A stretch of DNA of 49,012 nt. Source: Gracilaria domingensis. Taxonomy: Eukaryota; Rhodophyta; Florideophyceae; Gracilariales; Gracilariaceae. The position numbers and the translations under genes are program-made. The stretch lies in contig VCMS01000525.1 of assembly GCA_022539475.1 (NCBI GenBank), forward strand, positions 1-49,012, given 5' to 3'. The notes beneath the pieces are model-generated. The model saw only the letters and a list, made by a program, of their open reading frames with translations, was not told the origin of the DNA and did no database searches. Positions 1 through 49,012 of this stretch are shown here, in pieces (within the stretch, counting starts at the first letter, position 1; each line of letters begins with the position of its first letter).

Positions 1-90
1 GTAACCATTCTCGCTTATCCACTCACCTCAAAAAACACGTACACATAGGAAACGAAGTAAACCACCGCCTTCCGCCCATCCCCATTCCAC

Positions 91-167
91 TTCCAATCCA
101 AAGATCCCGCACGCTATAACTCCATGAACCTATCGCGCTCATTCTCGCAAACAGCCCCCGCCGCGCA
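91..167 (+). repeat. 77-bp direct repeat, copy 1
   Basis: This stretch matches 546-622 over 77 bp with no gaps and about 8 differences, mostly transitions. The copies are 455 bp apart and lie upstream of the transposase-like gene. Their role is unknown; a subterminal transposase-binding repeat is one possibility. Confidence 0.75.
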
Positions 168-545
168 GTCACATATCCCGTTAGCTAACTCTTCGCTCTT
201 CGAAACATTCTCAAATGAACACTCATCTACTTACCATGTGTCCCCTACCTCACCAATACCCTCGACAACACGCATCAAACTGTCCCAAAAGCCCTACGCA
301 TACGCATACAACATTATCCAGTTAGCATTCACATCAAAAGTCGAACAAAAAGCTTCTCAAACTTACCCATAGGCCCCCGCCCAAGACATTCACGCTAACC
401 TGCTTCCAAATCCTCTCCGTGCGTCTCGCAAAATCACGTAACGTTCCGCAGTTAGACTTCGCAAACACCATCAGCATCAAAAGGTCTCACTTACATTGAA
501 CCCATTCAGTACGCATCCCAAACATAAAAACCTGAACTACTCCGG

Positions 546-622
546 TTCCAATCCAAAGATTCCGCACGCTGCAGCTTCATGAACCTGTCGCGCTCATTCT
601 CGCACACAGCCGCCGCCGCGCA
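546..622 (+). repeat. 77-bp direct repeat, copy 2
   Basis: Second copy of the repeat at 91-167, in the same orientation and about 90 percent identical by eye. Confidence 0.75.
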
Positions 623-1030
623 AAAACACTGGTCAGAGTCGCGCATATTCGCCATATCAAACATTTACGCCTCGACTTACCTGTTTCGCACGTTTCACAT
701 CCCAGGACAGGACTCTGAGAGGCAACGCCACTGAAGCTCACAGAAGAAGAACTTCAATCGCAGCCACACTGTACGTCAATCATCGCCGGCCGCGTAATGC
801 CCGTCCGCGAAAATTTTGAAAGTTGTGTTCAGAAAAGTTCGAAATCCTCCCCACACTGAAACATGCAGGAAAGGTACGTAAACGATCACGTGCACGGTGG
901 AGTTGGTGGCGTATAAACACACTTTATACTCTCCCCTGCAGGGTGCTCCAAGATTCTGCGCCGCACCATCACCACCGACCTCCCTCTGCAAGCAACTTCC
1001 CTCACTACTTTCATACCCTCTCACCCAGCC

Positions 1031-4000
1031 ATGCACAACTGTTGTTTCCCCCGCTGCTCATTCCATACACAGTCCCTCGCCTCTCTCGCCCAGCATCAGA
1101 AGCGATGCAGACACAGGAATGACCCAAACCCGTTTCTCACCCCAACACCTCATCGAGGATCCCACTTCCTCCCCGAACCAAGCGCCGCAGACTCAACAAC
1201 ACCGAACCCCCTTCCTTCCCCCCTCTAACCGCCCGTCCGATAACGTAGCACTCGCAGACGACGACCCTTATCTCCAGGAACAGCTTGCTCTCTCCCTACG
1301 CTCATCCGACGCAGCACAGATACTCAGCCCGCATCACCAACTCGCCTCCCAGTCCCCTTCCACAGGCTCAGGTAACGCCTTCTCCCCCTCTCCACCCTCA
1401 CAGAAAGACCACATCCATAACCTCGTCACCTACATATCCTCCATCGCCACAAAACTCGGAAAGCGTTCTGCTGACGAGCTCATCAACATTCTCAAGCAAT
1501 CCACCTTTCCCTCTTCCCTCTTCCAGACCTCCATCACTTCCGCTGCCGAATGTCTGAAACTGCACTCCAAAATCTTCGAAGAAACAGTCAGCTCCATTGG
1601 GTTCACCTCAACCATCATCCATGACAAAAACCATAACTTCTCCGCCACCCTCTACCTCAGGGACCCCGTTCAGGTTCTCCTACAACAACTTCGTCTCGCA
1701 TCCCACAGCAACTCCTTCTTTCATCCAGTCAAACAAGCTTCAAGAACAGGAACTACCGCAATCGCACACCCTATGGCTTCGGAACTCGGCCGCCATGTCG
1801 TCCCGACTATCAAGAGGCATATCATGCATTCTCCGGACCCCGACGTCATCTGGCACGATCCCAGTATCACCGGCACAGACTCGTTCGTTGGCCTCGTTCA
1901 ACTATATTCAGACAAGTCTTCCACCTCTTTGAAAAGTTCTTCTGTTACGTCGTATCCTCTTCACATCACCCTCCTCAATTTCAATGACTCCTTCCGCAGA
2001 AAGTGCATCACGCAGAACTACACACTCGTCGGATACATACCCACATCCTTCACCTCCGACTCGTCCTCCACTGACACAGATTCCTTGGAAGTCGCTCCCT
2101 CAACCCCCAGCGTGACCCGCATTGTGCGCATGCAGCTCGTCCAGGAGTCCCTAGAAACCATCCTCAAACCTCTGTATCATATCGGTATGAAGGGTTTTCC
2201 CTTCCGCGACGCCAAAGGAGTCCTTCGTCAATGCCATCCAGTCATCTCCAACTACAGCGCTGACATCCCCGAAGCCAAGGACATTCTCGCAGTACTTCAT
2301 GGCACAAAGCCAAGCAAACCCTGCCACCGGTGTCTCCTCCCTCGTTCAAAACTCAACCTCTACCAACCTACTCTCACAGAGCGAACCCTCTCACACACTT
2401 TGCAAACCAGAAAAAGACATGATGACCTACTTCTCGAGCAGATTCTGCTCTCCTCTCCCATAGACCACGGGTTGCAAGGAACCTCAAAGAAGAAGCTGCA
2501 GAACTTCTCCACTCCACCTCTCTCTCTCCATACAAGTCCTTTCTGGAATCTTACCCTCTTCTCAACATCTCTTCACTGCTCACTCCTTATTCAATCTTCT
2601 CCTTCGAGCCCCTTCACAACTTTCACCTTGGCATCTCTAAACTCATCAAACTCGCCACAATCGAACGCCTGAAGTCCGATTCTCTTCACACTTCCGTGGG
2701 CTTCAATGGATCCTCCAGGTCGTTTCGGTCCATCAGAACATCTATTCTTACTCACGCCAACTCCATCCTAGCTGACATCGAACGCTCGTTTCCGGCTCCA
2801 GGGCTTCATATTGATTTCTCGACATCTGAAAAGGGTAAGTCTCTCAACGGCTTCTTCACCACTGACGGAATCAGAGGCATGCTAGAAGCAAAGGACTATC
2901 GCGCCCTCGACATGGTCTTCCCCTTCATCGGTGCATTCTTCGACCGTTGCTGCGGTGAAGTATCTCGCGCCCCAATAACCACCATTTTCACCTCTTACGT
3001 CGATCTCGTCAATAATGTTCTTCACTACCACACTGCCCCAGAATGGACTGATGATCGCTTACGCTCTTTGGAGACTCTCATCAAGAACTTCAAGACTCAA
3101 ACTGTCTCAGTTTTGGGTCCATACCAGGCCTCCAACTTTCGTACTCTCAAATTCCATCTCCTGGATCACATCATTCCAGACATCCGTCGATACGGAGGCC
3201 TCCATTTCGGTGATGAAGGTGTGTACGAGCACGCGCATCTCCTCTTCAAGAACCACTACCGCCGTACCTCTCGCAGAAGATCAACTGCGCATAAGGAAAC
3301 AGTGGACTCAATCCAAGAGTCGCAGGATTTCTTACACTCCATCTCGGTAAGGAAACACTTCTCCATGTCTACCAACTAGGCCAGTCGTTTGTCGCAGCGG
3401 TGTCCCTCCATGGTTCGTGATGGTAGTTCATTCTCCCTCTTCGACATCATCACGGCCGACAAGTATCTACGGTCCCATCCAAACGTCCCGTCATCTGCTC
3501 TCACAGATTTGTTCTCCAAAACTACATTGCAGTTCATCAACCAAATCTCTCGCGACGCCCTCTCTTCCGTCCGTACCCTAAGCTTAGAAACTCTTCAACC
3601 GTGAGACAACCCCCATGACATCAAAATCACCGTCGTTAACTCCGCTTACATTGTTTCTGGATTCTGCCCCTCGCTGGATGACTACGATCGTCACTTTCAA
3701 TGCATTAGACTGCGAGAGCCGGAGGTCTCTTTGTGTGAACGTATTTTTGCAACCACTTCTTTCGGCCCTTCCAAGTCCCCAAAATTCTCTACCGTCCTGG
3801 TTAATGGAACTCCTCCTCCCGGTTGTGACTTCCCGACCGCATGGGTATGCAAAGTCTTTGCCCTGGTTCGCTTTAGCAGATGTAACCAAAGCAATTCCGA
3901 TTCTGAATTTGCCTTTGTTCGCTTCTTCGAGGTAACGGAGCCGTTGGATAACATTGACGAATCCTTGAACTGCATTTCCCTCCGCTGGGCCACGGATGAC

Positions 4001-4246
4001 GAGGAAGATCACACATTGCAAACCTCCAATTCTCTAAAACGGTCAACAAATGCATCTGTATCCCCATGGTTCGGTCTCGTCCCATTCTCTTCGATCAAAG
4101 GCTTGGTACACATCCTCCGACAAAACTATCCCGCACGCCTCTTTTTCCCTCCATTGCACTGGAAGTTCCACCGATTCTACATTGACAGATTCTATCGCAA
4201 TCCCCGAGCTCGTTTACAATACCATCCAATCACCAAACTTTCGTAA
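1031..4246 (+). pseudogene. Plavaka-type DNA transposase, decayed copy
   Basis: This is a broken homologue of the intact transposase at 44511-47690, collinear along its length and roughly half identical by eye. The N-terminus at 1031 encodes a C2HC finger-like motif (C4/C5, C9, H22, C26), as in the intact copy. The reading frame then moves to a second frame that carries LYSDKS, YSADIPEAKD and CHRCLLPRSKL. It moves again near 2455-2465 into a frame carrying EPLHNFHLG, the LDMVFPFIGAFFD block and EHAHLLFKNHYRRTSRR. In-frame stops follow at 3377-3379 (TAG) and 3602-3604 (TGA), after which homology resumes to 4246. These blocks match the Plavaka family (DDE-type, fungal, CACTA-related): YSDK and DIPE contain the likely first two acidic residues. 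The first frame change could be a spliced intron; the other lesions look like true decay. Its 3' end faces the partner gene only 16 bp away. Confidence 0.85.
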
Positions 4247-4262
4247 CGTAAACCATAATGCA

Positions 4263-6815
4263 TTAGTGACGTTCTATCCAATTCTCCTCATGTAATCCTT
4301 CTTGCACAGACCTTTCCCTTACATCCCTTTCTGCAGTTATGTCGTAGACCATACGGTCTCCCCGACTACAGCATCCAACATAGCAATCCAGTACAGCTCC
4401 GAGCTTCTCAGAGATCTCTCCCATAAACACATCTTCTCGGACAGCAAGGTACATTTTCCTTTTCGACGGAATCCAGTAAACCACAGTGCCCACCCGGTCA
4501 TCATTTCCATGCCGCGCATCTTCAGCATTCGATGGGCCATTTCTGAACTCTGTTGGATAACTCTGCTGCATGCGGACCCTCACGGTCTTCAGTATACTCT
4601 CAAGTGCCAGTGGTAGATATTTCCCGAACAAGTTGGAGAACAACACTTGTCTCTTACCACCTCTCCCTCGTTCAGACTCTGTCGCGCGAACAACGGACGC
4701 TATCCAGGCATCAAGACGTGCCAGATTCATAATTGTTCCATCCACTGGATCCCTCTCTTCGGTATTCCTCGAACTTGTTTGTAAAACGTCGTAGCCCATG
4801 AACTCACGCAGCATCTCCAAGCTCAGGCTGTTCCGAAAAAGCAAGTCACATGGTTCATCTTCGGTTGCATGATATGGGTTAAAGCCCGAGAAACATATAT
4901 CTTCTACCTTCTGAGTTCTCTACGACGACAGAATCTCACATCCATTTGCATCTTTGGGTAGGAGTTTTTCACGTACCTCTCTGGTTTGTATTTCATACTT
5001 GTTCTGCTCCCTTTCATCATTTTTTATCGGGGTCCTTACAAGCATGTCGTAACCTAGTCCCATCAATAACTTCTCCTTCGTATGGCGTTTTCGAACACCT
5101 ATTGCATCACTTAAAGCCTGTTTCAACCTTCTGCGCAAACAAATGTCGTGCGTTAACTGTTTCACACAGTCATCTTCCATTTTCATTCCTCGGATAGATT
5201 CCCAACGTGGCTTCATTACCTCCGTCTCCACAATTTGCATCAATAAATGGTCGCCTCCACCACGCACGGATGGCGTGTACGCCCTCATCTCCATGGCAAG
5301 ATCCATTGGGCACCGTGGCACTATCTCCTTCCCATCAACAACCAGCACACTGTCGTCTTTCTCAGGTCCAACTGTCTCACTTCGGTTGCCCCAGTTCCTT
5401 GCCGGTATACTCATCTCGAAGCATAGCTCTCCTGTCTCGTCTTTGGCGTATTGAAGTATGGAGTCATAGACGGTCTTCGCAACACCAACAAACTCGTCGT
5501 TCACGTCAATGTTGTACCGCTTCCTGCTCTTGTTACTGTCACGTTCGTTCCTTTTCCCTCCACTTCTGAGAGCCTCTCTCAAAGAGTGTATGAGAACCTC
5601 TTGTTCTCTGACCTTAACCTCCAGTTGCTCTATGTTCTTCTGAGCAAGTCGTACGCTCATTTTCAGACTTTGCTTGTCCTCTATTGTACGATACAGATCT
5701 CCCTTCAGTTTCCCGATCTTTTCCAAAAGCTCGTATCGCGGAGTAAGGGATTCATCTTCATCTTCTTCCATTGCACCATGCAGGGAAAAGCTCCGTGACA
5801 AAGCACCATGATCAACATCTTTATCGTTCCATACTTCTCTACGGGCGTTTGCTATGACAGGTTGCCGATCGTTCCCCACCCGTCTATTCTCATTTCCATG
5901 GTTCGTCCTTCTTCTGACCTGATTGAACCTGTTTCTCTGTAGCTCACTTGTGACTGGTGTCGGTTGTATCTCGTCTTCGTCTTCGTCTTCATTGTGTCTG
6001 GACCCAATATAAGGGACGGAATCATGCCTGCCTTCGATGGGAGCCATATGCGTTGCATTTCCGGCGTCCACGTTATCGTTCGCTTCCACGTTATCCTTGT
6101 CCTCGACGTCACTTGGGATATCTACTGCGTCCGTGGACTCCCGCTCCTTTCTTCCACTGCCTTTCTTGGCACGAGAGACACCATCATTCATTTTCTCGTT
6201 CCTCTTCACTTTTCTCGAATCATAACTGTTACGTTCTGTTCCGGCACCGCATCTGGGTATCTCCCTATCCCCAGGTTCGGCTCTAGGTTCGGCTCTCACG
6301 ATGGCGCAATCCACGGTTTCCATCTCCGCATTGTCATCCGCAGTGCTCACCTTGTCGAAACAATCATCGATACGAGGACCTTCTGTTCCTACACTGCCTC
6401 TTGTCCTCCTTACATTCTGACGTACAGCCGTTCTTCTCTTATTTCCTTTCATCGCTTTGACATCTACATTTCCATCATCACTGACCCTTGGCTCTTCCAT
6501 TGCAGCCATGTGGCGTGTAACAGGCCCACGCATTGCACTATTCTTGGCTTGAACGGTTTCACTTACTGTGCGTTCCGTAGTGCATGTGGAAGCTCCTGAC
6601 CTCCTTCTCGGTTTTACTTCCGATACTGTAGATGAAGATTTTGGTTTGCGAAGTCCAGCACGAGGTGCTCGGCCTCGGCTACCTCTCCCATTAGTAGCAC
6701 TACTTCGTGAGACGACCGCGCTCCTACGTTTGGCCACCTCAGTATCCCAGCGCTCCGGCGGTTTCGATGCCTTTCGCGGTTTACCACCTGCATGCTCCGC
6801 ACGTTGAGGGGCCAT
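4263..6815 (-). pseudogene. coiled-coil partner of the Plavaka transposase, one nonsense codon
   Basis: An 850-residue reading frame runs from ATG 6815 to a stop at 4263, broken only by a TAG at 4920-4922 (codon 632). The first 350 residues are disordered, basic and then acidic. A coiled coil spans about residues 358-418 (heptads around YELLEKIGKLKGDLYRTIED). A conserved C-terminal domain begins at VNDEFVGVAKTVYDSIL and includes CLRRRLKQALSDAIGVRKR and FRNSLSLEMLREFMGYDV. The same C-terminal blocks occur in the gene at 47687-49012, also tail to tail with a Plavaka transposase. In that copy the residue aligned to the TAG is tryptophan (SWWRK), so TGG to TAG is the simplest explanation. I do not recognise the family. 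By position it may be a DNA-binding accessory protein, like TnpA of CACTA elements; that is inference. Confidence 0.75.
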
Positions 6816-7279
6816 CCGAGATCCTTCGGCCTTCGTGCGCGGTAGTATTACGGAACAGATATAGAAACGTGAACGATACTGAAGGTATATGATTGAGAGT
6901 GATATGTGAGGGTCACGTACTCGGTGTGCAGGACTGATATGTGAAGGCGAGGGGAATTTAACCTCGTACTGCATATATGGAGAAAAGCATTCTGCAGCAT
7001 TTGTGGCGGATCGGCATTCAATTTTGGGACCTTTCCCGGGTCCATATTCCGGACTTGGTCCGATTTTCCCGGATGTTGCGCCCTGCATATACAAGTACGG
7101 CACTTTCAACGATCTTTCATACCACTATATGCATCAATATGTTACACAGTACAGCTTGAGTGTACATATGAGTAGTATTTCTGCAATCACAGCACAAGTG
7201 TTCAATACAATTTACTTCAACAAAAAGCTTTTCTCACTACATTGAGCCCATACGAAGTTCAAGGACATTGTCTGAGAAC
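6816..7279. other. intergenic region between partner gene and MTase-SET gene
   Basis: No gene is supported here. It should hold the promoter of the minus-strand partner gene (start 6815) and the 3' flank of the minus-strand methyltransferase-SET gene (stop 7280). The reading frame of the partner stays open upstream to 7109, but the ATG at 6815 (MAPQR, followed by a basic tail) is the more natural start. Confidence 0.4.
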
Positions 7280-8944
7280 CTAGGTTAACCTTTCCCAAGG
7301 ATATGTGGGTCCATAGTCAACGTAAATTTCGTCGTGCTCCTTAATGTCCCTTGAGGCCGTGACTACGAGGAGTCTGAAGTTCTCCAAAAGCCCCAAAGTT
7401 GTAGCCTGATACTCTGTGGGCTGGCGAATGAATACATTTGGTTTGCGTGCCATGTTAGAATCCATTTCTTCCAATTCCTTGTCCTCATCACCTTCACGAT
7501 ATGACACGTCATTGATATAGCTCGCTACAAAGAAAGGAGCAGGAACTATCCAGGCATGACCAGCGTTGACTTCAGTATCATAATGCGGGAGAGTGTTGTA
7601 CATTTGCCCCTTCACCCTCACTTGCATGCAATACTTCCTGAACCGAGATGCAGTGGCCCCCAGCATTCCGTCTCCATACGTCAAATGTGTGGTATTGCGT
7701 CGGCTTAGATCATGATACACCAAGGTCCCATAAAAGTATCCAATAACCTCCCCTTCGGAAAACGCCCTACTCGTAAATACTCCATTTCCACTTGCTGCAT
7801 GTTTGATATTCGACTTCTTCACATAGAGCCATAGCGATGTCGCCTCGACAGAGAGTAAAGTGTGACTGTCCAACGTAGTCATCTTCCCTTGTAAGGCAAG
7901 TGGCCACTCATGGAACGGTTTCTCTTTGTACGTAGTGATAAGACCAGGTTCATTCCAATAGGTGGATAGGTACGACATGATATGGAATGGGAAAGATTGG
8001 TACGATGGGAATCCCTTGGGTGCATTCCATATAGTCGAAGTCTTTCGTTTCCGTTCAGGAAATTTGGCATCCACCACATAAGACGCTTGAACTACCTCAT
8101 TCGTAACCGGTTCTTTCATCTCGAATTCATTGCGCCACACCTTTCTTGCGTAATGCACAATAGCATTGTGCTTGGCATGAGAGAAACACTGCTCATCTTG
8201 CTCACATCCAATGAAACGCCGAGGCCCCTCAATATCCATACATGCCAGCGCGCACGAGAACGTCCCGGAGTAGAGATCAACAACAACACCCCCGGGTTTC
8301 GAGAACCTCGCTATTAGCTCCATCAGTAGCTGCCTCGACTTTTGTTCTGGACGAGCCTTCGCGGTTCGAATTCTTCTACCACTCTTCACTCTCCATCGGA
8401 GACTCTCCCCAGGCGTAAGATTTGGAACCTGGTCAATGATAGAATAGTGCCCAGGATAGCGAGCTGAAACGTAGTTGAAGTTCTGATAGTTCATCATTAC
8501 CTTCTGTTCCGCGTACGGGTTTCCATTCCTCACGCCATGCACGGCGTACTCCGTCGCCCCAAACAGGCGAGTAGTATTACGCGCAGGGTTCTTCAAGGGG
8601 TTCGAACGAGAACGAATGAAGTTCATGGGCCTCGAATCCACTAAGAATGATGCGGTTTTCTTTCCGCTTGCGTCCTCCGACTTGTGCTCTCGCAAAATCT
8701 CTTCCCAATCTCCAAACTGGTCGATACTGCAGAACAAAACGAAATGCCTTCCTGGTCGAAGCATGGATGCCATGATGTCCGCAGTATTTTCCATATCATC
8801 GTCAGCCAATTCGTCGTACTCGCTGTCGCGGATGCCATATGGTGGGTCTGTGAGCACGAACTGAACGTTGCCTTCCAAAGATGTATCCGATGGGAAAATA
8901 GTACCATGGGCCTCCACCAGTTCGTCATATCCGACACAATGCAT
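7280..8944 (-). CDS. beta-class DNA amino-methyltransferase fused to a SET domain
   Basis: The 554-residue frame has two enzyme-like domains. Residues about 27-290 resemble an S-adenosylmethionine-dependent DNA methyltransferase of the beta class: motif IV, VLTDPPYG (DPPY at 33-36), comes first. The SAM-binding motif I, VVDLYSGTFS (221-230), follows after a variable target-recognition region, then RRFIGCEQD. DPPY is typical of N6-adenine or N4-cytosine enzymes. Residues about 371-545 resemble a SET lysine methyltransferase: SGNGVFTSRAFSEGEVIGYFYG, ASYINDV (474-480) with KPNVFI (501-506) in place of the usual NHSC-PN block, and DIKEHDEIYVDYG ending at 545. The usual NHSC cysteine is absent, so SET catalysis is uncertain. 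The ATG follows directly on the TAA of the upstream frame, in the same phase. Activity, substrate and whether it is a transposon gene are inferred. Confidence 0.8.
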   Translation of the reverse strand: MHCVGYDELVEAHGTIFPSDTSLEGNVQFVLTDPPYGIRDSEYDELADDDMENTADIMASMLRPGRHFVLFCSIDQFGDWEEILREHKSEDASGKKTASFLVDSRPMNFIRSRSNPLKNPARNTTRLFGATEYAVHGVRNGNPYAEQKVMMNYQNFNYVSARYPGHYSIIDQVPNLTPGESLRWRVKSGRRIRTAKARPEQKSRQLLMELIARFSKPGGVVVDLYSGTFSCALACMDIEGPRRFIGCEQDEQCFSHAKHNAIVHYARKVWRNEFEMKEPVTNEVVQASYVVDAKFPERKRKTSTIWNAPKGFPSYQSFPFHIMSYLSTYWNEPGLITTYKEKPFHEWPLALQGKMTTLDSHTLLSVEATSLWLYVKKSNIKHAASGNGVFTSRAFSEGEVIGYFYGTLVYHDLSRRNTTHLTYGDGMLGATASRFRKYCMQVRVKGQMYNTLPHYDTEVNAGHAWIVPAPFFVASYINDVSYREGDEDKELEEMDSNMARKPNVFIRQPTEYQATTLGLLENFRLLVVTASRDIKEHDEIYVDYGPTYPWERLT

Positions 8945-10447
8945 TTAGAATTGCTTCTCCATGCTTCCTCGCACCACATCTAGAGCATTTAACGTGCGCG
9001 TGTCATCAAAGTCATGAGGGGGGAGAACCCCATCTGGAACGTTATCTTTCGCCCCAACAGAGGCACCAGGTGCATCACCTTCTTCATTGTCGCTATCGAG
9101 GATGACGATGACATCGGAGTTAACTGAGCTTTTCCCTGCGGCGTTCCTCTTGGAGGAGCTCGGAATCTGTATCGAGTCCTCAACCTTAACCGTGACGGTA
9201 TTATTTCCTCCATCCTGCCCTGAAGGAGCGGCCCTAGGGATAAGTCGAGATGGTTGGAAGTTATGTACAGACATCGCTTGACGAATAGGAGACACGTACT
9301 CTTCGGAGAATACATTGAAACGGGGTGGTACTCGTGCGGGGCGGCCAGGTCTGAAGCTTTCCAACAAACTCCATCTTGACGTTGGGGACATTTGGTATAG
9401 GAAGCCATTCAGCACAATCTTGCTGAAATCTGCCAAGAATTCCTTTGCCAACTCCCGTAAGTTGGCGTCGATAGTATCCGGAAGGGTATGAACCCAAGAA
9501 ACGGTGTCGTTCACATCCAACGTGGGTTTCAGTTCTTCCCCCAACGTATGAAAAGCTGACTCCGGACTGTACCCAACAGAGCGGGATTCAATGACATGGA
9601 ACCCAAGCGACTTCTTTTCTACAAGCAGGTATGGCAGCAACATCTGCTCACCATCACCAAAGCCTAAGGTTGAGGCAAAGAAATTCCATCCCTTACAAAT
9701 TGTTTGCACTGCATGTGCCATCCGTCTCCCGTGCGTCTTATTCGAAGCTATGTACCCGTCGACGAACTGCACAGCTCTATGGGTTCCCTTCCCGGTCCTT
9801 CCTCTCTTCGCCGCTGGGAGATTTCTCTCCGAAGTTATATGCTTCACGAAAGAGAGATAGAGTAACTGCTGAAAACGAGTGGGAGGCCCAATCCTGAACG
9901 TAGTTCTCTTCGTCTGCTTACTGCCTGGACCATGTCGTTTGAAAAGGTCATTCCAGAAAGCCCGTTCTATGAACGAGTTACCGTTGTCGACATCCTTTTC
10001 AAGACTCCAGGTAAACAAATCTCTCACGCGCCGATCAGAATTCTCGTCGTCTAGATCAGTGATACGCGTATATTTGTAGACCCTGCTGAGAAAACGCACG
10101 TCCAGACAGATCTTCGTGAGTTCTTTTGCGGAGTAGTTTTGGAAAGGACCCTTGACCGCAGCGGTGATGAACTCTCGTGCACATGCCAGGTGTTCACGGT
10201 TTGATAAAGCGTATTCCACAACTTCCGTGTACCCAACTTCACGCGGATTACCAGTACCACTTCTTGAAGCGGCATACGCATCTCGCAACTCAATGAAAAA
10301 CCCCCAACATTTCAAGAAACGCGTTGCCATGCTGGCTGAATCGAACGACGCGCTAGAGGATGCGCTAGAGGATACCGTGCCGTGGTTCTCATCGGCCAGC
10401 ACACTCTGCTTAACAGTCCGAGGAGCGTCATTTCCGGTGGACGCCAT
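8945..10447 (-). CDS. uncharacterised protein with SUMO-interaction-like motif, upstream of MTase-SET
   Basis: The 500-residue frame starts at ATG 10447 (MASTGNDAP). The frame is open further upstream, but this start precedes a Ser-rich disordered leader. I do not recognise the central part (about residues 40-370). It is rich in helix-forming stretches and aromatic residues (FLKCWGFFIELRDAY, FIERAFWNDLFKRHG, LLYLSFVKHI). The C-terminal 100 residues are disordered. They hold a sumoylation-like site, VKVED (K about 421), and a classical SUMO-interacting motif, VIVILDSDNEE (446 onward), hydrophobic followed by acidic. The stop TAA at 8945-8947 is followed at once by the ATG of the MTase-SET frame in the same phase. 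The two may therefore be one protein of about 1,050 residues broken by one stop, or a stop-restart pair. Confidence 0.65.
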   Translation of the reverse strand: MASTGNDAPRTVKQSVLADENHGTVSSSASSSASFDSASMATRFLKCWGFFIELRDAYAASRSGTGNPREVGYTEVVEYALSNREHLACAREFITAAVKGPFQNYSAKELTKICLDVRFLSRVYKYTRITDLDDENSDRRVRDLFTWSLEKDVDNGNSFIERAFWNDLFKRHGPGSKQTKRTTFRIGPPTRFQQLLYLSFVKHITSERNLPAAKRGRTGKGTHRAVQFVDGYIASNKTHGRRMAHAVQTICKGWNFFASTLGFGDGEQMLLPYLLVEKKSLGFHVIESRSVGYSPESAFHTLGEELKPTLDVNDTVSWVHTLPDTIDANLRELAKEFLADFSKIVLNGFLYQMSPTSRWSLLESFRPGRPARVPPRFNVFSEEYVSPIRQAMSVHNFQPSRLIPRAAPSGQDGGNNTVTVKVEDSIQIPSSSKRNAAGKSSVNSDVIVILDSDNEEGDAPGASVGAKDNVPDGVLPPHDFDDTRTLNALDVVRGSMEKQF

Positions 10448-10680
10448 GTAAGAACTGAGAATCGGAAAGGACGCGAAGTAAACGAATACTGTGAAACGGT
10501 AGAAGTTTCGGAGATGTTTAAATGGGTGGGAAGCGTCGGAAACGTCGGGAAGCGTCGGAAACAATGGTGGAGAGCGCGGTTGCGACGGATTACCGAGAAC
10601 TGAGCGGGTAATGAAATAGAGAGACGAGAGTGGGATCTAAACACATCAAACCGGTGGGGCACCTCAGTATGTGCAGTGCA

Positions 10681-11076
10681 TTATATGTCTAGTATGTAAA
10701 ACCAACGTAGAAAACACTGGGTTCGTACATCTTTGAACATCGCCCGAGCGCCGTGTGGGAACCGCCGTTCGCCGAGTTCATAGCCGAGATCATAGCTATG
10801 ATCTCGGCTATGAACTCGGCGAACCGCGGTTCCGGCACGGCGCATCTGAAGAAACGCCACGTGTATACCGCCGAAAGGACCCCCCCTGAGGACCCCCCTG
10901 GAGGACCCCTTGCTGTCGTTTATGTGGGCAGTGACGTCGAATAAACGGGAGAGCGATGGAGACGCGGATGAAACTTCGGACACATTGTGTAGCAAGCGTG
11001 GAAGACGGAGGGGAAGGGCTTGAGGAAGAGAGACGATGCGGTGGGAGCGGAGCAGCGCACGGAGGGCGGCGGCCAT
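10681..11076 (-). CDS. possible truncated gene with mitochondrial-type leader
   Basis: A 131-residue frame starts at 11076 with an Arg/Leu-rich, acid-free leader (MAAALRALLRSHRIVSLPQ) that looks like a mitochondrial presequence. Only the first 45 residues look like protein; the rest reads through one arm of an inverted repeat (10910-10934) and the large palindrome (10748-10843). It may be the first exon of a host gene cut by insertion, or chance. I do not recognise it. Confidence 0.2.
   Translation of the reverse strand: MAAALRALLRSHRIVSLPQALPLRLPRLLHNVSEVSSASPSLSRLFDVTAHINDSKGSSRGVLRGGPFGGIHVAFLQMRRAGTAVRRVHSRDHSYDLGYELGERRFPHGARAMFKDVRTQCFLRWFYILDI
10748..10843. repeat. 96-bp near-perfect palindrome
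   Basis: The sequence is self-complementary about the point between 10795 and 10796. The inner 58 bp (10767-10824) are a perfect palindrome with no loop, and the arms continue to 10748 and 10843 with three mismatches. It lies upstream of the minus-strand gene starting at 10447. As single-stranded DNA or RNA it would form a very stable cruciform or hairpin. Confidence 0.95.
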
Positions 11077-11119
11077 CGACGGGGCGTCACTTATTCACTG
11101 CCCACATAAACGCCAGCAA
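10910..11119. repeat. 25-bp inverted repeat pair flanking 160 bp
   Basis: The arms are 10910-10934 and 11095-11119, which are reverse complements with one mismatch. They enclose the start of the possible truncated gene at 11076. They could be termini of a small element or a fold-back; no target-site duplication is evident. Confidence 0.85.
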
Positions 11120-11776
11120 CACCACCAGGTAGTGGTGGTGTGGGTGAGAACAGGTGCTTTGGTGCGCATTGTGTAGTAGAAGTAGTCTCCAGGGGACGAG
11201 GAGAAGATATATTTATTGAGAACGAAACGAGCAGATATTACCTATAAAGAGGTGTATCGAAGGAGCTATATCTATGTTTTGTTTCCTTTAAGGCTTGTAA
11301 ATTTGAAGTGAGGAAGGTGTTCATAAACGAGTGGCGAACTTAGCTTCTGTGATGGAAAAGCTATGAAGAGACGGAGTACATGAAGAGTAAAATGCAGGGC
11401 GATGAAGAGGACGGAAGAATCATGATATGATGGTAGTGGTAGGATTTCATTTCATATACTACTGGCATGAACCATGTATGAAAAGGGACGCCTTTCTCGC
11501 AATGGTTGGGAGAACATGGAGAATGAGAAGCATAGAGAGTGTTCAAAAGTGAAGAATTGTGCTAGTAAATATGAAAATAATTGCGATGCAGAGGTTGGAC
11601 GGATATGAGCGGGTGCGGCGGTACTACATTGTCATGGGACGAAAGCGTCTACCCTTGGTACACCGTGATCGGTTTGCGAAGGAACGATCAGCGAGTTCTG
11701 TTCTTTTCGGCTTCCCTGATTTCTCTTCTTTCGATATCCCTTTTGCTCTTCTACCAGATCTTCTACCAACGCGACC
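11120..11776. other. non-coding region upstream of the small plus-strand gene
   Basis: No supported gene. The stretch is AT-richer than its neighbours, with scattered short open frames lacking protein-like composition. It presumably holds the promoter for the gene at 11777. Confidence 0.35.
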
Positions 11777-12460
11777 ATGAGCGATGACGATTCGCGTTCG
11801 AACATTAGGTGGCCGTGGGAGTCGGACGAAGGGGTACGGTCGCACAAGAAGTTAAAGAGTGTGTTCGAGGAGGAGGAAGAAAAGGAAGAGCTGGACTGGT
11901 GGGCCACTGCAGTGCTGGGGTGTGCCGGAGCGATGGGGACGCGCATGGGAGAGGACGTGGGTCGACTGACGAAGAAGGTGACAGGGTTCGTGGTAAGGGA
12001 ACTGAGGGGGATGAAAGAGGAGCAGAAGAAGATGATGAAACGCATTGAGAATCTGGAGGGGAGCTCGAAGGAGGTGAATGGGAGGAAGAAGGGCGGGGTA
12101 GGGGGTGTGGAGGGAACGCCGGTAACTCCGGCGCCGAAGACGAAGATCGTGAACGGCGTTGGGGTAGGAGTGTGCATCGGAAGCGAGGACGAGGATGCGA
12201 GAGACTTTGTACCGGCGACGGATAGTTTTGGGGCGGATGAGGTGATGGAGGGAGGATTGGTGAGGAAGAGAGGTCTGAAGAGGAAGGTTGGCGAGAAGAG
12301 GCCGATCCAACCGAGGAGTGTGGGGGTGGAAGAGGATGAAATTCAGCCGAAGGTGGAGAACAAGAAAGGAAAAGGGGATAGTAAGAAGAGGACACGGGTT
12401 GGGTTCAGGACTGTTCCGAAGCCGGTGTGGAAAGGGAGCAGTGTTGTTGGATACGAGTAG
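11777..12460 (+). CDS. uncharacterised charged protein
   Basis: A 227-residue frame starts at an ATG in good context (ACCATGA). It has an acidic N-terminus (MSDDDSRSN, then EEEEEKEELDWWATAVLG) and a short amphipathic helix or coil (VRELRGMKEEQKKMMKRIENLE, near residues 73-94). Its disordered tail contains basic, nuclear-localisation-like clusters (RKRGLKRKVGEKR, KKRTRVGFR). I do not recognise the family. The strand is opposite to the neighbouring MTase-SET and ParB-like genes. The opposite strand also has open frames, but they are Ser/Pro-rich shadows. It could be a small nuclear accessory protein of the same element, or a chance frame in G-rich DNA. Confidence 0.45.
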   Translation: MSDDDSRSNIRWPWESDEGVRSHKKLKSVFEEEEEKEELDWWATAVLGCAGAMGTRMGEDVGRLTKKVTGFVVRELRGMKEEQKKMMKRIENLEGSSKEVNGRKKGGVGGVEGTPVTPAPKTKIVNGVGVGVCIGSEDEDARDFVPATDSFGADEVMEGGLVRKRGLKRKVGEKRPIQPRSVGVEEDEIQPKVENKKGKGDSKKRTRVGFRTVPKPVWKGSSVVGYE

Positions 12461-12961
12461 AAGTGGAGCTGGGAGGATGTTGTGGAGGATGAGGAGGAAA
12501 CCGTTGAGAATGATGATGGGAAAGAATTTCGTACGCTATCATTCGCGGATGTGGAGGTAGAGGAAGGAGATGAAGGTGCTTTACTTTGATTGAGGTGATA
12601 CAGTAGTTGCCGGGTTGATGGAGGTAGAAAAGCGGTGGGGGAATGGATGTGCGCAACTACCATTTCATGAATGTTGTACTAGCCAGAGTTAGTTTACATT
12701 CATTATTTGTGTTTATTTGCAATCGACAAGTATGCAAGTGCCGTTGGTAGCTTCCAGATCGAGCTCCCACCTAATCCGTCTGAGTATACTAGGTACAAAA
12801 ACTTTCATGTCATGGAGGTGAACTAGCAATTATGTCCGCCTTCACTCATTCTACAAATTCTGTAGTATTGCTTGAATAAATGAAAGTATGGTATCCAAAA
12901 ATTTTTTTTTTTTGGCTTGCACATAGCCGTACATTCAATTCTTTGCACATTTTTTAACGAT
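12461..12961. other. intergenic region with a T-tract
   Basis: No gene seen. An A5-T12 tract at about 12899-12915 lies downstream of the minus-strand ParB-like gene stop at 12962. In that orientation it is an A-rich 3' flank. Confidence 0.35.
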
Positions 12962-13819
12962 TCAATCCACAAAATAGCATTCTTGCCTCCTTACATAGCG
13001 TTCCGGAAACACAGACGTCGCTGCCAAATATTGTATAGCTTTCAGACGATGCAAACCATCTACAATGAAGCACTTCTTCGTTAGGCGTCCCTTGTCAGTA
13101 TCCCTCTCTCCCGTAGTAGCATCTTGTAAGGCCACCACTGGAGAACCCATCCACTGCAATATCTCCCGCTCTTCCATACTCTTCACAAGGGCTTCAACGT
13201 GGCGTTTACTTACTCCACGGAGTAAATTGGGCCGATTGTCCACCAGAGTGATGTCAACAGTAACGACAACCATCCGGTAGTGATTGAGGTTCACCTTTGG
13301 TACCTTCTGGCGAATTCGTCTGTACGTCTTGCTCCGAGTAGGTGTCCCTTGTGTTCCAGACCGCTCGCCAGAAACACTTGAACGTGCCATTCTTGCGGAC
13401 AGAAGCACAACGTCATCGTCCTGCTGCTCCGCAGTTTCTGGTGCAGTTTGGGGTACAGATGGACCAGCTCCTTGTGTGGATTGCGCATCCGCGTCTGGAA
13501 GGGGACCTTTCATAATCTCATCTTCCTCTTCTTGCACAGCCTTCCCGTGCTGAACCCTCTGTCTCGACGCAGAAATTCCCCTTGTGTCGACGGTCTGATT
13601 CATCGCAGGAGATGCCCTTTTCGACGCAGTGGGCTTCGTAGCGGAGGTAGACTTTGTTTGACCTGTCCGCTTCGTACGTAGGGATGATCTCGTCTCCATA
13701 GACCGCTTCGTAACAGACGACGGACGTGCCCGCGGAGGTGCTACTGATGCGCTACCTCTCGGTGTTGATGAACTTCGAATTGGCTCCGTGCGGCTTGTCG
13801 GCGTCATCACCTCACTCAT
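12962..13819 (-). CDS. protein with a ParB/sulfiredoxin-like domain
   Basis: The 285-residue frame has a disordered, Ser/Thr/Arg-rich N-terminal half (residues 1-175). It includes DDDVVLLSARM, which may be another hydrophobic-acidic interaction motif. The C-terminal 110 residues match the ParB/Srx fold signature: DNRPNLLRGVSKRHVEALVKSMEEREILQW, then SPVVAL, then KCFIVDGLHRLKAIQYL, which fits the GxHRLxA nucleotide-binding motif. Family members include the CTPase partition protein ParB, sulfiredoxin and DNase-like proteins; the biochemical activity here cannot be read from sequence. The ATG overlaps the TGA of an upstream frame (ATGA, 13819-13816). The frame is also open for 21 codons upstream of the ATG. 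Confidence 0.65.
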   Translation of the reverse strand: MSEVMTPTSRTEPIRSSSTPRGSASVAPPRARPSSVTKRSMETRSSLRTKRTGQTKSTSATKPTASKRASPAMNQTVDTRGISASRQRVQHGKAVQEEEDEIMKGPLPDADAQSTQGAGPSVPQTAPETAEQQDDDVVLLSARMARSSVSGERSGTQGTPTRSKTYRRIRQKVPKVNLNHYRMVVVTVDITLVDNRPNLLRGVSKRHVEALVKSMEEREILQWMGSPVVALQDATTGERDTDKGRLTKKCFIVDGLHRLKAIQYLAATSVFPERYVRRQECYFVD

Positions 13820-14300
13820 AGCAGGCTCACCGTTCGTCGCTTGGACGCTGGAATGCTGGCTGCCACCGGTTCCATCATTTTCTCATCCCAAGGAGCGGCC
13901 GTCCGGAGATCCTGGATGTATTGGAAGATCCAGGCCCTCCCCCCGGTAAGGGTAGAAAGTCTGACCGCTTCGACTGATGAGAATATTATGAACCACCACA
14001 AGACCTGGGTCCAATTGCTTCCCGTGCAACTCGCGGCGTAGAACACTTCCAATTCCATGCAACAACGCTTCCCCGACTATCACCTTTCCTTCATCCTCAA
14101 TATCCATCTGCAGAGAAACCCGCATTCCACCTTGCAATAATCGAGTGCTCCGCCGAGTGCGAGGAGTCACGCTTTGCGTACGCTTTTGAACACGAGTTGG
14201 CTTCATGTTGAACAGCTATTGCAGTGAAAGGTGTATATCAACAATACGCTCGCTCTGGACGATACAAGAACGGATGCGAGCCTTTAAAAGGCGACTTACG
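13816..14300 (-). pseudogene. upstream coding segment before the ParB-like gene, likely one frameshift and one intron
   Basis: The frame from 14206 (MKPTRVQKRTQSVTP, then GKVIVGEALLHGIGSVLRRELHGKQLDPGLVVVHNILI) looks protein-like up to a run of six G on the minus strand (13939-13944). Beyond it, the protein-like continuation is in another frame (AWIFQYIQDLRTAAPWDEKM) and ends at TGA 13816-13818, overlapping the ParB-like ATG. One base fewer in the G run would join them. Upstream, a GTAAGT donor (14299) and TGCAATAG acceptor (14216) would splice LAVRWEELPKAGVPS to LFN-MKPTR in frame. More coding may lie beyond, cut by the LTR element at 14527. Alternatively, the 14206 frame reads into the ParB frame past one TGA (13883). 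I recognise no family. Confidence 0.4.
14216..14299 (-). other. candidate 84-nt spliceosomal intron
   Basis: On the minus strand the segment begins GTAAGT and ends in a pyrimidine-rich stretch followed by CAATAG. Removing it keeps the upstream frame (ending AGVPS) in phase with the downstream frame (LFNMKPTR). The length is usual for a fungal intron. Confidence 0.45.
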
Positions 14301-14526
14301 CTGGGCACCCCCGCTTTCGGCAGCTCCTCCCAGCGCACTGCCAGTCTCGTCCGTGTCCTGTCCGTGGCCGCTCGCACACTGATTGTACGCTTTAGAGTCG
14401 TGGAGCTCGCGCAATGATGACTCACGCGAGCAATGGTCGCGTTCTCTAATCATGCTCTTCAAATGCTTTGCATAGTAGTCAAGAGTACCCTCATTCACTT
14501 CCATGTACAGCCCACTCCCGGAAATA

Positions 14527-15383
14527 TGTGGTGCAAAACCCTCGACGGGAAAACAACAAGCCGCGTCGCGGACGAGCACCTCAGGGTGTTCAGGCCCTGC
14601 TCCCTGTGAAGGGCAGTCGAGCGGCAGAACCCTCCGATAGGGCCAACACGAGCCGGGTGTAAATCCGGGTGGCCCCGATCTGGGCGTGCAGTCGGAGGTA
14701 GAAGGGGTAGAATCGGCGTAGGTATCCGGATGGTTCCGGCGAGCCACAGCGAGTGGGGGTATCCAGCCCAACGGTATGGGACGACAAAAGATCAACAAAC
14801 GAGCCGCACTGCGGAGCACTGACTCGCGATAAGCGGGAAAACTCCCGAGACAAATAAAACAAACCTACAATGTAGGGCAGAGTAGCGAAAGCCGTAAGAC
14901 GGAAATGACAACAATAAAATAGATAAGAAAAGTGCCGTGACGACGGATTAGTACTCCTCAGGGACGGAGGTTGGTTGATCAGCCCGGAATTGCGGCGGTA
15001 TTCCCCAGGATGGGGCTGGTGACCGTGCGCAAGCGGCAAGAAGATCAGAGCCAAAGGCCTCGTTGAGGTTTACTTCCCGTACAGTGGCGGCAAGTGCCGC
15101 CACTTATATACGGCACTTGAAAATATCAATTAAAATATCTAACTGTCCGGCGCTGCCGGCCAATACATTACAGGTGTGCAACCGTGGCAGGCTTGCCACG
15201 GCGCACCCGCTATCGGGCCAACTTGGCACACGTGTGCAGAAATACTACCCTTCCTAGGCATACCCCAAAATAGGGGCACTACCCCAGTAGCCTCTCATAA
15301 CCTGAGGTGTCGAAGCCGGTAACGGATCAACAAACTATGAAAAGCACCTCGGTGCATCCCCACAAAGGGCGTTTTGCTCTACA
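14527..15383 (-). repeat. 3' LTR, full length (857 bp)
   Basis: On the element's own strand it begins TGTAGAGC next to the polypurine tract and ends CACCACA, giving TG...CA termini. Bases 14527-15074 recur at 25644-26191 with one substitution (near 14847). The remaining part, 15075-15383, is U3-like and has no partner because the other LTR is truncated. Confidence 0.9.
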
Positions 15384-15398
15384 TCTCCCCCTTCTCAG
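15384..15398 (-). promoter_or_regulatory. polypurine tract at the 3' LTR
   Basis: On the minus strand this reads CTGAGAAGGGGGAGA, immediately before the TG of the 3' LTR, where plus-strand DNA synthesis of the retroelement would be primed. Confidence 0.8.
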
Positions 15399-15436
15399 GC
15401 TGAGACACCGACTCCGTCGGCTCGATACGCCTCGCG

Positions 15437-17236
15437 ATGGAGGTATATAAGGAAGTCTCCCAAGACGGGTCTGCCGAGAACTGTTCGGAGCCACCAACAC
15501 CTCCGGTGTCAGTAGCGAACCTCGTCATCTCGAGCCCTCCCGTGATGTCCAACGCACCGAACGGCCCCCCGTCCTCGACGGCACGCATGCAAGTATCGAA
15601 CCCGCCGTTCCGGTCTGTTCCTCTCCCGCAGTCGGCGGCTGCCTCCCAGCCGGGTTCTTCCGGACAAGATCACGCTCCAGCTCAGGCTGGTCCCGCGCCC
15701 GTGTGGGATTGGTTCAACGCCGAGATGCCAGCTACGCTGGGTGGATGGCCTACCGCAGGCGCGTTACGCATCCGGGATCCCCACCGGCACAGTTTCCTTT
15801 TTGCCCAGGCTCCCTGGTTTGACGCCGAAGCCGTTCGGGATACAGAGCTCGTCGACTCGTACGCTGTCGACGGTCAACTCCCTGGTGGGCTTCCTGCTGA
15901 CGTTACCCGTTCATGGGACTGGATCGCCCGCGTTGCGGTTATACCGAGCTGCCTGTTTGTAGGTCGAAACGAGACGAGACAATTCGCTCGCAATGAGATG
16001 GCCCGCATTGGGTACGCGCGACACTTCCGAGCTCCGAACGAACATCCGGTGCCGGCACAGTACCAGTACGATGTGGCACGTTACCGAACTTTCGGCGAGG
16101 TCGGCTACGGCGACCATCTAGCCAACGCGTTGGACGAAATTGACCGATATTCGGATACCGTTCAGCCGCAGCAGGAGTTGATCCTGTGGGCGCGGCCGAT
16201 CCTTCGCGCCGAGTTCCAGTTCCTTCGCCGTCCTGGACGGTCTCAATTTCATGAAGGCCTCCGCTTCGAGAGGAAATGGCGTTCCCGCTTCGGGGTACTG
16301 GTGCCGTACCAGTGCACGGAGGTGGAACGCATTGCGCGTCACTCCCATACTGGGCGATACCTGCCGCTGCCGTCATTCTGGCCTGCGGTCGAAGTCCCAC
16401 GAGGGTGTCACGTAGAGCTACCGCCCTGCCTAACTTACATAGGCTCGTACTTCATGAATGATCCGCCTCGCGGCCTGTGGAGCATCCTGGCAACAGAATG
16501 GACCGTCCGCGTTGCGGCTTTCCTCCTCATCGAGGCATATGATTCGTACCGAGTTTGGTTCATCCCGGAACTCATCCGGCAAGCGATCCGAGCGTTGGAT
16601 CTCTCCGAAGTGCTCGGCTCGGTCCGCAATGCGCGCGAAGCCACCGCGTTGGTGGACGTCATTGACCAGATTGACTGGAATGAGGTGCCTGCTAGTCAGG
16701 TTTCCGACGGGGTCCGTCGGCAGTCGGACCGTTCTCCCGGACGGAACGTCAACGCCGGCGACTTCGTATACTTTGACCCATGGATTTGGGAGGTAATTGG
16801 TCCCGCTGAGGCGGCTGGTCGCCGCCGAGAGGAGCGATATATCCCGGAAAGGCACCCGCGTGGGTTCGTATACGTCGACGATGACGGTGATGACCCTGCA
16901 GAGGGAGGAAGTCCCATGGATGAGGGGAGCCCAGTGGGGGTTGCCTCGGAGCCCGACGCTACGGGAGATGACGACGAAGTCGTGATCGTTGACCCGCCCG
17001 CTGTAGCGGCTCCCGCTCCGACCGGCCCGTGGGCTCAGGATGTAGCATCCGCCGTGGGCGGCAGTTCTTCTCTCACTCCGCGAGCGGCGGTCATTCGCGA
17101 CTTCCTTCGAGGCGTGGGAGTGGCCGTTCCCGATACGGTGACCGACGAGTCGGAGTTGCAGGCAATAGCGGCACAGCGCTTCTCCGGGGCTCCCGGTAGT
17201 GGGGGCACCCCAGGTTCTGGACCGTCCGGCGCGTAA
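15437..17236 (+). CDS. intact 599-aa antisense protein of the chromovirus, unknown function
   Basis: The frame starts 54 bp inside the 3' LTR boundary and reads opposite to gag-pol. It therefore needs an antisense promoter, most simply in the LTR. It is uninterrupted for 599 codons. Residues 1-75 are Ser/Pro-rich and disordered. A folded-looking, Trp/Arg/Tyr-rich core of about 340 residues follows (from VWDWFNAEMPATLGGWP through VDVIDQIDWNEVP). An acidic tail contains EVVIVDPP, resembling a SUMO-interacting motif, then a Gly/Pro end. The core repeats a W-x-W-I/F style and has no known retroelement domain; I do not recognise it. Long opposite-strand ORFs are known in some LTR elements. Its intact state beside fragmented pol suggests real coding. 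Confidence 0.7.
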   Translation: MEVYKEVSQDGSAENCSEPPTPPVSVANLVISSPPVMSNAPNGPPSSTARMQVSNPPFRSVPLPQSAAASQPGSSGQDHAPAQAGPAPVWDWFNAEMPATLGGWPTAGALRIRDPHRHSFLFAQAPWFDAEAVRDTELVDSYAVDGQLPGGLPADVTRSWDWIARVAVIPSCLFVGRNETRQFARNEMARIGYARHFRAPNEHPVPAQYQYDVARYRTFGEVGYGDHLANALDEIDRYSDTVQPQQELILWARPILRAEFQFLRRPGRSQFHEGLRFERKWRSRFGVLVPYQCTEVERIARHSHTGRYLPLPSFWPAVEVPRGCHVELPPCLTYIGSYFMNDPPRGLWSILATEWTVRVAAFLLIEAYDSYRVWFIPELIRQAIRALDLSEVLGSVRNAREATALVDVIDQIDWNEVPASQVSDGVRRQSDRSPGRNVNAGDFVYFDPWIWEVIGPAEAAGRRREERYIPERHPRGFVYVDDDGDDPAEGGSPMDEGSPVGVASEPDATGDDDEVVIVDPPAVAAPAPTGPWAQDVASAVGGSSSLTPRAAVIRDFLRGVGVAVPDTVTDESELQAIAAQRFSGAPGSGGTPGSGPSGA

Positions 17237-17747
17237 TTTTCCGGCTCGAGATCCCTGACGGGCTGTAGTAGTCCGTAGTAGACCCTGATGATGAGGGGCG
17301 AACTCAATAGTTAGAGGTAAACTTCACCAGCCCTGCTGGCTTGGCCCACATTTTTCTTCCTGTTCTCCCCCTTCTCAGTGGGCAGTACCTCGTTTGAGGC
17401 TGTTGCGAATGGCCCACAAGAGAGGGGTAACTTTTCCGCACAAGCGGCTGTAGCGATAAAACTTCTTAGTCTTCCTTCCAGTTTCCTGGCTTCTTCTCCT
17501 TCTTCTTAGGCTTCTTTCTTCTTTATCTTCTTCTCCACTGTGTGTGGCTTCCGCATTTCGCGGCATGTTTGTTCAGCGAAAAGCTGTCCGCTTAGAGCGG
17601 CCTGGTCCGCCTGAGGCGGCTAAGTGATCTCGAGTTAACTTCAAGTTGCATCCGCTTGACGCCGCATATTCTTGCGTAATGCAATACTGTCCGCATGAGG
17701 CGGCATATTCCGTCTGGGACGGCTGTGCTCAATAGAGACGTGGGTGG
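17237..17747. other. spacer with second polypurine tract and short GC hairpins
   Basis: This stretch separates the 3' ends of the antisense ORF and the pol chromodomain. It holds a 15-bp copy of the polypurine tract (17364-17378). Between about 17585 and 17730 it has several short CCGC...GCGG stem-loops (for example CCGCTTAGAGCGG and CCGCCTGAGGCGG). No gene is seen. Confidence 0.5.
17364..17378 (-). promoter_or_regulatory. internal copy of the polypurine tract
   Basis: The 15 bases are identical to those next to the 3' LTR (15384-15398). A shorter match ends at 19095. With the terminal tract it brackets the antisense ORF. Confidence 0.65.
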
Positions 17748-18902
17748 TCAACCCACTTGGGCCTTGTCCAGCGTAGCCGGTATCGGTGTCCGTGTGCGAC
17801 GGTGGTACTGCAAGACCTTCGAGCGAGGCAAGTGCTCAATGGGCTCGTGCGTATCCTCTGAAGAGGCGTAGCCGTACCAACGGACTCGATACAGTAGTTC
17901 CCCGTCAGGGGCGTAGCCGTGACTTATCAGACGGTCAATGACATACTCCTCATCGAGGACCTTCCGCGCAAGATGCGGCTTTGTCGATGTATCCTCTCTC
18001 GAGGTGTCGTTGTTACTTCTCCCGTCGTGGGCTTCATTGGTTACTTTCGGCTTCCGTCCTGACGGCAAGACACCCTGTACGCCAGGCGAGAGCCATTTTG
18101 ACCATGGTGTTTCCATGTCATTCCGGCTTCCAGAGTTCTGGCTTTCCTTCCCGTATTGTCGGGCTGTTACCGAGCTTCGGTGTTCTCGAATAGCGAGCTT
18201 CCGGCGTTCCGGCAAGATCTCCCGAAGTGAGGGTGAACGGTCCGCAATGCGGTGTGCCAGCGAGTGGTGCCGTGGCACGTGCCGAGGCGACGCCTTGCCA
18301 AGCATTGCTGGCGGTGGGGCCTGCGCCGTTGCACGGCTGTGCGTTGCCGATTCAAATTCGGAATTTCCGTTTCCGGCGGCCGCAAGCCTTACAGCGGGCA
18401 CGTGCCCGGCTCGTGTGTTGTCACCCTCCACTGGAGGCGGATCGCCGGCGAAGCCAGACACTTGGCGCAGCGTGCGCGCGTGTGCAGCGTTGGGCTGCTG
18501 CCCACCTACTGTGGCATGTCGGCCTGCTGTTGCGGCGGTTGCCTCCGTGTTTTCAACGGCTTCATTACTCGATGCTTCAATAAAATCTCCCGAAATCGGG
18601 TCTGCCGTAACAACACGGTCTTTCTGGACAGGCTTCTTTTCCGGTCTTCCGGCTTCTTTTGACGCGAGTGCGCTGCCGCTGCCGGGCTCCGACTGCGGCG
18701 GGCATGTACTTTCCGCATTCGACGTGGCTGCTGCGGTGGTTACCACCCTCTTTTCCGGCGTACCGGTCTCACGCTGCACAGCTGGGGCAGGCTCTTGTCC
18801 TTCCGTCTGTGACGGCCGTACAGTGCTATCCGCGGGCGAAGCGGCGACTTCTGCAGCAGCTACATCCTGGTGTTCTTCCGGTTCTCCGGCTTCGTGCTCC
18901 AC
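17748..18902 (-). CDS. chromovirus pol C-terminus with chromodomain
   Basis: This open frame of 384 codons has a long disordered, Ala/Pro/Glu-rich linker (about 310 residues). A chromodomain follows at the C-terminus: EEYVIDRLISHG, LLYRVRWYGYASSEDTHEPIEHL, KVLQYHRR. The aromatic and WxGY positions fit chromodomains that bind methylated histone tails. In chromoviruses this domain steers integration to heterochromatin. In the intact element it would be the end of the pol polyprotein, so the apparent start here is not a real initiation site. The unusually long linker between integrase and chromodomain is notable. Confidence 0.85.
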   Translation of the reverse strand: MEHEAGEPEEHQDVAAAEVAASPADSTVRPSQTEGQEPAPAVQRETGTPEKRVVTTAAATSNAESTCPPQSEPGSGSALASKEAGRPEKKPVQKDRVVTADPISGDFIEASSNEAVENTEATAATAGRHATVGGQQPNAAHARTLRQVSGFAGDPPPVEGDNTRAGHVPAVRLAAAGNGNSEFESATHSRATAQAPPPAMLGKASPRHVPRHHSLAHRIADRSPSLREILPERRKLAIREHRSSVTARQYGKESQNSGSRNDMETPWSKWLSPGVQGVLPSGRKPKVTNEAHDGRSNNDTSREDTSTKPHLARKVLDEEYVIDRLISHGYAPDGELLYRVRWYGYASSEDTHEPIEHLPRSKVLQYHRRTRTPIPATLDKAQVG

Positions 18903-19340
18903 GAAGTGGTGCGTTCCTCTTTAGGCTTCCGCGATAACTGCGCGTTTCTCGCTTCTTTCCGAATCTTCGGCTGTACGTCGCGCGTCCGCGTGCTTTCACC
19001 ACGACTTGCGTGCGGCCCGGAGGCCTGCAAAGGCACTTCCGTCGACGACGGCGACAACGAAATCGAGCGACTTACCTCCTCCTCCCCCTTCTCAGTTGGA
19101 GCGTCGGGGTGGTGGTGAGTATCCCCTGAGGGGCCAGTATCCGCGTGTGGACATGTGCGGCGTTCGAGACTGGCGGGTTAGCTTCCGGCTTTGCCGGCAA
19201 ATCAGCAAGTCCGCGGCTAGGATGCGGCAGGACTGACAACGAAGCGCGCTCTCCCGCTGTCGCGGCTTGGTCCACAGTAGGCGTAGCGCTGTCCGGCGTT
19301 TCCGGTTGCTTTTCCTGACGAACAGGCTGTGGCGCAGGCG

Positions 19341-20441
19341 TTACGCGATCGCGCGAAAAACGCTCGTGTTCACCCTCAATATCGAGGACAACCGTTGTAT
19401 CGGTGATAGAAATAACCCTGTAGGGCCGTCCGCGATAGGAGAGAGCTTATGCCTCTTCTCCTTTTCCGGGTTATAGTATTCCTTCCGTAGGAAGGCGTAG
19501 TTACCTTCCCTGATTTGAGGGGCATCCCTGCGCATTCGTGCGTCGAAATTCCGCTTGTACGCGGCTTGTGCCTTATCGATGTTTTGCCTAACTGTAGGAA
19601 TGATGTTCTTAAGCCAGGCCTTCCAGGCGTCCCTGTGTAGACGAGGCGAGGGGAACTTATCCAAAGTTGGCTGTGGCTCGATAGCCACCGAAGGTGGAAC
19701 GCGTGATAGCACAAGCTCGAACGGCGAGATCTGAGTAGTGCGATGAACCTGCGTATTGTAGGCATATGTCACCGCATCGGTTGTATTGATCCCACTCCGA
19801 CGGATGTTCGGCAACGAATGTCCGTAATGCATTGAGCATTGTGCGGTTAAAACGTTCAACCTGCCCATTACTCTGGGGGTGGTATGTTGTCGTAAACCAG
19901 TTTTGGATCCGCAAGATGCGGCAAACGTCCTGAAAGAACTTAGCCGTAAACTGCGGTCCATTGTCGATAACAGGTCAATCGGCCGGTCCGTAGACAAAAA
20001 CCCAGTGTGTAACGAAGCTTGGGCGACCGCACTGGCGGTAACCTTCGTCAAAGGCACAGTCCGTACCAGTTTAGAAAAACGGTCGGTGATCACAAGTAGA
20101 AACCGGTTTCCCGGCGAGTGCGGGGAAAAAAACAAAAAAATAAAACCCCTTCCGGGGGCCGGAGGCAAGTTCCCCCCCCAATTTGCCACGAATTCAAGTG
20201 GAGCCCTGCAGGGAAAGTACCAACTTCTTTGGGTAAGCTTCCGCAGCTTGACGCGGTTCTTTCGCGCAGTCAGAAACATCCACGCACAGTGGCATATCGC
20301 GTCGGAAAGCCATTGCTGGGCCAGTAAAAGTCCTTCCCGTAAGGTGTAAGTAACAACTTTCCTGCACACCAGGGTGGGCTGACAACTTCGCGTAGTGCGA
20401 CAAATGCAGTTACTCGTGATGAAGTGAGTGCGGAATAACAA
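19341..20441 (-). pseudogene. integrase region of the chromovirus
   Basis: Recognisable pieces on the minus strand are: an H2C2-type zinc-binding region (20194-20403: SAHPGVQ and WPSNGF-type text in two frames), then the catalytic core (NRFLLVITDRFSKLVRTVPLTK near 20090-20020, and TTTYHPQSNGQVERFNRTM near 19890-19830). A C-terminal integrase part follows (LHRDAWKAWLKNIIPTVRQ, PQIREGNYAFLRKEYYNP). The expected first catalytic Asp block (EFVxxDF) is replaced by a low-complexity stretch (20120-20190), and frames change several times. I attribute much of this to sequence error, since the LTRs are nearly identical. Confidence 0.8.
20120..20190. other. anomalous homopolymer-rich stretch inside integrase
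   Basis: Successive A, C and G runs interrupt the integrase core exactly where the first catalytic Asp block should be. They do not resemble the surrounding codon pattern. An assembly fill artefact is likely. Confidence 0.45.
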
Positions 20442-20625
20442 TCTGTGGCCTGTTTCCGGCGGTTTCGATTAGAAATCTTGTCGTTCCAGAAAGGCAACTT
20501 TGCTCCACGTTTTAGGCGGACTACGAATCTCGTACAAAAATGGTCGTGTGCTGCTCCCGGATGAGTTCCTCCGGCTTGATCGACGAAAGAGCCCGGTTCG
20601 GTTTCGTGTCAGACCAGCGCTAAAA

Positions 20626-20870
20626 CAGCATCGTAGATGTCCCCTATCCTTCCGATTCTTCATCGGCATCGCTCGAGCCGTCTTCCACGAGGAAAGACGG
20701 TAATCTCCAGATCATGCGACTGCGCAGCTTCAGCNCAGACACGGCTAAACAGCGATCGTAGATGTATCCATCGCTTCCGATTCGTTCCATCGGCATCGCC
20801 TCGAGCCGTCTTCCACGAGGAAGCACGGTAATCTCCAGATCCATCGACTGGCGCAGCTTCAGCCGCTGTT
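20626..20870. repeat. tandem near-duplicate around an ambiguous base
   Basis: About 120 bp starting at 20626 recur, with small indels, starting at 20748. An N lies at the end of the first copy (20734). The duplicate sits in pol between RNase H and integrase and breaks the frame. It is probably two alternative assemblies of the same stretch joined end to end. Confidence 0.7.
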
Positions 20871-20889
20871 TACCAAGCGGGACAGTGCA

Positions 20890-22420
20890 TCAGCCCTGAG
20901 TGTTCAGGAGTCCTTCTTGTAACGGATTTCGAAGTCGAATTCCGACAAGCGAAGTCTCGCACCGCTCAAGCGGCAGATTGCATCTGGATATAGGAGTAGC
21001 CAGCGTAAGTGCCGAATGTCGGGTTATGGACAATGAAGCGGGTCGCCCATAAGATAGGCCGCAGTGTCTGTAACGCCAGACAACTGCCAGCACTCCTTCC
21101 TCGGATAGCGAGTAATTACTCTCAGATGAACGGTTGAGGCTCCTTGACCAATACCCAATTGGCAAATCGCTCCCATCATTGGTGGTCTGGGAATAGGGCA
21201 GCAGCCGACTTGGTAGTCCGCTCGCATCGTATCTATCTGATATGGCAAACCACAACTAAGGGCAGGGATAACAGGTGCGATTGTCACAAGCGTCGAAGAG
21301 CGAAACCGACGAAAGCCGCGACTTGAGCGGTTGTCAGAATTGCTTCGCAGATGCGACTGGCTGGCCTTTGGCGAAGAAGCTCGTTCAGAGGTGCAGCGAT
21401 ATCGCGCAAAGTTCGGAATGAAGCGGATAGCACCATGCACAAGCCGGAAAAATACGGAGTTCCCGTCTGCGTGCCTCGGATGCTTAGAGCCTCTTTGAGG
21501 AATTTCACGCGTAGCTTCTCATACGAAAGCCGTCCCGGACGGATAACACTGGCCGAGATCCTGACGGTTTCGGTAAAGAACTCACACTTCTTGAGCTTGA
21601 GCGTAATCCTGCATCGCGTAGGACTCGCATGCACAATCCGTACGTGGGTCAAGTGCTCATCGCAGGTTGCTGAGAGTTTAGACAATGATGTTCATCCAGG
21701 CTATAACCGGCAATCTTCGCACTGTAAAGCGGGCTAGCAAAATACCAGCTCAGTTGAAAAGTGGCTGGCAGCGTTCGTTAACCAAGGGGCCATCCGATTG
21801 AATCGGTACAATCCTTGCATGCAAACGAAGGCTTGTCTGTCACGATCCTCAGACCCTCACAGGGAACTTGCCATAGCCCCAATTCGCGTCTAGGGTTTGT
21901 GAGCACTTTCGCGTCGCCCATGAATCGATGCATTCATCCATTCGTGGGATAGGATACACTCTTGACCGTAGCCGCGTTTAGCTTGCGGTAATCGATGCAA
22001 AATCGCCAAGACCCATCAGCTTGGGCGCGAGCACACCGGCGATGCCCAAGGTGACTGAGCCGGCTCGATAACTCCAGCGCGGAGCATCTTCTCAACTTGA
22101 GCTTTCTCCTCCTGCCGAGCTGTCGGTCCTGCCCTGTAAGGGTGCTGTGAAATGGGCCGAGTAATTCGGTAGCAAATCAATCGCGAGTTCGGTATACCAA
22201 ATCATAACCCAGGTGCCATCCCACCATGGGCGTGAACTCCTCAAGCAGTGGCCGCAAATTATCCGCGGTGAGTCTTGGGACAATGTTCAATTGGTATCCA
22301 GAGACTCCAGTTCCTGTTACTGCCTTATCCTCGTGTCGGCAGCACTCAGGTCGCGTATCAAAATTACTGTCGGACGAGGATCGGAATTGCCTCCTTCCGA
22401 CGCTTGCGGTTATTTGCATC
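20890..22420 (-). pseudogene. reverse transcriptase and RNase H of the chromovirus, fragmented
   Basis: Minus-strand pieces in RT order: CIDYRKLNAATVKSVYPIPR (near 22005-21945, RT finger/palm), LTLKLKKCEFFTETV-type text (21610-21560), and VIRPGRLSYEK (21550-21520). RNase H follows at 21255-20890 with IGYWSRSLNRSSESNYSLSEEGVLAVVW. The YxDD segment is not readable in one frame. Frame changes and small gaps occur throughout, so no continuous polypeptide can be read. The order and motifs are those of Ty3/Gypsy pol. Confidence 0.8.
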
Positions 22421-22674
22421 CGACGAAGTCGGCGTAGCTCTTCCGACGAAACTGTGCGCGCCAGTCGTTTCGGGAATTTGTTCCGTTCCGCCTCCCCCTC
22501 CTCAGCTTCGAGGATTCCGAGAACTCGGCAATAGAAACCTGAGTAGGCACTATAGCCGCAGGGTGCGGAAGCAACGAACCAATAACTTGGCTCCTAACCA
22601 ACCGTTGAGAAAAACGGCTGAAGTTCGCAACCAGCACCTGAAAAGGCTTCTCGGGTTCGACGAAAACAATCCCA

Positions 22675-23358
22675 TTAGCGAGGGGCAAGCTGATGCTTCT
22701 CCTGTAACGCAGGCAACGGTTGTACCGTTTGTAAGCCACATTGTGGGGAGGTCACAGTAACCCAGACCTGTGATTCAGGCGGGATGGAAATGGGCCGAGC
22801 TACTCGGAGCTTTGTAGACTTCCGTTCATCGGCTGTAGGCTTCTGTGCCGCAGGCAAAGGGACTTGCTTCTTCAGAGCCCGGCGCAGGGGACGCCGAACG
22901 ATCGGTACAGTAGTCCCATCTTCCATTTCGATGGTTCGCTTCCGCGGTCGAATTGCATCGACGAAGCGGTCACAGAAGTCGCAGCCGAGGATAACCGGCG
23001 CAGCGAGTTGCTTGCAAACCAAGAAGTCGAGCTTCGCCACGTAGCGGCCAAGCCTGACGAGCAGGTCTATTACTCCCACAGTCGAAAGTGGCCGATTGTT
23101 CGCATCCGCTATATCGATCTGCGGCGCCGCACGAACGCGAGACCGCAAGTGCGGCGGAATCATAGACTCAACCAAAAAGTTTGGCCCAGCTCCTGTATCG
23201 AGCACGGACAACTGCCGAACCATGTACTGGTCGGAAACACCTAGGTCGGCGTAAACTTTGTAGTTACGTTTCGCCATGACCAGGACTCTATCCGGGAACC
23301 GGCTGTTCTTAGACCGTATCCACGGGCGACGCAAGACACCAAGGTGCTCAGAGTTCAC
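22675..23358 (-). pseudogene. retroviral-type aspartic protease of the chromovirus
   Basis: The 227-codon open stretch contains the catalytic LDTGAGPNF motif near residues 52-60, DIADANNRPLSTVG, and VILGCDFCDRF, the hydrophobic-Gly motif closing the protease domain. The end runs toward the RT N-terminus (APR..., then the next frame). The second LTR element has a closely similar protease (LDTGAGPNC, VLGCDFCDL), so the two elements are related. It should be part of a gag-pol polyprotein and is a fragment only because of frame breaks. Confidence 0.8.
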
Positions 23359-23474
23359 GTCTGTAGTGGCCAGTGTCCTCGAAAGGATTGTGACCGGGGA
23401 GCGAGGCTTCTCAGCCTCAGGCGCACTAAACCCCGTCGCTGGGGGCGCCTCTCCATTGCTGGAGGCTCCCTTGC

Positions 23475-24191
23475 TCAGTTTTTCTGAGCGTCGCCGCCAA
23501 TCTGCGGAGGTTGCGATTCCGCAGGGGCGGCTACAGTTCCACCATTCGATGGCACCGTTTCCTGGTTTCCAGGCTGAGTCTCCGCCTTCGCACGAAGGTA
23601 CGATTTGTCGGGAACACGTTCCCGCTCGGCGGGCGTCAACGACTCATACTGAGGCACTATCTTCGCCATATCCCGTATGGGCATTAAGCAATTCGGAGCG
23701 ATGTGCCCTGGCCTGTAACAGGTATGACAAATAAGGTGACGAAGAAGATCCGCGTTGGGCGGCCGGCGCTCCTGTCGAGGAGGATACGGGTCCCTCCATC
23801 CAGGGCGTTGGCTTCGATATCCGCCAGAGTGCGGCACGGGCAATGCCGGGACTTGACGTCCGGCGTACAGAGCGGGGTCTCCGTCCACTGTAGACTGCTC
23901 CGTCGTCGACGGCAATTCCGAACTCGGCATTGAACCATCGTCCTGTAACAGGTGTAGGTTATCATAACCCCCTTGAACAGAACCTCGCGAATGAGGCAGT
24001 GAGGAGTCTCGGCCTTCTACATGAAGGAGTCGGCGCGTGCGCGCCTTGATGCCAGTGCGTGCTCGAGCTGCATCTCCCTCCGCTTGGGCAAATTGAACGA
24101 GTTCCAGATAGGTAATCCGGCGTTTGTTCTCCCGATAATGGGCTACCAACGTCCGAATTGATCGGTCCAGTCCATCAACAACATCGTACAC
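23475..24191 (-). pseudogene. gag C-terminus with CCHC zinc knuckle
   Basis: The open stretch includes CHTCYRPGHIAPNC, a C-x2-C-x4-H-x4-C zinc knuckle of retroelement nucleocapsids. A Pro/Arg-rich region (RSQRPGWRDPYPPRQERRP) precedes it. The N-terminal helix (VAHYRENKRRITYLELVQFAQAEGD) continues the gag capsid from the next frame upstream. It overlaps the preceding gag frame by about 50 bases, consistent with a small indel. Confidence 0.8.
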
Positions 24192-24601
24192 CGCTCAGCT
24201 GCGGAGAACACGTTGCCACATCTGTGGAAAGCCTTGTTGAGGCGGGTCGAATAAACGGTTTCCGACTCTTCGGCTCCTTGTTTCGTGGTCTCGCAGCGCG
24301 AGTATAGCACCTTGGTATCGCATGCCTGTCGCGTAAGAACGCAGGAGATATTGTACCGCTTCCGGCCAGCACGTAACTCCTCCTTCGGAGGCGCGAGACG
24401 ACCACGAACCGAATTGAATTGATCTTCGGCTACACCCGTCAAAAAGTACGGCAGCGCGATGTAGGCCTGTGCCTCGCTCATCCGAAGTACATCGGCTTCC
24501 GCTACGAAGCGGCTAAGAAAATCCAAGACAAGAATTGGATCTTCCCCAGAGAACTTGTGGGGCTTTAGCGTGAGCTCCATTTGTCGGAGATGATTTCGCA
24601 C
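24143..24601 (-). pseudogene. gag capsid-like core of the chromovirus
   Basis: The fragment carries PHKFSGEDPILVLDFLSRF and AYIALPYFLTGVAEDQF, the helical pattern of the retrotransposon gag domain. It lies between the coiled-coil gag N-terminus and the zinc-knuckle part, in yet another frame. Confidence 0.75.
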
Positions 24602-24704
24602 TTTGCCAGTCCACGTGGGGTCCTCTGTGGCGTCGTGTCATCAAGCCGATAATATCGGTAAGATAGTAGCTTCCGATACAGTAAGTTTGTCGGCTTCAAC
24701 TCCT

Positions 24705-25256
24705 TCAATCCGAGGTGTCTCCGTCCTTTCGTACGGCCTCGTGCACCACCAGAAGTGGCTTCAGTAGCCCGCGAACGGGATGCACGATAGCGAGAGCGCT
24801 CTTCCGCGCTGTCCGAAGAGTCGGTAGACGACCCCTTTTTGGGGCCCTCCTCATCAGAAGAGGATGAAGAAGACGAGTCAGACTCAACCTTGACCTTCTT
24901 CTTTGCCGGACGATCCCGGGAACGGCGCGAGTGCTGAGAACCCTCAGAAACCGGGGCTCCGGCGCAACAGCATCAGATACGATGATTTGCTCGACCGTCT
25001 CCAGACGGGTAGCCAGGCGGTCCAGGCGTGCGGCAGCCTGCTCGTGCAGACCAGCCGACACCTGTCGGTGTTCCATAATCTGGTTGACATCAGACCGTAA
25101 AACACGGACGTCGCTCGAAACATCCCGGACACCGGCTTCATCGAGCCGTTGCCGGAGTTTCGTAATGTCCCGGATGAGGCCCACTTGGGAGTTCTGCAGG
25201 ATGCGAACCTGAGCCTCTAATTCACGGAGGGTATACTCGTCGGACCGCGACGACAT
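24705..25256 (-). pseudogene. gag N-terminal coiled-coil region
   Basis: From ATG 25256 (MSSRSDEYTLRELEAQVRIL) the frame forms a coiled coil with RDVSSDVRVLRSDVNQIMEH and LDRLATRLETVEQ. The second LTR element encodes a close relative (RDVSADIRELRLDVSSIIE) at 32816-33577. After about residue 95 the text becomes Arg/Leu-rich, suggesting a frameshift. The frame is open further upstream to 25613, but those residues are not protein-like. Confidence 0.7.
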
Positions 25257-25620
25257 AACGTCAACCGCTGCGGCGGCATCAGCCGCAGGTGCGGTTTCAG
25301 TTGGCCCACGAGTGGGTGGGGTCCCGTTATCAGAACGGCGGCCCGGGAAGCCGGTTTCGGGTCGCCATTGCCTGGGACCTCCAGTGCGTCCTTCGGCAAC
25401 GGAGGCAAACTTGCCGGCAAGCCGGACGAACCGGGCACAGAAGCGGCACGTGGCGCGCCACTCCTGCGACGGGACGACATCGTTCACCGACACAGTCGGC
25501 CAATGGGCAACCAAAACAACTTCCGAAAACGGACAATGAGAGAACCGTAAGAACGGATATTCCCAGCTATCTGGGCTCCAAACAAACGAACAACTCCAAC
25601 GAACGTTGGCCAATTAAGCC

Positions 25621-25640
25621 GATTCTAAGTCGGGAGACCA
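25621..25640 (-). promoter_or_regulatory. primer-binding site
   Basis: Three bases inside the 5' LTR, the minus strand reads TGGTCTCCCGACTTAGAA. The leading TGG is as expected for pairing with a tRNA CCA end. The same 18-mer, with one change, follows the 5' LTR of the second element (32647). Confidence 0.65.
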
Positions 25641-25643
25641 GTT

Positions 25644-26191
25644 TGTGGTGCAAAACCCTCGACGGGAAAACAACAAGCCGCGTCGCGGACGAGCACCTCA
25701 GGGTGTTCAGGCCCTGCTCCCTGTGAAGGGCAGTCGAGCGGCAGAACCCTCCGATAGGGCCAACACGAGCCGGGTGTAAATCCGGGTGGCCCCGATCTGG
25801 GCGTGCAGTCGGAGGTAGAAGGGGTAGAATCGGCGTAGGTATCCGGATGGTTCCGGCGAGCCACAGCGAGTGGGGGTATCCAGCCCAACGGTATGGGACG
25901 ACAAAAGATCAACAAACGAGCCGCACTGCGGAGCACTGACTCGCGATAAGCGGGAAAACTTCCGAGACAAATAAAACAAACCTACAATGTAGGGCAGAGT
26001 AGCGAAAGCCGTAAGACGGAAATGACAACAATAAAATAGATAAGAAAAGTGCCGTGACGACGGATTAGTACTCCTCAGGGACGGAGGTTGGTTGATCAGC
26101 CCGGAATTGCGGCGGTATTCCCCAGGATGGGGCTGGTGACCGTGCGCAAGCGGCAAGAAGATCAGAGCCAAAGGCCTCGTTGAGGTTTACT
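25644..26191 (-). repeat. 5' LTR, truncated (548 of 857 bp)
   Basis: This copy matches 14527-15074 with one substitution. It stops abruptly at 26191, where unrelated sequence begins, so its first ~309 bp (the promoter-bearing U3 end) is missing. Loss may be a real deletion, or a misjoin to the tandem array. Confidence 0.9.
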
Positions 26192-26386
26192 GAGTGAAGC
26201 TGGCGCGCAGTCGGCACACCTAAGTACTGTGGAGGCCGAGGCGTGCCAGTGTAAATTCCTAAAATATTAGGCAAAATAAATTACTAATTCTAAGAAATGT
26301 GCCAGCAGGCCGGGGTCCAGCAATGGACACCCGGTGCATAATATGCACTGTAAAATGCGCATGATATTGGCGCAATTTGCACTACA
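26192..26386. other. junction sequence between LTR and tandem array
   Basis: These 195 bp match neither the LTR nor the array unit, and no gene is seen. Confidence 0.4.
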
Positions 26387-26766
26387 GTTTAGATCAGGGC
26401 ATAACAATGCAGTTATCGTGATTGCTGTGATATTGGTGATTGTGTGAGATACATCACGTAGAGCGTCTAATAAGCTTGTGAAGTTTTCATTGCAGTTCTC
26501 ACGTCTCCCCTCTAATTCCCTCTTTCCATCCAAACGGGGATTCTTGTCATTGGAACCTTATCAAATAAGGTTCACACAGTGGTAACGTGGCAAGCTGGAT
26601 GTGTATGGTTAACAGGATTCAGCCATGGACAAAATGTCAAATTGAGACAGACAGTTTGCATTGCGGTGGTGTCCGTCTTCCGGGTCTCATCTCACTATCA
26701 TCGATCAACTTGCCTTCCCGCTTTTCAACCTTTTCTGCAACGATAACCGCTTTCTACACTCTCAAC

Positions 26767-27387
26767 ATGTCCAATGATATTTCAAGCGATTATACGGATG
26801 CTTATAAGACAATATCCAGGAACTATTATGTTATTCGCATGGCTTCTAGAAACAGCGAGACTGAAATTAATATTTTGGAGGAGTTGGATCGATTGACTCA
26901 GTACATTCAGAACCGCAGTCAGAACTTCATAACGGGATTAGACCCCTTAAAGACTGCCTATGAGGAAGTAATAGAGAAATGTACGTTGGAAGAGAAATCT
27001 GGGGGTGAAATTATTATATTTCTTGAATTCTCGAAGTATTCTAATTTGGATGGACCTGTGTACGATCGCTTGAATACAAGGTTCCTTTATTGCTTTAAGA
27101 CCTACTGGGAAAACCATTGGAGCCGTATAGGCATCAAGAAAGGAAGAATTATGTTTATGTTTATGGTTGTGATTGTTGTTGTAGTCGTGGTTGTCGTTGT
27201 AATTTTGCTCGCAACTTTGAGAAATTGGAGCCATTTTGTCTCACTTCAAAGAAACCTGTACTTCCCGCACGCAGCATTTCGACAGGGGCGCCATAAAGTT
27301 ACTGTCTCTCGCTTCCCTGGGTCTTTTCTGCCCCGCTATCACTCAATATCATCATCGCGTCCGCCTTTTCAGTTATTTCCACTATAA
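26767..27387 (+). CDS. array gene A, copy 1: small helical protein, possible tail anchor
   Basis: The frame from ATG 26767 (MSNDISSDYTDAYKT) encodes about 125 mostly helical residues (ILEELDRLTQYIQNRSQ, LKTAYEEVIEKCTLEEK, LNTRFLYCFKTYWENHW). A Val-rich hydrophobic segment follows (MFMFMVVIVVVVVVVVVILL), which could be a transmembrane helix. The last 60 residues read into the promoter-like block and are doubtful. Near 27123-27140 copies 1 and 2 differ by compensating single bases. With both bases present, the frame would instead give a Cys-rich tail, so the membrane segment is not certain. I do not recognise the family. Confidence 0.5.
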   Translation: MSNDISSDYTDAYKTISRNYYVIRMASRNSETEINILEELDRLTQYIQNRSQNFITGLDPLKTAYEEVIEKCTLEEKSGGEIIIFLEFSKYSNLDGPVYDRLNTRFLYCFKTYWENHWSRIGIKKGRIMFMFMVVIVVVVVVVVVILLATLRNWSHFVSLQRNLYFPHAAFRQGRHKVTVSRFPGSFLPRYHSISSSRPPFQLFPL

Positions 27388-27446
27388 TTATTTTTTCCTA
27401 TCCCTTTCGTGCCTGTTCTCTTTCTGCTGTTATGTCTTCTTTGGAG
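27256..27446 (+). promoter_or_regulatory. promoter-like block, first copy within unit 1
   Basis: This block resembles 27755-27957 (about three quarters identical by eye). It ends in a start codon with the same first eight codons (MSSLEGVQ). Here the frame stops after 12 codons (MSSLEGVQASHV). Conserved text upstream of an ATG, ending in a pyrimidine tract and CAG, suggests a promoter with a 5' UTR intron acceptor; that is inference. Confidence 0.4.
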
Positions 27447-27754
27447 GGTGTGCAAGCTAGCCATGTCTGACAGCGCCCGTCTTACAGGGCTACTTTTGGT
27501 ATTTTGCCAGAGTGGCAAAGATTGGCAACAGATTGGCAGACATCTCATCAGCAGCATGGCAGCCAGCTTGGTGCGCCGGTCGACTTGTCTTGGACGGGCT
27601 GCCTGTGGGTTTGGCAGCTAAATTTATTCAGGAGTTTTTGGTTTCGGTTTTGTTATCACTTGTAGCAGAAATGTATCGAGAGTAGTTTTTTGAATGGCCA
27701 GACGACAAATTTACGGTACTCTGAATGTGTACGGTAATGTTTCGTCAGGTTTTG

Positions 27755-27957
27755 TTGTCTGTACTTCCCGCGCGCAACATCTCGACAGAACGTCATGAAC
27801 TTGGTGTCTCTCGCTTCCCTCGCTCTTTTCTCTCCTCTCATCACTCAATATCATCATCGCGTCCGTTTTTTCAGGTATTGCCATTCTGGTTATTGTTTCC
27901 TACCCCTTTCGTGCCTCTTCCATTTCTGATGTTATGTCTTCTTTGGAGGGTGTGCAA
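27755..27957 (+). promoter_or_regulatory. promoter-like block, second copy, leading gene B
   Basis: Paralogue of 27256-27446. Here the ATG at 27934 opens the longer gene B frame. The pair looks like a duplication of a gene start in which one copy has lost its coding part. Confidence 0.4.
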
Positions 27958-28431
27958 CATGACTCTATCGTTCTTGATCCTAACCCTGTAGGGTCTGAGG
28001 CCGCATGTCTCTTAAGCTGTGTTGATGAAATTTTGAAGGTGGAAAACTACTGGCCCTTTATTACTAATTTATCAGTGATTGCCAAAACACTGCTTATATC
28101 GATTGAGTTCTTGGGCTATAAGAAAGATATCGAAGCGTTTATCATTCATTCATTCCAGTACGAAATGAAGTATAGCGAGGTTTATATGGAGCAATCAAGA
28201 ATGCCATCATGATATGCAGTCACTTTCATGAGGAGTTCTACTTTACTATTGCCACTATTAAACAAGGTGATAAACAAGAAAACGATTAATTACGCTAAAA
28301 TCAAGTGGGGCATAAACGAAGTTATTGAAAGCGTTGATGCTTTGCTTCTAAGCGGGATCAAAGGTATCATTGTTTTTGCAGCAGTTATTTCGGCAATACT
28401 TAATTTTTGGCGCGTGAGGTTATGGAATTAA
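27934..28431 (+). pseudogene. array gene B, copy 1: small protein with hydrophobic C-terminus, frameshifted
   Basis: From ATG 27934 (MSSLEGVQHDSIVLDPNPVG) the frame is open to 28212 and encodes helical segments (ACLLSCVDEILKVENYW, NLSVIAKTLLISIEFLGYKK). It is then disrupted around 28195-28230. A third open segment, ending at 28431, encodes IKWGINEVIESVDALLLSGIKGIIVFAAVISAILNFW, whose end could be a transmembrane helix. Copies 2 and 3 differ by single-base indels at the same places. The intact product may be about 160 residues with a C-terminal membrane anchor, like gene A. Family unknown. Confidence 0.45.
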
Positions 28432-28859
28432 TAAAGAATTATAATGAGTTCATGGATAACATTAGAACTAGAACCAACGAAGTTTAGATCAGGGCATAAC
28501 AATGCAGTTATCGTGATTGCTGTGATATTGGTGATTGTGTGAGATACATCACGTAGAGCGTCTAATAAGCTTGTGAAGTTTTCATTGCAGTTCTCACGTC
28601 TCCCTCTAATTCCCTCTTCCATCCAAACGGGGATTCTTGTCATGGAACCTTATCAAATAAGGTTCACACAGTGGTAACGTGGCAAGCTGGATGTGTATGG
28701 TTAACAGGATTCAGCCATGGACAAAATGTCAAATTGAGACAGACAGTTTGCATTGCGGTGGTGTCCGTCTTCCGGGTCTCATCTCACTATCATCGATCAA
28801 CTTGCCTTCCCGCTTTTCAACCTTTTTCTGCAACGATAACCGCTTTCTACACTCTCAAC

Positions 28860-29561
28860 ATGTCCAATGATATTTCAAGCGATTATACGGATGCTTATAA
28901 GACAATATCCAGGAACTATTATGTTATTCGCATGGCTTCTAGAAACAGCGAGACTGAAATTAATATTTTGGAGGAGTTGGATCGATTGACTCAGTACATT
29001 CAGAACCGCAGTCAGAACTTCATAACGGGATTAGACCCCTTAAAGACTGCCTATGAGGAAGTAATAGAGAAATGTACGTTGGAAGAGAAATCTGGGGGTG
29101 AAATTATTATATTTCTTGAATTCTCGAAGTATTCTAATTTGGATGGACCTGTGTACGATCGCTTGAATACAAGGTTCCTTTATTGCTTTAAGACCTACTG
29201 GGAAAACCATTGGAGCCCGTATAGGCATCAGAAAGGAAGAATTATGTTTATGTTTATGGTTGTGATTGTTGTTGTAGTCGTGGTTGTCGTTGTAATTTTG
29301 CTCGCAACTTTGAGAAATTGGAGCCATTTTGTCTCACTTCAAAGAAACCTGTACTTCCCGCACGCAGCATTTCGACAGGGCGCCATAAAGTTACTGTCTC
29401 TCGCTTCCCTGGGTCTTTTCTGCCCCGCTATCACTCAATATCATCATCGCGTCCGCCTTTTCAGTTATTTCCACTATAATTATTTTTTCCTATCCCTTTC
29501 GTGCCTGTTCTCTTTCTGCTGTTATGTCTTCTTGGAGGGTGTGCAAGCTAGCCATGTCTGA
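28860..29561 (+). CDS. array gene A, copy 2
   Basis: The coding part from ATG 28860 is the same as copy 1 through YWENHWS. It then differs for a few residues (PYRHQ instead of RIGIK) because each copy lacks a different single base near the join, and it returns to the same Val-rich segment. The frame runs on to 29561 through the promoter-like block. The upstream open stretch to 28671 is probably not translated. Confidence 0.5.
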   Translation: MSNDISSDYTDAYKTISRNYYVIRMASRNSETEINILEELDRLTQYIQNRSQNFITGLDPLKTAYEEVIEKCTLEEKSGGEIIIFLEFSKYSNLDGPVYDRLNTRFLYCFKTYWENHWSPYRHQKGRIMFMFMVVIVVVVVVVVVILLATLRNWSHFVSLQRNLYFPHAAFRQGAIKLLSLASLGLFCPAITQYHHRVRLFSYFHYNYFFLSLSCLFSFCCYVFLEGVQASHV

Positions 29562-30024
29562 CAGCGCCCGTCTTACAGGGCTACTTTTGGTATTTTGCCA
29601 GAGTGGCAAAGATTGGCAACAGATTGGCAGACATCTCATCAGCAGCATGGCAGCCAGCTTGGTGCGCCGGTCGACTTGTCTTGAACGGGCTGCCTGTGGG
29701 TTTGGCAGCTAAATTTATTCAGGAGTTTTTGGTTTCGGTTTTGTTATCACTTGTAGCAGAAATGTATCGAGAGTAGTTTTTTGAATGGCCAGACGACAAA
29801 TTTACGGTACTCTGAATGTGTACGGTAATGTTTCGTCAGGTTTTGTTGTCTGTACTTCCCGCGCGCAACATCTCGACAGAACGTCATGAACTTGGTGTCT
29901 CTCGCTTCCCTCGCTCTTTTCTCTCCTCTCATCACTCAATATCATCATCGCGTCCGTTTTTTCAGGTATTGCCATTCTGGTTATTGTTTCCTACCCCTTT
30001 CGTGCCTCTTCCATTTCTGATGTT

Positions 30025-30540
30025 ATGTCTTCTTTGGAGGGTGTGCAACATGACATCTATCGTTTTCTGATCCTAACCCTGTAGGGTGCTGAGGCCGTGT
30101 CTCTTTAAGCATGTGTTGATGAAATTTGAAAGGTGGAAAACTACTTGGCCTTTATTACTAATTTATCAGTGATTGCAAAACACTGCTTATATCGATTGAA
30201 GTTCTTGGGCTAAAGAAAGATATCGAAGGCGTTAAATCATTTCCCCATATTTCATTCCAGTACGAAATGAAGATATAAGCGGAGGTTTATATGGAGCAAT
30301 CAGAATGCAACATCTATGATATGGCAGTCACTTTCATGAGGGTTCTACTTTACTATTGCCCTATTAAACAAGGTGAAAAACAAAGAAACGATTATTACGC
30401 TAAAAATCAAGTGGGGCATAAACGAAGTTATTGGAAAGCGTTGATGCTTTGCTTCTAAGCGGGATCAAGTATCATTGTTTTTTGGCAGGCAAGTTATTTC
30501 GGCATACTTTAATTTTTGCGCGTGAGGTTATGGAATTAAT
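30025..30540 (+). pseudogene. array gene B, copy 2, many indels
   Basis: Starts with the same MSSLEGVQ codons at 30025 but loses frame from about 30052 through repeated single-base insertions and deletions relative to copy 1. The errors are dense and of the long-read type, so the gene may be intact in reality. Confidence 0.5.
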
Positions 30541-30981
30541 AACGAATTATAATGAGTTCATAGGATAAGCATTAGAACTAGAACCACGAAGTTTAGATGC
30601 AGGGCATAACAAATGCAGTTTATCGTGATTGCTGTGATATTGGTGATTGTGTGAGATTACATCACGTGAGCGTCTAATAAGCTTGTGAGTTTTTCATTCA
30701 GTTCTCCGTCTCCCCTCTAATTCCCATCTTTCCATCCAAACGGGGATCTTGTCATTGGACCTTATCAAATCAAGGTTCAACACAGTGGTAAGCGTGGCAA
30801 AGCTTAGGATGTGTAATGGTTAAACAGGTTCAGCCATGGACAAAATGTCAAATTTTGAGAAAACAGACAGTTTGCATTTGCGGTGGTGTCCGTTTCCGGG
30901 TCTCATCTCCTATCATCGATCAAACTTGCCTTCGCCGCTTTAACCTTTTTTCTGCAACGATACCGCTTTCTACACTCTCAA

Positions 30982-31588
30982 ATGTCCAATGATATTTCAA
31001 GCGATATACGGATGCTTATAAGACAATATCCAGGAACTATTATGTTTTTCGCATGGTTCTAGAGAACAGCGAGACTGAAATTAATATTTTTGGAGAGTTT
31101 GGATCGAATTGACTCAGTAGCATTCAGAACCGCAGTCAGAACTTCATAACGGATAACCCTTAAAGAACTAGCTATGAGGAAGTAAGAGAATGTACGTTTG
31201 GAAGAGAAATCTGGGGGGAAATTATTATATTTCTTTGAATTCTCGAGTATTCTAATTTGGATGGACCTGTGGCGATCGACTTGAATACAAGGTTCCTTTA
31301 TTGCTTAAGACCACTGGGAAAAATCATTGGAGCCCGTATAGGCATCAAGAAATGAAGAATTATGTTTATGTTTTGGTTTGTGATTGTGTTGAGTCGTGTT
31401 GTCGTGTGTAATTTTGGGCTCGCGAACTTTGAGAAATGTGGAGCCTTTTGTCTGCAGCTCAAAGAAACCTGTACTTTCCCGCGCGCAGCATTTTTTCAAC
31501 AGGGCGCCATATAAGTTACTGTCTCTCAGCTTGTTCCTGGGTCTGTTTCTGGCCTCCGCTATCACTGCAATATGCATCATCGCGTCCG
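30982..31588 (+). pseudogene. array gene A, copy 3, indel-ridden, cut by gap
   Basis: The ATG at 30982 and the text after it match copies 1 and 2, with frequent single-base indels. The sequence ends in Ns before the promoter-like block is complete. Confidence 0.5.
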
Positions 31589-31633
31589 NNNNNNNNNNNN
31601 NNNNNNNNNNNNNNNNNNNNNNNNNNNNNNNNN
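31589..31633. other. assembly gap (45 N)
   Basis: Run of N between the tandem array and the left LTR of the second element. Sequence quality falls on both sides, so the array copy number and the left flank of the LTR element are unknown. Confidence 1.
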
Positions 31634-31648
31634 TTCTCTGCGTGAAAG

Positions 31649-32643
31649 TGTGTAGTGGTGCAAACACCGCCTACGGGTACTGCCGTGAGCCTGCTTAGGA
31701 TGGGCGCTCATCTGGTATGAAATGTGTGCTGTTCTCGTCGAGACTGCCCACTATACTTGGGTAATGTTGGGATGTCTCTGTTGAACTCCTTGTCAGGTTG
31801 AAGTTCGGTTTTGGAACCATTGCATGGTTCATGGACACGTGGATAGTGTGTAGATTTTAGCTAGTGCACCACTCTCTAGACACCCTGACAGTGGGTTAGC
31901 CACGTGTTATGGACCTCGTAAGGTGTGCACTTCATTAGTTAAATTGTTAGTTTAATGTCTAGTTGAACCTACTTAGGTGAGCGTGACCTCCCGGTCGCGG
32001 GCACTAAGTAAAGTCAACTGAGGCCGCCTTCTTCAACCCAAGGCTTGGTTCTAGTTCATGCAACCTTCGTAGGTTTACATCCCCCTCGGGCCGGTAACCA
32101 CGTGTGGTTCTTGCATAACTATCCCCTCAGAATCACCTAGGAACCCCTACCAGGTATATTTCTGTTGTTATTGTTGCTTTTGTTTGTTGTTTCTGTTTGT
32201 TGTTTGTTCCGTTTTGTACACGGCGTGTCCCTGTGAGGCACATTCTTTCTGTTTGTTTCCCCTGGTTTAGGTATCGCTTCCGCCCCAGTATTGGGTTTAT
32301 TTCGGCACCACTGTGGCGTGTCGCTCCGCTTCCGGCCCTGTTTCCGCCGGTTGGCACGGGCCTTGCTCCGCTCTGGGTTGGTTTGCCTGGAGGGATCTCG
32401 GTTCCTTTCCCCTTTCTTTCCCCCTTTCTCTGGGTTTCCTCACCACTTTTGGTCACTATTTCCTTCTCTGTTTTCACCTCTGTAGGTATATCCAGGCACC
32501 GTCTCCGGTCTTACACCCGGCTTGTCACTCGACACGAGTACGGACAGAGGGCTCTTCTGCTGAGTCTGCCCTATTAGGGAGTGGGACTCGGACATCCTAG
32601 TGGAGGTTCCCCCATTGCGCTAGTCGCAGGGGTTTGCTCTACA
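31649..32643 (+). repeat. 5' LTR of the second element
   Basis: Begins TGTGTAGTG and ends GCTCTACA. From about 31900 it is almost identical to the right LTR. The first 250 bp carry many small indels and lie next to the gap, so they are probably poorly sequenced. Confidence 0.9.
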
Positions 32644-32646
32644 TTT

Positions 32647-32664
32647 TGGTCTCCCGACCTAGAA
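32647..32664 (+). promoter_or_regulatory. primer-binding site of the second element
   Basis: TGGTCTCCCGACCTAGAA starts 3 bases after the LTR. It differs at one base from the corresponding site of the first element. Confidence 0.65.
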
Positions 32665-32815
32665 GGGATTGTGATCAATTGGTACTCTTACGAGTGTGGA
32701 ATCTTTGAGATTGGGTTCCCCTTTTAGGAGATTGGTTTCGATTGATACCGTGTTTCGGTTCGGTTGAATCATTCTCTCGTTTTTCTCCGCTTTTCGGAAG
32801 TGGTGGTGAACGTTT

Positions 32816-33577
32816 TTGTTCGCACCGAAATTTCGGGTCATCATGATGATGTTCATGTTGTCATCAGACAACACCGATGACGGTTCGACCCATTCGGGAG
32901 ATGCTGACGATTCTCCACGTTTGGATTTGCACACTGTTCCCCAAGGGATTGGTGTTGGCGAAGTTTCATCCGACTCTTGGAAAGTAGTGTCTGTTTTGTC
33001 GGTTCCCGAAGCCAGGTGGTCTGTTGATCCCACGCCTGTGGTTCACCGAACATCTGACTGCCGTGATACGGACGCTTTGTTGTTCTACAGGATGGAGTCT
33101 GCTACCAAAGACTTGGTCCTTCGTCAGCGAGTCCAGTTGGAAATGCTGTCGAATCTCAGACGAGATATTTCTGATATCAAACTCAGAGACGTGTCGGCAG
33201 ATATTCGCGAGTTGCGACTCGACGTTTCCTCGATTATCGAGATGATTGGTTTTTCTGAAGCCTCACATGAGGAGTTTACTGTTAAGTTGAACCAAATTGG
33301 TGAACGTTTGGATGCATTGGAGAAGCCTTTGAAGGCCAAGAAGGATCCCCCGATGCTACGGTTGTTGATGGTTTCCGTTCTCGGAAAGGAAGCCGTAAGT
33401 CCGGTTCACGCCGTTCCTCTCGAAAGAGATGGCCCTCTTCGGAGAGTTTATCAACTGACAATGACTCATCCACATCGGATTCGAGTTTATCTTCCGACTC
33501 ATCGGATACTGAACTTCCCCTCCGGAAGAGTCGAAAGCGTTCCCGTTGACACGGTAGAAGTTCTCGAAAGAGATTGA
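32816..33577 (+). CDS. gag N-terminal region of the second element
   Basis: The open frame encodes an acidic leader and then a coiled coil (VLRQRVQLEMLSNLRRDISDIKLRDVSADIRELRLDVSSIIE) that resembles the gag start of the first element. After about residue 180 the frame becomes less protein-like. The start is uncertain: the first ATG is 32816, but the Met cluster near 32843 is equally possible. The capsid-like core present in the first element has no counterpart here. Confidence 0.6.
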   Translation: MFAPKFRVIMMMFMLSSDNTDDGSTHSGDADDSPRLDLHTVPQGIGVGEVSSDSWKVVSVLSVPEARWSVDPTPVVHRTSDCRDTDALLFYRMESATKDLVLRQRVQLEMLSNLRRDISDIKLRDVSADIRELRLDVSSIIEMIGFSEASHEEFTVKLNQIGERLDALEKPLKAKKDPPMLRLLMVSVLGKEAVSPVHAVPLERDGPLRRVYQLTMTHPHRIRVYLPTHRILNFPSGRVESVPVDTVEVLERD

Positions 33578-34106
33578 AAGGAAAGCGTACCAAGTCATCT
33601 GGTTTTCGTTCCGGACACCGCAAGACGGTTCACTCTCATATGAGCACGTCTGACAGGGAGACGTCTACGTCAGATGTGTCGTCATCCTCCTTGGATTTGA
33701 ATTGGTTTGAACACTCGCAGCGCGAGATAGATGAGTTGTATTCTCACCAAGATTTTGGGTCTTCTCCGAAGCCGGAACTTCCGCAGAGGTCAGCTTTGAC
33801 GATGCAGAATGATCCCGCTTTGCACGGTGAAGGTACCCATGCTGGGTTTCGACAGGTTGCTCCTGGAGCAACTCAGTTGAGTACAGAAAACCTGAGGTCA
33901 GGTACTCGTCGCCGCAACTTGCTTTGCACGCTCGTCATGTTGGCGAGCCGGCCACGGTGCTTTGTTATCGATGTTACCAGTTTGGGCATCCGGCACCGCA
34001 GTGCACGTTCCCACTTCGGGATTGGTCGACCATTATTGGGAATTATGAATCACTCCACCTGAGGGCATTGCTCGTGTGTCGAGAGCATCTTATGAAGTCG
34101 CAGTGA
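33574..34106 (+). pseudogene. gag C-terminus with zinc knuckle, second element
   Basis: Two overlapping frames cover this part. The first (from 33574) is Ser/Arg-rich. The second (from 33924) carries CYRCYQFGHPAPQC, a CCHC zinc knuckle, followed by FPLRDWSTIIGNYESL, which parallels the first element (MPIRDMAKIVPQYESL). A frame change near 33910 separates them. Confidence 0.65.
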
Positions 34107-34284
34107 TGAACCGAAACGATTTTGGAAATAGTGGAAACACCGTTACGGTTCAGAACCAAGACGTGGTGGAGGAATTCCTTCCCAAGACCGGGGACTTTTC
34201 AGTTCCCCAGGATGGGTCTAAACCGAGTCATTTGGTGACGACTGTTCCGAAAAACTGATTTCGGGAGCCTCCCATTCGGGAGAG

Positions 34285-36039
34285 GTGACCTGTGAACAGG
34301 GGTCATCGCCACCTGAGGCTTTGCCGCCTCGCTCCCCGATGAAGATCCTTTCGAGGAAGATATCTTTATCCCTTGCGGATTCGCACCCTGAGATGGGTCA
34401 ACTCGTTCGGCCGTGGAAACGGAAGGTCAATCCGAAGCGTCCAGAACGTGTTATGATGCTCTCGAAGAGAAGTTACAAGGTTCACGCCGACTTCGGCTTC
34501 TCTGACCATCTCATGGTTCATCATGTCGCTCTATTGGATACCGGAGCCGGTCCCAACTGTATACTGGAATCGTTCCTTGCGCAGGAGTGTCATGCACTTA
34601 TCCGTTACGGTCACCTGATGGAAATCGCTGATGCAAATGATCGCCCAATTGTTACGATGGGCATGATACCAATTATGGTTCGTTTAGGAATGACCGCTGT
34701 TTCGGTTAACTTTGTTGTGTGCAAGACACTTGCAGCCCCGATTGTGCTCGGTTGTGATTTTTGCGACCTCCATGTGGAGTCTATAAAACCCAGACTTTCG
34801 AGGGTGGAGCTGGTAGATGGCTCGTCTGTTCCATTTGCTGGAAAACCGTGGGAACGGGCAAAGAAGCGCTCCGCACGTAACGCGGCTCCGCTGCCACCAG
34901 CTCAGCAGTATGAATCTCAAGGTCTTGAGTCCTCGAAGGTACGCGTTTCCGAGTTTGTCCGGATACCTCCGATGTCCCAAACTTGGGTTACTGTCTCAAC
35001 TGAGAGAAATGGACTTGCAATTGTGCACCACTTACCGTCTCTTTTGGAGAAGTATGATCTCGCTGTTGCTCGAGGCATTACCCTTTGTGAAGGTGGGAAA
35101 CCTTTTCAGGTTCTTGTTGCTAACTTCTCGCGTTCCGCGCAGACGCTACAGCACCAGCAAGTGGTTGGTCAAACTACTGCGCACCCTTTGAGTATGTTTG
35201 CCACTGATTTGGGTGTTTCAGATGTTGTCGGCTTGTCTGATAAGCTCGAAGCTGAGAAGTTGAACGCCCTTTGGGATTTGAAACCGTCGCGGCATGACTC
35301 AGTTGTTCCACGTATGGAGAAGCCGGTTTCTAAACAGGATTTGATGTTAGATACCCGCCGTGGGTTTGAAAGTTCTGATGTTGTGAAATCTGGTTCTCTA
35401 CTTGAAGTTCTAACCACTCTGTGGTCTACTGTGGTTGATGCCCTGAAAGGAAGGAAGCGCTTCACTTTCGTCCCGTTCGTACGGTCTCTTTTTGATTCGA
35501 CTCCTACCGAACGTTCGGTGGCACCAGTTTTGGTGGTTCCTAAGAAGGATAGGTCTCTCCAGTTCTGTCTAGACTACCGCCATGTTGGTCTGAATGCCGT
35601 TGGAATCTATGGCATGAAGCCGATGAAAAACGGTGTGTACCCTGAAGCTGGGTTCGTTGATGTTGTCGTTGATAACCAGGTTTTGGTGGAAGATTCTTTG
35701 GTACCGGAGACTCGGGAGACTTTTTCGGTTCTATCGTATCTGAACCCGATTGATTCGGTGTGTAATCCAGAAGGATGTGATGGTACCGTAGAAGCGGTTG
35801 TGTCCAATGGAAATGTGGTTGCCACTACTGTTGAGCCTCATGAAGGAAGAGATGGGTCACCAGGCATGGTCAAGTTTAAACCCTTGCCAGCCGAGGTGAG
35901 TAGTAAAGCCCGCATGGGAGGCGAAAGCGTTACGCTCAATTCAGTTTCCGGCGTTAACGAGGATTGTCACCCTGCGCAGGGTTCTGCTTCATCTGATTCC
36001 TGGAAGGACATGGTTTCTTTGGACACCCATATGGGTTGA
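34285..36039 (+). CDS. protease and truncated reverse transcriptase of the second element
   Basis: The 584-codon frame includes an aspartic protease (LDTGAGPNC near residues 88-96, EIADANDRPIVTMG, IVLGCDFCDLHVE). A linker follows, and then the beginning of RT (SVAPVLVVPKKDRSLQFCLDYRHVGLN). After that, the expected RT palm (YxDD), RNase H and integrase are absent. The last 150 residues are acidic and Val/Ser-rich with no known domain, as if another sequence had replaced the rest of pol. The frame is intact, so the fusion may be translated. The true start is probably further upstream in gag; 34285 is only the first Met of this frame. Confidence 0.7.
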   Translation: MTCEQGSSPPEALPPRSPMKILSRKISLSLADSHPEMGQLVRPWKRKVNPKRPERVMMLSKRSYKVHADFGFSDHLMVHHVALLDTGAGPNCILESFLAQECHALIRYGHLMEIADANDRPIVTMGMIPIMVRLGMTAVSVNFVVCKTLAAPIVLGCDFCDLHVESIKPRLSRVELVDGSSVPFAGKPWERAKKRSARNAAPLPPAQQYESQGLESSKVRVSEFVRIPPMSQTWVTVSTERNGLAIVHHLPSLLEKYDLAVARGITLCEGGKPFQVLVANFSRSAQTLQHQQVVGQTTAHPLSMFATDLGVSDVVGLSDKLEAEKLNALWDLKPSRHDSVVPRMEKPVSKQDLMLDTRRGFESSDVVKSGSLLEVLTTLWSTVVDALKGRKRFTFVPFVRSLFDSTPTERSVAPVLVVPKKDRSLQFCLDYRHVGLNAVGIYGMKPMKNGVYPEAGFVDVVVDNQVLVEDSLVPETRETFSVLSYLNPIDSVCNPEGCDGTVEAVVSNGNVVATTVEPHEGRDGSPGMVKFKPLPAEVSSKARMGGESVTLNSVSGVNEDCHPAQGSASSDSWKDMVSLDTHMG

Positions 36040-36677
36040 TGACTGGTTCCTATCGCAAGGATTGTGTTGGTTGATTTTTGTTTCGTGATTTCTGAGTGAG
36101 TCACTCTTTACTCACCGCGGAACGGTTATTTCTTCACGGAAGTACTGTGCCCAGTTGAGGGAGAAGTGATTCTGCTCACATGCTTGTGCTTTTTCGTGTT
36201 ACACTCTACTTGAGTTCTGTGAATATCTTTTGTCGTGGTTACCATGGTGGTTTTTTCACCCGACTACCGGGGTAGGTTTCCCCGTAAGTGCGGTTTTTTC
36301 CCATCGTGGGAGACTGTTCCGTCTTATTTGAGAAGTCTCCAAACCATGGAATATTGCTTTATGCTACCTCTGTTGAGTTCGTTGTCGAATCCTATCTGGG
36401 AGTGGTTTTCGTACTCTACGTGAGTGGTTCCCAGTTTTTCTGGATTCGTTTGTTACTACACATGTCACATGATGTGAATGTCTATTCTTGAATCTCGCCG
36501 AGAATGATCGGTTATCTGGATTTACCTACGTGAGGTTTGTCACCAATTCTGAAATGGTTTTGGTATTGTTTGCTATACCTTGAAGGTTTCTAATCCGCGA
36601 ACGGAGTTTATCTGGTCACTTCCGTCAAGCTAACCCACCGATATGCTTTGGTATTACCACTTGTGGTGGCTCCGCCT

Positions 36678-36688
36678 AAGGAGGGGGA
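36678..36688 (+). promoter_or_regulatory. internal polypurine tract copy, second element
   Basis: AAGGAGGGGGA, the same 11 bases as at 39694-39704 before the 3' LTR. Confidence 0.6.
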
Positions 36689-39600
36689 GGTAGCTTGCGA
36701 AACCGCTTCGGTTAGTTCGGCGTCGCCGTTATATCCAGTTTCTGGAAGCCCTCGTACTCACGAGATGGTTTTCTGCTGACGGAACACGGTGCTTTATGTT
36801 CTGGTAATGACCCACTGGATTAAGCTTTGGACAGCGCATTGGTTAAAGGAAGTTCCGTTTCGGATGTCTAAATCCTTTGCAGGGACGCTGTTACTGAGTT
36901 CTACGTGTTCCCTGTCGGGAAATTCGTGCCGCATTGCGGATGGTTTCCCTCGCTTATCGTGTTCGTGGACTGCACCGAATTCGGTTTCGAACAACCTGAA
37001 TTATGGGTTTGCTGAGTACCGGCACGGGGTGGAAGTTCCGTTTGATGTTTGCCCTCGCTCGGGATTGCTTCAGCTTGATCTTGAACCCCTCTGGGTGGTT
37101 GCATTCGCTGCTGGCCTTTTATCGGGATGTGTCGCAAATGCCCCTTCTTCGGGTGTACAATGTCGGATTGTTTGTGCGACGCAGTGGAAAGTCAGTTTGA
37201 ATCACCTTTTGAAAGGTTTGATCATATAAGAACCGCGCTCGGTTGATGCAATCGCCGCAAGCGGAAAGATACCATGGTGGTCTGTATTTATTTCTGGTGT
37301 GCTGCAGAGTCACTCCGATATGCTCGGCATCACGCAGACCCGTGCCAAACGTTCGGTGAATGCTGGCGCCTCTGTAGTGCCACATTGTGGAAATTCGCTG
37401 AAGAACGCCTAAATGAAGGTTGTGTAACAGGAGAACCGTTTCCGGTGTGTTGATGAACCATTCCTGGTCCGAGACCCAGTTGTGGGTGAAGATTGATGAA
37501 GCTTTACCTTGGAAGGTGTGCTGAAGTACTGCCCTGATGTAGGGAAATGTGCACCATGATCGGGAGTTGACGCTCGACAGTGTCGCATGGCTGCGCGTGC
37601 ACGCAGGAACCGCTGGCCGGTTTATTTTCTCAATTTTTTGAGTGCCAACCGTTGTCGGTACGCGGCGCAGGCCGTACAGCAATGTACACCCCTGTGGTGC
37701 CAGCCCAGGTGGACGCGCCAAATTAATTTATTTGATTTTTTGGCTTGCCACGGCGCGTGGAGACTCCGGAATCGGACGATAGTGCACATGGCCACTTGGC
37801 ACTCAAATCGCCCAATCGGGATGCATGGCACAACTCCACGTGCCAGAGTGCAGAACCAATGGCATGGTGTTGCATTGCTGGATGGCCGCATCAGCCGGAA
37901 TGAATCCAAGGTGGATATTTTGACGTTTCTGGTACCCAGTGTGGGTTGAATGATGTACCGCGACGTGTCGCAAACTGTCCCAATGGTACAGGGAGTGCAG
38001 TGACTGCATGTTCACCGTCAGTACGGTATGGCGCATGGTTTTTCCGCTATGTTCCAGTCAAGAAAGCTACCTCGCATCGGTTTCTTGCTCTACGAGTGTA
38101 TTATGAAAACGTTTCCGTGCCTTGTAAGGAATAGCAACCAGCGCATGGTGCCGAACGAAAGTCGTATACACCTGAGGTGAGGTTGGAGGTTTAGTACAGT
38201 AGCGCGTGACCTTTGCAAGTTTGTTCTACACTGTTATTCCGATCTCGGCGAATGGATTCAAACCGCTTTCGATGAAGTGAACAAGCGTTCATGGAACCGT
38301 TCAACGGTGAAGAATATCAATGAACCCGATGCCTCGGTGCATGGCCAATGTTGGAAAAGGGTGGAAATGGGTGATGATACATTGTCCTATTTCAGGAATA
38401 CTGTTGGCTCCGAGGACATGGATAAATCTCGAGTGAGAGACTCTCAATTGAGAATGGACCTCACTCAGGGAGGTGTGCTCACTGATGTGAAGGGGCCCTA
38501 ACGGGAGTTGAGCCAATATTGTTGGAAGTTGTTTGTGGTTGCACATGCGACTCTCGCGCATTGCAGCAACCGCGTAGTTGGTCTCTGAAAGCCCTTTCTG
38601 GGAGATGAAGCGATCGATATCGGTGAAGTCACCCTGTTGTTGGGTTTTGAAAGGAAGAATCCTCATGGATTCATGGATGACTCCTTTGGCAGGAAGAGGT
38701 TTTGAGAACCCCTATGGGTAGAAGAAGATGTGACATCACGCAGTGAAGGCCGTGGTTGCCCGCGTTGCGGTATGAAATACCGAGGTGGTGTATGCATGCC
38801 ACCCTGTTTCGGGTTGTGTTTGGTGGTATGGCACCGTGTCGTGTTGACCGCATATCGGTGACAGTATCTTAAGGATACTGGGGTCGTTGCATCTCACTGG
38901 AGCGCATTCTCGAGGAGAGCACATGATGCACACCACGCCGTGGTCACTCGTTTTTCTCGCCCTGCATTGGGAACATGGAGAATTGGTTCTCTGTCGTAAT
39001 ATTTTATCTCCTGAAGAGAACTTTACTGCTGAGTTTCAGATTGTACCGCACACGGCTATGTCGCCCTTTAGGGATGTAATATGGCTTGTTGAGCTCCGTG
39101 TGTTGGCGGCTATCAGCTACGCTTACTCGTGAAGAGTTAGAACCAGTTTCTGGTGAATTTGAACAGCTCCGTCAGGACGAATTTCGTCGTTGAGACAAGT
39201 TTTGTCGGATGTCTCCGAAGTCGGAATCCTAAGGAGACACAGCTGAACCCATTGGGTAATAACTCTTGCGTGACGCCCCATGTGTGGGAAAGCCATTGGA
39301 ACCGTGAACACCGGTGTTGTAACGCTACCGTTTTCGGTCTCTCGCTACACGATCTGGACCTCGAAAGGTGAACAGTGAGGGAGTCAAACCTTCACAGGTT
39401 AAACCCCGGAACGCTGTTGTCAGCCCTGCCAAGTATCTGATTGGATGGGAAGTAGATATGAAACCTACAAAGGTGGTCGTACGAGGTTGGCCAATGATCC
39501 TGGAAAGGAGAACACTCTGTGTGAGGTATGTATGGTTGATACCGCCGTGCGGTTGAGGAAGTGAACGTCGTTCGCGGCAATGCGGATGTGATGGTGCATT

Positions 39601-39693
39601 ACCACCGGATAGTTGGTTAAGTAAGTGTTGAATGCTCGTCAATACGAGGTGAAAGTGGTTTGTTCTCGCTTTCGGGCGCATGCACCCTCGGCT

Positions 39694-39704
39694 AAGGAGG
39701 GGGA
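39694..39704 (+). promoter_or_regulatory. polypurine tract at the 3' LTR, second element
   Basis: AAGGAGGGGGA lies directly before the TGTGTAGTG start of the right LTR. Confidence 0.75.
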
Positions 39705-40690
39705 TGTGTAGTGCAAAACCACCCCTCACGGGTACTGCTGAGCCTGCTTAGGATGGGCGCTCCATCTGGGATGAGGTGCTGTTTTCGTCGAGACTGGCCC
39801 CACTACTTGGGTAATGTTGGGGATGTCTCTGTTGAACCTTGTCAGGTGAAGTCGGTCTTGGAACCACTCCATGGTCATGGACACGTGGATAGTGTGTAGA
39901 TTTTAGCTAGTGCAGCACCTCTCTAGACACCCTGACAGTGGGTTAGCCACGTGTATGGACCTCGTAAGGTGCGCACTACATTAGTTAATATTGTTAGTTT
40001 AATGTCTAGTTGAACCTACTTAGGTGAGCGTGACCTCCCGGTCGCGGGCACTAAGTAAAGTCAACTGAGGCCGCCTTCTTCAACCCAAGGCTTGGTTCTA
40101 GTTCATGCAACCTTCGTAGGTTTACATCCCCCTCGGGCCGGTAACCACGTGTGGTTCTTGCATAACTATCCCCTCAGAACCACCTAGGAACCCCTACCAG
40201 GTATATTTCTGTTGTTATTGTTGCTTTTGTTTGTTGTTTCTGTTTGTTGTTTGTTCCGTTTTGTACACGGCGTGTCCCTGTGAGGCACATTCTTTCTGTT
40301 TGTTTCCCCTGGTTTAGGTATCGCTTCCGCCCCAGTATTGGGTTTATTTCGGCACCACTGTGGCGTGTCGCTCCGCTTCCGGCCCTGTTTCCGCCGGTTG
40401 GCACGGGCCTTGCTCCGCTCTGGGTTGGTTTGCCTGGAGGGATCTCGGTTCCTTTCCCCTTTCTTTCCCCCTTTCTCTGGGTCTCCTCACCACTTTTGGT
40501 CACTATTTCCTTCTCTGTTTTCACCTCTGTAGGTATATCCAGGCACCGTCTCCGGTCTTACACCCGGCTTGTCACTCGACACGAGTACGGACAGAGGGCT
40601 CTTCTGCTGAGTCTGCCCTATTAGGGAGTGGGACTCGGACATCCTAGTGAAGGTTCCCCCATTGCGCTAGTCGCAGGGGTTTGCTCTACA
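39705..40690 (+). repeat. 3' LTR of the second element
   Basis: About 986 bp, TG...CA, nearly identical to the left LTR beyond its first 250 bp. It contains open frames on both strands that are simply LTR sequence. Confidence 0.92.
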
Positions 40691-41529
40691 AAAGGCCCAA
40701 TTTTCTTCAAAGAGTAACAGCTGGGACCTGAGATGCGCCCGAAACAAAGATATCGTGGATGTGGGATATCGAAGCGGTATGGCACTTCGGTGTTTTAGAG
40801 GGTTTAGCGGTGTAAAACGGAGCTGGAGCGCCAAGTGATCAGAACTTGGAATCTGTGAGTGGCTCGTCTGAAGGGCTCGTCGATAAAGGGTGGTACCGTT
40901 TGCTCGTTTGCACCAGAGCCCATAAGGTCTTCTATCCGTTTACATGTGCCCGCATAGAAAAAATTTATGAAATGCATGCAGAAGCCCCGCTCTGTATGTT
41001 CCCAGAGTACTTTGCATCAATGGCATCGTCCATTGGTGACGGAGACAAAAGCTGTGTCGCTTCGAACAGTTGGTGCTCCCGAAGCATCATGTAAAGAGCA
41101 TCGGATGTACCACTACTAGCACCTGTCAAACGGTTATGACCGTTGATTATTTGCGTGCACGTCTCAGAAAGAGATGGAGTCGTTGGGGAAGACACCTGAG
41201 CCCACCCTATGCAAAGCAAAAATGCTGTACTGTGTCGTCGTTCCCGACGCAGATAGCGGTGTGGCCAACGAAGAAAGAGTTTAAGGTGCGATGCTAGTTA
41301 GAACTGTGGAAAATGGATGAAACAGACGTTGGATTGCATTTGATTTGCAAAATTGGTTGGGGCATGGCAGGAGCGAGGAGGCGATGGAAAATCTGGCTGT
41401 AAAGGTGCGGCCAATAAGATTGAAGTAGAACAGCAGTGGGAAGGTACGAAGGAAGACAGGGAGCAAGGATATGCCCGAAGCTAACCCTGTGAGGTAAAGT
41501 GATGCGCGATGGATGTCCATCGAATGAAA

Positions 41530-41925
41530 ATTTGGGACATCTATGGGATATCAGTCGGATATCTTCTTCGCATCCAGGATATCCGAATGATATTTCGTGG
41601 CTCCCCTTTGGGTGCGCCTAATTGATGCCCTTTACATGTCCTTTGGATGTACAAATACTATTCCAAATATATTCATATGATGCACGAAGATATGTCCAAT
41701 GGATGTCCGGAAATCCATGGTGCATTATTCGGACATCACAAGATCCAATGGACGTCTCTTCGTACATCATATGCGTATCAGGTGGTTATCATTTGGATGT
41801 ACTTCATGTATCATCTGAACATCATTTACGTATATAATCTGGACATCTTAAGGGGATCAAATGGAGATCTTTAGGTTTCGTATTTCTAGTATAGCTTATC
41901 TGGAGGATATCATCCGGACATCAAT
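41530..41925. repeat. block of degenerate GGATGTCC / GGACATC motifs
   Basis: About a dozen variants of GGAyrTC(C) and its complement occur every 20-60 bases, for example near 41533, 41577, 41645, 41701, 41732, 41752, 41794, 41841, 41903 and 41915. Both orientations are present. Confidence 0.55.
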
Positions 41926-42344
41926 TCACCTCTCTGGGTCAACGCGTTGTGATACGAAACTTTCTTGACAATACGAGAGCTGAGAAGATTGTGTTGTAAT
42001 ACGTAATGAACTTGTCTCACTGCGTAGAGGGTGTACACGTTTTGAAAGGTTGATCCGAAACTGGGGATCCAGATGTTGCCAACATAATTAGGAAGGCCTA
42101 GACAACGCTTCACACCTAACGTCTTCTTGATTCATGACGCCGTCCCCAGCAAGTTATTTTTAACATTCTTGATGCGGGATCTCGTAATACACAGTTGAAA
42201 GAACTGCAGTACCTTCACAGCATTTACGACGTACTAAACGAAACTTTCGTTTCCATCATATTTCATTAGCATGCAAGGATGGTGATTTGTTAAGAAGAGA
42301 AGTAATGCTTGCGTCTGTCTCTTGCAGATGCTAGTTTTTGGCGA

Positions 42345-42446
42345 GGGTCGTCCAGAAATTGGCAAGGGTCGTCCAGTAAATTTTTTGAAAAAATATCGAG
42401 ATCAATTATTTCAAAATCTGCAGATAATTGCTTGGGTCGTCCAGAA
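42345..42446 (+). repeat. three copies of GGGTCGTCCAG
   Basis: The 11-mer occurs near 42345, 42366 and 42435 within 100 bp. The first two are followed by similar A/T-rich text. Confidence 0.7.
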
Positions 42447-42742
42447 TCGCTGTGCAGTAAATACTGGTGGGTTTTCCACTCGTGCTAGTTCTTTAGTCGA
42501 GGGCTACCTGAACTGTATTTCGCGAAGTCTAGGTTCAGTTTCCATTAAGGTGCACATTACACGATACCTTCTGCGGAATGATACCCTGCAACGCATGGAA
42601 TACTAGTGCTAGTACAGATGATGCCCATTATGAAATCATACCGTTTTATTCGTATCTATTCTTCTATCGACCGCTTTTGCTAACCACTACTTCGCTATAT
42701 TACATGTACCATTTCCCCATGATGGATCGGGTGTAGGCGCAA

Positions 42743-42895
42743 TCTGCGGCAGATGCCGCAGAGGGCACCTGCACCAAATTGCGGTAACGGTAGAACACAT
42801 ACGCACTCCGAGAGGATGAGGCGCGAAGCGCCTCATCCTCTCCGTTCCTCATGTAGGGAACCATGCCCAGATGCATGGTTCCCTACTTGAGGAAC
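42743..42895. repeat. cluster of three hairpins
   Basis: Stem-loops are at 42743-42762 (9-bp stem, 2-nt loop), 42810-42842 (15-bp perfect stem, 3-nt loop) and 42844-42895 (22-bp stem with two mismatches, 8-nt loop). The last two are adjacent. Each is G/C-rich and would be stable. Confidence 0.9.
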
Positions 42896-43116
42896 CTGCA
42901 CCTGCAACTCGTGAGCTACGTACGCATCAAAAGTCATTTACCTGTATACGCAAGCAGAAAGTATCCATAAGTTAGTCAATGCTCCGTTGGATACATTTGA
43001 AATGCGATGGAACGTACCATTGATAAAACAAAACAGAAACGTTGCGCTAGAAAATTCGAGGGACCTAGTAACTCGCAAAAGGAAGAAGAAGAAGAAAAGG
43101 GATCATCCCTTCTCGC

Positions 43117-43187
43117 TTTACGATGAATGGATTGTTGGTAATCTAACCGATGATCGGTTAGACCAGCAATCATCCATTCATCGTAAA
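43117..43187. repeat. 71-bp near-palindrome
   Basis: The sequence is symmetric about 43152. There are perfect outer arms at 43117-43131 and 43173-43187, and a perfect inner stem (TCTAACCGA / TCGGTTAGA), with a few mismatches between. Confidence 0.85.
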
Positions 43188-43234
43188 ACGCGAAAGGTCC
43201 CGAAGCGAGAACTCACAAGCAACGACACCAAGAA

Positions 43235-43695
43235 TACCCATGCAGCAAACATACCGCAAAATGCGATAAACGAGAGAGCAGCCTATGTCGCAACCAAGTA
43301 CCAGAATCGACTATCCCGCAAGCCAGTCAACCAAGATCGCCAATACAAGAAGATCAACGTAAGGCGCGAGAAGAGAGGCGAGTCTATAAGGCAACCAAGT
43401 CAAACCATATCGCCAATGCACCAAAAGTAACGCAAGACGCGATAAGAGAGAGACCATCCTATGGCGCAACCTAGTCAACCAAGATTGCCAATGATGAACC
43501 TATCGCCCGAGCCAGTCAACCAATATCAACCAATATCGCCAATACACCAAAAGCAGCGCAAGACGCGAGAAGAGAGAAGAGTCTATGGCGGAACCAAGAT
43601 CGCCAACAAACCAAAAGTAGCGCAAGATGCGAGAAGCTAGAGACGCCTATGGCGCAACAAAGTGAACCAAGATCGGCAATACCGCGTGATAGGTT
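43235..43695 (+). repeat. degenerate minisatellite
   Basis: About five imperfect copies of an approximately 100-bp unit. Each contains a form of GCGCAAGACGCGAGAAGAGAG, then TATGGCGCAACC and CAACCAAGATCGCCAAT. Copies differ by substitutions and small indels. No coding is implied. Confidence 0.7.
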
Positions 43696-44066
43696 ACACG
43701 AGCAGTCAGAGATCGATCTTGAGAGACGAAATGAAACTGGTTGCGTACTTACAGTCGTTGTGGACGTCGGAAGAAATACAAAGGACGCACGTCAAATAGT
43801 GGTTACCTTCAATCACGTCAATGTTAGTAGCAAGACGTAGAACAAGATGGAACATATCGTAAGCAGAACGTAGTTGAACAAATGGAACGAGTTGGAGGAT
43901 GAAAACGGGAACCCGGTAACCCAAAGCTTATTTTCTGCCGTTTACATGTCGAATAGCGCGAAAAAACGTGGTGAGGATGGGTTAGTTTAGAGCAAAGATA
44001 CATAGAAGAATATGGAAGAGAACCTACGAAAAGACTGCACGGAATACATCCGTGAGATACGGATGA

Positions 44067-44141
44067 CTCCGTCCTAATTTTTTCCGCCCTCTACTTTAAG
44101 GAACCTCCATAAAGTACAGGGAGGAAAAAAGAAGGACGGAG
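44067..44141. repeat. imperfect inverted repeat upstream of the transposase
   Basis: Arms of about 30 bp, symmetric about 44104 and about 85 percent complementary, start with CTCCGTCC and end with GGACGGAG. The stem-loop lies 370-440 bp before the transposase start. It may be part of a transposon end or a separate small fold-back element. Confidence 0.8.
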
Positions 44142-44510
44142 CGGAGTATAACGCGAGGATGTGGATGGCACGGATCACGACGGTAAGGGAAGGTCGGACG
44201 TCGGAGGCGCGGCGGCGGCGGCGGAGGGAAGAGATTTATTTTTCTGTGCGAGATTGGACAGGTGTACAGCGTACAACGTTGCGAAACCACAGGTTTATAA
44301 CCAGTGGTAGATAATACGAGAAGTACACCCTTGTGTTGAGGTCGACGTGTACCTACGTTCCTTTTTGAACGAAAGCACGTGATTTAAACTCAAAATATAT
44401 TCTCCGTTCTCAGCATGACGTCGATCTTGACTGTCGCTCGACCTCCTTCTCCCTTCGGACGCCCTTCCCTTGCAGTCTTTGTCGTCGTTTCTCGTTCAGT
44501 TCTTCTTCCC

Positions 44511-47500
44511 ATGGTCTACTACTGTACACATAAGAAGCGTGGGTGCCCCTTCGTTACTCGCCGAGGAGTCTTATCCCTTCAACAGCATGTCAACCATTGC
44601 CCGTTTCGTCTGAAAGCAGCGCTGGAAGACGACAATAGCCGGGCCATTCGGAGAAGCAAGCGTCTCAAGCTTTCCGCACCCGCGCCCGCATCTTCCGAAA
44701 CGGTCACTGCCCCTTGTCGCGTTCCCGAGCCTCCAGTGTCCGAGGACATCGTCGACCCCACTCCGTGCGCCCCTCCCATTCCGGACACTTCGCATTGTGC
44801 TTCTCCTTCCCCGGGTCCCGCATCACTAGAGCGAGAACACGGAAGCAGTTCCCGCCCAGTGCCTTCTGAGGAGGCCCTCGGTGATTTGCATATGGATTAT
44901 CTCACGGTTTGTCTGGCTTCAGTAGCTTCCAACCTTGGTCATCGTGAGGCGGACGAGCTAATTGGGCTACTTCGGGACCCGCGATTCTCGCAAAAGCGAT
45001 TCAACGAGACCATAACAAGTTCCAAGCGCTGTACAGAACTGAAGAAGGCCATTTTCGAACGATACGCCTCAAAGGACGGTTTCAATCGCAGAACTGTCTC
45101 GCCAGAAGGATGTAAGTTCAGCGCCACCCTCTACACGAGAGACCCCGTTCAGACACTTGTGAAACAGCTCCAGTTGGCTAACAACGAAAACACATTCTTC
45201 CACCCTATACCTCAGACCCACTCCACGAAAATATCTCACCCCATGTCCGGCTCTCTCGCAAGAGACGCCACCTCAAAACTTAAGGAAATGGTCATGGGCT
45301 CTTTGGATAGTAGAATAGTGTGGTACTCCCAAGAAATAAGTTACAGTGAATCTTTCGTAGGTCTTCTGCAGGTATACACCGATAAGTCTTCAACAACTCT
45401 AAAGCAAACATCGGTTACCGCCTATCCTCTTCACCTCATATTTCTCAACTTCTCCGACGAGCTTCGCCGTAAGTGTATCCGTGATGACCTCACAGTAGTG
45501 GCATACTTCCCTACCACACTGATCGAGGTTTCCGCATCTGAAGCAGACGCAATGCCATTTGTTTCTAGCAAGTCTCTACGCGAGTCCAGGATGCAAATCC
45601 TTCAAGAATCTCTTCGTCAAGTCCTGGAGCCCATTCTAAATCTCACGCAGAAAGGTTTTCAGTTCATCGGCGAAGACAAACTAAGTCGAGTGTGCCATCC
45701 TCTGCTTGCAAGTTATTGTGCGGATATTCCTGAGGCTAAGGACATTCTGTCTATTCTTCATGGCACCAAAACGGAAAGCCCGTGTCATAGATGCAAAGCC
45801 CCTCGCTCATCTTTATGCAGTCCTATTCCCACCTCATTCAACGGACGTTCTCAAAAGCACACGAAAAGCATCCGAAAGACATACACAGCTATCTTGCAAC
45901 ATGCACAAAAAGACGAGGCGGAAAGACGTCCACGTCGTGCGAGGGAGAGGAGATCTCAAGCGGATACTCTGATGCGTTCAAATTCCATATCTCTCATTCC
46001 TTCGTTCCTCGAAACTTCCGTAAGCCTTGGAATGATCCCGGGATTGTCTCCATACAGTCTGTTCTCATTCGAACCATTACACAACTTGCATCTCGGCATC
46101 TCAAAGTTGATAAAAACGGCCACAATCGAGAGACTGCAGTCAGACACCCTGTGCACCACATTAGGAACATCTGCATCGCGTTCATTTCGAACGATACGCA
46201 CCCAACTCCTCAACCATGCAAACGCAATTCTAGCTGCCATAGAACGCGACTCTCCTGCCAAAGGTTTACATATCGATTTCTCCACGCAGGAGAAAGGCAA
46301 ATCTTTGAATGGTATCTTCACGAAAGACGGTCTCCGTGGAATGCTGGAGGCCAAAAACTACAAAGCACTTGACATGGTCTTTCCCTTCATAGGAGCATTC
46401 TTTGACATATGCTGTGGAGAACAGGACGTTGCCCCAATCACAACCGTTTTCTCTCAGTACTCGGACTTGCTCTCGACCTTATTCAGATACAATCGTGACC
46501 CGTATTGGACTGAAAGCTCTCTCCTGTGTCTTAGTTCGGAGATTGAAGCCTTCAAGCGTTCCGCAACAAAGACTCTGGCGGATTTTCATCCCTCCAGACT
46601 GGGAACTCTGAAGTTTCATCTTCTCGATCATCTCGTGGACGATATTCGCCGTCTGGGAAGTATCAAGTATTACGACGCAGGCATATACGAACATGCACAC
46701 CTGCTATTTAAAAGACACTACAAAAAGACGTCCAGAAGAACAGCAACGGCTGTGGAGGAGACTATTCGCTCCATTGAGCACGGACATGCTAGAAAGCAAT
46801 GGAATGGCAATACTCCTTACCAGCGTAATGCAGGTTTACCAGGAACTTCCACACAGCTTCCTCGGTTTGCAATGAGAGGGCGTTCTTTCACTTTACGAGC
46901 TCTTCAACATTGTGTTTCAAGTATGTCCAGTTCAAAAACATGGACTGCTGTTAGAGAAATGTTCTCAAGTACGGACACAAGGTCGATTCTTGATCAAATT
47001 GGTGAACAGGCCCTTCCTCCTTTCCTCAGTCTCGTGAAAGAAACACTGGATGAGCACTCTATTACATACTTCCCAGAAAAGACAAGGATAACTCTGGTGA
47101 ATTCGGCCTTCGTGAAAGGCGGTTTCGTTCCGACTCTTGAACACTTCGATTCGTCTTCTAAGGCACTTAAGCTGGGACGACCCAAATACCCCATCATCCA
47201 ACGTGTCTTCGCTTCTCCAGCATTTGGTCCCAGTAGAAAGCCAAAGTTTTCCACTGTATTGGTAAGCGGAGAAGATTCAGAGACTTGGGTTGCCCAGGTA
47301 GTCGCTCTGATTCGAATATCTCTCCTTGATTCTGCACTTACCGCACCAGAGGTGGCATTCGTCCGGTATTTCGAGGTTTTACCCCCCGCAACAAACATCG
47401 ACCACATATTGAAATGCATATCTTTACGGTGGGCTACAAACGATGAAAAGAACCACACTCTTCCGTTCCCTCGTCATTCCAAAGCGGAGACTATCGTAGA

Positions 47501-47690
47501 GTTAACTGCTTGGTACGGGATGGTTCCGGCTTCTGCACTACAGGGAACTGTCCATGTTGTTCGATCAAACTACCCTGCTCCACCTTTTTGTCCTTCACTT
47601 CAATGGTTCCAACACCGATTCTACATCAATCGATTCTATCATGATTCAGATGAAGGACCAACTGAGCACGTTGATCTTGTACAGCCTTAA
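44511..47690 (+). CDS. Plavaka-type DNA transposase, intact
   Basis: A 1,059-residue open frame. I chose ATG 44511 because it puts a C2HC finger (C5, C12, H26, C30) at the N-terminus, as in the copy at 1031; the frame is also open from an ATG at 44415. A disordered, nuclear-signal-like stretch (RRSKRLKLS) follows. The transposase core holds VYTDKS (D291), then YPLHLIFLNFSDELRRK; YCADIPEAKD (D405, E408); CHRCKAPRSSL (Cys from 425); FEPLHNLHLG (E521); and IYEHAHLLFKRHYKK (E727). These correspond to the conserved blocks of Plavaka transposases, fungal DDE-type enzymes related to CACTA/EnSpm. Which late acidic residue completes the triad is uncertain. The gene ends at TAA 47688-47690, overlapping the stop of the minus-strand partner. 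Its intactness suggests possible activity. Confidence 0.9.
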   Translation: MVYYCTHKKRGCPFVTRRGVLSLQQHVNHCPFRLKAALEDDNSRAIRRSKRLKLSAPAPASSETVTAPCRVPEPPVSEDIVDPTPCAPPIPDTSHCASPSPGPASLEREHGSSSRPVPSEEALGDLHMDYLTVCLASVASNLGHREADELIGLLRDPRFSQKRFNETITSSKRCTELKKAIFERYASKDGFNRRTVSPEGCKFSATLYTRDPVQTLVKQLQLANNENTFFHPIPQTHSTKISHPMSGSLARDATSKLKEMVMGSLDSRIVWYSQEISYSESFVGLLQVYTDKSSTTLKQTSVTAYPLHLIFLNFSDELRRKCIRDDLTVVAYFPTTLIEVSASEADAMPFVSSKSLRESRMQILQESLRQVLEPILNLTQKGFQFIGEDKLSRVCHPLLASYCADIPEAKDILSILHGTKTESPCHRCKAPRSSLCSPIPTSFNGRSQKHTKSIRKTYTAILQHAQKDEAERRPRRARERRSQADTLMRSNSISLIPSFLETSVSLGMIPGLSPYSLFSFEPLHNLHLGISKLIKTATIERLQSDTLCTTLGTSASRSFRTIRTQLLNHANAILAAIERDSPAKGLHIDFSTQEKGKSLNGIFTKDGLRGMLEAKNYKALDMVFPFIGAFFDICCGEQDVAPITTVFSQYSDLLSTLFRYNRDPYWTESSLLCLSSEIEAFKRSATKTLADFHPSRLGTLKFHLLDHLVDDIRRLGSIKYYDAGIYEHAHLLFKRHYKKTSRRTATAVEETIRSIEHGHARKQWNGNTPYQRNAGLPGTSTQLPRFAMRGRSFTLRALQHCVSSMSSSKTWTAVREMFSSTDTRSILDQIGEQALPPFLSLVKETLDEHSITYFPEKTRITLVNSAFVKGGFVPTLEHFDSSSKALKLGRPKYPIIQRVFASPAFGPSRKPKFSTVLVSGEDSETWVAQVVALIRISLLDSALTAPEVAFVRYFEVLPPATNIDHILKCISLRWATNDEKNHTLPFPRHSKAETIVELTAWYGMVPASALQGTVHVVRSNYPAPPFCPSLQWFQHRFYINRFYHDSDEGPTEHVDLVQP

Positions 47691-49012
47691 ACATTAAGGG
47701 CTCCATCTTCTACATGTTCACCTTGTGGTGCCTTTTCTTGTGATCCTGTGTTAATTCCGAAATCGTTCATGTCCATTTCCTTGAACTCCATATCCCCTTC
47801 CTCGCATTCACCAACGAAGCAATCGCTAATAGACCCCAATCTTCGGCTCACACTGTCAATAAAAAATTGTTCTTTCACAGTGAGGTAAAGTCTTCCGTTC
47901 GACGGCATTCGATATCCAAATGTAGCCTCTCTCATGTCATTACCAAGAACCTTAGTCCAATCTTCCGTTGTCGTTCCAAAATTATGAAACTCGCTGGAAT
48001 TGGTCCTCAAGACATGTTGCCTAACATCCCCAGAACATTCTTTAAACACAGAGGTAGCAGTTCAGCAAACTTCTTTGTAAACAGTTTCTGTCTCTGGCCA
48101 CCCCTTGACACATCCGTACTTAGAAGGCTCACAACCGTCAACACCCAAGCGTCCAAACGTGCGAGCAACAGTATTGTGCCATCTAAAAGGTGCCCGTATC
48201 CTTGTCTTCCACATCATACCCAATAAACTCCTTCAGCACTTGTACCCCGACACGGTTTCGGAAGAACAAGTCTTGATCTTCCGTCGGCATATCCTCGACA
48301 TTGTCCGCATTGGAGTACTTTAGACGAACAAATGGGGCTTTTCTCCACCATGAAGTGTTCGGTACACCATTTTCGTCAAGACGCAGTATGTTCTCCTGCG
48401 CTTCCTTCAACTGCATTGTGAGTTCGTCAGCATTCTCTTCTACCAGCTTTGTTCTTCTCCAAATCAGATCGTACCCCAGGAGCAGAAATAGTTTATCCCT
48501 CGTATTTCTCTTACGAACGCCCACGACGTCACTCATGGTCTGCCGCATTCTCTGCCTAAGGCACATATCTGCACAAAGTTCCAGTATACACCTGTCGGTA
48601 AGAGATGCTTTTCTAATACCTTCCCAGCTCAACTCCTTCAACTCGCTTTCAACCATTTTCTTCAGCAAAGCATCTGGCCCCCCTCTACCGACGGTGTGAA
48701 CATGCCAAAACTGCCCAAGAGCTCCACGGGGTTTTTAGGAACCATGTATGAACCACCTTCCTCCGGCTCAATAAGCCCTTCCCCACTCTCAGTTGCGTCT
48801 TCCACCTTCTCGGCACGGTTACCCAATTTCGGGTGAGCGACTCACCTTCGAGCCATAGCTCACTTGTTTCTCTCCTTGCCCACGTCAGCATGTTGTGATA
48901 CACTGCTCGAGCAACCCCTCGAAACTCGTCGCACACCTCAATTTTATGCTTCTTTCGACCTGTCTGCCCAGGTTCACAGCACGTGTACTCCTATCTCCGT
49001 CCTGTTTCAGTG
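47687..49012 (-). pseudogene. coiled-coil partner of the Plavaka transposase, second copy, frameshifted and cut by window end
   Basis: Three minus-strand segments match the C-terminal domain of the gene at 4263-6815. The first starts KKHKIEVCDEFRGVARAVYHNML (48960-48685). The second includes CLRQRMRQTMSDVVGVRKRNTRDKLFLLLGYDL and FFRNRVGVQVLKEFIGYDV (48668-48183). The third includes YRMPSNGRLYLTVKEQFFIDS (48049-47687). They lie in different frames. Between 48186 and 48050 the match (DGTILLLARLDAWV) continues in a further frame, so at least two frameshifts or undetected introns are present. The N-terminal disordered part and coiled coil lie beyond the window. The stop codon lies within the TTAA that also holds the transposase stop. 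Confidence 0.75.

Follow-up and report, generated by a model that had tools for sequence, protein, structure and literature searches.

The window, i.e. the whole stretch of 49,012 nucleotides of Gracilaria domingensis DNA analysed here, carries a minus-strand open frame for 554 amino acids at positions 7280–8944, which the initial annotation interpreted as a DNA amino-methyltransferase (MTase) fused to a SET domain. The frame was found at these coordinates in the ORF list and translation of the window, and the motifs DPPY, VVDLYSG, GNGVF, YIND and YVDYG are all present in its translation. Both domains were confirmed in the proposed order by Pfam searches, each above its curated cut-off. The PF01555 (N6_N4_Mtase) match covers residues 27–258 (positions 8171–8866, minus strand) with E 4.6e-14 and 53.3 bits against a cut-off of 26.7. 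DPPY precedes the SAM motif VVDLYSG, as in permuted beta-class enzymes, and this class assignment, also made initially, agrees with the Pfam match and the fold. The PF00856 (SET) match covers residues 386–545 (positions 7310–7789, minus strand) with E 9.3e-7 and 29.7 bits against a cut-off of 22.4; the domain, in which Asn-Asp replaces Asn-His, scored 28.4 bits in a second copy located on another contig (C12) of the same genome. The predicted structure of the 554-residue product is a confident model (pLDDT 87.6), for the SET part of which Foldseek lists SET7/9 (6.7e-6).

The initial annotation took this frame for the whole gene, which proved to be too short. A second frame (8945–10636) lies directly upstream and in phase, and only one TAA (8945–8947, minus strand) separates the two. 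In the C12 copy this triplet is a Ser codon and the gene runs for 1055 codons without a stop from an ATG corresponding to window position 10447. The 554-residue frame thus corresponds to the 3′ half of a longer gene (7280–10447, minus strand), which a nonsense codon interrupts so that the frame resembles a gene of its own. The additional N-terminal region (8948–10447, minus strand) is helical, and its residues from about 37 to 400 were modelled mostly with high confidence; a fold search with it gave no match (best E 2.3), which does not by itself mean a new fold. The possibility that the MTase and the SET domain belong to two separate genes was ruled out by the single open frame in C12 and in copies of a more distant subfamily (subfamily C, see below).

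The Plavaka element around the gene

The gene is part of a DNA transposon. In C12, the order is a transposase gene (plus strand), a second ORF (minus), the MTase-SET gene (minus) and a plus-strand gene encoding a ParB-like/dioxygenase-like protein. The C12 transposase has 1110 codons, the first 542 of which match the Plavaka family PF18759 (E 3.9e-21). A comparison of C12, contig C61 and the window put the length of the element in C12 at about 20.0 kb, 423 N included. The element ends in an inverted repeat, GTCTGTGTTTCCGG[G/A]A[T/C]GCTA, whose left and right versions share 19 of 21 positions. Selected sequence stretches were searched with its 14-bp core, allowing up to two mismatches, and 12 ends were located: both ends on C12, C233, C277, C120 and C202, the left end on C61 and the right end of the window copy. 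C12, C233 and C277 carry MTase-SET matches; C120 and C202, without any among the matches listed, are perhaps deleted copies. The right flank is common to C12 and C233 and their left flanks differ, so at least one of them is rearranged. At the located ends the TCTGTG core is bordered by CG, which is either a duplication or part of the terminus. Plavaka elements have been described with target-site duplications of 2–3 bp and TGT..ACA or CATCA..TGATG termini (PMC12730594); the termini found here fit neither form exactly.

In the window, the transposase gene (882–4246, plus strand) is split into three frames and is followed by the second ORF (4263–7124, minus strand; frames 4263–4919 and 4920–7124), which has a weak DUF7603 match below the cut-off and looks coiled-coil-like by eye. 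The 5′ region of the MTase-SET gene contains a near-perfect palindrome of 96 bp (10748–10843). At 10911–11195, in a segment inverted with respect to C12, the window lacks about 6 kb present in C12, the ParB-like/dioxygenase-like gene included. The right-hand part of the element (11193–13018) is 97.8% identical to C12 and ends with the right terminal inverted repeat (12996–13016, minus strand); the contig stops short of the left end. With this partner gene lost, the transposase in three pieces and the MTase-SET gene broken, the sequence indicates that the window copy is probably dead.

The segment 10728–11195, 5′ of the MTase-SET gene (8284–8916 of locus L009), sits between inverted repeats of about 183 bp seen in C12. 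It is oriented alike in the window, C442, C149, C399 and C233 and inverted in C12, C61 and C161, and thus looks like a recombination-flipped segment.

Remains of subfamily C elements lie farther along the window. A fragment of a ParB-like gene (13017–14526, minus strand) is 97% identical to L130:209–1718, and the transposase end of a subfamily C element occupies 44388–49012 (plus strand), with an uninterrupted transposase gene of 1100 codons (44388–47690; PF18759, E 7.3e-19) and 99.6% identity to L132 over 47600–49012. Exactly where the match to the ParB-like gene ends, an LTR retrotransposon begins (14527–26191) with 548-bp LTRs (14527–15074 and 25644–26191) that are 99.8% identical; its ORF at 17748–18920 (minus strand) has, by eye, a chromodomain-like end. 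Two direct repeats of about 990 bp (31655–32643 and 39708–40690, 96% identical) are probably the LTRs of an older, second retrotransposon. At 26386–31588, direct repeats overlap at a spacing of about 2.1 kb; they are 94.5% identical and encode a near-identical short protein twice.

Recurrence of the gene, its partner and its homologues

A search of the genome (77.9 Mb, 680 contigs) found at least 90 MTase-SET matches (78 of 828 candidates scored). Subfamily A, which includes the window copy, comprises at least 15 matches over residues 1–554 with 95–100% identity, and subfamily B at least 12 over residues 1–552 with 65–70% identity to the window. Subfamily C was found with another member as query; it is 32% identical to the window protein and has at least 47 matches (44 of 1088 candidates scored), and among those listed 28 extend over residues 1–1055, nine of these being stop-free. 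Not all matches are independent insertions since some have identical scores (e.g. C324/C571, C159/C509 and C25/C294) and may come from duplicate contigs. The copy number and the element termini rule out a host gene; the gene belongs, as the initial annotation did not recognise, to a multicopy DNA transposon, three subfamilies of which carry the MTase-SET pairing. A further MTase-SET stretch (L020:8613–9893), 35% identical to sequence P0001, was noticed about 1.9 kb from a subfamily A copy on C22.

The partner gene is split over several frames in C12 and open for 1326 codons in C434. By eye, its product has a ParB-like stretch (LIDGAHR) and, in the C-terminal part, HTD followed by a later H and RYH, which resembles 2-oxoglutarate dioxygenases; this HxD..H..R-like pattern is conserved in all three sequences compared. 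A Pfam search of the 1326-codon frame up to E 5 gave nothing, hence no significant TET/JBP match. For the ParB-like label of window positions 12965–13882 and of the homologous protein P0025, the pairwise match was weak (E 0.021), with no Pfam ParB match. In P0025 itself a ParB-like stretch (RDGAHR, residues about 17–81) precedes MTase and SET within one protein, whereas in the elements described here it is encoded by the neighbouring gene.

With the middle part of the partner protein as query, the gene was found in subfamily A, mostly at 95–99% identity, and at about 53–63% identity it adjoins subfamily B copies, e.g. on C231, C489, C110 and C159. The layout is alike in subfamily C, where at least nine contigs carry both genes, which are divergent neighbours on C465, where the MTase-SET gene is open. 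They lie no more than 1.4 kb apart in the same relative orientation on at least six contigs (C465, C164, C56, C238, C346 and C49) and far apart on three of the nine among the matches listed (C100, C169 and C192). The ParB-like gene and the Plavaka transposase gene occur together on seven contigs among the matches listed: 6.9–7.0 kb apart in the same relative orientation on four (C91, C591, C49 and C183) and farther apart on the other three (C28, C187 and the window). The stretch between them on C91 contains the MTase-SET gene, broken over several frames.

Outside this genome, 34 MTase-SET homologues were found among 5.8 billion proteins (4696 candidates scored). Precomputed annotations list both Pfam domains in 13 of them, and those with the same architecture are 24–42% identical. 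The two-domain order thus recurs elsewhere, and because in 25 of the 34 the alignment covers 94% or more of the 556-residue MTase-SET region, the two domains were not joined by chance. We suspect that one homologue labelled as a Bacteroidota MAG is mis-binned. The partner has at least two homologues among proteins (7995 candidates scored). The longest contigs and contig counts given for them (20,528 bases, 4; 25,405 bases, 1) equal those of P0002 and P0006, two of the MTase-SET homologues. This points to identical contigs, and the pairing of the two genes, as judged from these records, seems to recur outside the source genome.

Prokaryotic MTase-SET fusions were sought and rejected: at least 61 viral and at least 33 genome loci match, none of the matches listed going past query residue 296, so that none of them covers the SET part. 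Likewise, a simple pattern for the SET-like end was absent from the best 30 of 103 frames. Two phage proteins (L040 and L046, two of 11 frames inspected by eye) have a ParB-like region before the MTase, as P0025 does, but are without SET. Descent from such phage proteins was not supported by the ranking, in which both fell outside the best 30 frames listed.

Selection, catalytic residues and probable activities

When a subfamily A copy (C12) was compared with a subfamily B copy (C157), pN and pS were 0.155 and 0.752 for the MTase, 0.157 and 0.598 for the SET domain and 0.257 and 0.702 for the N-terminal region, synonymous sites being near or beyond saturation, so that no meaning attaches to the exact ratios. 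The picture was unchanged with another B copy, C132, which has three stops. All regions are plainly under purifying selection between the subfamilies, and the SET domain is constrained as much as the MTase.

The catalytic residues were aligned in 31 sequences (the window, P0001 and 29 of the 34 homologues). The MTase motif is DPPY in 28 of them and DPPF in three, and the Gly-Thr of the MTase SAM motif is invariant across the aligned sequences. For the MTase, the closest solved fold in a structure alignment of the predicted model (VIA) is CcrM, a bacterial N6-adenine enzyme. The prokaryotic affinity assumed initially for the MTase is supported. The beta-class N6-adenine enzymes CcrM, MboIIA and M.BceJIV share the motif order, DPPY and the fold over residues from about 1 to 278, but they are stand-alone bacterial enzymes without SET and only 16–22% identical (VIA alignments). 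Motifs, fold and selection thus support the MTase well, and judging from the sequence and the model it is very likely active.

The same cannot be said of SET activity. NHSC, with its Asn-His pair, is the motif of the SAM/lysine pocket in SET lysine methyltransferases. Asn-His occurs in none of the 31 sequences; 24 have Asn-Asp and seven have neither pair in the aligned columns (P0012–P0015 and P0027–P0029, of which P0013 has Asn-Asp one column off), so that the early doubt about this motif was justified. Decay of the SET part in seven sequences, with the MTase lost in none, argues against SET activity being indispensable. All 31 share the second SET Asn (window residue 503), however, and the C-terminal Tyr is retained in 23 of the 24 Asn-Asp sequences when the alignment is read by eye. 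From these residues, we regard a catalytically active SET domain as quite possible, if slightly doubtful. Alternatively, the SET domain may be a pseudo-enzyme, a protein- or nucleosome-binding module which tethers the active DNA MTase to chromatin, as the chromodomain of the rotifer enzyme N4CMT is believed to do. The loss of the pair in the SET domain while DPP[YF] is kept throughout fits this reading, and a chromodomain is known on the amino-MTase N4CMT of bdelloid rotifers (PMC8885841). The retained Asn and Tyr speak against it, as does the finding that, between subfamilies A and B, SET is constrained equally with the MTase, and we consider it a serious possibility, although on balance a doubtful one.

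The MTase product is likely to be N6-methyladenine (6mA) rather than N4-methylcytosine (4mC), as far as motifs and modelled fold can tell. DPPY is usual in N6-adenine enzymes and SPPY in N4-cytosine enzymes, so the motif found here is typical of the former, and the best profile and fold matches, with a fold resembling CcrM and MboIIA, are N6-adenine enzymes as well. A 4mC writer like the bdelloid N4CMT is thus improbable.

Possible role of the fused enzyme

We consider it probable that the intact protein, in which a helical N-terminal region and a beta-class DNA amino-methyltransferase are joined to a divergent SET domain, is a transposon-encoded DNA-adenine methyltransferase which acts on the DNA and chromatin of its own element. 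The MTase would write 6mA on the element, where the fused SET domain would bind or methylate a chromatin protein. The element might thereby keep an expressed chromatin state or resist silencing by host cytosine methylation, and the divergently transcribed ParB-like/dioxygenase-like partner could work in the same cassette. Such a self-marking, anti-silencing role is proposed tentatively, by analogy with TET/JBP-bearing transposons (PMC12730594). The writing of DNA and histone marks by one and the same polypeptide, which the initial annotation suggested, is hypothetical; the fullest version, a mobile cassette in which this polypeptide methylates DNA adenine and chromatin lysine and the partner combines a ParB-like DNA-binding part with a DNA dioxygenase, appears rather unlikely.

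Dam methylation is known to time Tn10 transposition to replication. The MTase might similarly regulate transposition itself: methylated adenines near the termini would time transposase binding to replication, any effect on silencing being secondary. Its CcrM-like fold and its position in a transposon beside the transposase gene would suit such a role, which nevertheless leaves the SET fusion and the dioxygenase-like partner unexplained and seems unlikely to us. A functionless passenger gene, captured by the transposon and amplified with it, is very improbable: within subfamily A, dN/dS is scattered around 1 (few changes), as expected for decay after insertion, six of the seven single-frame copies compared have a stop and others are frameshifted, whereas strong purifying selection acts on all regions between subfamilies, subfamily C includes the stop-free copies mentioned above and homologues at 24–42% identity share the architecture.

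Epigenetic enzymes on transposons are already known (TET/JBP and SET; PMC12730594), and it is the fusion that is unusual here. The TET/JBP-bearing DNA transposons described from fungi (Plavaka, KDZ, EnSpm and others) are likewise large and carry an epigenetic-enzyme gene thought to counter silencing, but their gene encodes a dioxygenase, and the available text describes no DNA amino-MTase or MTase-SET fusion in them (PMC12730594). HarbingerS and MuDR of Phytophthora also carry a SET methyltransferase gene; they belong to other transposon superfamilies, and that text does not mention a DNA MTase fusion (PMC12730594). Plavaka is also reported from Amoebidium, as giant repeats, the accessible part of the report mentioning no MTase-SET fusion (PMC11244446). 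The bdelloid N4CMT, said to be without eukaryotic homologues, writes 4mC and comes from a captured gene that includes a chromodomain (PMC8885841), unlike the transposon gene described here with its SET domain, N-terminal region and motifs pointing to 6mA. MetB of Mucoromycota, named with the MT-A70 complex as a fungal 6mA writer, is a bacterial-type N6 DNA MTase for which horizontal transfer was claimed; it is, however, a host 6mA writer of the PF02384 family, and the portion of the source at hand mentions neither SET nor a transposon (PMC13297926). No report of a DNA amino-MTase-SET fusion, on a transposon or otherwise, was found in the open-licence literature, and an earlier mention elsewhere is possible. 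Cytosine MTases occur on retrotransposons.

If the proposed role is correct, the element would be a mobile self-marking system using 6mA, outside the cytosine-methylation silencing of the host, and adenine methylation would have a source that itself travels on a mobile element. A single protein would mark both DNA and histones, and the gene would allow the coupling of DNA and protein marks by one protein to be tested directly. Through such elements, DNA-modification enzymes of prokaryotes would also have a way into eukaryotic chromatin.
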